A DNA stretch of 64,000 nucleotides, from the NCBI GenBank assembly GCA_001800135.1, contig MGUU01000016.1, forward strand, positions 248,001 to 312,000, in the 5' to 3' direction. This document shows positions 1-64,000 of the stretch, in pieces (the first letter of the stretch is position 1; the number at the start of each line of letters is the position of its first letter). Made by a program: the position numbers and the translations under genes. Below the pieces are notes generated by a model. It was not told the origin of the DNA, ran no database searches, and saw only the letters and a list, made by a program, of their open reading frames with translations. The DNA comes from Elusimicrobia bacterium RIFCSPLOWO2_02_FULL_39_32 (GTDB taxonomy: Bacteria > Elusimicrobiota > Elusimicrobia > 2-02-FULL-39-32).

Positions 1-2975
1 AGCTTTTCATTTTTAATTTCAAACACCGCATAGTGTTGATCCCATCTTTCTAAAACCTGTTCACGCAATTCAGGCGACACACCCATCTTATCCAAATAGT
101 CTTCAAAATCTTTTAACTCTCGCAACACTCTAACTTGCGCGCCTTCAAGTTCAATTGTTTTTCTCCCTTTGGTGATTCTTCTTGGATCCGCGCGAAAATA
201 TTCCTGCTCTTGCGGCGTAACCGCAGTAACAGCTTCCAGAGAACCTGTACCCGCAATAGATAACCCTATTCCTAAAGGAAGGGTCAGGGCAAGCATAAAC
301 ATTTTTGAAAGCCGTCCACGGGAAAGGTATCCACGGGATGGTTTTGCGGATTCAAATTCTGTTGAGGAACTTGAAATTTCCCCTCTAAAACTTTTGGTAA
401 GATAAACAATGACGGCAATGGCTGCAATGGCTGCTCCAGCCACAAGCAGAACTAACCACCAGTTTGGTTCTGGATGTTTTTGCGCATTTTCTACAGTTGC
501 TTTAGCCAGTTCTTTAACAAACTCTTTCGTATCTCCGGGCAATGGAAACGTAATAATTCCAGCAACAATTGCAGATGCAAAAGTACCTGCAGCTAACACT
601 GTTTTTTTGATCTGTCCTAATTTTCCTCCCACTCCTTTAACCACCACATGTTCTGGCTTTAGTTTTTCTGGTTTGCCTTGATTTTCCACAAAACTGTAAT
701 CTGTCTCTATCTCTATTGCGCCATCTTGAGCCTCTGTTTCTTGAACTTGAGACTCAGAGTCCAAAACCTTTACTTCAAATTTAGACCCATCTTCAAGACT
801 TACCTCTCCTATAGCGCTAGCTCCCTCTTTTCTCTCATTTTCAATCTGGTTTTCTACATCCGCCCTGCCATGCGCAAAACCCAAAACTGGAACCACAGTG
901 CGCAATGCGCCCTCCGCGCCAATTTCGCTTATGACCGCGCCGTCCACAACTACTGTTCCCATAGCTCTTTGCGGAGCAAGCGTTACTTTCTCGCGCATGA
1001 ACATTCTTTCTAAAGGAAGCAAGTCCCGTTTAAAACTATTTAATGGATGATATTCCTTTTTGATTTCACTGCTTTGCATTTTAGGACGAATGGTAATAAA
1101 AGATATGTTCTTTTTCTTTAACCTTTCCTCAATTCCGCTCGCATGATAGCCCCCTGCCACTAAAGCTACAATCTGAGTTTTAAAATTCTCTTGGCTAGAA
1201 TTCTGCTCAGCCGCTATCAGGGATTGTTTGGCGTTCACTGCGCCCAATAAATTTTTAAGGAAAATCTCGTTTCTTTCTTCAGACAGCTGATTAAATCTTT
1301 TTACATTTTCCAATGCTTGTTTCACCGCGCCTGTAAATGGACGCGCCAAAAGCGCGGAAATTCCTGATTCAATTTCTTCCGCTCTGCTCACATACTCTTT
1401 CCATTCCTCAACATTTAGCTTAAAGTCCAATCCCTTCTTTATTAATCTGTAATCCTTATCAGCTTGCGCAACTTGAGCCACCCAAACTCCACGATTGATT
1501 TTTTCTTCGTCGTCATTCCCGCGAAAGCGGGAATCCAGTCCGTCTGAATCGCGATTCTTGAAAGCCATTGCTTGATTGTTCTGACTTCCAATTTCCAAAG
1601 CCCAAACTTCATTTTCTAAATCTTTAGCTTCTTGAAAAAGTTTAGCTCTTTCTATTCCCTCTACTCCAACCAAATATTGAATGTACCGTTCCATGTCAGG
1701 AGTCATTTTGATCTTTGCGCTCTTGCATTTTTCTCTTATGCTTTCATAAAACTCCCCATACCCCATTTTGCCTAAACGATACAACAAACTATCTTCCAAT
1801 AGTTCTGTTAATTCAGTTCGGTTTAATTTTTCAGCTAAACCTTGCAAAATCTTTTTCTGATCCGCTTCAATTTTTTTAAAATCAATCTGTTTTTCTAATT
1901 TGTATGCCTGCAAATATTTCTCAATATTTGGATAATGACGGCCCAATAAAGAATGAGTCCTCCAAAGAAATTCAACCCATTCAGCCAATTTTTTGTTGCC
2001 AGCTTCATAATCGTTTTTCCACTGGTCCAACTCTTTTAGTTCTGGGGTATAATTTTTTTCTTTTAATTCAGCCAGTTTCTTCTCTAATCCTATTTGCCAA
2101 TCTTTCACTTCCTGATTAAAAATTAAAGTATCTTTAAAACTCTTTACCTGCTCTAAATAAGGTTCTTTATCTTCCACTCCATAAAACTGAACAGACCTTT
2201 CTCCACTCTGAGTGGACAACCCTGCTATCTCTACCCCAGAAAGAAGCCCTTCTTTCAACAAATAACCAGCCACACCCATTACGCTTTCTTTATCTGGATG
2301 GTTTCTCCACTTCTCAATTCCTTGCATAACACCGCGGGAACCTTCCACACCCACAATCTCCACACCCATTTTTACCGCATCCATTAAAAGATAGGCGATA
2401 TTTGCCTGCACTCCATAAATGTCATGCGCTTCTTGAATCAAAATCACAAGAGGATTAGAGGAAATTGAGGAATTAGAAGTTGGAGAAAGAGCTTGCCCGG
2501 AAAGCGCAAGTTTATGATCCTCCATCTTTAAATTCAGGCCTTTGGATAAATAAACCCGTTCAATCTGACCATAAGTTTCTATGCGGTTCACTAATTCAGA
2601 AGGAAGCCCAAGAGAAACGCGATTGCTTTTTGTACCCTGAGAAGATCTTCTAGACTTTACTTTATCCATCACGCGATTCATTACTTGAGATGAAAGCTTA
2701 GATTCAATCCCGCTCATTTCCAGCTTATTGCTAACGGAATTTAAGCCCAAAGCGCCAATTTCAGCGCCAGCAAATCCAGCAGCTGAAGCGACCTGAAACC
2801 CTAAATTTTCTGAAGTGGACTTTTTATATTCCTCCACAGCTTTACGCCGCTCGCTCCAAAACGAGGCTTGCGCAAAAGGCGCGGTCACTGTGCTAAAAAT
2901 AAAACTCAACACAAGCGATGCGGCTGTAAACTGCAACCAACTTTTATTTTGTTTTTTTATCCAGAACTTAATCAT
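1..2975 (-). CDS. Giant gene A, 5' part: secreted TraB/ChaN-like protein (continues beyond left edge)
   Basis: The frame stays open from ATG 2975 to base 1 (991 complete codons) and continues out of the window. The start is supported by AAAGGAGT seven bases upstream (2983-2989). Residues 1-35 look like a signal peptide: MIKFWIKKQNKSWL, a hydrophobic core, then PFAQA|SFWSERR. About 120 residues later comes a TraB/ChaN/EreA-like pattern: IQEAHDIYG, then IVGVEGS, and far downstream VAGGYHASG. In this superfamily widely separated G/E/H motifs form a metal or esterase site. Near the left edge are two hydrophobic segments (about 300-350 and 440-580) separated by low-complexity sequence. The N-terminal 700 or so residues are clearly paralogous to giant gene B, with shared YHPLN[SA]FKRDLLPLE, so A and B form a tandem family. 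The function of the whole protein is unknown. The domain call is moderate; the gene itself is certain. Confidence 0.85.
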   Translation of the reverse strand, partial: MIKFWIKKQNKSWLQFTAASLVLSFIFSTVTAPFAQASFWSERRKAVEEYKKSTSENLGFQVASAAGFAGAEIGALGLNSVSNKLEMSGIESKLSSQVMNRVMDKVKSRRSSQGTKSNRVSLGLPSELVNRIETYGQIERVYLSKGLNLKMEDHKLALSGQALSPTSNSSISSNPLVILIQEAHDIYGVQANIAYLLMDAVKMGVEIVGVEGSRGVMQGIEKWRNHPDKESVMGVAGYLLKEGLLSGVEIAGLSTQSGERSVQFYGVEDKEPYLEQVKSFKDTLIFNQEVKDWQIGLEKKLAELKEKNYTPELKELDQWKNDYEAGNKKLAEWVEFLWRTHSLLGRHYPNIEKYLQAYKLEKQIDFKKIEADQKKILQGLAEKLNRTELTELLEDSLLYRLGKMGYGEFYESIREKCKSAKIKMTPDMERYIQYLVGVEGIERAKLFQEAKDLENEVWALEIGSQNNQAMAFKNRDSDGLDSRFRGNDDEEKINRGVWVAQVAQADKDYRLIKKGLDFKLNVEEWKEYVSRAEEIESGISALLARPFTGAVKQALENVKRFNQLSEERNEIFLKNLLGAVNAKQSLIAAEQNSSQENFKTQIVALVAGGYHASGIEERLKKKNISFITIRPKMQSSEIKKEYHPLNSFKRDLLPLERMFMREKVTLAPQRAMGTVVVDGAVISEIGAEGALRTVVPVLGFAHGRADVENQIENERKEGASAIGEVSLEDGSKFEVKVLDSESQVQETEAQDGAIEIETDYSFVENQGKPEKLKPEHVVVKGVGGKLGQIKKTVLAAGTFASAIVAGIITFPLPGDTKEFVKELAKATVENAQKHPEPNWWLVLLVAGAAIAAIAVIVYLTKSFRGEISSSSTEFESAKPSRGYLSRGRLSKMFMLALTLPLGIGLSIAGTGSLEAVTAVTPQEQEYFRADPRRITKGRKTIELEGAQVRVLRELKDFEDYLDKMGVSPELREQVLERWDQHYAVFEIKNEK
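1511..1557. repeat. Palindromic repeat inserted in frame in giant gene A
   Basis: The core is ATTCCCGC-GAAA-GCGGGAAT (1515-1534), an inverted repeat of the widespread dRS3-like/REP-like type. It is followed directly by a second perfect palindrome, GAATCGCGATTC (1546-1557). The stretch is about 48 bases (16 codons) and is read through as NRDSDGLDSRFRGNDD without breaking the frame. Paralogue B lacks this peptide at the equivalent place, just before the shared DKDY-x-L-x-K motif, so it reads as an insertion. The peptide LDSRFRGND is a typical translation of such elements. Confidence 0.75.
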
Positions 2976-2982
2976 TTTCTTA

Positions 2983-2989
2983 CTCCTTT
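2983..2989 (-). promoter_or_regulatory. Ribosome binding site of giant gene A
   Basis: The minus-strand sequence AAAGGAGT lies seven bases before the ATG at 2975. It supports this start, as does the MIKFW N terminus shared with giant genes B and C. Confidence 0.7.
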
Positions 2990-3012
2990 AATTATTAATT
3001 TAAATCGTTTAC

Positions 3013-3026
3013 TGATAACGTTTTCA
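3013..3026. promoter_or_regulatory. LacI/cre-like operator between giant gene A and the mazEF-like cassette
   Basis: TGATAACGTTTTCA is a 14-base near-palindrome centred on CG, with one mismatch between half-sites. It fits the general LacI-family pattern TGNNAnCGnTnnCA. A half-related block, AATCGTTTAC, is directly adjacent (3004-3012). The minus strand has TTGTCA (overlapping the divergent plus-strand -35) upstream of it, so the palindrome sits at the expected core promoter or start region of giant gene A. A near-identical site lies in the equivalent place before giant gene C (48154-48167). No regulator gene is in the window. Confidence 0.45.
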
Positions 3027-3047
3027 TCATTCCTAAAAATTTTTTAC

Positions 3048-3076
3048 TTGACAATACCACCTTCTAACTATATACT
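3048..3076 (+). promoter_or_regulatory. Sigma70-type promoter of the mazEF-like cassette
   Basis: TTGACA (3048-3053), a 17-base spacer and TATACT (3071-3076) form a near-consensus promoter. The predicted transcription start, near 3083, is only about nine bases before the ATG at 3092. The leader is therefore very short and holds only part of AAGGG. The -35 hexamer read on the other strand is TTGTCA, so it may be shared with the divergent giant-gene promoter. Confidence 0.75.
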
Positions 3077-3091
3077 TAAAAAGGGAAAAAT

Positions 3092-3277
3092 ATGACACAA
3101 AGAACACAAACCATTTTGCAAGAAATTGCCTCTTTAACTGAAGAAGAACGGGAAGAGTTACTTTCATATCTGGAACACGAAGAAGATATAGGATGGAGTC
3201 AACTCTCTGAAAAATCGTTCGCTGATGACTGGCTTTCCTCTGAAGACTCCATCTATGACCGATTTCAAACCAGGTAA
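3092..3277 (+). CDS. Putative antitoxin, partner of the MazF-like toxin
   Basis: This encodes a 61-residue acidic protein, MTQRTQTILQEIASLTEEER and onward. It has one predicted amphipathic helix (EEREELLSYLEHEEDIGW) and a short acidic tail (FADDWLSSEDSIYDRFQTR). It shows no clear DNA-binding fold. Small acidic proteins placed directly before and overlapping a MazF/PemK gene are usually the neutralising antitoxin, and the partner assignment rests mainly on that context. The toxin ATG lies inside the last codons of this gene (23-base overlap, different frame), which suggests translational coupling. It is driven by a strong promoter at 3048-3076. A non-TA role cannot be excluded. Confidence 0.65.
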   Translation: MTQRTQTILQEIASLTEEEREELLSYLEHEEDIGWSQLSEKSFADDWLSSEDSIYDRFQTR

Positions 3278-3620
3278 CGTAGTTCTCGTTCCTTTTCCTT
3301 TTACCGATTTATCCCAATCCAAACCGCGACCAGCGCTAATCCTTGGATCTGAAAAAATTTGCAAAGAGCTTCCGGACATAATCCTGTGCCAAATAACTTC
3401 CAGAATATTAAGATACACAAATCCTAGTTTAGGAGATGTTCCTTTAAATGAATGGAAAGAAGCTGGCTTACTTTTACCATCAACAGTGCGTTTAGTTAAG
3501 CTAGCCACACTATCAAAAGAAAAAGTTCTGGCTAAATTAGGAACGCTTACTAATAGGGACATGGAGCGTGTTCTTTCCACCTTTTCTACAATTTTTCTAA
3601 ATAACTTAACAAGAAAATAA
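3255..3620 (+). CDS. MazF/PemK-family toxin (endoribonuclease)
   Basis: This is a 121-residue protein starting MTDFKPGNVVLVPFPFTD. The N-terminal pattern GDVVLVPFPFTD-x-x-x-x-K-x-RPALIL is the hallmark of the MazF/PemK/CcdB-like SH3-type barrel and is present here as GNVVLVPFPFTD...KPRPALILG. It continues with DIILCQITS and a basic VRLVKLATLSKEKV segment where family members carry the substrate-binding strand. MazF proteins cleave mRNA at short sequences and are held inactive by the antitoxin. The start at 3255 was preferred over the in-frame ATG at 3225, because homology begins at MTDF and the longer form adds only a non-conserved GFPLKTPS. The length is typical of the family. Toxicity is inferred. 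Confidence 0.8.
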   Translation: MTDFKPGNVVLVPFPFTDLSQSKPRPALILGSEKICKELPDIILCQITSRILRYTNPSLGDVPLNEWKEAGLLLPSTVRLVKLATLSKEKVLAKLGTLTNRDMERVLSTFSTIFLNNLTRK

Positions 3621-3629
3621 CTTTTATTT

Positions 3630-3779
3630 ATGCAATCTCTAGAAGAAAACAGCAAAACGATTTTTGAAAAACTTGCCACTAAAGCTGAACTTAAAGAGGT
3701 GGAGATAAGAATACTCCGCTGGATGGTGACTCTCTGGATTACACAAATGGTTGCCATGCTCGCCCTCTTTTTTAAATAA
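3630..3779 (+). CDS. Small coiled-coil, membrane-anchored protein
   Basis: This is a 49-residue frame that begins nine bases after the MazF stop. The N-terminal half is a charged helix (MQSLEENSKTIFEKLATKAE). The C-terminal half is a single hydrophobic segment (WMVTLWITQMVAMLALFF) ending in K and stop. Short coiled-coil plus C-terminal anchor proteins of this type (CCDC90/DUF1640-like, Bdr-like) are common beside mobile or TA-like cassettes. The spacing suggests it is the third gene of the cassette. Its function is unknown, and the frame is short enough to be spurious, although the clean bipartite composition argues for a real gene. Confidence 0.45.
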   Translation: MQSLEENSKTIFEKLATKAELKEVEIRILRWMVTLWITQMVAMLALFFK

Positions 3780-3801
3780 CTTTTAACCAATCTCATTTAT
3801 A

Positions 3802-6800
3802 TTACGCCTGGAATTCGATAAGACGCTTCACTCTATTTTCTTCCATCAGCTCTTTCATTCCCCGCATTCTCTGAACTTCCAGCTCCGACACGATCTTATA
3901 AATCGTAACCCACATGGAATGATAAATGCTCTCTTCAATTTCTGCCTCAGGGTTTTCACTCAAGACTTCTAGAGTGTGCGCCCAGCCGATTTCAAAGAGT
4001 CTTTCATACAACTGTGCAATGTTCACCCTGCCATTTTTACCGCTGGACTCAGGCAATATTTTTACTTGCTTGCCATTTATTTGATTGCCTCTTGCCAAAT
4101 GGGTTTCTAAAATTTTCTTTCTCTCACTATCTAAACCATCCAATAATCTTTGAATCTCCCTATTCCTGCCGGTCAGCACAACTTTTCTTTGGCTGCCAAG
4201 CTCAATTTGATCTAACTGCTGATTCAGGAAGGCTAAAGAATATCTTCCATCTTTCCCGGCTACAATTACTTTTGTGCTATTCGCATTTAATTCTGAAACT
4301 CCAATAGCCTGAGCTTCTAACTTTTGTTCCATGCTTGTTCGCGCCATTTGAACCGCGCTATAACCCATTCTAAATTTTTCTTGATATTCTTTGTCCTTCT
4401 TTGCATCCTGTATCTGAATAATTTTTTCAGCCGCATCCTTTCTTATAATTACTTTTTTAAACCCAATATGATCTTCCGCATACGCTTGCAATACCGGCTG
4501 TACAGGCGCATTCTCATGAATGATTGATACAACACTCCCTTTATAATCTTTCTCAAATCCTTTGCTGACATCCCCGCCCATAGCATGCAATGCGCCTAAA
4601 AATAGAGCGCGCTCATTTCTTTTATTTGATTTTGCTAATCTTTTTTCCAATTTACTTTTAGCTAAAGCAACATTGTTTAACTTTGCAAGTTGTGTAATCT
4701 CCTGAATTAGTTTTTCTGCAGAAGAGGAAGGCTTTACCCATGCTTTCACTGCTAAAACCAAAGCTCCCATAAGTAAAACTCCGCTTACAATGGCCATTGG
4801 ATGCGCAGCTGCCCATAAAACAAAATTCTTTACAAAGGTCACTACCTCCAACTTGATATCTATTGGCAGTAAAGGCCATGCTAAAATTCCTCCAATTTGC
4901 GACAAAATGATAGGCCTGCTTGGATTCTTTAGCGGCTCCGACGATTCTATATTAACTTTCACTTGGGGTTCATTATGTTGAGGACGAACGCCTTGAGAAA
5001 AAACCTCTTTAAATAATTGATTCCACAAACTCAACTTTGCCGCAGCATAAAACCCTCTAATATTGGGCTGGCTGGAAAACTCTGAAAACTGAACCATCCT
5101 CTCTAGCGCCTGATCTGGATTTGTTAAATCACTCGCCACAACCTCCACTAACTGAGATAATGGAACAAAAACTTTAGAGTTAACCATTGCTTGCTGTAAA
5201 ATCGCAAATGCTAAAGTAAGATGTTTTCGTATTTCAGGAAAATCCTTGCCTGTGGTTAATTCCAGCCGCGCCTCCAGCTCTTTATATTTCTTAATCAAAC
5301 TATCTGAAAATAGATTCAAATAGTATTTAACCTTAACCTCTTCACCTCCATGCACCGCATTCCAAATATTAAGCTGCTGCATTTCTAACTGATCAAGTTC
5401 CTGTATTGTAAATGAATTACCGCGAACATCCCCGCCTAAATGAACATAAAGAGTCTCGAATGCTTCTGAAATAGCCTTGCTAAGATCATCTTTATCCAGA
5501 ATTGTTCCTTTTCTCATCTCATTCAGCCTATTTTCCGCATCTTGAGAATAATCCACCTCAAGTTCACTTTCTGCTGTTCTTTTAAGATAAAGATCACTGA
5601 TAAAATGAATCTTTCTTTTTTCTGCAATTGTCTTAATCCTAGTGGCCGCAATAGAATTAAACATTCCCTCACCCAGAGTAATGGCTTGAGCTCGGCTTTG
5701 CAATGCCCAGAGAATCTCTTCCAATTCAAATAAAGTTCTATAATTTTTCACAAGGATAAAAACTTTTATTGCTCCTTTTTCTAAACGAAGTGATTGTTCC
5801 AACCGCGCAAGCGCTTGGTTCCAGAAAAGCGCTTCTTCAACTGTTTCAACATGTAAAGCAAGTTGAGGAGTTAAACCTAATTTTTTCAAGTTCTCTAAAT
5901 TGTTGAAGAAAAACGCAACCACATCTAAAAGTCCAGAAGGGACTGGGGTATCATCTACTTCCACTTGTGTCATTAAACTGCGAGGCGTAATTGCCAAAGT
6001 TTGCAGTCTGGCATTCTCAATTCTGCCGGATTCAATCTCCTCAACTTCTAGTTCAATAGCTCTAGCAATATCGGACAAATCAGAAATAGTTTCAATATTA
6101 AAAATCCATCCTTCAAGAGCCAAATTAAGATTATTTAACACCTGAGTAGAGTCTTGAACTGAAGATATTCCCACTTCTTTTGGAAAGGGAAGCTCTGGAT
6201 TTAGAGCGCTCACTTTCCAATCTCCCTCTCGCATCTCATGAATTCTGATACGCTGTTTATCGGGGCTGGTGTAGAACTCTTTATGGGGAGGTAAAAAGCT
6301 GAACTTAAGTTGAGGATTTTCCATCTCTTTTTCTAAATGTCCATGACGCCTCAGCGCAGCGCTAAGTTTCTGAGTAAAGGCTCTACGAATATCAAAAACT
6401 GTATGGAGAATAGGTACGGTCAACTGAGCCTCTGCAATAAAGCGGGAACGCGTCTTAAAAGCCATTACTTTTCTACTTTTTAAAAAAGCAACTGCTCTTG
6501 CTAAAGTTAATCTTTTTCCCTGATAAACGCCTTGCAAAATCTTTTGAAGATCCTCTTGAGAAAGACTCAATTCAATCGCTAAAGCTCCTGAACGCGCCCG
6601 ATCATATCCTAGATCAAAATAAAGCGTTTTAAACACTTTCATCAAAGCCCTGTCATCAAAAGTGACAGTTTGAAGATGGAGACGCCTCAAAGCAGCAGTG
6701 TTAAAAATCTCAATTTTTCTTCTCTCAGATCTAGTGGGCACAAAAGCCCGGGTTAAAAATCCTTTAATCACATCTTCTCTCACACCAGACTTCTGCGCTA

Positions 6801-9800
6801 TTTGGCTTGTGCTTAATCCTCCTACATAAACTGTTAAAAGATCCATATAAAGTTCTTGATTTTCTACTCCCAGAGCAGCAAGTGATTGAGTCCCAGAGCT
6901 TTCAGCTGATGTTGAATTAGACCCTTTTAACTTTAAAACTTGAGCGCTCTTTAAAGGAAGCTCTCCAATTTTTAAAACTTGTTTGGTTTCCAAAACATAA
7001 ATATTATTTTCAGTATGAGGCAGAAAATAAGAAATTTCATAAATCTTAACTAAATTCTGATCCAAACCAACCGCAACATTTGAATCGCGAACTCTATAAT
7101 AAGGCTGGTTGTAGGCGCTAATGGCTGATCCTATCACTTGCAGAAGCTCCCAGTTTCCATTCTCTGCTTTTCTGTAAGCAGAAACAGTTCTATTTCCTCT
7201 ATCCCTTTCAATCTTTATATTTCCGTCGCGTGAAAGTTGTTCAAAGGTTTCCTGACCTTGAATCTCTCTCACAGGAACAAACGCTTTTCCAATATAATCA
7301 TAGGGAAGAAGGGAACTAATATTAGTGGTTTGTTCCCATTCAAACCCAGCATCATTTTTATTTAAAATATCCAGCATCTCTTCAACTACTTTTTCCTGTT
7401 CGTGTGGAAAGACTTCACCAAAAACTCTCTGGTATAAATTCCTTAAATTTCCTAACAACACATGAAGCAGCGGGGATGCTGCTATAAGAGATCCACCAAT
7501 CCCTTTGCCCAAAAGCTGATCCCCTGGACCTATTGCATAACCGGCATCACCTAATCCGAATCCAAAAATAATCGCTGCAAGCAGACCAACAATAAAGAAA
7601 CTTGCCAAAATTTTCATCGCAGGAACATTTTGCTTTTCTTCCGCTTTAACTGTCTCTGCGTCCTTTAATTCAATAGCGATAGAAGGAAAACCCGGTTTAG
7701 GAATGGTCTTCATTGAAAAACGACTGAACCCTTGGCTCTTAAAAGCATCAATATTTTCTTTGGATAAACCCATTGTGAAAACTGGGGTTGTTTGCGATTC
7801 ATCCAAAGTTATAATCTCCAAAGGATTTGTAGTTTGAACCTTGTAAGTTATGATTCTTTCTTTTGATTTAGAATCACCTTTCTCCCAAGTTTGCATTTCA
7901 AATTCTTTTCCATCCCAGAAAAAATATAGTCCTGTTCCACCATCCAGCCGTATTGGCATATCAACAGTTAAGCCGTAATCCCTATACTTACCTGAAACAC
8001 GATCACTCATGACTGACAATGAACTATTCTTGGCATTATACTCAACCCGAATATAAGCTGTGACCAAACGTCCGATCCTACTGTCTCGGCTGCTTCGATG
8101 TGAAAACAATTTTGTCCATTTTTTCATCCAGACCATGCTGCCATTGGGAGACACCTCAGCGCCTAAACGCTCCAGCATCATTCGAATTTTTATGCTGCTA
8201 ATTTTGGATTCAATTAAATCTAAATCTTCTTGTTGGAGTTGAATCCTCTTTGCTTTCATTCCTTGAACAAAATATTTTAAAAAGAGAATTGGATCCTTAG
8301 GCAACCCTGTTCCAAAGTCTTTTTCATACTGATCCTTTTCCTTCCTCACCCAGGCAATGTAACCTTCCCCCATCTCTCGGATATGCATTCTGTGCTTGTT
8401 TCCAGAAATATCTGTCCAAGCACGATGAATCCAATCCGCAACTTCCTGCTTGTAATCATGATCAAATCTCTCCATGCCATTATCTGTTTCAATCTGATAT
8501 TTTCTAGTCTGCTGAGCTCTTGCTCCTCCATTCCCTGACAATCCCACTGCTCCTTTTGATCCTTTATCTTTTCCAATCCTGCCAGCGCTTTTGCCAGCTC
8601 CACTGGTTGGTATCCCTTCACTGCCCACAACATCCCCTGCTACACCGCCACTCATAGCAAGCGTGCCCAATAATGGAACTCGAACCACATTGCCTAGAAA
8701 GGTGCCTGACCTAAACAACTCTGCTAACTTACTCACAACTCCCTCACGGAAATTTTTGTTCAGGGTAAATACGAACGCTAATCCTGCTGCGCCGGCAATC
8801 ATGGCAATGGGCAACGAATAAATTTGAACGAAATTCCAAATCAAAGGAGCAAAAACTGCGGCAGCCATCAGAATCGCTATGCTTGAAACTAATTCTGTAC
8901 GAGTAAATCCTGTCTCTCCTGAACCACCGCCTATTCCAGCAAGAGAAGAAGTTTGAGCAGAAGTCTCATCAGCCCTCTGGGCAGAATGTTCATTGATATC
9001 TTGCTGGACACTGGCGACAATTCCTTTAAAAAGTTCTGTGTCCAGATAATCAATAATTGAAGTTGGATCGCTGGCACTGATCATTCTTATTGCCTGACCT
9101 TGGGATTCAGCTGAAACTTTCTTAACAAGCTTATCTAAAAGAGGAACAGCTTTTTTTTCGTTTGCCCATGAAGCCTCTTTTTGGAACATTGCCATGGAAA
9201 TCATTGAGGCGGTATAAGAGTCTTGCTTCCATTCAGCGCTAATCATCTTCCCTACTTTTCTTGCGGGAAGTTCCATTCCTGATTCAATCGCTTTCAAAAC
9301 AATTTGGCTGGGAATGTCTGAATGAGTTTTCGGTTCAGTTGGAGAGTCCAGATATTCATCCATAAAACTCTCCACGATTTCTGGCAAGACCCACGTCAAG
9401 CCATTTACCAAAGAAATGAAAACCAAATAAACTGGCACATAAAAAGGATTAAGGTGGTGATGAATTTGTTCCTCATCTATAAATTCAAATTTCTGACGTG
9501 CCCGCTCTTTATAAAAGGCTTGGAAAATCTCCCTAAAGTCATTATCGTTAAGTCCCTCTTTCTTGTTGTTGATTGCGGATCTCATTAATTCAAAAGCGAT
9601 GTAATAAGATTCCCCGGTTTGATCTTTGGATCGAAGATTAGCTAAAATCCTTCTTTTTACATGATCCCCTTTTGTTTGACTGTCATTTACCCATTTTTCA
9701 TATTCAGAAATGGTTAGAGCTGCGCCACCAGGGTACGGATTTTCTCCCACTACTTTAAGCCACTGATCCATCTCTTCTGCGGAAATTCCATTCACTGGGT

Positions 9801-12800
9801 TCTCTTTGAGCATATGAACCAACGTGTAGGGGGAGTACCTTGGATCATCCCGAGATTTTTCAATCAAATCTTCTATAGTAGTTCTTAAATAACTAAGCTC
9901 AGCATCGCCGAATTCTTCCAGATGAGCATGCAAAGCGCTTATAGAAACACGACTCCAGTAGAGGTAAGCATCTGGATATTTTCTGACTGCTGCATTGTAA
10001 AATCTTTTGACCAAATCACTGACCCCAACCATACCAAAATCAATCGCCTCATCTATAAATCTACTGCCAATCTGCAAGGCAATGTCTCTTTTTTCTTGAT
10101 CCTCTCCCTCTATATCCTGCACAAACTGATCTATTTTTCTACGAACAGTTGAAATGTAGTGGAAGAGATCAATAAATCTCTCTTGTTCTTCAGGCGACCA
10201 GCCTTTCAGATCAACAATTCCAATACCTTGAGAGCTATGAGTTTTCACTCCCAGAAAATCTGCAAGATCAAGATCATCAATGTTGGAAAGTCTCTCAATA
10301 GCTTGAGCTAAAGCAGAAAATAATTTCTCTGCTTCAAGTGGATTGTATTGTAAATAAGTCACTGGATACTCAATGACTAAATCTACCTGTTCTTTCATCG
10401 TATTCATTAATGTGATAACAACTTCTTTATCATAAGAATCTAATGCTCTAAAATTAATACGAATATAGTTCTCAAAAGTAGGTACTTCAGAAAGTTTAAT
10501 TCCAATAACTTTTTCTATCGCTTCATCATCCCAAAGAATGGTATGAGCTTCACTACTGGTTGGTAACCCGCTGCCTCCTGATGCGCCCATCATCCCAAAG
10601 AGGGGCATTTGAATCGCGATTTTCATAACCGCCAGAGTACTTAACCACCACTTATTTACATGACTTGTGGCTGGCTTCCTCTCTGTGGATGACTCTCCCT
10701 TTAACCGCTTCAGCCTGCTCACAGCAATAGAAGCTGAACTCATCTCTACTCTCTTTCTCTTAGAGAGAACATTTTTGTTGAGAATCAACACCAACGCAAG
10801 CGCTGTGACGCCAGCAACAAGCGCAAATGGTCCATATTGAGCGAGAATGGTGAGCCACGACAAACCTTTCCCATCATCCGCAAAAGCCGCGGATGGATCA
10901 AAACCAAAAAGCAGGGCCGCAGTTGTTGCCGCTAAACCAATAATAAAAAGTGGGACAGGGAATATCTTTGGAAGTACGAAGTGCAATGCCGTATTTTTTT
11001 TGGATTTACGGGGTGACGGTTCAGGCTCTTGAAAACTGGCGTTCCTTCTAAATTTGGATTCCAATTGCTCTTCAGTGATTTCGCCATGCTTAAGTTGCTC
11101 CGACCAGAAACTTAATACCCCGGGAGCAAGATCACCATTCGCATCTAAAAGCCTAAAGCCGGTTTGTTGAGCAATTTTTCTAACAATATGGCGCGTTTTG
11201 AATTCGATCTCAACTTTGTCTAAAGGCATATCCTGCTGCACCCAAAAATCAATGTCCGCCATGTTATAGGTATAGGCATAAGAATTTTCAGATTGTAGAG
11301 CATACTTTTCACCTAACTTATAAATTTGACCTTCTCTACTCTGATCTTGTTCAGATTGCAAGATTTGGGAAGATTCTATCCCTGGCTCAAACTGTGAAGT
11401 ATAAGGAGGTATAATATAGTACTCCCAATTAAACCAGAGAAGAGAGCCAATACCTAACATCCCAACCCAATATGGCCACTGAGGGAGCCTTGAACGATTT
11501 CTCCTTACTCTATCCGCAATGATCAGCGTAAGAAAAAGAACTCCCATACCCACATCCAAGATTGGCACCATCAAATTGTGTAGATCAAACTTAATAAATG
11601 GAAGATGAGGGATACCGAAAACAGCAACCGCTGCTGTACCAATGAAAAGGATCGCAATCGTTCCCACGGTTTCCAGAAGGGTAAAACCAGATTTGGGCGT
11701 GTTTCTCGGATCAATCCATATTTTCCTTAAAATACCCTGTTTCACTGCTATGACTACGGCAGCCGTTAAACCCAGACCACCCAACACAAACGGCCAGAAC
11801 TTTGCAAGAAAATTTAAGTTAGACTTAAGCTGAATGAACAAGAGAGAGATATATCCTCCCGTCTCTCCTTTTCTCAAAGGAATCATTTCAAAAATACCGA
11901 ATGTTATTCCAAACAAGGCTAAAACAAAAATACTAGCCATGATCCAATTTTGCATACGAATTAAGAGAGAAATATTAATACTAGAATGATTTTTAATTAA
12001 TTTCATCGTTAATAGATTAGAAAAGATTCCTGCAAGCGCTATCCCTGCGATTAACATCATCGGGATATGCAAATAATAATGTATGTTATGTAAGAGTTTA
12101 ATATCTGTTTGCTTAATGTTTGCTGGTAGTGATGATGATATAAGAAATAATGCGGCATTTTTTAAAGCCAAAGGCACCGCGATCAATCCTATTAACCCCA
12201 TCGGCAAGATAATAGGCCACCAAAACTTTTTTGACAATACAAACTCTTGAAATTTCTTATTGAAGAAGAAGGTTAGTGTTATCACTATAGCAACTATCAT
12301 AAGATCAACCGGTAATACCATCATAAACTTATCTAATAATCCTAAACCACCTACACTATGAGCAGCCTGCAAAGCGCTAGAGGATGCTATAGGCAGAGGA
12401 GTAGCGGTTCCTAGAGCTAAAGCGGTAGGCGAGGCTAAAGGCGCGCCGCCGGTCATAACTGCAGCCACAGCTGAAGGAGGAGTGCTAAGAACAAGCCACA
12501 GAGATACCACAATGGCTGATAAAGTTACAGCGAGTTTAGAAAAATATTCTAAAAATTTATTTTCAAGAGAATTCCCTAATGCTTCCGCTTTTTGAGCAGT
12601 TAAGTTATGGAAAAGTTTAACTATTTCTCGATCCCCGGTTAAGCCCACCCATGCATCTCGCCGACCATCTCTAGCAAGTCCTAATCCCTTAAAAGCTGCC
12701 CTTAAAGTTGTAAACAAATGCTGCGCTCTTTTATGAATAACATCCGTTAATCCCCAAGAGCTAAAATCTTCTACTTTCTCCTTATTAAATTCTAAGGTCT

Positions 12801-15800
12801 CTAACTGAACTAATGCTTCTAAATCCACTTGAGCTATTTTATGATTAGAGAGAGAGTCTAAATTTTCTTCTAATGCTTTCATAAAAGCTTCATTTTCTAA
12901 ACTTTCTCTAAAGCGAACAGAAAGCGCTGTTTGATGATTCCAAGCAGTTTCTATAAAACTAGAAATTTTATCTAAAAATTCAAAACGGAATTGATTTTTT
13001 TCATTTGCTCTTGCCGGATCCAAATTAAGAGCAATGCCAAAATTCAAAAGTTGAGGAAGAGAAATTCCTCTTACATCAAACACCTCTTTTAATTTGGATA
13101 AAAATGCGGAAACTCTTTTAAATTCCCTATCAATCTCATCTTGAGATATAAACAATTCACTTAAATCGCTAGAGTCCACATGCAAAGCAATCACAAGATT
13201 GTCTTCCTCTTCCTGAATTTCAGCAGCTTTTTTTCTGGCAAATTCAATTAAGTGAGCGACCATCAAAATTTTATCTGAATCCCACAGCATTGAAGATCCT
13301 AATGTGTCCAGCTCCAGCTCTTTAAAACCAGCGAGTAAAGCTTTTTCTATTAAGAGTTTTACCCGCCTTATCTCTTTCTCTTGGTTTCTCTGATACTCGT
13401 CAGCATTCACTTTCACATTCAACTTTAAGAAAATAGGCGCGTCATGTTTTTCTAATACTGCTGCGGAAAGAACCTCAGAGGCAAAAGCTTGTGGGTCAAC
13501 CTCTATTCCTTCCACTCCGCCAAAATCAGAAAGTTGAAACACCATGGCTTCTACATTGCCTTTCGCGCTTGCTCTAAATGCGGCTCTAGCTGCTAAAAGT
13601 CCACTGATCCCTAAACCTATGGAAGGAACAGTTCTTCCAACTATTTCTCCATTAGCCATTTTTTTGTAATACGCTTTTAACGAAGAAGCCTCTACACCAT
13701 AAATTCTGGCCAGCCATGGAATTGTGGATTGAATATAGGTTCGCAATTTACTGTCATCATTTAAAACAGCGTCATACGCAAAATCCTCAAAATAAGAACG
13801 CAATTCTTCTTTATCCTCTCCTTCAGGAATGGCTTTATAAACCACATCCACGGTTAGGCGATCCATAACCTGTTGTTCAGAACTAAAACGATTTTGATGC
13901 AGATAGGTATTGGTATCTGGGTCTAAAGCCCGCTCAGCTTTTCCATAACCTCCAAAAGAACCTTTATCAGGTCTGCCAAAACCTTCCCCTCCAGTTCCTT
14001 CAAACCCTGATCCGCCAGATCCACCAAAACCTGCTCCACCTCCAAAACCACCAACTGATCCCAACGCTGTTACCATCAAAGCCATCTTTGCGACCCTCAA
14101 GAGCTTTTCTAAAATTGGAGAGCTTGCAAAAACTATTGCAATCCAACTTAAGAAAGGAGATCCTGTCATGAACCTGCCTAACCAAGAAGAGCTTCTGGAT
14201 CGAAAATTTAAAAAGTTTTCAAATTCATTTTTAATAATCTCTAAAGGTGTTCTATTGTTAAAATCCGCTTTCTTCAATAATTCAACAGTCCTTAAATAGA
14301 GTATTGAATCCACATAGCTCACCGTGTCTCTTGCATCTTTTTCTGGTTTAGTAGCTGCAACCAAGGCGCCTGCATAAGCTAAAGATCCAGGAACATAAAC
14401 CATCGGTATCCTGTCACTATGTCTTTTATGATGTTCAAATATAAAACCATTGAGCCTTTTTGAAATTTTATTCTTATCTTCAAAATCATTTTTTGGACCT
14501 AGTATGCCTCTAACTCCAGCTAAACGTAAATTAGTAAAAGCAGCTTCATCTAATTCTTGAGTCATGTCAGAAGATAAGATTGCAAGATCAATCTTCTTAA
14601 ACTTCATCTCTTGCCTAACTGCTAAGGGAACCTGCCCTAATAAATCAAAACTAAAATCTGCTTCTTTAAAAATATAAAAAACATCCGTATAACTTTGATC
14701 TAAAAAGTAGTGAGAGAATCTCTTTTTAAAAGTTTCCAGCTCAAAATCATCTTTGTACGAAACCACCACTTTAGCGCCATTTCTTAAAAGTTCTGGAATT
14801 AAAAGCGCTTTTGTTTCATCCAGACCCTGAATGCGAACTACCTTTCCTTCCCAGCTTAAACTTCTGCTGGAAAAAACTTGAGAAATAAGAGCTTCACTTG
14901 CGGACTTTAAGCCTTGAGCTGAATGTTGAGCTTGGTTAGATGAAAGAATAGAATCTTTAGCTCGAGAACTTATCACATTCATATCTTTTTTAAAGAGTCC
15001 TTCTCCGGGAAAAGTGAAAAATCCGCCGCCTAAACGACCATTAATATAATTCAATGCAACTGCATAATGTTCTAGAATCTCTTTTCTTCTTCTCTTCCCA
15101 TCTTTTGAATTTTTTGTTGCCAAACTGTCCTGTTTAACTCCAATGACTCCTTGAGCTCCAAAAATATTTAAACCTGCTGAAGCGCTAAATGCAGTAGTTT
15201 CGCTCGCGCCCTTTAATGCCTGGATAAATCCCTCTTTTTCTGGCTCTCTAAATTCACTAAAAGAGGTAGAACCAACCCCGCCCCATTTGCCATGAAGCTG
15301 ACTATTTTCTGTTTCAAACTCTCTTAAACCCTGAAATGCGATGTAGGCAACATAATCCAAAAGAGGATTTTCAATTTTAAATACCACATAATGTTTATTC
15401 CAAAAAGATTGAATCTCTGGGCTTAAAGCAACAATATCTTTTTCTTGCAAAACACTGATTTTAATTCCAAGATGAGGAGCTTGTCCGGGGACAAATAATT
15501 CCCCTTCAATCCTTTCTGGAGCAAGCCGATTCAAATGAGGTTTAAGCTCATCCAATCTTATTGGCTGTTCAGCTTCTATTGCAGTTGAATCTGCTGTAAC
15601 TGTTCCTAATCCTGAATTTCTGTACCAAGGCAGAAGTTCTGGATGCGTTCTTACATAATCCCCAAGCCATTTTAAAAATTCATCTTGACTTCTTTGAGGC
15701 GGCTTTTCTTGATCTCTTTCTGGATGTTCCCTTGAGTATTGCGCAACAAATTGAGCCAGACCTTCAGGAAGATTCCCTGTTTCTAATGGATCAAGCGCTT

Positions 15801-18800
15801 CAGAAAGGCCTAATGCTCTATCCACTGCGCGAGCAAGCTCTTCTTGTAATTTATTTTGTTGAACTAGATTTTTGGCTATTGAAAGGAATAGGGCGGAGAT
15901 TCTTTGATTTCTGCGGATGGCTTGTTCTTCTAAAATTTTATTTATAAAACCTTCAACTGTTTTACTTAAAAAACGATTTCTGGAAGACAAAGAATCAGCC
16001 AAAATTTTCTTGATCATGGCTCCTAACTCTGCGTCTGACCAGACCGCATCAGGCAAGCGAGCTATTTTATTTAATAATTTTTCAATTTCTCTAAGCTCTG
16101 TTTCTTCTATGATAAACAGCGCTTCGGATAACGCGCTTAAAGATTCTTGTCGTTCTAAATCTCTTTTTTCCAGAATCTCATCTAAAAGAGTAATTGGTTT
16201 TACTTTCTTTGCCTTTTGTTTCTTTACAGACCCTCCGCCTACACTTCCAACGCCTGCTGCGCCGCTCCCTGCGCTGATCGCTCCAAGACCTATAAACATG
16301 AACGCCATCTTCCATGTCTGTGGAGAGAATAGGGGCTTTAAGAATTGGCCTACAAACATTGATGTTCCTATAATAGCTGCGATACTGCCAAAACATTGGT
16401 TCCAGTCATTGGCTTCCAGACGAGCTAAATAAGCCTGTTGCTCTTGTTCCTCTGTTGGTTTTAAATCCGCATGTAGGATTGGATCATAAAAGTTTGGTAG
16501 AATCCTATCGAGTATTCCTCTCATTGCTTGAATGTGCCAATGATGAAGACTATAAAGGTCGGCATGATTATTTACATAGACATTACTATTCAATAAACTA
16601 CTGATGTGAAGAAGATATTCGGGTATTTGGCTGGCTAATGCTTTAAGCCTTGAAGGAACAGACTTCATTATTTCTTCCATCCGATCCAAATCCACATTTT
16701 CATCGGTCATGGCCATTAAATCAGCAACGATAGAATTTCTCACATCCACTCCCAATATTTCATCAATCCTTGCGCCAATCTGCCGTTTAGCAATTTGACG
16801 ATTCCTATCTTCATCTGATCTGCGAGTCATTTCCACCATAGAATCTTCCCAAGTTAAATCAGGGCCAGCCGCCGATAAAGATTCCCTTTCCGGATCTTCG
16901 TATAGGGTTAATCCATCCACCATTGGCGGTGGCAATAACATCACACCAATAATGTTAGAAATCTCTTTTAATCTCATCTTAAAAGTAAGAGGTCCTTCAG
17001 AATTTCCATTATCCTCTTCACTCCCATCACCTCCACTTTTCACTCTACCACCTCTCCTGTCAGCAGGCACTCCTGCCCCGCCGCCCATGCCGCCATCTGC
17101 TCCACCGCCCACAGCAAGCATGCCAAATAGCGGGAGTCGAATCGCTCTTCCAAGATTCGTGTTTGCTCCCACTAAGTTTCCTAACTTCTGAACAACTCCC
17201 TCACGGAATTTTTTGTTGAGAGTCAATACCAGCGCTAGTCCTACTGCGCCGGCGATCGCGGCAAGAGGCAGGGAATAAATTTGAATGAAATTCCAAGAAG
17301 AACCCAAAAATAGTGAATGAGTTTGAATGAAATTCCACGCTGGACTCCAGAGATCTGGATGAGCTTGTAAGTAATACGCGAGCACAGGAGCAAAAACTAC
17401 AGCAGCAAAGAAAATTGACAAAGCCGGAACCAATTCTGGAAGAGCAAATCCACCCTTTAGATCAGATTTTCCTCTAGAACTTTTCCCTTTTGTATCAGTC
17501 TGTGACTTTGTTTTAAGCAGGGCGCTGATCCTAGAAACCAAATCATCCAAACTTACACCTTCAGGTAATCTCCCTTTAACACCCTCTATGTGCAATGTGC
17601 CTACAACATCTTGAAGATAGCTTCTTCCTAACTTCCTTAACCTTTGTTCAGCAGATGATATTTCATCTTGACCTTGATGCGCAGGATCTTTCCCGAAAAT
17701 GATCCTAATATCTGCCAACGCCAGATCAAACTTTGGGCTCGGTTTTCTAACCGCCCCTCGTTCAAACTTATCAAGTATTTCCATACGGAACCAACTGTTC
17801 ACCTGAGCCTGCGCAAGCGATTCTCTAAAACCCTCTTCCTTTATAAAGCGATGTCTCCATTCAGAAGCTGCAATTGCAAGATTGGCCGCAATAAAATGTT
17901 TTTCCTGTTGACCCAATTTAACTAGCCAACGCTGAATTGTGGGATCACTGATTAATCCTTTCTTTATTGCAAGTTCAGCCGTATAATTAATATTAGTGCT
18001 TTCTGTATTCTCCGGATCAAGATAGCGATCAAACAATTTTTCTATTACACCGCCATTCACCCAGCTCATTTCGTTTTCTAAAGCAGTGTGAACAACATTT
18101 GATATATCCAGCAATGGCACAGGAGTATCATGTCCACTGGTTGGAGAACGATGGATACCCTTAAAGAATTCTTCAAACAGCTCCCGCCAATCTTCATCGC
18201 TAAGCCCAGCCTTTTTATTCTTAACAGCTGCTTTCATCAAAGCAAGAGCTTCATAATAACCTTTGTCCAAAAATTGAGGGCTTATCCGAAGGTTACTTAG
18301 GATTTCTTTTTTAAGATCCTGTCCGCTCAAGCTCTCAATTTTTACCCTATACTTAATCTCATATGGGTTCTCAGCAGAAATCTCTCCTTTTACAACTCTT
18401 TCTGAATAAAACGCTTTTCCCCCTGACTTTGATAAATCCGCAAGCCAAGATTCTATTTCCTCCTCGCTAATTCCCGGAACCTCCTTACCTTTAATAAAAT
18501 GAACAATCAAGCTGCGCGCGCTCCAAAGATTGCCACTACTTCTAGCTTTATTGATAACTCCTCTTATATCATCAGCATTAAATTTTGGATTGCCTAATTT
18601 TATTTCAGATATTGCAATGAGACCCGCATCTTCAAATTTTTCAGCTGAAAGCAAACGCATGTAAAAATCAAAAATCTCATTGCTTGTAATTCCTGGAACA
18701 CCGACGCTTCTGGCATCTCTTGCTATCCCTGCGGTAATTTTAAGAAAGGAATGATAAGAATCGTCTTCCGACAATTTCCTTAACCCATGGCTGATCCCTT

Positions 18801-21800
18801 GATGAACTACAGAGTAGTAATAAAGCAAACGAACAAAAAGATCTCGATCATCTTCGCTCCACTTTCTAATTCTATCCCCTATTTCTTCTGGATGTTCGGC
18901 AACCACTGCCGCCCTGTTCTCCTCTAAATCCGCTTGAGATTTAGTCTCACCTTTATCTAATTTTTGATAAAGAATATTAAGCAGAGCAGGAACGCCTTCG
19001 GGTTTCATTAAGTCATCAATATTAGGACGTTGGAACAAATCCTCCATAGTTTTTTTCAGCAAGGGATCAATTCCCTCTACTGTCATCCATTGACTCTGTT
19101 GTTGATAAGCCTCTACGGTAAGAAGTTCTGAAAAATAATTTTCATTCCTCTTTTCCAGCCATCCAATCCAAACAGCGATCACTCCTATATCTGTAACAAC
19201 CCCTTGTTGTAAAGCTGGAATCAAAACTCGTTCAATAAGATTTTGAGAAATATAACTGTTGGCAATGCTAGTTTCCATAAACCTTTCCACTATTTTTGTA
19301 TTCACCCATTTCATTTCCTGTTCCGGACTTTCTTTGTCATCCCATTTTATTTTCCGCATGCCAACAAAGAGAATTTCTTCCATATAGTTCAAAACATAAT
19401 AATAACCGTCTTTTGTGGAGTTGAGTTCACCTAGATATTCATAATATTTTTCAAATAATCTCTGATAATCTTCATCGCTGATTTCCTTTTTCATATCCAT
19501 TGCAAGCGCCATTAAATTGGTTGCTATGTTTAACCGCTCAAGCGATCTTTTTCCATCTTCTGTTCTGCCATCCAACAGTTCTACTATACGCTGAACCAAT
19601 GCTTGCGCATCAAGCGCTAAAACTATTTCCTTATCTTCATCCGAAAAATCCAAACGATCTTTCTCTTTACCAGCCTCACTTTTCCATGAGACCATCTCCT
19701 CATCGCTAATTCCTATAATTAAACCCGTAGTTCTAAACTGATCAATCACAGCAAGGAGTGTATGTAAATCCTTTTCCGGAGCATATTTACCGTGTTGTTT
19801 AATCAAGCCATTCACAGCTTCCTTCACATCTTCAATACTAAATCCTGCTAATCCTCCAGACACAGCATAAAGAGAGCCCATCCCCAACTCAAAATAATCA
19901 TGTCCTCTTTTAACCTCATCGTAAAGTTTTCTAACCGCTTGATCTTCTATTCCCGGAACTTTAGCTAATCTGGCTTTAAGAGCAACCTCCGCTACTTGCG
20001 GAACCCGTCTCCAATAATCCCCAGGATTTTTAAATTGTGAAGAATGTTTGTCACCCAGGTCAATCGCGCGTTGAATCCTATAAATGTAACGCAAAAGATG
20101 AACAAAACGCATCTGATCTTTCGGACTCCAGTTTTTAATTTCAGATATTTTGAGTTCTCTTCCTTCTCCGGAAGGATCCGTTGCGAACCCGCCCGCGCCC
20201 ACACCCATAACGCCCATGCTTCCAAAAACAATGAGTTGAGAGCCGCGAACCAGCGCTCTTCTAAGGAAAGGAGGAAACAAAACATCCAGTACTTTCTTTA
20301 ACACATAAGCAGTCCCACGCCACAATGGCCGAATGATTTTTGGCGCCTGTGTTTGCTGGAAGCCGCCCAGGTATCCTGTATTAATTCCTGTTTCATGCAT
20401 AAATAAAATACCATGAGGCGCAGGAATTTTTTTAAAGTCGCCCTTTGTAGAAATATGCCCATCCACTGAAAGCCCTTGTTGGATCAGTTGGGCAATAACC
20501 ACATCCGGCAACCCAATCCCTAGCGTATTAGTTCTAGGTGTCTCGTAGAGTCCTAGTATTGGATCATTGGTTCGAACATGAAAATGTTGGATGAGCTTAT
20601 TGGAACCATCATAGATATAAACGCTAAAGATGCCGGAAGCATACTCCAATTTAAAATCAGTGGCAGCGTATGTGGTGTAACCATCCTCAGCTAAATTCCT
20701 TTTCTTTCCAAATCTTTTTCCTTCAATGCTCCATGCGCCGGTTTCATGATTATAAAGAATCTCTAATTGGTCCCACTCAAATATTTTATGCGCTTCGTCG
20801 CCTACAATTCCAGTCTCAAGGAAAATCCCCGGGTTATAACTCTTCCATACTTTACCTTTCTTAATAAGATAACTTGGAATTCCCTCTCTTACAGGAACAT
20901 GTTCTGAACTATTAGAACTCCACTCAGAGTTTTTGTTACTTGCATAAAGTTTTACGAATCTTTCTAATGCCCCTCTCATGCCTCTTGTCCTAAACTGAGG
21001 CTGCATTTGAGGCACAAAACCGCCTCCCCCGCCAACAGCAAGCGCGCCCAATAGAGGGACCCGAATCACATTGCCAAGAAAAGTGCCTGCTCTAAACAAC
21101 TGTGATAACTTCCCGACAACCCCTTCACGGAAATTTTTGTTGAAGGCCAATACCAGCGCTATTCCCACTGCGATGGTAATCGCTGCAATAAGCAACGAAT
21201 AAATTTGAATGAAATTCCACGCTGGACTCCAGAGAGCTGGATGAGCTTGTAAGTAATACGCGAGCGCAGGAGAAAAAACTACAGCAACAGAGAAAACTGC
21301 TAAAGCCGGAACCAATTCTGGGAGAGTAAATCCGGATTTAGGGATAAATTTTGCACTCCCTCCGCCTTGCTTACTTAATCTTGTCTGCTGAGGATCTACA
21401 TCATTTAAATCCGACAAAGAACCATCCGTACCATGAACTTCATATACGGTTTCAATCTGAGAAAAATTCCAGAAAGTTCTTTGGCCGTTGGCGCCTTCAA
21501 CCCCAACCGTTTTATTCTCCAAATTAAAACTGAGCACATTTACGGTTTTGGCAACAGTCGTAAATGCATTTGCTCCCTGACCATACGGGAATGAAACGTT
21601 TAGTAAGATAGTAGCCGGCCAGTTCTTCCCCTCCACCTTTTTAAAGATTTCTATAAGTTTCCACTCATGCTTTGTAAGCACAGAAACAGAAACAATATTG
21701 CGGAAGGGGATGACCTCCTCATTAAAAAGTTGAAGTGTTCTTGAGAATTCATCAACTGAATGAATTAACCCTGCATATAAGCGCCGCTTCGAATTAGAAA

Positions 21801-24800
21801 TATTATGATTTACAGTAACCACTACCGCCTTCCCAAGATCTCTATTTTCGTTAAGCGCTCCCAAAAATTCAATCTGCTTTTGAGTAGAAAAACGATTTAA
21901 GCTCTGTTCGAATAATTGTGATAACAGCTTGACCTCAAAAGAAAGTTGAGCCAAAGCGAATTTTATCGCATGCCGAACCCTTTCTACCACATCTGCTATT
22001 TCTCCCTCGCTTAACGGCAATAAATCCGCATTCTTTAAAGCAGATAAAAGCGCGCGTACTACATTAGAAGGATAATCAGACATCTTCACACCCAAGAGCT
22101 CTTCTAACTCCTTAGCATTGACTCTATCGTCACCTTGAGATTCAGTGAAATTAGAATTCGCTGTATGCAAAGAGCGTGATAACGAAGAAGTAATCAATTT
22201 TTCAAGAGATTCACTCCTCTGTATCAACTGGCTTAAAACCGAACTTAATGTTTGTTGAAGCTGTTGAAAAATAAGGATTCTTCCAAATTCACTTGCGGAC
22301 TCGAAATCGTGTTCCCCTAAAACCGTAAGAACTCCTTCCTCTATTTCCCGCGGACCTCTTAAATCCATCCCCAGCAATTCCTTTATCTTTCTATAGAGGA
22401 TAGATAGAGCGCCCCCTGTTACAGTTCCTAATGCAAAGAATGATCCCGCCTCACGCCATCCCACGAGCGGCACAGCATTGCCTACAAAATCCACCGCCTT
22501 TCCCGCAGCAAAGGCTGGATCCACAATCCCAAATCCAACAAACATAATTGCGGTAAGCGCCGCTAACATTAGAACCACGATGGTTGTAAGAGCGGTAACA
22601 CCACCTCGCTCTTTTTTCTTCCAGCCTAAATAAAATAAGAGCGCAGGAACGCCAATAGCAAGAGCTATTCCCCAATATTTTGTGAAAAGATAAACTATAG
22701 AATCGAGCGTGATCCCCATACTAGGAACGTTGCTAGCCAAAACATAAAGGGCAGCCACTCCCATCGCGCCAGCCAGCGCCATAATAATAATAGGTGTTTT
22801 CCCGATCCCTCTTTCATTGGTTCGTCCGGAATTAGAAACGCTGGAACTTTGGGAGGGTTCTCCTTTAACAGCTCCCCCAGCGGCTTCTGCTTTTTCTAAC
22901 TCTAAAATCTCAAAATCGCGCGGAACAGAGCTAAAATTTAAAACCTTTTTTAAAGCCAAGCCAAAAGCTGTTGAAGCGCTTAAAGGCACAAAGTAAGAAT
23001 TTTCAGTAATCTGCACAAGATTTTTTCCAACCGATATGCCAAAAGGAACACCAGGCACATTCCAATGTGATAGATCCCCACTCTGGAAAGTTGTCAACTC
23101 AATATTCCGTACAAGTTCCCAGTCGCCAAAATCTTTATTTTTACGGTAGATAGAAACAGTTCCATTCTTAGATAAATCGGGTAAAACTCTAGTAATCTTT
23201 GCAGTGCGGTCTTGAGAAATATATTCAAAAGATTCAGCATGAGTAAACTCTCTTACAGGAATATACCCTTTACCAATGACATTGAGGGGAAGCGACGATC
23301 CTCTTTTAATCTTTTTCCATTGGAATTTATGATCATTATCGGACAATATGGGCCACATCCGCTTTGCTATCGCGGTTTGTTTAGAAAAGGAACCCTCTCT
23401 TAAAAGTGATTGAGTTAATCTGTTTAAAGTCGTGAGAACTACCCCAACACTCGGACTATTTTCCTCCAGCTTAGAGATCGCTTGACCTAAAGCGCTGTTT
23501 AACAATCTCGCTTCATTTACGTTATAGCCATGAAAATAATATTCAGAGAGATAGACCACTAGTTCCATGCGCTCTTTCATCGCTTTTAAAAGCTTGAGCA
23601 TGGACCCTCCAAACTCAGACTCTAAGTTATTAAAATTAATGCGGATATAATCCGCAAAGCTTGAAACTTGGCTTAGCTTAATGCCGATTATTTTTTCTAT
23701 AGCAGCATCGTTCCGCTCCCACGCCACAGCTTTGCTTTGAGAACCAGCAGCTTTGCCCGCGCCGCCACTTGAAACAGTGCCCGAACCCATTCCACCCACA
23801 CCGCCACCCACACCACTGCTCATGCCAAGCGCACCCAATAATGGAACTCGAACCGCATTGCCAAGAGGGGTGCCTGCTCTAAACAACTGTGATAACTTCC
23901 CGACAACCCCCTCACGAAAATTTTTGTTGAAAGCAGAAAGTAGAACAAGAACGGCGCCTCCGATAACAAGCGCGATCGGTAAGCTATGAGAGAGAAGTTG
24001 AACAACAGAATCTAAAGTTATGCCTGATGTTTGGATTTTGTGTGCCAAAACAGGAATCGCAGCTGCGCCAATGACCGCCGTCACCGCAATAAGAAGAACA
24101 GGGGTCGTCACAAAACCACCCTCGCTGGTCGGTTTACGATGCGTTGCAGAATCTCCAGAACCTTTAACATCCGGTTCGGAAGGAGATTGGGCTAACTGTT
24201 CACCGGCATCCGCAGAATGACCGAGAGATCTTCGCCTGGCTTTCAATTTTTCTAGAGCGTCTTGAGCTTTTTTAATCTTGTCTGAATATTGATCATATTT
24301 CGGATTGGGCACGCTTCTCATTACAGGGCGCCATTCGTAATTATCAAAATAATCAACAAGTTCCCACATAGTTTCTCCTGTAGGTTCAGAGAAAAAACTT
24401 GGAATATATGCTAGACCCTTCACCATCTTAGAAATAGAGTATTCCAAGTAATCTATCGCTGTTTCAATTCCTAACTTAGCCAACCATTCAGACATATTAC
24501 GGTCTAAGTCCTGCCTAAGAATAACTTGAAGCACAGATCCATCGGCAGTATATTTAGTTCCGCTTAATTTCTTCTCTAATGTTTTATGTGCTTCTTCTCT
24601 TACCGATTCGTCACGGTCATGTAACGATTTCAAAATCATTAAATAGATGTTTCTATCATCCCAACCTCCAATCTTACCTAGAGCCCTCACAATAGCCTGA
24701 CGAAAATCAGCATAATAACGTTCTGATCCTTGGCCATACGTTAAACTCTCACTTAACAGTAGATCAGATATCTCGTCTCCCATTCTCCCTAAGGCTTCTT

Positions 24801-27800
24801 CTGCATTTGAACGAACCTTAGGATCATAATGTCCTAAACTCTCATCTCCCATTCTCCCTAAAGCTGCTAATGCAGCTAAACGAACCTCTTTACTTTCATC
24901 GCTTAATCTCTGGACTAGAAGTGGAACAGCTCTTTTATCTCCTAAACGAACTAATAAATCAGCAGCTCTTTGGCGAGTTACAAAATCTTTCTCGTTCAAT
25001 AACCCCTTAATATGCTCAAAGACTTCCTCACCCCCTATCTTAATCAATGCTATAATAGACCACCCATATAACCAGCCGCCCGATTGCTCAATCAACGGCT
25101 TCACTGCCCTCTTATCCTTTAGTTCACCAGCCCTCACGACAGCAGCGTGGCTCACTTCTGGTCTTCGATGATTAATATATTTGATTACCTTCTCAACATT
25201 ATTTTCCCCGTGTATCTTTGCGATTAGATACCTTTGAGACCGAGTGATTCCAAGCGCCGCCAACAAACTCAAAGCTAAACCAAGAACCGCTAAAACTAAA
25301 GGATTTGAAAAAACTGTTAACCACGAATAAATGATCGCAAAATCAATTGACGGCCATCCAAAAACCAAAACCGTCGGCTGAGCCTGCAAGAAATGCAAGA
25401 GTACAGGAGCAAAAACTACAGCAACAAAGAAAATTGCCAGAGCCGGAACCAATTCCGGGAGAGAAAATCCGGATTCAGATCTATTTCCAGACCTAAGAGC
25501 ATCTAGACCCGGAAGATTTTTCTCGCCATAAGCAATGGCAGTTAAACCAGCTCCGCTCTTGAATGGCGGAACATAATCTTTGGCAGGCAGACCTTGCCGA
25601 TAGTATTCCTGATAATAGTTCCACTGAATCTCCATTCCATTCTTTATATATTCCTCTGGAACAAACGCCTTGTGCAAGGCAGTGAGCTCTCCGCTATAAT
25701 TGCCTAAGACAATCGCATAACGGCTAAGTTCTACTTTATTGTCCCCCATGGCATAAGACTTGGATTTTGCATCTGTGCCTGAAGGTCTGATCTCAAGAAC
25801 CTTATTAGGAAATTGAAAGAAAACACCATCCCCTACAAAATAAACCTCTTTCAAATCACTAAAATTCACACGATCTTTTTCAAATGTTTCATTTAAAATA
25901 TCAATAATCTCTCTCTTCTTTGTATGTCCATCCCTATAAGATAAAGCCATGCTTAAAAAGAATAGATAATTCTTCTCTCTTTTCGCCTCACCCTCTTTTT
26001 TCTCAAGTTTTAAAAGTTCTGGATCAGTCTCATTTTGATTGTAATAAACCACATCTTCCCTAACGTCAAATTTTCCTTTAATTTGAGATTGCTCAAAAAC
26101 CTGATTTAAATAATCTGACAAGAAAAGATTTTCACTCTCAAGCTTAGCGGCTAAAGCAGCTTGGATAATTAACATCTCTCCATCGCTTTTTTCCCGCATG
26201 CCAACTGCAATTCTCCCTGCTTTGCTTTGGATCAGCTCTTCAGGCCCCATCACAGCTCCGCCGGATTCTTCCCCTGCTAAAAGCATGCGCGGCTGAATTC
26301 CAAGATTTATCTCCCTGCCAAAAACATCTTTAACAATTACAGGAGCATTTGGGTCCCTCTTAATTTGAGCTTCAATTTTTCTCTGCATTGCAGCGATCTC
26401 TTTAAATCCAACTGGAACATTCAAAACATGCACCCCATTTTTCTCTGCCCATTCTCTCCATGCAAGAGAAGATGCTGTAGTCATAATTAAAAAGCGCGGA
26501 TGTTTTTCCCATAATCCAGCATCTTTTAATGCCTCTGCCTGATAAACCATGGTTAATAAGAAAGATTGGTTCGGAGTATAAAGAGCTAAGATTCGATCCT
26601 CATCTAAAACAAGAATATCAATGCCAATCTTACTTAAAAATTCCGCTCTTTCACTCGACTCAATTTGCGCTGTGACTAACCTGTCTCCATCTGGATCCAC
26701 CATCAATACCACAGTGCCAACAGCTTTCTCCTTTAATAACGTGTCATACCCCATCCGTTCCATCACAGGGATAGAGAGAACTTTTCCTGTCTCCTTATCT
26801 CGTTTAATAATAGTGGTGTCTTGAGAATAGTCAGCGACCTTTCCATCTTTTAGCTCTTTTCCAATTCCGTGAAAGAAAGAATCTTCTTGAACTCTAAACC
26901 ACTCGAAAGAGCTATTAATCCCAAGTTTTTCAAAAATTTGACTTGCAGTCCTATGGAAACCACCGCCCACATTATCTACAATAATTTTTTTCTTAACAGA
27001 TTTGATTCTTTCTAAATTTATATCTGTAGCCACGCCATTTTTTAAATAAGAAATATAAAGATCAGTTCCATCTTGAAGCTGTTCCATGAATGCTTGATCA
27101 ATCAAAGGATCATCTGAAGCTGCGATTTCAAAATGGTATTCACCTTGAGCTCTGGCAATCTCAAAAATCTCCCGAATCTTGGCAACAAATCTCAATGATT
27201 CTTCTGGAAGATATTGACTTCCCTCTTCATCAAAATCTTTAGTTGCAATAAAAGAACTTACAGCATGAGAAGAGGTGACATATTCCGCTCCTGCTAAGTC
27301 ATACATAAAAGTAAGAAAAGATGCCATCCAAACTGGAATGGTTTGTCGGCCTCTGGGCAAATAAGTTTTAATGCCTTGAGCAGCTTGGATTCTAGCTATG
27401 AGATCAACATAGAGAGAAGTGTTGTACCTTACTTCTCCGCCAGCAACTTTTTCAATTTGATGATCTGGATACCTTTCTTTTGCTACTAAAGCCTTTGCTA
27501 AAGTTGCTAAAGCAACGCCTACAAGATTAATGCGGAACCGAGTATCCCAAGGATAAAGAACATTTTGACTGAGCCTAATTCCAGCTGTTGCAACCCTTGC
27601 CTCTTTTTCATAATCTTCCAGCCATTTATCTAGTCCAAGACCCTCTGTATTAGTTTCACTATAAGGCTCTAAATGTTCGCGTTTTAAAGTTACTGTAATT
27701 TTACCTTTATCAGTAATATCAAAAATCTTATTTTGTTTAACATGTTCAGGCGTGCTTGCTTCCACCTGTTTTTTATAAAGATTTTCCAGCTCTGGATGAG

Positions 27801-30800
27801 TAGCTCCTAACTTTGGTGTATCTCCCCCAACAAACCCTGCTCCCGGAGCAACCGTAGGTTCCTTATATACTTTCGATGAACCAGATTCGCCATCCGAACC
27901 CTCGCCTGCACTTTCCCCACTTGCCGAGGAGTCAGACCCACCCCTAGATGAAGTGCCGCCACCCTCACCCGTGTCGCCTGTACCACCACTAACAGCAATC
28001 ATGCCCAACAATGGGAGTCGAACCGCATTGCCAAGAGGGGTTCCAAACCTAAATAATTCTGCTAATTTACTGACAACTCCCTCACGGAAATTTTTGTTGA
28101 GGATCAACAGCAACGCCACGCCTCCCACAATGGCAATAACATAGAAGATGCCGCCATTCACGAACCATGCGGATAAATAGGAAAAAATTTGATCGGATAA
28201 AGGCTGTTGAACTTCTTGAACAGCTTGAACAATATTGGATTCTAAGGGGTTAGCGCCAGCAGGTTTGGTTTTGTGTAGAAAAACATAAACAGAAGCAAGA
28301 GGAAAAATAAATAGAGGAATGACATTCAATAGATTGCGTGTAACTTCCACAGTTGAAGGAGGGGCGCGCTCCTCTGCTTTACTAGCCATTTTCACCTCTT
28401 TTACATCAGCTTGTTTTGCAAAACGCCTAACTCTAGAGATCACAGGCTCTAAAGCTCTTTTGACTTTACTCATATTTTTAACCACTGGCACTGCTTTGTT
28501 GCTTGTGTCTGCCGCAAAATATTGCTGAAATAAAACTGCTTCATCCACAGAGAAAAATTGCGCAAGTTTCATATAATCTTTAGCTCGAATATAGTTATCC
28601 GGATTATCCATGCGGATTCCAATCTCTATGTGCTGCTGAAGAGCCCAATCTCGCATCAAAGAAATTGCCTGTTTTAAATGAAGAATTAAACGCACATCCG
28701 TAAATTGAATGCCAAGACGAGGTTTAATCGCTTCTTCAATACCAGGACTTCTATATAGCTCTTCCAAAACCTCTGCTTCCCAGCGTAGAATAGGCTGATA
28801 TTCTTCACTGATCATTCGCGCTAATCCGCTAAAACCTAAAGGAGGATTTGCCTCTTCCGTATCTTCATAAAGATTTCCTGCAATAAGTTCTTTAAAATCT
28901 GCGCTTGTAAAATCACTGGTTTGATAGATCACAGCTTGATCTGGAGAGCTTATTTTTTGCAATGTTTCTGCCATGATTCTAACGAGCGCTAATTTAAAAT
29001 ATTTTTTCCCTTTATTTTTTTTAGATTCATCAATCCCAGCTTGCTCTAAGAGCTCAGATATTTTTTCCAGAATTTCAGGATGACTTTTTAACCTGCCTTT
29101 GTTACCCCTGTCATAATCTAAAAGCGCAAGAGGATGAATCCCGATTTTTTTATAAAGTTCTGCTGCTTTAACAACTAACACTGTTTTTGGCCGATCCTCT
29201 AAAATCTGTTGTTCCTGCTCTTGAGCATCAGCGCCGGCCATTTGCGGCTTTTGCTTTAATAAGGGCTCAAGTGGACTGGTTGCAACTGAAGCTGTTTCCA
29301 AAATGTCGGGAGTGACCGGCTCTTTTTTTTGAGGGACAATCTCTCCTAAAAGTATAATTCTATTTTCAAAATCAATCGTATAAATTTTCCCATCTTCTAA
29401 CCTAGGCTCTAACTGTTCAGGCACATTTCCAAAAGGCTTGTGCGGAACTTCTGTAAGCAACTTATTCAGCTGTTTAAAAAGTCCCTCTCTATCGTTACCA
29501 GCTTCAACCAAAAGTTCGCTTACAAGAACTGACCCTGCTAACTCGATAGCTGCTTTTAATTGTTCTTCAGACAATTTTAAACCTATTGGAAAATAAAGAG
29601 TTTCGCCAATGCCAATTTTTTCCAAATCTTTCTCGCTTCTAATCACTCTTAACCGCCTGCCGGAAGAAACACCTTCTGGTCCGGTAATTAATTTGAAATC
29701 TCCAAGTTTTTTACTTTTTCTACCTGCTTCTCGAGCCGCATATTCGCCTCTAACTGCTTCTCTAATGGAGGTTTCTCTTCTACCTGATTCTTCCCCTCTA
29801 ACTGCTGCTGCTATGGCGGCTTCACTTAATTCTGAATGTTCCAGTTCCGCTTCTGCGGCTAACTTTACGGCTCGTAAATATCCAAGCGCATCAGTGCCAA
29901 CTGAATCCAGCATGGAAATAATCTCTTTAGCGGCTTGAGGGTTATACCCTGTTTCATCCGGGTTCGCTAATTTTACAATCGCTTGACCGCACAAACCCAA
30001 ACTAAGTTTTAGATCTTTATATTTCTTTTTCGCTTTATTGATCGCATAAGCCACATGCCGAATGCTGGCAATCACGGATTCTTCAGATTCTCTAAAGAGA
30101 TCCGCTACCTTTGATTCATCCCTTCCCACGCGTAAAGTGAGTTGGGTTAAGTCATTCGTGCCAAAAGAAAAGAAAAGTTCGGTTTGAGGATTTCTTTCTC
30201 CATAAAGAACAAGCTCTTTTATAAATTCCTCTGCCTGCATCACATTGGAAGGAAGCTCTACCATCATCCCCACACTTTTTGCATGAACCTCTAAATCTTG
30301 CAGCCTTTTTAAACCCCGGCGCAGTTCATCCGGAGTTCTTACAAAAGGATAGAATACGCCAATGTTGCTGTACCCCATGGCGATCGCGCGTTTAATCGCC
30401 TCCAATTCCCAGGCAAAGGTAATGCGGTTCTCAGGGTCTAATAGATAACCTGCTCCCCGATGGCCAATCATGGTGGCGCTTTCCTTCATTCCAAATTCTT
30501 CCCCGCCAACCATTTTGTTCAGTTCATTCTGTTTAAAATCTGTAAAACGGTAAAGCATTTTTTGATCTACACCATTAGCTGCTGCAATGGACGCGACCCC
30601 TTGAGACAATTTTTGCACATAAAAATCTTTTGCGCTTCCATACCCCTGAATGCGCTCCTGAATCACCTCAATTAATTCCGGATGTCTTTTAAGTTTTTCT
30701 ACGTTTTCCATTTTAAGACCATGAATTTCTAAATCCGGATGAAACAAGGAATTAGGTTTTTCATATAAAAGCATTAAGTTATCATAAGCTTCCAAAGCCA

Positions 30801-33800
30801 AAGGATGCACTCCAATCTCCATTAAGAAAAACTCTGCTCTAGCAAGACTAACTCCATAATGAGAATCGTAAAGAGCTACCTTAGAGACTTCTCTCATGGC
30901 ATTGTCAGATGCGATAATTAATCCGGGTTTAGTGAAATGAAGAGGAGGGAGTTTTTCTAAATCAATGGTTATTGCTTCTTCTTCTATAGGGAGCTTTGCT
31001 TTAAAAACCTTGCCGCGGTTCGCATCAACGGTAACTTCACTGCCAAAATTTAAAAGATGTTTTAACTCTTGATTCCACCGTTCTGGATCCTGATATTTTA
31101 AACGATCCATATCCGCGCCTATGCCAACTACGGAAGAGATTCCCAATTCTCTGGAAACAATCGCCGCATGGGAGGTATCTCCCCCTTCAAAAGCAATAAT
31201 TCCTTTTGTTACTTTAATCGCATCATTATAATCCGGTGTGGTAAAACGAGTAACCAAAATAAGATGTTCTCCTGTTTTACGCGCCGCTTCCGCTTGATCT
31301 TGAATCGCCTTTATCTGATGAGCAAGCGGCAGAATTGCTCCTTTTTCAAAACCCTTGCCATTAATAGTTACCTTTTCTTTTGCAATTACTTTTCCTTCTA
31401 ATCCCTGAAGAAGTTTCCCTTCAGGGTCCACAGATTTCAAAAGTTCAATTAAGCTTCCATCCTCATCAATGATTACGATCTTGCCATAAGCGGCATTTCT
31501 TCCCTTTACACCGCTAGCCAAAAGATTCCCTTCTAACTCTGCTTTATCCACTGACTCTTGAGGAACCACTCTTTTCTTTAAATTCAAAATCTTAGGCTGG
31601 TCTGTTTCTTTTGCGGCTGTGTAGGGACGCGACTGCACAAATTCAGGTTTACCGTTTACCAAACCGCCTTCAATATCCCTGAGATCTCCATAAAATTCTG
31701 TAGTTCCTAAAGCAGCCAAAGCAATTTGCTTAATCTCTTCATCTGTTGCAGCAAAACTTTTTCCCATGCTCTCCGGCACATAAGTCTCAACTGTTTTGGC
31801 ATAGATATCATGCCGCAGTTCCCGCAAAACATCTGCTAAAAGAGCATCATCTCTTGAGCCTGTAGATGAAGGTAAATTCTGAATCTCATCTAAAGTCAAA
31901 TTTAATCGTCTTAAAGCATCATCTAAACGAATGACTTGAATCTTTTTAGTGCCTAGCTCTTTATTAAGGATATTTACATGCTGCTCTCCTTTGGAATCTT
32001 TAAAAACATGCGCCAAATAAGAGTCTGGGCTAGTTTTTCCTCCCACTAAAGCTTCTCCTAAACCATGGGTAAGCTCAATACGGAAAACTCTCCCCTGATT
32101 AAGATTCTTTAAATTTTCTTTTTGGAAACTTAAACCAGACCAGCCTGTTTGGTTTTCAACTGAAAAAATTGTAAATGCCCTGTTATTCTGCATCATGGCC
32201 TGCACTACCACTGCTAAAGAAACTTGGTTTGGATCAGTATAGACTGGGACAATCTCTTCGAGAATTTTTAACTCTTGGCTGAAAATAGGATGAGTTTCAA
32301 GCAATTTTTTTAATTTTGCATAAGGCAATCTTGAGGGAAGTTCAAAAGCTTCAGCAATCATCTGGCCGTCTTCAACATTTTTACGAATTTTATCCAGCAA
32401 TCTTTTAAATCCCTGATCCCCTAATTTTTTTACAAAAGCATTGACCAAAGTGGTATCGCGATAAGAAATAGCTCGACTTAAATAAAGCGAGGCAAAATCG
32501 TCCTTAACTCTTCTTAACACATCCTCTACACCGCGCACATTTAAATAAGTAGCCTGAATGCCGGCAGAAGAAGCCTCTTCTAAATCTTCTCGAGTGCCAG
32601 AACTTCTAACCGCAACTGGCAAATTTTCTACGCCGTATTTCTTGCAAAGTTCGCGGTATTCTTCCTTAATAGCTTCTTCCAGCTCTTTAGGGAATCTTGC
32701 TTTTCTGATCTGTTCTTGAATTTTTTCCGAAGCTTCTGCTAACTCTTCCGCATTTCCAACATCCACATTTAAAGTGATCTGTTTTATAAAATCAGCTAAT
32801 TTAATCCCTTCTACGTTCCTCTCTTTCCCATCCTCTGCTTCTACTCCATCATTCTCATCAATGGTCCCTTTCACTCTATTCTCTTCCAAAAATTTCACAA
32901 ACGCGTGAGCTGTGGTAATAAATCCGCTGGGAACTGGGATTCCATGGCTTTCCATCTCACCAAGATTAGCTCCTTTGCCGCCTGCAATCCCCACATCTTC
33001 TTTCCTTAAATCCTTAAATTTAAGGGTTAGAGCTTTTTCTTTCTGATCGCTCCTTACACCCGCTTTTTCTATCTCCCTATTTGTAAATAAATCCTTAAAA
33101 AAATGAAAAATAGAATACCTATTATCAATTAAATAAAGGACTGCTAAGACTCCTATAAGAATAATACCCCTCCACTCCTCAGCTTTGAATCCAGCGCTTG
33201 CAAGATAGGCTGCTGCTCCTAACCACTTTTTCCATCTGAATTTATTTTTAGTTAAATCCTCTTTTCTATCTATAATCTCCTTAACCTGCTTTTTAAGAAA
33301 CTTGCTGGAACCTACATTAATTTCTTTCGCAATTGGAATAAACAGCTCTCTTGCCTTATGCGCTAGAGAAAGGGGTTTCTCCCCAACTGCAAAAGTTTGA
33401 CCAACCTCTCCTGTAAATGGATCCTTCATCTGCCCAGACCATACATTCTTTGCCCCATCTAATATCTCTTCCGCCTCTAACTCTTCTTGAGGATCATTCA
33501 GCAATCTCTTGCTTAATTTCTCATCCTCTTTGTCTGTGCTAAAAACTTGGTATTCTCTTTCTTTATAAGACACCGCTTCTCTATATATAGCCGACTTTGG
33601 TTTGGATATTTGTGGATTTCCAATCTTTTGAGACTTTTCTTCACCCTGATTTATTCCTTGTTTGTTAGAATCCTGCTGAATGTTTTGGGATTGAAGTTTA
33701 GCTTGGATGCGGGCAATCGCCTCAGTTAATACCGAGAGAGTACCTTCTACTCCAGCTTCCTCTGGCGTTACCTTGTTCGGATCTACCCCCCCTGTAGCTT

Positions 33801-35991: not shown

Positions 35992-35997
35992 ACTAAA

Positions 35998-36005
35998 ACC
36001 TCCTT
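35998..36005 (-). promoter_or_regulatory. Ribosome binding site of giant gene B (TTG start)
   Basis: AAGGAGGT ends six bases before TTG at 35,991-35,989. This near-perfect site compensates for the non-ATG start and fixes the start in agreement with the N terminus conserved among the giants. Confidence 0.75.
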
Positions 36006-36020
36006 TAATATGACCAAAAT

Positions 36021-36136
36021 CTTTAAATTTGATCGTCTTATCAAGTCAATATTTCTGATATAATCCACGTCATTAAATTTAATCATTTCACTATCTTAAA
36101 ACTTCCTCTAATATCATCCATCTCTTTAAATTTGAT
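36021..36136. repeat. Three AT-rich direct repeats in the leader of giant gene B
   Basis: CTTTAAATTTGAT occurs at 36,021-36,033 and 36,124-36,136, with a diverged copy, CATTAAATTTAAT, at 36,071-36,083. The spacing is 50 and 53 bases (about five helical turns), so all copies face the same side of the DNA. The rest of 35,992-36,189 holds no gene. The repeats could be operator or nucleoid-protein sites; a minus-strand TTGACT lies between copies 1 and 2. Confidence 0.5.
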
Positions 36137-36189
36137 TGCCAATTCTATTTGAAACAGTCAAAAAAATAAAAAATTGTTGTCTCTAAAAA

Positions 36190-36558
36190 CTAATTCTTCT
36201 GTTTTTCCAAATCTTCAATAATTTGTTTTAATTTTTCAAAATCTATAGGCTTCCTTAAATAATCTATAATCCCTAGAGCTATCTTTTCTTCAAATGGCGG
36301 AGCGTCCGCAGCTGAAAAAATAACAATAGGAATGTCCGCGGTTTGAGAACTTTTTTTAAGTTCAAACACAACATCCGTTCCATTGATATCAGGCATCATT
36401 TGGTCTAAGATGATCAAATCTGGCTTTTGTTTCTTAATTAGCTCCAAAGCTTTCAAACCGGAATCAGCAATAGTAATCTTATGCCCTCCGGTAAATTCCA
36501 GATAATCCTGAAAAAGCGAGGTCAATGCCTTTTCATCATCTACTACTAATATTTCCAT
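36190..36558 (-). CDS. Stand-alone CheY-like response-regulator receiver
   Basis: This 122-residue protein consists only of a receiver domain. It has MEILVVDDE with the acidic pocket Asp7/Asp8, the phospho-acceptor Asp52 in LIILDQMMP, the switch Ser82 in IVIFSAAD and Lys103 in YLRKPID. A cognate histidine kinase would phosphorylate Asp52; none is in the window. No output domain is fused, so it should act by protein contact or phosphorelay. It lies 40 bases after the secreted hypothetical protein and 198 bases before giant gene B, all on the minus strand. It could therefore be co-transcribed with either, subject to the hairpin at 36,671-36,712. GGTGGTG precedes the ATG at a suitable distance. 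Confidence 0.9.
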   Translation of the reverse strand: MEILVVDDEKALTSLFQDYLEFTGGHKITIADSGLKALELIKKQKPDLIILDQMMPDINGTDVVFELKKSSQTADIPIVIFSAADAPPFEEKIALGIIDYLRKPIDFEKLKQIIEDLEKQKN

Positions 36559-36598
36559 TTTTTATCACCACCTCTCCCACAAATTTTCATCCTTTCTT

Positions 36599-37438
36599 TT
36601 ACCTCCTCCATGAATGCGCAACACTCTCTATCTCACTACCAAACAAGTACGCTCTATTGGGCGCACCAATAAAAAAATCATCCCGAACATGACTCTTCGG
36701 GATGATTTTTTTTGGATCGCTCCTATATTCTAAATTGTTTAAAGCCTCTTCACTGTAACTTGATCTAAGATACCTTTCCCCTTCAAATTTTTGGCTTTTA
36801 AAACCATTGGGGTGAACCCTTAAATAATTAAGATTCTCTTTTTTAAGATTAAAAACCTCATTATAAACAAAATCTTGGCAACTAGTTCCAACCCCTCCTC
36901 CTCCACCCGCATCTTCTTTCCTTATTAAATGTTTCTGTCCAAAGGACTTTTCCCAAACCCAATCTTTAAGATAATTCACATGCATGGTTCTGGAATGTAA
37001 ATCTTCAATTTGAGCTGAGGAGCCTTCCAAAATTGTGTTTGGCAATGAAGAACTTTCAACAGAACCTCTCTTTTTTTGAATAGAGGATCCAGAGACAATA
37101 AATTTCTGCTTAAAAGATTCAGCCATCCAGATTTGAAGAAGGTTCCCTTCAGTTAAGATTCTTTGCACAGCGCTTTGACTTAAAGTCTGGATTGTTTTAC
37201 CTGAACCAAATAAAACTTTCTTTAATTGTTTGAGAGAACCCTGCTTTTTTAGATGGATGGGGTTCATTGCCTGCAAAAAATGGGTGATTAGAAAAGGAGC
37301 AAAGTTCGTTTGTTGGATTTGCCCTGAGACCACAAGAATTTGAGTGAAGCCATTATTGAGCCCGCTAAAATGGAAAAATGCCGCTAGGGTTAAAAGACGC
37401 AATAATTTTTTTTGCTTATTCTTAAATTTCATTTTCAT
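36599..37438 (-). CDS. Hypothetical protein with N-terminal signal sequence
   Basis: This is a 279-residue protein of unknown family. The N terminus is strongly basic (MKMKFKNKQKKLLR) and followed by a hydrophobic stretch (LLTLAAFFHFSG), suggesting export or membrane insertion. The middle is polar, with Ser/Gln-rich parts, and a Gly run (DAGGGGGVGTSCQDF) precedes a Tyr/Asn-rich C-terminal third. No catalytic motif was recognised. No Shine-Dalgarno is visible before ATG 37438, and ATG 37432 (MKFKNK) is an alternative start. The promoter region 37,439-37,660 contains a LacI-like half-palindrome. A perfect terminator-type hairpin lies inside the 3' coding end, with 24 codons still to go after it, which is odd. 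The receiver gene follows 40 bases downstream. Confidence 0.6.
   Translation of the reverse strand: MKMKFKNKQKKLLRLLTLAAFFHFSGLNNGFTQILVVSGQIQQTNFAPFLITHFLQAMNPIHLKKQGSLKQLKKVLFGSGKTIQTLSQSAVQRILTEGNLLQIWMAESFKQKFIVSGSSIQKKRGSVESSSLPNTILEGSSAQIEDLHSRTMHVNYLKDWVWEKSFGQKHLIRKEDAGGGGGVGTSCQDFVYNEVFNLKKENLNYLRVHPNGFKSQKFEGERYLRSSYSEEALNNLEYRSDPKKIIPKSHVRDDFFIGAPNRAYLFGSEIESVAHSWRR
36671..36712. terminator. Bidirectional rho-independent terminator inside a coding end
   Basis: The perfect 17-base inverted repeat AAAAAAATCATCCCGAA / TTCGGGATGATTTTTTT flanks an eight-base loop. On either strand the stem has a GC-containing core followed by a run of seven U. It lies within the last 40 codons of the hypothetical gene, where it encodes KKIIPKSHVRDDFF, and upstream of the receiver gene. 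It could attenuate expression of the receiver and giant gene B. Confidence 0.75.
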
Positions 37439-37515
37439 TTTTATAAATTTTATCTTTGCTTAAAAACCAATGTTCGTCGAGAAATTACAAAAATATCAAA
37501 TAAACGCAACACCAT

Positions 37516-37529
37516 TGAAATCGTTTACA
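37516..37529. promoter_or_regulatory. LacI/cre-like site before the hypothetical secreted protein
   Basis: TGAAATCGTTTACA is a CG-centred imperfect palindrome. It lies directly downstream of a minus-strand TATACT (37,533-37,538), overlapping the predicted transcription start. It resembles the sites at 3013 and 48,154 but has two half-site mismatches, so it is the weakest of the three. The remainder of 37,439-37,660 is AT-rich with repeated TTTTGTAAA and holds no gene. Confidence 0.35.
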
Positions 37530-37660
37530 GAAAGTATATGAAAAAGGGGTTCAACTTTTCTTAAACTTTTTGTAAATTTTTTGTGACAATTTTGTAAAGT
37601 TTCATCGAAAATTTTAGGATATCACCTCACCTCTCATTATTGTTGGGCTAATCTTTGGGT

Positions 37661-40600
37661 TTATTGAGATTCTGTAAAAGGATGGATAGATAAAACCTTA
37701 TGATCCATGTCCATGGCAGACCTAATAAGTTCGCTAAACGATCTTAATTTAAGACCTTGGCCAAAGAGATCAACGACCACATCCACTTCAATCACAAGCC
37801 TGAGCAGTTCCTTTGCATTAATTCCTTCAAATGACCAAAAGTCATTTACCTTAATGACTTTCAGTGTGTAATCTTTTACGCTTTCAATTTTTTTAACTTT
37901 TTCCAACGCTTCTTTTAATGAAAACTTTGGTCCTTTAGTTAAATCCCCTTTGGTTGGCTGATCAATGACAAAGAGTTTTTTTACATCTATCCTCCCCTTT
38001 AGCAAATTCTCTACCTCGCTTTTTTTCATTAACTGCCCGTTATCTGTAACCACTGCAAGGGCAACCATTTTTTTGCCATCCACATGCTCCATAAATCTTA
38101 TGATTCCATCAATTGAAAAAGGCAGATCTCCAATATTTACGACAAAAAGAACTTTTGATTCCTGAAGTTCATTCAGAAAAAATTTAAAAAGCGAGACTAT
38201 CTGGCCTAGAGCCCGGGAAACCTGCTCAATCGCAGCTGGAATCTTTTCTTCCTCTAAATTTTTAGGCGCCTGATTTAATAAACTGGAGACTTCTTGAAAA
38301 TTTTTAAGAATTCTTGCTGGATTGTTTCTTTTTAAATTAAATGGTTTGGCAACGTAGATAAGAGCATCTTTAGTTAGGCTCTGGCTCTTTAACCTATCCT
38401 CAATATGATCTAAGATCATGGGCAGCAATAAGGCTCTTAACCAATTAAAAACTCTATTGTTTGATTCTTTAACCAGCCAATCTGCTAAAGTTACTATCTT
38501 CTTTTCAGAATCTGTCAACTCAATATTCCCTATAAGAGGAAGTTTGCTAAAAACATTTTTTGCTAATTTATTGTTCTGGGACGCTAACCTATTCATCTCC
38601 TTCTGGCTTTTAGTCCATACTGTTATGTTTTCCCCATTCATTCTGCCAGTTAAATCATCATAAATATATTTTTCCAACTTAGGATTAATCACAACTGGCT
38701 CTTTAGTTTTAGAGAGCCCTCTGGCAAGAATGGCTAAAAAGAAATGACTGCCATAAATCAAAACTGCCCAGCCAAAAATTCCACCTGAAAAATAACTTAT
38801 CCATTCTAATGGTAAATAGAGTTGCGCATGGGAAGGTAAAACAAATCCAATCCCTGTCAATACCGCTGCGCCAACCATCCACGCTCCTGCATGCACTAAA
38901 TTAAAAGGTAATAACAAATCGTCCATAGGATTGTCTTCATCCAGATCTTGTGGATCATTCCCGAGCTCATCCATATCCTTCATGAAAGAAAAAAGAACTC
39001 CAATTTCTTGAAGACGGTTGTAAAGAGTTGGCTGCGCTTTAATGTCACTACTCCTCATACTAATAACAAGATGCACTTGTGGATCGTTTTTGATCAAATC
39101 AATTAAAGTTACAATATCTAATTGCTCAAAAATCTGCCAAAGATCCGCAAACCTTGTAAAGTTTAATTCAATAAATCCAACATGACTTTCTGCTTCAGGA
39201 CTATTGAGAGCTTGGCGCAAACGGTTCAGTGTATCGTAAAGTGAGTGAAAATCAAGATTAGAAATATCTAAGCGTTCAACTGGAGCGTTCTGCGGCATGG
39301 GTTCCTCATGCAAAGAAGGATTTGCCAGACTTTCCACAAATCTATGCATACCTTCATCCCTTTTTTTCGCTAAGGAGATCCCTATTGGAATTAATCTTTT
39401 AGCCGATTTGTCATAGGTGAGCTGCAAACCGGAAAGAAAACGAGCATAGGATTCTTGAGCGATCAAGAGAGCGCTAGATGCCTCTTTAAATGGGGTATCA
39501 TCTTCAGCCCTCATTCCTATTGCCTCATATCTTTTCTCAACCCCGAATAATTCATGAGAATATCTAAGTTCAGGATATTGTTCTTTATAACTCAAAGGAT
39601 ACCCCATTAAATTAGTTGCAAGCTCAATTAAATCCTGATCATTTAATTCTGCCACATTCAGATCGCGCGCCTTAAACTTTAATACCTGCCAATGCGCTCT
39701 ACCCTTACCACCCCAGATCTGCATTGCAGTAGGTTTAACTCTCATTAAAAGAGGTGGGGCAGTTACAAGCGCTATTCTGGGGTTTTTTATAGATGAGACT
39801 ATTTCTTCTAAAGAGCTAAACGAATTTACGAAATTTGCTTCACTATTGACTGAAGGCACATCCTCATCAATAATAAAATCACCATCCACGCCCTCGCCCA
39901 TTAAAATAAAGCGCAAAAGATCAGTTTCATTCACATCTAGGTCAGCCTTTGCTTTTTCCAGTTTAGTGAAAAAGAGTCCATCCTTTCCTTTCACTGGGAT
40001 TTTTACATTTTTTCCATATTTTTTCATCATCTTCTCAATCAAAGGAACAGTGCCAGATCCTCTGCCGCCTGCAATCACAATTGGAATTTTCTTTCCATGT
40101 TTCTGCTCAAATTCTTTCCAGCTTGCGGCAAATTCTAAATAAGTCGTTAAATAAGGAGAACCTATCACTACAAAAGCATCTGGCGGTTTAAAGGAAAAAT
40201 CATCTGACTGCGACATAAAATTTACTAAATTCTGCAGTTTTTGTTTAAAATCATTTCTAATTTCTTCGAATGGCTCGTTATCATGACTACGCGTTCCAGG
40301 CTTTCTTGGGAATGCTGCAAAAAAGAAGCCATGATCCTTTTCATCCTTATGGCTGGACAAAAATCCATCTGGCAGATGATCTGTAGTAGGATAAACTCTC
40401 TTGACCTGTGTTTTAGGATTTCCAAACATACTGGAAAGCCCTTTGATATGATTTGACCCTATCAGGAAATAAACATCTAACCGCTTTTTATGGGCTACTT
40501 CTCTAATCTCTTGCATATGTTCAAAGATGAATTTATTTCTCCAGTCAAGCGTTAAACTATTTGTCACATAATAAGTGGCCATAAAACTTCTATCGCTTAA

Positions 40601-43600
40601 GTATTTGTTTATCCAAAAAAAGTTGGGTTGAAGCTCTTTGGGTAATTTTCTTGCTTCTTCAGTAAGTTCAGTTCCAAGGGCTCTATATAATTCTCTCCAT
40701 GAATTGTTATCTCCAAACTGATCAAGGGATCTATAGAAATCGTTTGCTAAGTCTTTAAGGCTCAAATTAGAGTGTTTGGATAAATAGTCATTAATTTGAT
40801 CATATAAAACCTTCACTCCTTGAGATAAATTTTTACTTTCTAAATTTTTCCAAGCTCTTTTCAAAGATTTACTTTGCGTTAAATCGTAAATAATTCCAGC
40901 TTTAGCAAAAGCAATTTCTTCATTGACACCTGTAATAAAATATCCATATTTTAAAAGCACCCCTGAATAAGTATTTGCAAAATCATCCTCAAAGCCAAAA
41001 ATGTAACCTTTTGGAACTCCATAAGCATTGACAATAAACTCTTCTTCTCTGTCATCATCTCTTTCCACTCCTTCAATTCCAATTACAATTTCTCCCTGAC
41101 TTGCCCTTTTAATCAAGGCTTTTTGAAATAATTTATCTTCTTCTGATTTATGGTGCATGCCAATCAGGAATAAGTTTCTGCCTTGAGTCTCTTCAATTGA
41201 AATGGAACTCTGTTCAGATTGAAAACCAGCTGTCTGCAAAATATTCAATGTGCCTAACGAACCAATGATCAGTAGAATTGCCAGAATGGCTCTCAAAGTT
41301 TTCGGTATTTGAAGAAAATCAAAAATAATCTGAGTAGAATTTAAGTTCTGTCTTAAATAAGCGCTGAATTCGCCAAGGTTATTCTTTAAGTGAAGCAGTT
41401 CATGATCTCTTAATATCGTTTTTTGCAAAAATGCGGGTAAATAGTAGAAGGCGAGTAAATCAATATGAATAATATTAACTTTGATCTCTTCTGGATTTTC
41501 TCTATTGACATAAACAATCTTTTTTGAATCTTTTAAATCATCTATGAGAGTAATTTTATATTCGCTTTCAATCATTCTTTTAAAATTCTCAAGTGATTCC
41601 TTAAAAGAAACAGGAATCGTACTTTCTATAGTTTTAGCTAAGGAGGGTCTATCCCCTCTGCCCTCCACTGGTCCATCCCGCACTTTGTTCGCTCTTATCT
41701 TAGCTTGACGAATTTTGACTGCTTGCGCCGCCATTAAAGCAAAACCAATCATTGGAGGAACTATCAGATAAGATTTTAAAACTGCTTCCAGCCACACAGG
41801 CAGCCACTGATAATGTTTGGTAGAAAATTTAGCGTTTAAATATAAGAGAACTAAAACCGTTCCTATGCTCAAGAGAGAAGGAATCGTGCCAGCATTCTGA
41901 ATGAACCAAACCTGAAAAATAGAACTAAAAAATCCTACGCCCAATGACGTTAAAGCTGCAACCAGAGAACCGCTTATCGAAACAGGGGAGGGCGGGCTAT
42001 CGTTAGCAGAACTTTCAGATTTTTTTTCCTCTTTTTCAATAAAACTCTCTATATTTGATCTTAAAAGATTCAGCCTTTCTACAAGCAAATGTGAGAGAAA
42101 TAATTTTTTATTTTTAGCTCTCTTAAACTTTTCCTCATTTTCAGGATTATCAGCAATTGGATCCATGGAATAATGAACCAAACTGTCCCAATAGGTGATA
42201 TAAGCATTTTCATTTTTTGCCACCAAAGGATCTTGCAGTAAATCTAGAATCTTTCCTAGAACTAAGCGGTAATTAAAATATAAATCCGCATCTTTAAATC
42301 TCATGAGATTTAGGAGATTGGTTAATGCCAGCTCAGCGGTTTCTGGCTGTAAAGAACGCAGAAGCTGCACAAATGCTTTAAAATTTTTAGGAGAGCTAGG
42401 TGGAGATTTCCCGCCTAAATTGCCCCTAGCTCTTTGAACGAACTTTAGATCATCCTCCAGATGAAAAATTAATAAACCTTTAAAAGCAAAATAAATAGCT
42501 GTTTCTTTTAAGGTAGCGCTTCTCTTCCCCGACTTTGGGTAACTTCGGCCAAGCCTATATAAAGTAAAAACTTTTCTTAAAGATTCATTAACGGTTCTAT
42601 TTAAGCTTAATCTATCGTTTTCAAGTTCTCCCCCTAAACTTACATCCAGAAAAACCTGATGAATGGTGGCTAAAAAATGCGGGACAACTTGGATGTTCTC
42701 TGCTTCTAATAAATCAATGCTTTGAGGCAGAAGCGCGCCATCTGTCACTTCAATAACTGATTTTGCTTTAAGTTTTATTTTATTTCCATGGCGATCCAAG
42801 ATTTGTTTACCCTTAGATTTTATTGTTTCCTTTTCTCCCACTAAAATTAAAGCATCGCAGACCATTTCTAAAAGCGGCTCTTTGCCCTGCCTTTTTTGAT
42901 AAACTATTCCATGAGGATGAAATTGTAAAGCCTGCTCCAATGTATTTGTCCGACGATAATGAATCAGCCGAGCGATCTCCTCTTTAGTAAATCCTTCTTT
43001 TTTTGTAACGCTGCCATTCCCTAAACCAATGCCAATAATTTTATAGCCATTATTCAGTGTCATTTCCGCTATTCTTTCTGCCAAAGGGCTAAGCTCGCTG
43101 ATAACTATATGCCGAGGCTCATCCTTTTTATCTGGATTTATGGGCAAATCTTCCTTAACCCCTTCATCCCCAAAAAGATGCTTTAATATTCTTACAATTC
43201 CCCTGGCAATAGAACGATTCTCAATATCTCTATCCACACTATGGCCAAGCATCAGTTCATTGGAAAATGTAGAATTCATTTGAGGAATCTCTTCTTCTTT
43301 GTCCAGCATTTCCTGTCTTAAGTCAGAAGAAAACTCTATCCTGCCGGCATTGCCTTGAATCTCTTTGTGTAAAAGCCCCACCTGCAAAGCTCTTTTAAAA
43401 AGAATTTTTTCTAACGCGGCTCTTATGACTAAAGAATCAGCTTCTGGCAAAGCAAGCATTCCAGCCATAATTTTTCCAACAGGAGAAGTCCCTACCAGAG
43501 CCAAATGATAACCCAGATATCGTTTTTGATTTTTCTCATCCCCTAATAGAATAGGATAAACACTTAAATCCCCAAAAAGAAAAATATCCCTGAGTAAAGA

Positions 43601-46600
43601 ATCACTAAAACCAAAACGTGATAGAATCTCGCGATTCTCTTCTATCCAAGGATGAGAAGTCAAGGGCTGCTCCTGTTCAAATTGTTGAGTAATTCTCTCC
43701 TTAAATTCTTGTACCTCTTGATTCATCCGTTCATTTTCTCGAACATAAAAAACATCAGACAAGAGATTAACTAACATTTTTGTAAATTTATAGGTTCGCG
43801 TTCTCTCAGCTGTATCCCCGGCGCCTAAATGAACTTCAACCCCGGGACCATGATAGTCTAAACGCAAACTAAACCAACTCCCATCTTTAAAATAAATCCG
43901 CAAATAGGCGCGGTCATGTTCAATCCTAATAATCTCTTTACCCCCTAAATTACCCATGGACAGCCGAGCAATGCCTTCTATGATCACTGGGTCGCTTAAG
44001 AGCTCTTCCATGCCATTTAAAACCTGAGGCTTAATATAAAATTCATATTTCTCAATCTTGTCTGTGATGGGAAGCGGGCGGGTTTGCTCTAAATTCGCAA
44101 CAAAATTTCTAGCAAATTCAAATAGAATAAACTGCTCCGCGTATTCTAAAATGTAAGAATGAGCTCCATCAAAATTTAATTCCCTTTCAGCTTTATTTCT
44201 AGGATGGTTCATAATCCTATAGATCTCCAGTTCCCGATGCACCATTCTTTCAATCATTTTTTCTGGCTCATCCCCTTCTAAATTCATAATGGCTTTTAAA
44301 AAATCTTTGTGAATATAAAAAACAGCTTTGCCGTTTTCTAAATTAAAAAATGGCGCTAAAATAAAGGTGGCTGCATTTTTAAGTAAATCATCGTTGTCAT
44401 GCGCCTTGACCTCAACTAATTTAATTTCCTCAAGTCCATAAAAATCAAGGTTATCATTGAATCTTTCTTGAATATATTCACGATAATAGTTTTCATTCCT
44501 TTGTAAAAGTATGACGCGATGAGAGCCTGAAAGTAAATTCCATAAATAATTCTTTATAAATTTAAGTAAAATTGTTTTATTAAACATATCAATTGAAATA
44601 AGATCATCCAAAGTTAAACTTAATATAAACTGCTCCACTAACTCAAAAGGCAACTCAGAATCAGGATCTTTTTTAGGGAGCGCTTTCCCCTGAATGCCTT
44701 CCTCTCCAAAGGCAAGATCAATCTCGGAAAAAAATTCAAGAAGCGTTTGGTTAAAAACTTCCCTTTTTTTTATAAATCTATGTTTTTCCAGCAGCATTAA
44801 AACAAGTTCAACTATTCCGCCGGAATGCAGAGCCTGTATGGCTTTAACGCTCGCATTCACAATTCCAGAATCTTCTAACTTCTTTGATCTTTCTTCTATG
44901 AATTTCGCTAAAGACTGGTCTAGCCCTTGAAGCTCATCTAAGAAAAATTCTGGGTTCTGGAAAAAAGTGGTGTGAAATGAGTGCAAAGATTTTAGATATT
45001 TATCCAAATCCGCTGGATGAGCATTGAGCAAGGGATGATTTAATTTCTCTAAAATCCTGCTTAAAATAAGGCGATAATTTAAGTAATTGGAAGGCTGATC
45101 TTTTTTCATTAAAGAAAAAAGATTTTTTAAAGCTAAACTGTTTTCTGATTTTTGGAAGGCCTGAACCAATCCTTTAAAATCCCTTGGAACTCTAGATTTT
45201 TTCCTTAAAGATTTTAAAAATCTTTCAAAATCAATGGGCTCAATTCCTTTAAAACTTTTTGCGGATTTTTTTAAAGGAATTTGAGGCTCAACTTTTCCGC
45301 TTAAAAGAGCCTGTATCCACTCACGTTCCTTTTCCATATTTAATTCTAGAACTCCTCGAACCGAAGCAAGAACAGCGCCCTCTTTTAAATAGAAACCCGA
45401 GTCTTCAACAGATTTTCCATCAGCTTGGGCAAGCTCTCGGGCTGTTGATAAAACTTTAGCCGCGCCGATTTTAATTCTTCTTTCAAATTCTGTTTCCCCT
45501 AAAGAACTTAAAGAAAGAGCTTTCATCTCCCCAATGCGGGCTAATAAAGGAGGAAGTACAGGAACTTGGGTTTTTAAAATTTCCTCCGCAGCTGGAGTTA
45601 ATCCATCATTTAAATCTAAAACCATTCTTGTTTCAATGGGGATGAGGTTGCCTTCGGAATCAGTTAAATGGTCAATAGGAGCGCCCTCGTCCGCTAAAAC
45701 CACTAGCTCCGCATTTAAAGTAAAAATCTTGTTCCTATCCTGATTATTTAAAACTTTAATCGCATTGGAACTCTTCAGGCGAGCGATCCCCTCTTCTGTT
45801 TGGAGTTTCTCGATTTCAGCCTTTGTAAATCCCTTTTCTTTAACTAGAATTTCCTGTCCAAGATCAATGGCTACTACTCTTGCTTTATCCCATCTTTGGA
45901 TCGCGGCATATGCCACAGAACGAGCTAAAATTCCTGTTCCTCGAATTGCGATTTTATCCGTCTCATTTTTTTTGCCAATCGCCCCTAAAAAATAATCTGT
46001 TAGGAGAAATAGACCTTCCCCAATCTCTCTTGAGCTTTGCTCTAAATCAGTCAAGCGGTTAATCAGCAATTCCTTTTGAAAAGCAAAAAGCAGGCTATTC
46101 ACTTCATCCGGTTCAAAAACTCTTCCATCTTTGGAAAATAACTCTATGGCGCCAATCCTTTTTTTCATGGGGAGAGAAAGAAGCCCGGCTTGTAAAGACC
46201 TTCTTAAAGCTGTTTCTTTTAAAATTTTCTGAATTAAACTTTTAGAAAGTTCGGAAGCGGCAATGGCTCCTGAGACAATGGGCCCAAACATATTGGGGGA
46301 TGACTTAATGGAGGTAGAATAACCTTTAAAATCATCATTTAACCGATCTTCCTCAATCAATGTCTGCGAAAATATCTCCTTAAGCGCTGCCTCGCTGTTT
46401 GGGTACTCTGAAAGAGATTGAACTACCTCTTCAAATTGAGCAATTTCATCAATTAAAGACATGGAATAACCTAAACGATGAGATGACTTTTTTAACTCTT
46501 TTTTGAGCTCTCTTTGAGGTCGCCTTGCAAGAGAACTTAACCAAGGTTCTTGCACACCCTGAAGAGCTTCAGACCCTGTGTCAAAATCAAGCTCATCATA

Positions 46601-48124
46601 AGGCTCATCCTCCAAAATTTTTAGCGTTACTTTTTTAGCAAACTCTAAAAGAGCCTCTTGATCTTTTTCTGTTCGGATTTTCTGGTGGGCTAAATCAAAC
46701 TCTATGCCATCTAAAAGATCAGACTGAATTTTTAGTTCCCTATTCACAAGCGCTTGAATCATCCTTTCTTGTTCGCTTTCCTCAAGATGCATCAATTCCC
46801 AAAGCAACCTTCTATGCAAAAAAATCTGAGCTTGACCGCGTCTGTCAATACTAAAATGGGCTAAAACGAACCTTTTATCGCTCTCAATTAAATCCCCACT
46901 GTCATAAACAAAAATTTTAAATGATCTAATTTTATCCGCGATTGGTGCGCTGTTACTTTTAAGATTTTTCAATTTTTCCTTAAAATGTTCTCTTATCACT
47001 TTCTTTAGTCCTTCGTAATAACTTTCATCCGTCATTTGATCGGATGTAAGAATAATCGCGAAATACTTTGCCAAAAAATTAGGGAGAACCAAAGGAGCTA
47101 TTTTATGCAGACTTTTTATTTCCAAATCCGTAAGGTTTAAAACTCCTTTTTCCATGGTTGCAAAACTTACCTCTGATTCTGACGTCTTAAAATTTAAAAC
47201 TCTTTCCAAAGCTTTAAAACCATCTGTAATAAACTCATAATAATCTTCGCTGCTTAACTTAAGCTCTGCTTTTTTTAATAACAACATGAAAAGATCTACA
47301 ATCGTACCCTCATGCAGGGCAGATAATGCCTCTACCGCTGCTTCCGCAACGCTTCTCTTTCGAGTTCCAATGCGCGCTCTTTTCCCATTCCCATTAGCAT
47401 GAAACTGACTTTTTGAGGCAATCCGATTAGCTGAATTGTTCTCTTTCCCTGTCCTTTTGTTAGATCGCCTTGCTTGTCTTCTATTTCTAGCTGTCTCACG
47501 CATCAGTCTTCCTTGTTTTAAATCTCTCTTAACTCCTGTCCCAAATTGGAACTCGTTAAAACGAGATAAATCTTCTTCTTCTGCCATGCGAATCATGGGA
47601 AATCCTTGAGAGCTAAAAGGCATCCTTGCCAAAATTGAAATTTTTCCTGCACTGAAAGTGCCCGGCTCTTGTCTTAAGGTTCCTAAAACCGCTTTTAGCT
47701 CATCTGTAAAATTTTTCGAAGCAACTTTCATCTTTTCTTTATTCTTCGTTCCAACTTCAATTATGAAATTGATCGTATGACCATCTTCCTTATAAACTCC
47801 CAAGAAAGAAACATTCCCATCTTTTTCAATTGGCCCCTTGAAGCTCAAATTTTTTAAGATAACGATCACTTCCTCAATTTCATAAGAGAATTCCTCGTCT
47901 TTACTAAATGTTTTCTTCAGTTTCTCTAAATTCTCCAAATAATTTTCTAAAATATGATCCGCTCTTTCTGCCTGCTTTGATTCTGATTGTCTTGCGGAAA
48001 CAAAAGATTGTTTTGCGGCAATAAAAGAAGGGCTGATTACAGACAATAAAAATGACCCTGCCACGCCAATAGCTGTGGCCTTTAAAGTACTTCTATTTTT
48101 TTTCTCAATCCAGAATCTAATCAT
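37661..48124 (-). CDS. Giant gene C: 3,487-residue secreted/membrane polyprotein with duplicated dead-dehydrogenase modules
   Basis: The start is placed at ATG 48124 (MIRFWIEKKNRSTLKATAIG, core VAGSFLLSVISPSFIAA|K). It matches the leaders of giant genes A and B, whereas a longer in-frame extension to 48199 would overlap the promoter. Order: signal peptide; Ser/Arg/Lys-rich region; two long tandem modules (about 47,345-44,960 and 44,865-42,170), each with a helical head, a degenerate Glu-dehydrogenase Rossmann domain and a common helical tail. Then come two membrane segments and an HExxH module (about 42,000-41,290), a membrane segment, a TraB-like domain (about 41,200-40,390) and a YdcF/DUF218-like domain (about 40,200-39,640). 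The chain ends with a membrane hairpin (about 38,920-38,720) and a C-terminal alpha/beta domain. The parts at 42.0-41.3 kb are paralogous to giant gene D. No single function can be named. Confidence 0.9.
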   Translation of the reverse strand: MIRFWIEKKNRSTLKATAIGVAGSFLLSVISPSFIAAKQSFVSARQSESKQAERADHILENYLENLEKLKKTFSKDEEFSYEIEEVIVILKNLSFKGPIEKDGNVSFLGVYKEDGHTINFIIEVGTKNKEKMKVASKNFTDELKAVLGTLRQEPGTFSAGKISILARMPFSSQGFPMIRMAEEEDLSRFNEFQFGTGVKRDLKQGRLMRETARNRRQARRSNKRTGKENNSANRIASKSQFHANGNGKRARIGTRKRSVAEAAVEALSALHEGTIVDLFMLLLKKAELKLSSEDYYEFITDGFKALERVLNFKTSESEVSFATMEKGVLNLTDLEIKSLHKIAPLVLPNFLAKYFAIILTSDQMTDESYYEGLKKVIREHFKEKLKNLKSNSAPIADKIRSFKIFVYDSGDLIESDKRFVLAHFSIDRRGQAQIFLHRRLLWELMHLEESEQERMIQALVNRELKIQSDLLDGIEFDLAHQKIRTEKDQEALLEFAKKVTLKILEDEPYDELDFDTGSEALQGVQEPWLSSLARRPQRELKKELKKSSHRLGYSMSLIDEIAQFEEVVQSLSEYPNSEAALKEIFSQTLIEEDRLNDDFKGYSTSIKSSPNMFGPIVSGAIAASELSKSLIQKILKETALRRSLQAGLLSLPMKKRIGAIELFSKDGRVFEPDEVNSLLFAFQKELLINRLTDLEQSSREIGEGLFLLTDYFLGAIGKKNETDKIAIRGTGILARSVAYAAIQRWDKARVVAIDLGQEILVKEKGFTKAEIEKLQTEEGIARLKSSNAIKVLNNQDRNKIFTLNAELVVLADEGAPIDHLTDSEGNLIPIETRMVLDLNDGLTPAAEEILKTQVPVLPPLLARIGEMKALSLSSLGETEFERRIKIGAAKVLSTARELAQADGKSVEDSGFYLKEGAVLASVRGVLELNMEKEREWIQALLSGKVEPQIPLKKSAKSFKGIEPIDFERFLKSLRKKSRVPRDFKGLVQAFQKSENSLALKNLFSLMKKDQPSNYLNYRLILSRILEKLNHPLLNAHPADLDKYLKSLHSFHTTFFQNPEFFLDELQGLDQSLAKFIEERSKKLEDSGIVNASVKAIQALHSGGIVELVLMLLEKHRFIKKREVFNQTLLEFFSEIDLAFGEEGIQGKALPKKDPDSELPFELVEQFILSLTLDDLISIDMFNKTILLKFIKNYLWNLLSGSHRVILLQRNENYYREYIQERFNDNLDFYGLEEIKLVEVKAHDNDDLLKNAATFILAPFFNLENGKAVFYIHKDFLKAIMNLEGDEPEKMIERMVHRELEIYRIMNHPRNKAERELNFDGAHSYILEYAEQFILFEFARNFVANLEQTRPLPITDKIEKYEFYIKPQVLNGMEELLSDPVIIEGIARLSMGNLGGKEIIRIEHDRAYLRIYFKDGSWFSLRLDYHGPGVEVHLGAGDTAERTRTYKFTKMLVNLLSDVFYVRENERMNQEVQEFKERITQQFEQEQPLTSHPWIEENREILSRFGFSDSLLRDIFLFGDLSVYPILLGDEKNQKRYLGYHLALVGTSPVGKIMAGMLALPEADSLVIRAALEKILFKRALQVGLLHKEIQGNAGRIEFSSDLRQEMLDKEEEIPQMNSTFSNELMLGHSVDRDIENRSIARGIVRILKHLFGDEGVKEDLPINPDKKDEPRHIVISELSPLAERIAEMTLNNGYKIIGIGLGNGSVTKKEGFTKEEIARLIHYRRTNTLEQALQFHPHGIVYQKRQGKEPLLEMVCDALILVGEKETIKSKGKQILDRHGNKIKLKAKSVIEVTDGALLPQSIDLLEAENIQVVPHFLATIHQVFLDVSLGGELENDRLSLNRTVNESLRKVFTLYRLGRSYPKSGKRSATLKETAIYFAFKGLLIFHLEDDLKFVQRARGNLGGKSPPSSPKNFKAFVQLLRSLQPETAELALTNLLNLMRFKDADLYFNYRLVLGKILDLLQDPLVAKNENAYITYWDSLVHYSMDPIADNPENEEKFKRAKNKKLFLSHLLVERLNLLRSNIESFIEKEEKKSESSANDSPPSPVSISGSLVAALTSLGVGFFSSIFQVWFIQNAGTIPSLLSIGTVLVLLYLNAKFSTKHYQWLPVWLEAVLKSYLIVPPMIGFALMAAQAVKIRQAKIRANKVRDGPVEGRGDRPSLAKTIESTIPVSFKESLENFKRMIESEYKITLIDDLKDSKKIVYVNRENPEEIKVNIIHIDLLAFYYLPAFLQKTILRDHELLHLKNNLGEFSAYLRQNLNSTQIIFDFLQIPKTLRAILAILLIIGSLGTLNILQTAGFQSEQSSISIEETQGRNLFLIGMHHKSEEDKLFQKALIKRASQGEIVIGIEGVERDDDREEEFIVNAYGVPKGYIFGFEDDFANTYSGVLLKYGYFITGVNEEIAFAKAGIIYDLTQSKSLKRAWKNLESKNLSQGVKVLYDQINDYLSKHSNLSLKDLANDFYRSLDQFGDNNSWRELYRALGTELTEEARKLPKELQPNFFWINKYLSDRSFMATYYVTNSLTLDWRNKFIFEHMQEIREVAHKKRLDVYFLIGSNHIKGLSSMFGNPKTQVKRVYPTTDHLPDGFLSSHKDEKDHGFFFAAFPRKPGTRSHDNEPFEEIRNDFKQKLQNLVNFMSQSDDFSFKPPDAFVVIGSPYLTTYLEFAASWKEFEQKHGKKIPIVIAGGRGSGTVPLIEKMMKKYGKNVKIPVKGKDGLFFTKLEKAKADLDVNETDLLRFILMGEGVDGDFIIDEDVPSVNSEANFVNSFSSLEEIVSSIKNPRIALVTAPPLLMRVKPTAMQIWGGKGRAHWQVLKFKARDLNVAELNDQDLIELATNLMGYPLSYKEQYPELRYSHELFGVEKRYEAIGMRAEDDTPFKEASSALLIAQESYARFLSGLQLTYDKSAKRLIPIGISLAKKRDEGMHRFVESLANPSLHEEPMPQNAPVERLDISNLDFHSLYDTLNRLRQALNSPEAESHVGFIELNFTRFADLWQIFEQLDIVTLIDLIKNDPQVHLVISMRSSDIKAQPTLYNRLQEIGVLFSFMKDMDELGNDPQDLDEDNPMDDLLLPFNLVHAGAWMVGAAVLTGIGFVLPSHAQLYLPLEWISYFSGGIFGWAVLIYGSHFFLAILARGLSKTKEPVVINPKLEKYIYDDLTGRMNGENITVWTKSQKEMNRLASQNNKLAKNVFSKLPLIGNIELTDSEKKIVTLADWLVKESNNRVFNWLRALLLPMILDHIEDRLKSQSLTKDALIYVAKPFNLKRNNPARILKNFQEVSSLLNQAPKNLEEEKIPAAIEQVSRALGQIVSLFKFFLNELQESKVLFVVNIGDLPFSIDGIIRFMEHVDGKKMVALAVVTDNGQLMKKSEVENLLKGRIDVKKLFVIDQPTKGDLTKGPKFSLKEALEKVKKIESVKDYTLKVIKVNDFWSFEGINAKELLRLVIEVDVVVDLFGQGLKLRSFSELIRSAMDMDHKVLSIHPFTESQ
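39640..40200 (-). other. YdcF/DUF218-like domain (gene C)
   Basis: DAFVVIGSPYLTTYLEFAAS, PIVIAGGRGSGTVPL, a conserved acidic helix region (LRFILMGEGVDGDFI) and IALVTAPPLLMRV follow the DUF218 order. That order is a first strand with a Gly motif, 'xIxxSGG', an acidic residue in a loop, then 'xxVTxxxHxxRA'. The terminal His is not conserved. Family members are membrane-linked proteins of uncertain, possibly cell-envelope, function. Confidence 0.5.
40390..41200 (-). other. TraB/TIKI-like domain (gene C)
   Basis: NLFLIGMHHKSEEDK (GxxH), IVIGIEGVERDDDREEEF, YGYFITGVNEEIAFAKAG and VYFLIGSNHIKGLSSMF (second GxxH) reproduce the two GxxH motifs and the central Glu/Gly block of TraB/TIKI/GumN-type proteins. 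TIKI members are metalloproteases; bacterial TraB members are mostly uncharacterised. It follows a membrane segment (AILAILLIIGSLGTLNI), which would place it on the exported side. Confidence 0.6.
41290..42010 (-). other. Membrane hairpin plus HExxH metallopeptidase-like module (gene C)
   Basis: Hydrophobic segments (LVAALTSLGVGFFSSIF, LLSIGTVLVLLYL, VLKSYLIVPPMIGFALMAAQ) lead to the conserved RANKVRDGP. Then comes IHIDLLAFYYLPAFLQKTIL-RDHELLHLKNNLGEFSAY. HELLH (41,390-41,404, His about residue 2241) is a zinc-binding HExxH, and the Glu seven residues on (GEFSAY) could be the third ligand, as in M78-like gluzincins. The same module occurs in giant gene D at 57,690-58,350. Confidence 0.6.
42170..44865 (-). 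repeat. Tandem module 2 of giant gene C, with degenerate dehydrogenase domain
   Basis: The head, SVKAIQALHSGGIVELVLML, matches VEALSALHEGTIVDLFMLLL of module 1. The middle, FKRALQVGLLHKEIQGNAGR, matches LRRSLQAGLLSLPMKKRIGA. The Rossmann part (43,130-42,440) has IVISELSPLAERIAEMTLNN, VIEVTDGALLPQSIDLLEAE and VVPHFLATIHQVF, then ATLKETAIYFAFKGLL. This parallels IVEGANGPTTEDADKILAEK, VLPDIFANAGGV and ITLRQAAIRLALKRRL of the intact glutamate dehydrogenase in gene D. The glycine-rich dinucleotide loop is lost. The tail, NLLNLMRFKDADLYFNYRLV, matches NLFSLMKKDQPSNYLNYRLI. Confidence 0.65.
44960..47345 (-). repeat. Tandem module 1 of giant gene C, with degenerate dehydrogenase domain
   Basis: This is a module of about 800 residues duplicated immediately downstream. 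Its Rossmann part (45,970-45,330) reads DKIAIRGTGILARSVAYAAI, VLDLNDGLTPAAEEILKTQV, PVLPPLLARIGEMKA and YLKEGAVLASVRGVLEL. It aligns with glutamate dehydrogenase over the NAD domain and the final helix. GTGILA keeps part of the nucleotide loop, while the ANGP and NAGG motifs are gone and no catalytic N-terminal domain with GGAKG is present. Activity is not expected. Confidence 0.65.
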
Positions 48125-48153
48125 TTTTATATACTCTAAAATTCTCCAACCTG

Positions 48154-48167
48154 TGTAAACGTTTTCA
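48154..48167. promoter_or_regulatory. LacI/cre-like operator before giant gene C
   Basis: TGTAAACGTTTTCA is a CG-centred near-palindrome with one mismatch. It lies 30 bases upstream of the gene C start and downstream of a minus-strand TTGTCA that overlaps the divergent plus-strand -35 box. The arrangement repeats that seen before giant gene A at 3013-3026. Confidence 0.5.
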
Positions 48168-48192
48168 CTTGTGAATATAAAAAATCCAAACC

Positions 48193-48221
48193 TTGACAAT
48201 AAGGGAAATACAGGATATATT
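48193..48221 (+). promoter_or_regulatory. Sigma70-type promoter of the small two-gene cassette
   Basis: TTGACA (48,193-48,198), 17 bases and TATATT (48,216-48,221) form a near-consensus promoter. The ATG at 48,232 is only about four bases after the predicted transcription start. The mRNA should therefore be leaderless or nearly so. Confidence 0.75.
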
Positions 48222-48231
48222 TTAGGTCTAG

Positions 48232-48546
48232 ATGGCTAAAAAAGAATTTATTCGCTTGCTTGATCCTGAAAATAGAATAAGAATTAAATTTGAAACAAAG
48301 CGCGGGAATGTCCATCAGTTCTCTGTTCAATACGAGGCGCTCATAGAAACAGAATGGACAGCTATTGTCCGTTACGATACAGCTCATGGATTTACCCATA
48401 GAGATATCCTGATGCCAGATGGCTCTGCAAGAAAAGAATCCATAGACCTTGAAGATTTTGGTTCAGCATTAACTTACGCTCAAGAAGATTTATTAAGAAA
48501 TTGGGAAAGATATAAAGAAGATTACTTGGGGAGGATAAAAAAGTGA
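48232..48546 (+). CDS. Small protein, DUF7718-like (first gene of a TA-like pair)
   Basis: This is a 104-residue protein: MAKKEFIRLLDPENRIRIKF, then GNVHQFSVQYEALIETEWTA, IVRYDTAHGFTHRDILMPDG and a helical, charged C terminus (YAQEDLLRNWERYKEDYLGR). The central beta-type segment with VRYDTAHGF-x-HRD is conserved in short uncharacterised proteins I associate with DUF7718; the name is from memory and should be checked. The stop overlaps the GTG of the next gene (GTGA), so the two are translationally coupled. Size, coupling, strong promoter and isolated position suggest a toxin-antitoxin or similar mobile cassette, but no toxin fold was recognised. Confidence 0.75.
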   Translation: MAKKEFIRLLDPENRIRIKFETKRGNVHQFSVQYEALIETEWTAIVRYDTAHGFTHRDILMPDGSARKESIDLEDFGSALTYAQEDLLRNWERYKEDYLGRIKK

Positions 48547-48821
48547 CAAAAGAAAAAGCATGGGTTACAAAAAATATGATTCTTGGTTTTGAATTCGACA
48601 AATATCTTATTGAGCATCCTGCATTTGCTAAGAGGATTCCAAATGGTTCTACAGTATTTCTACTTCCAGAATCTGACAAAGAACTTTGTAGAAGAAATCG
48701 AGCTCTAGCAGAAAAAGAAAGGCTCCATGGTAAGAAAATTGCGCTTGTAAAAATCAAAAATTTGTCTCCTTTACCGAAATCACGAATACACCAGCCTGTT
48801 CTTGCCACAATTGCCGCCTAA
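48543..48821 (+). CDS. Small protein, DUF5647-like (second gene of a TA-like pair)
   Basis: This is a 92-residue protein that starts at GTG 48543, overlapping the previous stop by four bases. NMILGFEFDKYLIEHPAFAK, RIPNGSTVFLLPESDKELCR and KERLHGKKIALVKIKNL follow the pattern I know as DUF5647 ('FDKYLxEHPxFAxxIPxxAxVVxLPExDxELCxxN'). The family is uncharacterised and is often found beside a small partner gene. The last residues (SPLPKSRIHQPVLATIAA) are variable. The gene ends 26 bases from the convergent stop of giant gene D, and no terminator hairpin is visible between them. Confidence 0.75.
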   Translation: MTKEKAWVTKNMILGFEFDKYLIEHPAFAKRIPNGSTVFLLPESDKELCRRNRALAEKERLHGKKIALVKIKNLSPLPKSRIHQPVLATIAA

Positions 48822-48847
48822 TAAAAATAATTAAATCTTTAAATCGT

Positions 48848-51800
48848 CTAAGCCTGGATTGCAAAGAGGACCACCCTTTCTTTAAAATCTAAGAGTGGAT
48901 TTAGAGACCTGCCTTGGATGGTGATTCTATTGCCAATGCGCTCAATGCCTTCACCCATTGATCCCATTTGTTTAAAGAGAAGATCAATGACGGCATTTTC
49001 TCCTTCAAACACCACTTGCGATTCAGATTCTAAAAGACCAATCATTAAGCTAACAATAGTTTTTAGACGATCCCATCTGCGCGGATTGCTAGTCACTACC
49101 TGAAGTGAAACATCTCCTAAACCCTTTATTTTTTCTTTAACTTCTAGCGGGGTCTTGGCTGACAAAATCCTATGTTTAGGAATTCCAAGAGCTTCGCTCG
49201 CCTGCTCTAGAAATACCAGCTCATCTTCTTTACTGATTCCCTTAACCCCTTTTTCCGCTAAATTTAATACAGGAATGAAATACGCATTTTTATCTGCTTT
49301 AACTTTTTCAATCTCTTCAAGAATAATCTCTTGGGAAAGTTTGGAGATTGTGACTTTGCCAGTGTTGGGTTCTACTTCCACAAAGGAGGTAAAATCAAGC
49401 GCAAGCACATTCGTCTTCTGGGACTCATTTATGGTTTGAGCTAACTCTCCAAAAATTTTGCCTAAAGGAAGAAGGAAACCCTCCTTTAATGGCGCAAGAG
49501 TTTCTTGAGGCATGGTCTCTCCATACAACTCATTAATTTTCTTAGTCACTAATAGAAGTTCCTGCTCTTCTGGTTCAAAAGCAGATAAGCTGTTCTCTAA
49601 ATTAAGCCAAGTAGTTTGCGCTCTGCCAAACAAAATTTGGGAAGATTTCTCTAAAGATTTCCCAGGATGAGAAAAAATAGTAAGGGTATTTTTTAAATCA
49701 GGGGCTAAGATCATTAAAGCGGTTTGGATGTCTAGCTCTTGTTGAATAATGGTTTTAGCTGAGAGCTTGTTTAATCCTTTACCCAGCTCCGCATTGAAAA
49801 GTAATCCCCCTCTTACTTCTGCCATAGGCATGAGTTGTCCCTCTGGAGTTTGAGTCATTCCCATGGGAACTACAGGCATAAGAATTCCAATAAAATTATT
49901 TGTAAGGGAAGGATGAAGCAGCGCTCTTGACTCCCCAGCAACGTTTTGCGTTACAATCTCTTGATTATCATTTGTTAACTGGTTTAATTTTTGATCTGGT
50001 AAAATTCCAGAGACTAAGGAATAGGATAGAAAACTAGAAGGTAAAGAGAGGGCAACTGAAAGCGCCATTGAAATCGCTGCTTTTCTTAAAACTGGCAACG
50101 GACTAGATTCTCTGCCAAATAATTTAGAGTTTTTGGCAAATAAGTCCTTTAACTTCCTTAAAAAATTAAATGGTGTTGGACCTACAGGTTCACCTAATCG
50201 TCTTTTTAAAGCTAAGCGAATAGCAGCTTGTCTTAAAGTGATGTTGGGTTGAGAGGAAACTATTTCAAATAAACTTTGAGCTGATTTGTCCATATATCTT
50301 TTTAATTCTTTTTCAGTTTTTTTAATTCCCCAAGCCATATCATCTGTAGATTGGAGCATTTCAAAATAAGAGACTGTGACTCCGCCAGCATTGGCAAAAA
50401 TATCTGGCAAAACATACACACCTTTTTCCGCAAGAATTTTATCCGCATCCTCTGTGGTTGGTCCATTAGCCCCCTCTACAATCATTTTTGCTTTAATTCG
50501 ATGAGCATTCTCCTTTGTAATCACATTTTCCATGGCTGCTGGAATTAAAATATCAGCGTCCCACTCTAAAATATCTGTAAAATTAGCTTCTTCTTCCGTT
50601 CTAAACTTTACCCCTTCTAAAACTTCTTCTATACCCACCCAACTAGCTCCATTCTCTGACCTATAAGAATGCAGCACCTCAATCTCCTGCTCAGTAAAAT
50701 TCCCTTTTTCCTTATAAACAACAACTTTAATCCTCTTTTCAACTGGTTTTCCATTCACTTGAACCTTTCTTTTCTCAGACTCTCCAATTGCCACAACCTT
50801 TAAATTACTATTTTCAATAGCTAAAACAGATTTAGCTGTGGGATGGCCAACCTTGCCAAATCCCTGAATGGCAACTCTATTGCCAATCTCTACCCCTTTC
50901 TTAGTTCTTAAATAATCTAAAAGAGAAAGAGCAGCTAAAATAACACCCCTGCCCGTAGCATCCTCCCTGCCTTCAATTCCAGCTTTATCTAAATGCTTTC
51001 CTGTAACAGCTCCAAAAATTGCAGTATGTTCTTTATCTAATCCGCCGTAATAATTCATAGAAACAAAACGATCTAAATAGGGAATTTTAGTAGGATCATT
51101 TTTTATCTCTTCCTCTAACTCCTCATTTAAAGCCAATTTATTTGGATGCTCGCTAAATAATTGCGGATAGATTCCTCGGTGCCTTTGCGGGGACAGCCAA
51201 TTACGGATATATTGGTCTAGATAATAAGACATCATCTCAGCTCTTGTTCCATAATCAGTTGCTGGAACATCTATGTCTGGACCAATCGCTTCTCTTTTAT
51301 AAAGCTCATTGACATACCCGCGCATTAAAAGCGCTTCTTCCCTGTCGGATAAACGACTCTCCACCATCACTCCTCCTTTAGCTCCGCCCAAAGGCAGATC
51401 TAAAATCGCTGTTTTTAATGTCATCTCCATGGAAAGAATAGCGATCCCAATCTTCTTAACAAACTCGCTCCAGCGTATTCCGCCTTTAAAGATTTGATCC
51501 GAGCCATTTCTAAAATGTTGGATGCGGTAACCTTTAAAAACTTTTACTCTTCCTGAATCCATAGAGACTGGGATCTCAAACTCAAAATCATTTTCCACTT
51601 TTAAAAGTCTTTTAATTTGTTGAGGAGAATATCCCGCTTTTTTCGCTTCATCCACAACTGTTTTAATTGGACCCTCTACCGGCAAAGACATTGCCGGAGC
51701 AAAACGAAGCGATAGATTTTTAAAACTCTTTTTTAACTCTCTCAAGCCAAACTGCAATAAGGTAAAACTAGATTTGGCAATCCAGATAAAAAGTGTTTGC

Positions 51801-54800
51801 GCATTAGGTTTTTTAAGTAAATGTTGAATAACAGGGAAGCGATTTAGGAGAGGATAAGAACCAGCATTGATTTTAAGCCTGATGAGTTCATGGTGATCAA
51901 TGATCTGTTCTATTATATTCTCTCTTAACTTTCTAAAACTCACATAATCCCAAAAATACCTCTTATCCGAAAAATAGTTTTTATCCGCATCAGAGAGACG
52001 ATCATAAAATTTGTCAAATGCTCTTTCATTGTTTAAAGAAAAAATCCAGGCGAGCCACGGCGCTACGCTTAAATCCTGACCATTCACAGTAGCTTCAGGA
52101 ACATTCTCCCAATGACCTAAGGCTGCATCCACGCTTACCGTAACATTTGAACCAGCGCCCAATTGCAAGATTCTATTTAAAATAATAGTTTCTGACTTAT
52201 CTTTATCTAAAGTATTTAAACGGGAGGTAAAACGCCTAGCCTCATATCTGGTAAATAAAATTTTCATAAAACGAATTTGATGATAACTTCTTCCATAAAT
52301 CTTAGCTGAAGCGAATCCTAAACTGGCAAGTATTAAGCCAAAACCAGAAATGGTAGCTTCTATCACTGGATATAAGGGCAATTGAGTGATTCCAAATAAT
52401 CCAAGCAAACCAAAAACAAAGGCAGTTATGCCAATTCCAGCAATAAGATATGAAAACTCAACTGCCAACCGATTATCTCCTAATTTAAATGGCAGGGCTA
52501 TGGTCTCTGGAATTCCAAGACCAATGGTTCTTGGGTCAATGTCAGGATCCTTTTTATTAGGTTTCTCTTTATTTTTGTTATCCTTAATCTTTCCTTTAAG
52601 AAGCCTCAATGGAACTGTTGGAAAATCTTTTTCTATTTCTAATCTATCTTTTAATGCCTGATCTCTTTCAGTTCCCACACGATAAGCGAATTCATAAGAA
52701 GGCAATCCTTTATTCCCTAGTTCAGCCCATTTCTTTATTGCCCATAGATATTGGGATTGAGCCCTTTTGATTAAAACCCCAGTAGAATCTTCATCAAGAG
52801 TATTGATCACATCTGTTCCAGTTTTAGGTTTATCAATAAATAAGGGACCGAGCTTAGCTTGATGATCCTTATTCATCGCGTTCCACATCTCATTATTTAA
52901 AACTGAATCAAAAAGCAGATCCCCAGAATTGAGTCTCTTTGACTTTATATTCTTAAAAATCCAACTGACATAACCAAATCCTTTTTTGTCTAAATATTTT
53001 TTCCAAGCTTCTTTATCTTTTGCGTCAACACCGGCTTTGACCATATCATTCATTGGATAGATAATTCTTGTTCTCTTAGAAGAAGCGGATGCGTCTAAAA
53101 GAGCTAAAGAAGTATCTAAATCCCCAAGCGCTGCTTTAGGATTAAACCCAACTTTCTCAACTAGATCCATTCCAAAGAAACCTAAGATAGGCTGCAAGTA
53201 AAATAAAATGTCCCCACCCAGCTGTTCAGCAGGAGTTATCCATCCTAGCCGAGAAGGCAGGAAACTATCGTTCCCAGTAGGGAAATCTGGGTAAAGTTCT
53301 GTAATAAAATCTCTCCGATCCCAAAACTCTAATGAATCTTTTACATTCTTTCTATTAATTGCATCCCCTCTTATATAAGTCATCTCATTAATGCCAATAT
53401 GCAATCTCCCATAACGGTCTCGAACACTGCTCGTTCCTTTTTTGTGCTCAGAATCTGTGGTTTCATATAGAGCAAATTCCGCGTCCCACATCTTTGAAAT
53501 TTCATTTCTTCTATAAACCACATCCAATGTTCCGCGGTCTGTTCCAGCATAAGCATGAGCTGCTTCTAAAGCATCCGCAACTGTTGGCGCGGCAAGGGAA
53601 TAGAACGGATACTGATTGCCAAACATCAATATCTTTGCAAGAGTTATGCTTTCAGCAGGAATAAATGGAGGAAGGATCCATGAATCTGTAATATAGGTCA
53701 ATCTAGGATTTTCAGGATAATTGAGTTTAAGAGGTCCAAGATCAAAACTCTTTGTGCCATCGTTCGCTTCGCTAAAGGTGATCTTAAACCCAAGCATGGT
53801 AGGTTCATCTGAAGGAGCTTCAGCAGCCGCATCTTCACTTGGCGCTGCATCTTCTGTTTTAGGCGCGCTTAATTTTTCTATTTGACCTTGGGTTCCTAAA
53901 AGCGCATTATTCCACACAGGTTCTCTTAGATAATTATTCCAAATCATATTGCCCCAGAGATAATCTGCGTAATGCTGCGCATCTACTTTTAAAGAAAGTT
54001 CTGCGGGGTAGAATGAACCAGCCAATTCCTTATTAACTTCTGATAAAACAATTGAAAAACCTTTGGCTGCTTTTCGAGCAGCGCGCGACGATGGAGTAGA
54101 AGAAACTCGCGGTGTTGGTCTAGGAGCAGGTTTAGTTCTAACCTTAACTCCTTGTTTAGTTTCTTGCTTATGCAAACTCATAAGAAAATTTAAAAAAGCT
54201 GCTTGGTTTTCCACGTTTGTATCTGGCTGATCCACATAAGGATACACATGTCGCCTCATGCCGCCGATTCCTAACATGTGCATGCGATACCTGCCAGTAT
54301 GATACCTCATGGCTGCTTTTAACAATTCAGAAACTCTGGGAATTTCACCTTTCCATTGAGCTAGTCCAAAAGCTAAAATCGCATTGCCATAAGGACCCAC
54401 TTGATGATCTTCACTCACCATGCGATACCCTTTTTTAGGAAGTTTTTTACCATCAAATTTTCTGCCATCAGGCAAAACTCTTTGTTCTTCCGGTGGAGGA
54501 AGATCAAAATATTTTGTGATTCCCCAAAATTGATAGTTCAGGGGATGTACCTGCACCCAATGTTTTATAAAAAGTTCAACTGCTTGTTTGTATCTAATAT
54601 CCCCTGTACGGTCATAAGCGATCTTTAATAACCAAAGTTTAATGCCTTGGTCATCCAAATTGTTAGCGCCAGCTTCTTCTGAAGGTCTGTTAATCAAAAA
54701 TGCTCCATAGTTTGGCAAAGAAGGATTGGTAATTTGTAATGAGAGGATATCATCTCCTAACTCAATTAAATCATCCAGATATTTTTGCTCCCCAGTTTCT

Positions 54801-57800
54801 TCATAGGCCCAATCAGCAAGATAGCCAAGGTAACCATAATATCTCATAATTCCAAAAGAGGGCATAAAATTTGTATTTTCACTTAATAATTTCCAATGCT
54901 TTAAAGAAAAATCCACTCCTTTTAACGCGTCAGTCCGATTTTGAAGATACTTTTCTGTGTTGCCAATCTTTTTCATGGTTTTTGCGGTCTTAATCAACGC
55001 AGTGGTTGCTCCTGCGCCCGCATAGTCTGTTTCTATGGAGAGAAAACTTTTTACATCCCCAATCACATCCTGTACCCATTTAGGAGCCAAATACTCTAAC
55101 TCATCTGGATAAAGATTAGTGTTCTTAGAAGCTAAAGAGCTCCAGATCACATAGGATTCGATCTCCGGACTTTTTGCGCTTTCACCCGGCTTTAGCACTC
55201 TGTTTGTTTGAAATTCTATTTGAGCTTTTTCCCAGCCTTTGTGATTTGTTCTGGCAGGGTCAGAATTATAAAGACGAATACGATCTCCCTCTTTAAATTC
55301 TTCAGGAATGCGATAAATCACTGTTCTATCAAATCCATAAAGAACCATATACCGCGGCGCTTTGCCCTGTTTTTTTAATTTTAGATATTCGTCAGTAAAA
55401 TCCTTCCATTGACCTTTAGGAAACTGATCATACTCATGCCCATAAAAAACCGGTGAACCTTCCATGTAAAAACCAATGGGTAAAGAGATCTGTTTATAGT
55501 CTGGGCTCATGCCATACTGATTCTCTTTCATGTCGTTTCTGGAATCGCTTAAATGCAGGTAATCCGCAATGTTCATGACCATTTTTTTCAGTTTAAAAGG
55601 CTCTGTGCCTGTATTGTGAACTTCATTGTAAATTTTAGCTACAGGAATCCCTCTATCCACACCTACAAAATCCTTAATTAAAACATCGCCGCCCAACCGT
55701 TTCCAATCTCTAGCCACTAAAAATGAATCTTGGAATATCTTGAAAGTTTCAGGAACAGTGTTCATGTCAATACTAAAATGATATTGTCCTTCATCCACAG
55801 CTTCCTTTTTTCCTTTATTAAAATTGTTAAATTCTTTGTTCCAATATTCAATTTCAGTTTCAAAAGCTCCCCATGTAACACCAGGAATTCTTTCATAACC
55901 TCTGCGAATAATAATCCGAACATGGTTAAAACAAATCGAGATAAGAGAATTATCAATAAAAACATCTATCCTGCCGGTATTTTTATCGTATTCTGGAACT
56001 AACATCATGGCAAATCCTTTTTTCATATAAAAAGCTCCAGACTGTGTTAAACCCTCTTTATGCATCCAATCCGATAAAACTAAAATAGCTTTTAAAGCTT
56101 CCTGATCTGGATTACCTTGTTCAATGGTCGCAATATAATATTCATTGATAGCGCTCAGCCAATCCATGTCTGAACCAAACCATTGGTTAGCAAACCAGTG
56201 TTTTACATTTTCTATATTCATCCAATCCGCATAAGGGCCTTCAGTTAAGGTTCTAGGATCAATTTTGCTTTGATGTGTTTGCATGACTACCTTTACTAAA
56301 AACTTAGAGTATTTCATCACATCCCCTTTTTTTAACGCGGACATTGCATCATCATAAGTTTTAAGGAAACTCTCTGCTTTGGCAAGATGCTGTGTGATCT
56401 CCTCTTTAGTTTTATCAGAAATTTTTACTTGTCCAGAAAAAATAGTTCCTTTGGAAACATTAGAGAAAACCATTCCTGCTCCCTGCTTATTCACAGCCGT
56501 GCCAAACAGAGGTTTTATGGAACCAACTTTCCATTTAAACTGGTTCATCCCTTTCTCTATATTTTTTCCCACAGCAACCACAGGATCAAAAAGATGAACA
56601 TCTTGAGAGCGCACCAAATCACTGGAAACATCCCCAGTAAAAAATTTAGGATTCATGGTTTTAGGGAAGGCTTGGAAATAAGCGGATTTCTCATCATAAG
56701 TAATGACCACTTTATATCCATCTGTTTCAAACTCTTCAATTTTTTGCCAGCTTTGTCCTTCAATTGGCGCCATGCCAACTGATAATTTAAGAGGAGTTTT
56801 AAGAGGTTTAATATCTTCATTATCTTTTTGTGCTTTATCAAAAAACGAATAGCGCAAAAATGAAACAGGAATCCCTGGAAGCAATCCTTTATGTTCATGC
56901 ATATTATAAGGAAGATTCGTTAACTTATAAACAGCTTCTAAATCCTGCGGGTTGCTTCCCCCTTGCTGCGTGATACGCAAAAGAGGAATGACCTCATCTC
57001 CGGATTCTAAATTTAAACTTTTAGCAATATGTTCATTCTTTAAAAAGTCCGGCAGTTTTGCGTAAGATTCTATAAGGATATCTTTATGCTCTTTGGGCAA
57101 AAGAATATCGCCAAAAGTTTTGGCATTGCCCACGCCAAAATCAAATGAGTTGCCTGCTCTTCCCCACCAAGCTAGGACTTGTCCGTTTGTATTAATCTGC
57201 CGATATTTAGGCAAGATCATGGCGTATCGTTTAGGAGATTTACTGACTGGATCTATCTGCTCCCAGATCAAAAGCCTAAATTCAGTAGGACCTTTATAGA
57301 CTTCACTTTTATCTAAAGAGCCTTCTTTTAACCATTTTCTAACCCAGCCTTTTACTTTTGGATTAGAAGAATCAAGCTCAAAAAATCTAGGAGGATCCCC
57401 CAACTCTTTTTCCCAGACATCGTTTAATATCTCTTCATATAGCCCTTGATTTAAGAAGGGTCCGTAAATGGCGCTATAATTTTTAAAATCCTGCAGACTA
57501 TTAGGAACCAAACGAACATTAGGAATTTGGCTTTGAGTTTGCTGCTGCTGGGCGTTTGGATTAGTTTGAGCCTGAGCTGACAAGGCTAATGGAGTAAAGA
57601 GCGAGAACAATTGCATCATTACAATGGGAATAAGGATTTTTGCTCTTTTTTTGTAAAAAGTAAAAAAGGGAGTGTAGGGAGCTTCTGGATTTTGAACCTG
57701 CGATACCTTTCTAGGTTCAAAGAAAAGAGTAAGAGAATTTAAAATTTGATTGGCATAAGCATAAACTTCATTTGAGGTTTTAAAATGTGTTGTCTCATGG

Positions 57801-60800
57801 TCTCTTAAAATTGATTTTTGTAAATATTTTGGCAAGTAGGAAAGGGCGAGTAAGTCAACATGAATTCTCTTCTGCGCAATTTCTATGGGGTCAATGCTTT
57901 TAACATAAGCAATTTCTTCTGCGCTTCTGCCTTCATCCACAAGCTCTACAGCTAATTCTCTTTCCAATCTTTTTTGCAGAGCTTCCAGCATATTATTGTT
58001 TGGCCCGTCTCTTTCTTTATTTGCTTTGCTTAAGGCTTGCTCAATTTTACGCGCTTGGATAGCCATTAAAATAAAACCAACTAAAGGATGTAGGATAAGC
58101 AGAGATTTTAAAACTCCTTCAAAAACCATAAAGCCAAGATTATCTCTTTTTTCCTTAGAAAAGATTAAGGAAGATAGAGCTAAAGCTACTAAAATGACAC
58201 TAGAAAAATTAATCACGAAATTCCAGCCAAAATTAATCAGAAAACTAAGCTGAATAATAAATCCTAAAGATGCGGCAGCAAAAGAAGCTGCGCTGGCTAA
58301 AATAGAAGCTTGGTTGGATACAGGAGAAACAGGCTCTTCAAAAGAGATTTCCTGAATCCAAATATTTGCAGTAGCCTCTGAAAAAACAATCTCATCCGCA
58401 ATATTTCTTTCCACTTTTTGTCTGGTTAAAAATCCATAAGCCCAAGGGATCAAATCATCAACGATAGCTAAATGCTCTCTTAAATCTATTTGCACTCTCA
58501 CTTCTTTTTTATTTGAACGTGGAATTGGCACAATCACTTTACGCACATTGCGTCTTATTTTTCCTACTAGAGGTCTGCCTTGAGATTTCAATTCTAAATA
58601 AATATCTGAAGGCATGTCAGAATCTGTAATAAAAGTTAAATAAAGCTGAGATTTTTTCTCAATATCTTGAGGAGGAATTTTACCGGAAGCATGACCTTTT
58701 AGCCCGGGCTCTACATAAAGAGTTCCAGGCCTTTGGTAAGAGGTAATGCCTCCATAAGGAATAAAAGGGATTTGATCAATCAAATTTCCAGAAGAATAAA
58801 CTCTCCGGCTTTGCGCTAGTTGAAAGAGCGCTTCTTCAATATCTAAAGCCGCAACTTTTAAGCCTTCAAACGTAGTTCTAGGACGAGGCACAAAAGCAGG
58901 AGCTGGCCTTGGAATATAAATTGACGGCAATACAGTTGGAACTGGTCTGGCTGCTGGGGCTGGCGCATGAGCAGGAGTTGGAGTTCTACTTGGCGCAGGT
59001 GTTGAACCCGGGAGAGGTGTTGGAGTAGGCACTGGACTAGGTGTAACTGTTCCAGCTGGTGTTGGGCTCACTAAAGGAGTAGGAGAAACTGTTGCTAAAG
59101 CTGCTGGAGCTGGAGAAGGGGTAAGACTAGAAGTTGGAGTTCCAGAAGGAGTTGGAGTTATTGGCGATGATGGGGATACGCTACCTGTAGCTGTAGGTGA
59201 AGGAACAGGAACAGTAGGGTGTACCTGTTGCAAAATATTTTTAACAAAGGGGATTTTGCTAATTGCCCCCCAGTTAATCCAAACTCCTGCTCCTATAAAA
59301 CCAAAGAAAATTGTTGCAATGATTGTGCCGGCAAGCGCGGTAATAGTGCCTGCGCTAAGACTAACAATCAAAGCTCCAATTCCAACAATACCCAAACAAA
59401 CTCCCACAATCCCTGCAATCCCAGCCAGCCATAACCACCATAAATCAAGTTGTCCCTGAGTGGCTTTGGCTTCAATCTGTTTAATTTTTTTTGCTCTAGC
59501 AACTAAACCCCTGACTGCGCCTTCTACCTGCTCATAAAGAATCGCTTGCTGTTCTCTATAAGTTGCTAAAAGTTCTCTGTCAGACTCTAGTTCCACCTGA
59601 ATTTTTTCTGGCAATTCGCCTAATGCCTTTCTCTTTTTTTCCATAAGTTCAATTCTTTTTTCTAAATCCGAAATTAAGAGCGCATAGGCTTTTTTTACCT
59701 TTTGATAGCGATTTTCATGTTTGCCGGGTTTGGTTTGAATGCGAATAGCATCAGGCTTTGTGGATTCTTCAAAGCCCAGACCAGGATTTTGAATCATCCA
59801 CTCCATCCATTGAACATAATCATCTTTTTTATAGGTTCCGGTCTGTTTATCTCTTAAAAAATCTTTAAGATAAGTGGTTAAAAATCTTTCTACTCTCCAG
59901 TCATCCTGATCTAATTCCGCATTATAAAGAAGCTTGTATGCGTCCACTAATAGATCATTAATCTGCCATTGATTGACCATCTCTCTTCTTCTTGCTTCAA
60001 TCCTGCTCTGTTTAGCTCTTGCGCGATCCTCTTTTTCCTCAGCAGTCTGCAGACTTTCCAGCATATTTGTAATCTGATAATCAGCCACTGTAAGGATCGC
60101 TTCCCTAAGCTGGTTGCCCGGAGAAGGTTCAAACCCATGCTGGATGGTAAGGTATTCCTGTTTGATCTCTTGTAAGAGATTTGAGACCGCTTCATATTTA
60201 TCTGAAGGAATATTTTTAATGGTCTGCAAAATAGCAAGCCAAAATTCCAAACCTGAAGCTGCATAAGCATCATAACTTTCTACTTCTTGAATGAAGCGAA
60301 CGAATTTCGGCATCTTCCTTACCTGATCTGTTCTCTTTAAAAAGATCTGAATAAAATTATCAAATGGCTCAGGTCCCGCAGAAGCTGAAGGAGTTAAAGG
60401 CAAGGAAGGAGCTGCGCTGAAACTTGCTCCGCCTGAAGCTGCGGCAGGAGCTAAAGAGATGGAAGCTAAAGGAACAGCTGAAGGAGATGCAGAGGCTCCC
60501 ACACCAGAAGAACCAGTGGCAGATACCCCTGCGCCAGAAGGCGAAGGAGTTGGAGTTGGCAAATGAGATGCAGAGGCTGTAAGAGAATCTGTTGCCGGAA
60601 GAAAAGGTTCAAGAGATTGTAATATCTTAATATTCTCTGGAAGGTTCGGCATGGCTTCAGCTTTTCTTTTTTCCGTATAGACCACACTTTTTAAGTTTTG
60701 CAGCATCACTACCTGCGCTTCTAGTTTCCCTCGTCTTTTCTTAACAAACTCTAATTTCTTTACAGCAGTGGGCTGACGATTCAATTCTTCTTCAAAAATA

Positions 60801-63800
60801 CTTTTAGGATGGCCGTCTAAAGCATGATCTTTCATGATCTTTAACATTCTAAAAAATTCTTTTAAATGAACTGGAATAAAGCGATCCTTATCCACTAAGG
60901 GCTGCCCGGGATCTCTTTGCGCATTGGTCCGATCCACCACTACTTCTACTCTGCGAATATGGTAAAGCAAGGTTTCCACAATCACATCATCATCTTGAAT
61001 CTCTGGCGTAACTAATTGACTTTCATCTAGACCATATTTTGCTGCATGCGCTTTTACAATAATTTTCGTATTTTCTTTATTTTTATTCTTAAATAGATCC
61101 AGCTCAGCTCTGCTAAAAGTAGCTTTTGCTTCCTTATAAGCCGCTTGCATATGAACAAAAAATCTTTGTTCTAATTCCGCGATAGTCATGTTATGCAAAA
61201 ACGCGATTGCAGCCCAATAATCCGGCTTGCCTTCGTCATCTAAATGTAAAAATGGATATTTTGGCTGTCCATTAGGCAGTTTAAGATTTGCAACCTCATT
61301 CCTTAATTGAAGAACCTTTACAATATTATCTTTAGTTAAAGGAATGGTTTGCTCTTGAATGGTTGTAACTAAAAGAGGATCTCTTAAAGGATCTATATTC
61401 ATGGGCATGGTACTATACTCTTTGCAAATAAATACGCCGTCTTGCACAGCCTGGAACCGAACAGCCTCATCTTCTGGAACTTGTCCTGTTTTGGATCTAA
61501 TCTTTTCTTTGATTTCATCCTGAATTTCTCTGGGAATATCTGCCAAGCTAATATGAGCTAGTTGCTCATTCACATCTTTTAAATAAATGAGAGGAGCCAC
61601 GCTCCAAGCATTGCGATGAAAATAATAGTTTACCGCAAAAGATTCAGGAATGCCTCTAATATGCCAAGGGACATTAGAATAGAGTGTTGGCCCTTCATTT
61701 TTATAGGTAAGAATTCTATTGGCAAGAGTAACTGGGTGAATCTCTTTGCCGGGATGTTTGATTTTTGCATCGTAACTGCTAATCGCTAAAGCAAGGATCG
61801 CTTTAAGTTCACGCATGTAAGGTTCTCTTTCCCTCACCTCCCAATCTGGAATCTGATTAGGATCCCTAACTCCTCTGGATTGAGCAAGAATTTTCTTTAA
61901 TTCCAACTCAGACTCTTTGTTAATCAACTCCACATAGGCTTGAGGCAATCTTATTCCATTTGGCCTATAGATTTTTCTATGGATTAGATCCGCTTCTTTC
62001 CAAATAGGTCTAAAGTTCTTAATGAACTTTGCCAAGGGCCAATCTGGCAAAACCCTTCTTCTTAAGATAAGATTAGAATCCATAATGCCGCTTTTATGAA
62101 AAGGTAAAGGTTTTCCTTTATAACTTTTATTTGCAGCGCTTTCTTGCATCATGGCGCTGTACATTTTAACCCCATCGCTTAACAATTCTGAGCCCTGTCT
62201 TCTAAAATCATGTTTATTATTTATGAGTGAAAGAATATGAGACTCAATCTGCTGCAAAGTAATGCGTCTGCCATCTTTTGCCGCTTGAATGCTCAATGCC
62301 TCATTGGTGTCTCCTATAATCAGGCTGGATAAACCATTTAAACCGTTTTGAGCTCTGGTTCTAGGATTCTTGACTATGGAACCATTTTTTTCTTCAATTC
62401 GTAGATTCATCAGATTTACAAAACTAAAAATCGCTTGATCTTCAGGAGTTAAAAACTCATTGGTTCTAACTTTATTCTTTTTAGCTCTTTCAATTCTTAT
62501 CCCTTTTTTCACAATTTCAGTCCAACTATCTAGCCAACCCTGTTTAGCTAAAAGATTTGAGATAGAATAAACTAAGTGGAAATCTTTATAAATCGTAGTT
62601 TTAATCGCTCCAAGCAACTTATCTAAATCAAGTTCTTCCTCTCCCGGTTGGAGCTCATGGCCAACTAATTTTCTACTTAAATCGAATTTTCCTCTGGTCG
62701 TGCCATTATTTTCTACCATTCCGTATAATAAAGGAAAGTCCACCAATCCTTCTCCATCCCAAAAAAGAGCATCGTAAGTCTTAGACAAATGGCGGTGAAG
62801 ATCTACCCAGAGAACAGACAAACTCCAAGGTCCATTGCGGTTTGGATTAGAAAAATAGTGTATTTCATTAATTTCAAGCCCTTGCAAAAGTCTGGCTCTG
62901 GCATCCAGCCCATTTCTTCTGCGGATCGTTTCATTTAAAACTGTTGTGCGCAATAAGGGATCCGCCTCAATCTCGTACCTTCTATTAATAATTTCAATGT
63001 AAGATTCATTCACCGCAACCTTTACTGTGCGCTTGCTCATGTCTAATTGATCTTCGTACTCTTTAAATACTTCATTGATGCGGCGGTCTAATTCTTGGTT
63101 GGAAACTTTAGAATTTTCATGTAAAAGTCCATCTTTCTCCATTCTCTGAAACACGCGATTGACAAAAGATTCTACAGTTCCTTCTGCTTCTATCGGGTAA
63201 TCTTTCCAACGTTTGATTACAGTTTGTAAAGCCATTTCCCAAACACGAGCTAATTGCGTGGGAGTGACTTTGTACTTATTGTGCTGCAAAAATCTAGTTC
63301 TTTGCACAATTTCGTTCCATGCGATTTTTCTTCTTTCTATTGGATTCGTTAGGATAATGCCGGTTCTTTTAAAATATCGTTCATTCGCAAATTGTTCAAC
63401 TAAGGGAGGAGCAGGCAGTTTGGAACTAGAGTCTAGTAAATTAAAATGTTTTGGAATATCAGACCTAAATTTTTGCAAACCGCTTATCTTTTGCGCGCCT
63501 TGACCTGTGGTTCTTCTGCCAGAAATATGCGCGGCATGAGACAAATAGCCGGCAACATAACCTTGACCAAGCTGCCCCAAATTATTCTCTATTTGAAAAG
63601 AATATAATAAGGAATCAGTTAATTCTGATTCAGGAATTTCTGGAATCCATTTTAGTCCTGGGAGGAGCTCTAGTTTTCCTTTGGCCTTCATGTCCATATA
63701 AAATTGGTTATTCCCCTCCCGCATTTCTCTAAAAGTCTCAAAATGATCAATCAGCACATACCATTGATAGGCTAATTGAATTTGCGGGGTAGCGCTGTTA

Positions 63801-64000
63801 TAGGATGGAAAACGCCTTGCCGCAACTTTAATTAAAAGCTCTCTTTGTTGCTCATTTTTAACAGGACTTGCGGCAGGAGATGGCGCTGCAGGAATAGGCG
63901 ATGGAGTAGCTGTAACTGAAGGAGTAGCTATAACTGAAGGAGTGGCGCTAGCGGTAGTTGAAAGTCCGTTTTGAGCCATAACGCGCGCCAAGCGCGCGAT
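48848..64000 (-). CDS. Giant gene D, 3' part: polyprotein with glutamate dehydrogenase, HExxH and toroid domains (5' end beyond right edge)
   Basis: The frame is open from base 64000 to TAG at 48,850-48,848, giving 5,050 residues in the window. In-frame ATG 63979 and TTG 63991 are not accepted as starts: no signal peptide follows, and the first residues are already a Pro/Ser/Thr/Ala linker. Order: linker; about 1,070 residues of unknown helical sequence; Ala/Ser/Pro linker (60,590-60,380); coiled-coil region; two membrane segments (about 59,440-59,260); Pro/Thr/Ser linker (59,220-58,890); beta-type domain; membrane segments and HExxH module (58,350-57,690). Then come a possible alpha/alpha-toroid glycosidase-like region (57,560-54,150), a linker, an unknown domain and two membrane segments near 52,450-52,330. 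The chain ends with a decayed HExxH, glutamate dehydrogenase (51,690-50,260), a membrane segment and a C-terminal domain. The whole is probably exported or membrane-bound. Confidence 0.9.
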   Translation of the reverse strand: MARLARVMAQNGLSTTASATPSVIATPSVTATPSPIPAAPSPAASPVKNEQQRELLIKVAARRFPSYNSATPQIQLAYQWYVLIDHFETFREMREGNNQFYMDMKAKGKLELLPGLKWIPEIPESELTDSLLYSFQIENNLGQLGQGYVAGYLSHAAHISGRRTTGQGAQKISGLQKFRSDIPKHFNLLDSSSKLPAPPLVEQFANERYFKRTGIILTNPIERRKIAWNEIVQRTRFLQHNKYKVTPTQLARVWEMALQTVIKRWKDYPIEAEGTVESFVNRVFQRMEKDGLLHENSKVSNQELDRRINEVFKEYEDQLDMSKRTVKVAVNESYIEIINRRYEIEADPLLRTTVLNETIRRRNGLDARARLLQGLEINEIHYFSNPNRNGPWSLSVLWVDLHRHLSKTYDALFWDGEGLVDFPLLYGMVENNGTTRGKFDLSRKLVGHELQPGEEELDLDKLLGAIKTTIYKDFHLVYSISNLLAKQGWLDSWTEIVKKGIRIERAKKNKVRTNEFLTPEDQAIFSFVNLMNLRIEEKNGSIVKNPRTRAQNGLNGLSSLIIGDTNEALSIQAAKDGRRITLQQIESHILSLINNKHDFRRQGSELLSDGVKMYSAMMQESAANKSYKGKPLPFHKSGIMDSNLILRRRVLPDWPLAKFIKNFRPIWKEADLIHRKIYRPNGIRLPQAYVELINKESELELKKILAQSRGVRDPNQIPDWEVREREPYMRELKAILALAISSYDAKIKHPGKEIHPVTLANRILTYKNEGPTLYSNVPWHIRGIPESFAVNYYFHRNAWSVAPLIYLKDVNEQLAHISLADIPREIQDEIKEKIRSKTGQVPEDEAVRFQAVQDGVFICKEYSTMPMNIDPLRDPLLVTTIQEQTIPLTKDNIVKVLQLRNEVANLKLPNGQPKYPFLHLDDEGKPDYWAAIAFLHNMTIAELEQRFFVHMQAAYKEAKATFSRAELDLFKNKNKENTKIIVKAHAAKYGLDESQLVTPEIQDDDVIVETLLYHIRRVEVVVDRTNAQRDPGQPLVDKDRFIPVHLKEFFRMLKIMKDHALDGHPKSIFEEELNRQPTAVKKLEFVKKRRGKLEAQVVMLQNLKSVVYTEKRKAEAMPNLPENIKILQSLEPFLPATDSLTASASHLPTPTPSPSGAGVSATGSSGVGASASPSAVPLASISLAPAAASGGASFSAAPSLPLTPSASAGPEPFDNFIQIFLKRTDQVRKMPKFVRFIQEVESYDAYAASGLEFWLAILQTIKNIPSDKYEAVSNLLQEIKQEYLTIQHGFEPSPGNQLREAILTVADYQITNMLESLQTAEEKEDRARAKQSRIEARRREMVNQWQINDLLVDAYKLLYNAELDQDDWRVERFLTTYLKDFLRDKQTGTYKKDDYVQWMEWMIQNPGLGFEESTKPDAIRIQTKPGKHENRYQKVKKAYALLISDLEKRIELMEKKRKALGELPEKIQVELESDRELLATYREQQAILYEQVEGAVRGLVARAKKIKQIEAKATQGQLDLWWLWLAGIAGIVGVCLGIVGIGALIVSLSAGTITALAGTIIATIFFGFIGAGVWINWGAISKIPFVKNILQQVHPTVPVPSPTATGSVSPSSPITPTPSGTPTSSLTPSPAPAALATVSPTPLVSPTPAGTVTPSPVPTPTPLPGSTPAPSRTPTPAHAPAPAARPVPTVLPSIYIPRPAPAFVPRPRTTFEGLKVAALDIEEALFQLAQSRRVYSSGNLIDQIPFIPYGGITSYQRPGTLYVEPGLKGHASGKIPPQDIEKKSQLYLTFITDSDMPSDIYLELKSQGRPLVGKIRRNVRKVIVPIPRSNKKEVRVQIDLREHLAIVDDLIPWAYGFLTRQKVERNIADEIVFSEATANIWIQEISFEEPVSPVSNQASILASAASFAAASLGFIIQLSFLINFGWNFVINFSSVILVALALSSLIFSKEKRDNLGFMVFEGVLKSLLILHPLVGFILMAIQARKIEQALSKANKERDGPNNNMLEALQKRLERELAVELVDEGRSAEEIAYVKSIDPIEIAQKRIHVDLLALSYLPKYLQKSILRDHETTHFKTSNEVYAYANQILNSLTLFFEPRKVSQVQNPEAPYTPFFTFYKKRAKILIPIVMMQLFSLFTPLALSAQAQTNPNAQQQQTQSQIPNVRLVPNSLQDFKNYSAIYGPFLNQGLYEEILNDVWEKELGDPPRFFELDSSNPKVKGWVRKWLKEGSLDKSEVYKGPTEFRLLIWEQIDPVSKSPKRYAMILPKYRQINTNGQVLAWWGRAGNSFDFGVGNAKTFGDILLPKEHKDILIESYAKLPDFLKNEHIAKSLNLESGDEVIPLLRITQQGGSNPQDLEAVYKLTNLPYNMHEHKGLLPGIPVSFLRYSFFDKAQKDNEDIKPLKTPLKLSVGMAPIEGQSWQKIEEFETDGYKVVITYDEKSAYFQAFPKTMNPKFFTGDVSSDLVRSQDVHLFDPVVAVGKNIEKGMNQFKWKVGSIKPLFGTAVNKQGAGMVFSNVSKGTIFSGQVKISDKTKEEITQHLAKAESFLKTYDDAMSALKKGDVMKYSKFLVKVVMQTHQSKIDPRTLTEGPYADWMNIENVKHWFANQWFGSDMDWLSAINEYYIATIEQGNPDQEALKAILVLSDWMHKEGLTQSGAFYMKKGFAMMLVPEYDKNTGRIDVFIDNSLISICFNHVRIIIRRGYERIPGVTWGAFETEIEYWNKEFNNFNKGKKEAVDEGQYHFSIDMNTVPETFKIFQDSFLVARDWKRLGGDVLIKDFVGVDRGIPVAKIYNEVHNTGTEPFKLKKMVMNIADYLHLSDSRNDMKENQYGMSPDYKQISLPIGFYMEGSPVFYGHEYDQFPKGQWKDFTDEYLKLKKQGKAPRYMVLYGFDRTVIYRIPEEFKEGDRIRLYNSDPARTNHKGWEKAQIEFQTNRVLKPGESAKSPEIESYVIWSSLASKNTNLYPDELEYLAPKWVQDVIGDVKSFLSIETDYAGAGATTALIKTAKTMKKIGNTEKYLQNRTDALKGVDFSLKHWKLLSENTNFMPSFGIMRYYGYLGYLADWAYEETGEQKYLDDLIELGDDILSLQITNPSLPNYGAFLINRPSEEAGANNLDDQGIKLWLLKIAYDRTGDIRYKQAVELFIKHWVQVHPLNYQFWGITKYFDLPPPEEQRVLPDGRKFDGKKLPKKGYRMVSEDHQVGPYGNAILAFGLAQWKGEIPRVSELLKAAMRYHTGRYRMHMLGIGGMRRHVYPYVDQPDTNVENQAAFLNFLMSLHKQETKQGVKVRTKPAPRPTPRVSSTPSSRAARKAAKGFSIVLSEVNKELAGSFYPAELSLKVDAQHYADYLWGNMIWNNYLREPVWNNALLGTQGQIEKLSAPKTEDAAPSEDAAAEAPSDEPTMLGFKITFSEANDGTKSFDLGPLKLNYPENPRLTYITDSWILPPFIPAESITLAKILMFGNQYPFYSLAAPTVADALEAAHAYAGTDRGTLDVVYRRNEISKMWDAEFALYETTDSEHKKGTSSVRDRYGRLHIGINEMTYIRGDAINRKNVKDSLEFWDRRDFITELYPDFPTGNDSFLPSRLGWITPAEQLGGDILFYLQPILGFFGMDLVEKVGFNPKAALGDLDTSLALLDASASSKRTRIIYPMNDMVKAGVDAKDKEAWKKYLDKKGFGYVSWIFKNIKSKRLNSGDLLFDSVLNNEMWNAMNKDHQAKLGPLFIDKPKTGTDVINTLDEDSTGVLIKRAQSQYLWAIKKWAELGNKGLPSYEFAYRVGTERDQALKDRLEIEKDFPTVPLRLLKGKIKDNKNKEKPNKKDPDIDPRTIGLGIPETIALPFKLGDNRLAVEFSYLIAGIGITAFVFGLLGLFGITQLPLYPVIEATISGFGLILASLGFASAKIYGRSYHQIRFMKILFTRYEARRFTSRLNTLDKDKSETIILNRILQLGAGSNVTVSVDAALGHWENVPEATVNGQDLSVAPWLAWIFSLNNERAFDKFYDRLSDADKNYFSDKRYFWDYVSFRKLRENIIEQIIDHHELIRLKINAGSYPLLNRFPVIQHLLKKPNAQTLFIWIAKSSFTLLQFGLRELKKSFKNLSLRFAPAMSLPVEGPIKTVVDEAKKAGYSPQQIKRLLKVENDFEFEIPVSMDSGRVKVFKGYRIQHFRNGSDQIFKGGIRWSEFVKKIGIAILSMEMTLKTAILDLPLGGAKGGVMVESRLSDREEALLMRGYVNELYKREAIGPDIDVPATDYGTRAEMMSYYLDQYIRNWLSPQRHRGIYPQLFSEHPNKLALNEELEEEIKNDPTKIPYLDRFVSMNYYGGLDKEHTAIFGAVTGKHLDKAGIEGREDATGRGVILAALSLLDYLRTKKGVEIGNRVAIQGFGKVGHPTAKSVLAIENSNLKVVAIGESEKRKVQVNGKPVEKRIKVVVYKEKGNFTEQEIEVLHSYRSENGASWVGIEEVLEGVKFRTEEEANFTDILEWDADILIPAAMENVITKENAHRIKAKMIVEGANGPTTEDADKILAEKGVYVLPDIFANAGGVTVSYFEMLQSTDDMAWGIKKTEKELKRYMDKSAQSLFEIVSSQPNITLRQAAIRLALKRRLGEPVGPTPFNFLRKLKDLFAKNSKLFGRESSPLPVLRKAAISMALSVALSLPSSFLSYSLVSGILPDQKLNQLTNDNQEIVTQNVAGESRALLHPSLTNNFIGILMPVVPMGMTQTPEGQLMPMAEVRGGLLFNAELGKGLNKLSAKTIIQQELDIQTALMILAPDLKNTLTIFSHPGKSLEKSSQILFGRAQTTWLNLENSLSAFEPEEQELLLVTKKINELYGETMPQETLAPLKEGFLLPLGKIFGELAQTINESQKTNVLALDFTSFVEVEPNTGKVTISKLSQEIILEEIEKVKADKNAYFIPVLNLAEKGVKGISKEDELVFLEQASEALGIPKHRILSAKTPLEVKEKIKGLGDVSLQVVTSNPRRWDRLKTIVSLMIGLLESESQVVFEGENAVIDLLFKQMGSMGEGIERIGNRITIQGRSLNPLLDFKERVVLFAIQA
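50260..51690 (-). other. Complete glutamate dehydrogenase (Glu/Leu/Phe/Val type) domain (gene D)
   Basis: About 475 residues carry every family landmark: FRNGSDQIFKGGIRWS, MTLKTAILDLPLGGAKGGVM with the catalytic-site Lys residues, and IGPDIDVPATDYGTRAEMM. These are followed by REDATGRGVI, NRVAIQGFGKVGHPTAKSVL, ADILIPAAMENVI, KMIVEGANGPTTEDADKIL and VLPDIFANAGGVTVSYFEML. The enzyme reversibly deaminates glutamate to 2-oxoglutarate with NAD(P). The length and ends match free-standing enzymes, so it looks like a whole gene captured in frame. It is preceded by a hydrophobic stretch (TLFIWIAKSSFTLLQFGL) and followed by one (AAISMALSVALSLPSSFL). That is an unusual setting for a normally soluble, hexameric cytoplasmic enzyme. 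Confidence 0.9.
51878..51892 (-). other. Decayed HExxH motif (gene D)
   Basis: IIDHHELIRLKIN has the same context as ILRDHELLHLKNN (gene C) and ILRDHETTHFKTS (gene D, 57.79 kb), but the second zinc-ligand His is Arg. It probably marks a third, inactivated copy of the metallopeptidase-like module. Confidence 0.45.
54150..57560 (-). other. Possible beta-sandwich plus alpha/alpha-toroid (six-hairpin glycosidase-like) region (gene D)
   Basis: A secretion-like segment (ILIPIVMMQLFSLFTPLALS-AQAQ) opens the region. A beta-rich part (NEVHNTGTEPFKLKKMVMNI, and others) is followed by helical hairpins with the recurring pattern 'A-Y-[ED]-x-TG-[DE]-x-[KR]-Y', seen in LADWAYEETGEQKYLDDLIE and LKIAYDRTGDIRYKQAVELF. 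This is the look of six-hairpin glycosidases and related lyases. No catalytic acid pair could be assigned, so the call is structural only. Confidence 0.4.
57690..58350 (-). other. Membrane hairpin plus HExxH metallopeptidase-like module (gene D)
   Basis: Membrane segments (FVINFSSVILVALALSSLIF, VLKSLLILHPLVGFILMAIQ) lead to KANKERDGP, then IHVDLLALSYLPKYLQKSIL-RDHETTHFKTSNEVYAY. HETTH is at 57,785-57,799, and a Glu six residues later (NEVYAYA) could be the third zinc ligand. It is paralogous to gene C at 41,290-42,010, where all zinc-site residues are also kept. Confidence 0.6.
58890..59220 (-). repeat. Pro/Thr/Ser-rich linker (gene D)
   Basis: About 110 residues are built from imperfect units such as TPTPSG, SPTP and PTPTPLPGSTPAPS. 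They are encoded by GGAGTTG/GGAGAAG-like short tandem units on the plus strand. It resembles linkers of secreted multidomain enzymes and follows directly on two membrane segments, supporting an extracytoplasmic location. Confidence 0.75.
60380..60590 (-). repeat. Ala/Ser/Pro-rich linker (gene D)
   Basis: A low-complexity stretch (TPTPSPSGAGVSATGSS, ASASPSAVPLASISLAPAA) lies between the N-terminal unknown region and the coiled-coil region. A similar linker (ATPSVIATPSVTATPS) occurs at 63,860-63,965 at the right edge. Confidence 0.7.

Follow-up and report, generated by a model that had tools for sequence, protein, structure and literature searches.

Genes C and D of the Elusimicrobia genome studied here encode giant proteins with a common module of approximately 220 residues, in which transmembrane segments and a basic loop precede a small core with an HExxH motif and a downstream Glu, and a hydrophobic segment follows. 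The module appears to represent a zincin-like, membrane-tethered family that, as far as we have seen, is found only in giants and matches no named family. We regard it as very probable that the HExxH site is a real site of the zinc-peptidase type. With less assurance, we favor the reading that the module is a zinc peptidase active at the membrane surface on a nearby giant-derived or neighboring polypeptide.

The homologous module of genes C and D

The window (the whole 64,000-nucleotide stretch that was analyzed) corresponds to positions 248001-312000 of contig 16 in a 2.52-Mb genome, and among its frames on the minus strand are A (10,729 aa), C (a 3,512-aa frame) and D (5,050 aa within the window). 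C and the window part of D contain one HExxH each, HELLH at 41404 and HETTH at 57799, both preceded by ILRD, and the residues quoted for these positions in the sequence-only reading proved to be exact. Composition shuffles predict approximately 0.04-0.09 HExxH for each, so a single motif in C or in D could be due to chance alone. The homology over the module is not due to chance, because the BLASTP alignment of C 2045-2294 and D 1858-2095 has 36% identity over 260 aa (E=1e-32) and covers the transmembrane segments, the basic loop and the HExxH core. The claim of a homologous module is therefore borne out. The accompanying statement that the surrounding residues have drifted is correct with regard to divergence, but it understated the likeness, as approximately 220 residues can be aligned. 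The segment singled out in that reading, window 41290-42010, corresponds to C residues 2064-2304. The features of the two genes are as follows.

37661..48124, minus strand: gene C, approximately 3,487 aa; open frame with a probable ATG start at 48124, beginning MIRFWIEKKNRS
41711..41983, minus strand: three hydrophobic segments, C 2073-2097, 2103-2123 and 2139-2163 (hydropathy; they align with D and the C5 paralogue described below)
41639..41710, minus strand: basic loop of C, RQAKIRANKVRDGP..., after the third hydrophobic segment (charge count; suggests a cytosolic core by the positive-inside rule)
41318..41590, minus strand: HExxH core of C, with predicted helix, strands, HExxH helix and Glu helix (alignments; low-confidence AlphaFold2 secondary structure)
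41390..41404, minus strand: HELLH, C 2266-2270, preceded by ILRD (motif invariant in the 14-member core alignment)
41369..41371, minus strand: Glu2277 of C, putative third zinc ligand (HELLHLKNNLGE; +7 after the second His; invariant in the 8-member alignment, Glu or His in the family)
41222..41317, minus strand: hydrophobic segment after the C core, C 2295-2326 (hydropathy and charges; a secreted-looking region lies downstream)
48848..64000, minus strand: gene D, the C-terminal 5,050 aa; the frame extends outside the window to approximately 11,491 aa
58049..58309, minus strand: hydrophobic segments of the D module, D 1898-1984 (hydropathy)
57716..57979, minus strand: HExxH core of D (alignments; secondary structure of an AlphaFold2 core model with pLDDT 51)
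57785..57799, minus strand: HETTH, D 2068-2072, preceded by ILRD (motif search)
57767..57769, minus strand: Glu2078 of D, putative third zinc ligand (HETTHFKTSNE; +6 after the second His; alignments)
57575..57643, minus strand: hydrophobic segment after the D core, D 2120-2142, then QAQ (hydropathy and sequence)

We note in passing that LALSAQAQ (D 2138-2146, window ~57575), a signal-peptidase-like AxA sequence, closes the hydrophobic segment behind the D core, and that C has no such sequence at the matching place.

A second genome of the same genus (G001) encodes orthologues of C, with HELLH, and of D, with HEAAH, in an order identical to that of the window. Gene C is 85% identical to its orthologue, with a dN/dS of 0.26 for the whole gene, 0.26 for the peptidase core, and 0.08 to 0.52 for other stretches. 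By these ratios gene C is evidently a maintained protein under purifying selection and not a decaying frame. The module is not more constrained than the rest of C in this regional comparison; support for the HExxH site comes from deep comparison, and at the distance of this orthologue the module is not singled out.

Distribution of the family

A third paralogue, with the motif HEHRH (E=3e-47 to C), is encoded on contig 5 by a frame of 6,962 aa (the C5 giant), and the same giant contains two further HExxH sites of the wider family, HEKNH and HEQNH. The exact motif pattern has two matches in the genome itself and none in the reversed control. One scan of genome contigs had the same-genus MAG as its sole match, and the 29 pattern matches in viral contigs included no relative.

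When a profile of 14 diverse cores was compared with 341 genomes of the phylum, it gave 43 matches in 23 of them. All 43 lie inside open frames of 987-13,472 aa, the shortest frame being on a 4.3-kb contig; across the 341 genomes there was no match in a small stand-alone protein, although strongly diverged small relatives could escape the profile. HExxH is present in 43 of 43 matches, a retention that is partly ascertainment because the profile weights HExxH heavily, so that decayed copies would be missed. In the fetched loci, 45 members (profile E below 2e-5) were distinguished from six chance HExxH sites (E above 0.1). HERNH in the C5 giant, and HEMLH and HELVH in L012, were rejected from the family by profile score and taken to be chance sites; the weak matches of a first profile to small frames, which involved TM segments only, were taken as noise. 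Overall, twelve giants contain 20 HExxH motifs compared with 1.4 expected from shuffling, and several giants carry two to six sites. HExxH is absent from the entire frame of gene A and from another frame of 3,582 aa.

These distributions bear on the suggestion of the sequence-only reading that the giants are self-processing polyproteins, in which several mature proteins would be released from each giant by its own module, in the manner of viral proteases. A protease-type site in all matches, found exclusively inside long frames, is what such a scheme would lead one to expect, as are the giants with two to six sites. BlaR1 is known to cut itself in cis (PMC9834060), the compact zincin Wss1 self-cleaves (PMC4559962), and the post-translational integrity of giants of this kind is called unclear in PMC12057145. 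However, gene A, with its 10,729 aa, and the 3,582-aa frame have no HExxH, no cleavage site was identified, and the predictions put the core in the cytosol but the greater part of the chain outside. It is also hard to picture ordered cutting at multiple sites with one module per 3,500-11,500 aa. On balance, we think it unlikely that the module serves this purpose.

A related consideration comes from another giant of this genome, 13,472 aa long, in which two M48 domains (PF01435) score above the Pfam cut-off in the scanned parts. Because these M48 domains are genuine, embedded zinc peptidases do occur in the giants of this genome, and because M48 zinc peptidases are also found inside giants, a protease domain in a giant need not mean self-processing.

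The putative zinc site and its third ligand

In a 14-member core alignment, whose members are 17-82% identical to C, the invariant residues are the two His and the Glu of the motif, together with one Tyr and one Gln from the helix that follows. Among the eight closest members, the downstream Glu does not vary either. Across 45 copies, a Glu follows the second His at +6 in 18, at +7 in 4 (including C, whose Glu is one residue beyond the common spacing), and, in another 4, beyond an insertion at +14 to +28. In an HEALHLxGLPH subfamily (7 of the 45 copies) the +6 residue is His, which produces HExxHxxGxxH; up to about one quarter of the 45 copies lack a clear third ligand in the customary position.

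Glu and His are both zinc-binding residues, and their exchange at one position is the pattern that a third zinc ligand would show. In the HELLH of C, the two His would be the other zinc-binding residues and the Glu would be catalytic. The proposal that selection acts on a site of the metallopeptidase type finds support in the phylum-wide matches, all of which have HExxH and most of which have Glu or His in the third position, and the motif is retained in orthologues and in copies from other genera. Loss of HExxH in orthologues, which the sequence-only reading had named as a refutation, was thus not seen. The family adds an unassigned HExxH group with Glu/His exchange at the third-ligand position.

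A different possibility is that a zincin fold has been kept for its shape or for metal binding, with peptidase activity absent. The family is without assignment, some copies are without a clear third ligand, and the giants also hold fused enzyme-like domains of unclear role (glutamate dehydrogenase-like), all of which would suit a structural remnant. The Glu of HExxH, the general base, does not coordinate the metal. Yet all copies have it, including those as low as 17% in identity to C, and this argues against a remnant, which we consider improbable.

AlphaFold2, run with four sequences in each case, produced models with pLDDT 45 for the whole C module and pLDDT 51 for the D core, which are too poor to call a fold. 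The low-confidence order of elements, namely a helix, two or three strands, the HExxH helix and a second helix, could match that of a compact zincin. Foldseek with these two models returned nothing significant (all rows E>=1.2). Selecase, which is a minimal metallopeptidase, formed the second row for the low-confidence module model (4qhg), with a top probability of 0.16 and a non-significant E=2.0. At the sequence level, there was no Pfam, NCBIfam or PDB match for C, D or the 14 core members, including no Pfam or NCBIfam match to M56, and the M48 profile matched one of the 14 members only, at E=0.45.

Membrane context

In 32 of 34 copies, the motif has a hydrophobic segment that ends 50-160 aa upstream of it, compared with 21% of random positions in giants; one of the two exceptions is truncated by a contig end, and the 34 copies are related, so a binomial significance is overstated. 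These counts support the membrane tether that had been proposed. The last upstream hydrophobic segment is followed, in C, D and their close copies, by a stretch rich in Lys and Arg, from which the positive-inside rule predicts a cytosolic core. The sequence after the post-core segment is mostly neutral or acidic in the same proteins. The N-terminus of gene C is signal-anchor-like, a property in common with the C5 giant and D. Together with the charge pattern, this predicts the order outside, three helices, cytosolic core, helix, outside, so that most of the giant chain would be outside and the HExxH core would be in the cytosol.

The N-termini of C, D and the C5 giant have the signal-anchor-like form MI(R/K)FWIEK(K/R)N..., and that of A reads LIKFWTDMKNRSWLEST; a single leader seems to be shared by the separate giants.

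The predicted topology is relevant to the idea that the giants are surface weapons or digestive complexes, with the module cutting the proteins of other cells. Giants of related phyla have been interpreted as surface weapons or as cellulosome-like structures (PMC12057145, PMC10066038). Against such a role, the charge pattern predicts an inside location for the core of C, D and their close copies, and the tight tie to a hydrophobic segment fits a membrane-near substrate better. We judge an enzyme of attack or digestion to be very unlikely.

A possible role for the module

The reading that we favor, a zinc peptidase active at the membrane surface, can be described as follows. The comparisons show the homology, the conserved motif, the association with hydrophobic segments and, among the matches, the restriction to long frames; zinc binding, peptidase activity, topology and substrate are inferred. 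In the family at large, an upstream hydrophobic segment or bundle would be followed by a short core with an edge strand, the HExxH helix and a second helix that gives the third ligand. This ligand would usually be Glu, or His in one subfamily, and a further hydrophobic segment would often come after the core. In C and D, the core would be cytosolic, held between a bundle of approximately three helices and one more helix, with the large flanking parts outside. The substrate might then be parts of its own giant or of neighboring giants, clipped in cis or in trans. Alternatively, the module could serve in quality control of membrane-threaded giant chains. A more sweeping version of the idea is that the giants of the phylum are polyproteins, or membrane-threaded chains matured by clipping, that are cut in cis or in trans by their own embedded, giant-only zinc peptidases; this we would regard as doubtful.

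In this part of the tree, giant proteins that run from thousands to tens of thousands of residues are common, and the literature that we read leaves open whether they remain single chains. A recurrent module that looks catalytically intact provides a concrete handle, with one residue to mutate and defined neighbors to watch. Whether the giants are cut up or stay whole is now open to experimental questioning.

Further observations on the giants

A complete-looking glutamate dehydrogenase (PF02812 and PF00208) is fused near the C-terminus of D (window 50201-51586, minus strand), and its Lys (GGAKGG) and Asp (ATDYGT) motifs appear to be retained. C contains two partial, diverged glutamate dehydrogenase-like stretches, one at window 42668-43084 (minus strand) and one earlier, within an apparently duplicated N-terminal half. 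In its upstream part, outside the window, D has a stretch of approximately 50 residues, QKRAEYVARETTQTIFRIPF...KDKVIGLEFKTPQG, that occurs identically twice, 355 residues apart (residues ~3137 and ~3492 of the fetched frame, contig 16), and is evidently a recent internal duplication. The D-region orthologue of the second genome (G001:C10 60845-95880) consists of three overlapping frames (2,914, 805 and 8,039 aa), compared with the single frame of the window genome; the cause may be a sequencing error, a frameshift or a real split.

Gene A has four motifs that resemble those of type IV prepilins, GFSLPELVPALAIF, GFTLPELVPALAVF, GFALPELVPALSIF and GFTLLETVGTIAILF, located on the minus strand near 25473, 21333, 17454 and 11688, respectively. 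Each of them heads a hydrophobic segment, and a prepilin peptidase could in principle cut the protein there. Flp-pilin-like motifs, GQAMTEYGLIVGVLAL and GTSTVEYGLILAAI, lie at hydrophobic segments in the C5 giant (residue ~6521) and the 13,472-aa giant (fetched part, around residue 11710). The latter giant, on contig 16 at ~113632-150000 (minus strand), has six HExxH sites in the fetched part, and LysM-like repeats were seen by eye near the last of these.

Comparison with known systems

The proteins that contain the module resemble the giant open frames described for Omnitrophota and Elusimicrobiota, which are very long and have many membrane segments and few annotated domains (PMC10066038, PMC11573180, PMC12057145). 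Huge proteins are abundant in Elusimicrobiota (PMC11573180). Term searches of PMC10066038 and PMC11573180 found no mention of peptidases. The module is undescribed in the passages on giants that we examined.

Among peptidase families there are several points of likeness. The spacing HExxHxxGxxH of the HEALH subfamily is reminiscent of metzincins (HExxHxxGxxH/D), and Gly is at the corresponding place in 21 of 45 copies; however, the third residue is mostly Glu in the family, including C and D, and there is no sequence match. The M48 peptidases (HtpX/Ste24/Oma1-like) are HExxH enzymes associated with the membrane, and a different giant in this genome carries genuine M48 domains. In M48, however, the third ligand is much further downstream, and kinship was rejected on profile-profile comparison with the giant's own M48 copies (hhalign probability 1%).

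The minigluzincins, with selecase, and the WLM family, with Wss1, are similar in size, having a core of approximately 100 residues. In Wss1 the third ligand is His125, 6 residues after His119 (PMC5557861), the same +6 spacing as here. The present module differs in that its third ligand is mostly Glu and in that it is membrane-tethered and located inside giants, and it is without detectable sequence similarity to these families.

BlaR1 and MecR1 (M56) offer a parallel to the predicted architecture. BlaR1 has an N-out/C-out topology, with an HExxH protease between membrane helices and a large outside domain past the last helix (PMC9834060), and by hydropathy and charge prediction the order of parts is the same in C and D. 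It could be imagined that the giants are receptors of this type, in which outside domains sense a signal and switch on the cytosolic zinc protease, which then cuts a separate cytosolic target. This would account for the order of parts, but the topology of C and D is a prediction, there is no match to M56, and no repressor-like partner gene was noticed beside C or D in an unsystematic look. Furthermore, the third ligand of BlaR1, Glu242, lies 37 residues after His205 (PMC9834060), as opposed to +7 in C and +6 in D, and the module here is in mid-chain in proteins of thousands of residues. A receptor role is, in our estimation, improbable. For the module in general, BlaR1, with its similar membrane plan and its autocleavage in cis, is the best mechanistic precedent, as distinct from a demonstrated relative.
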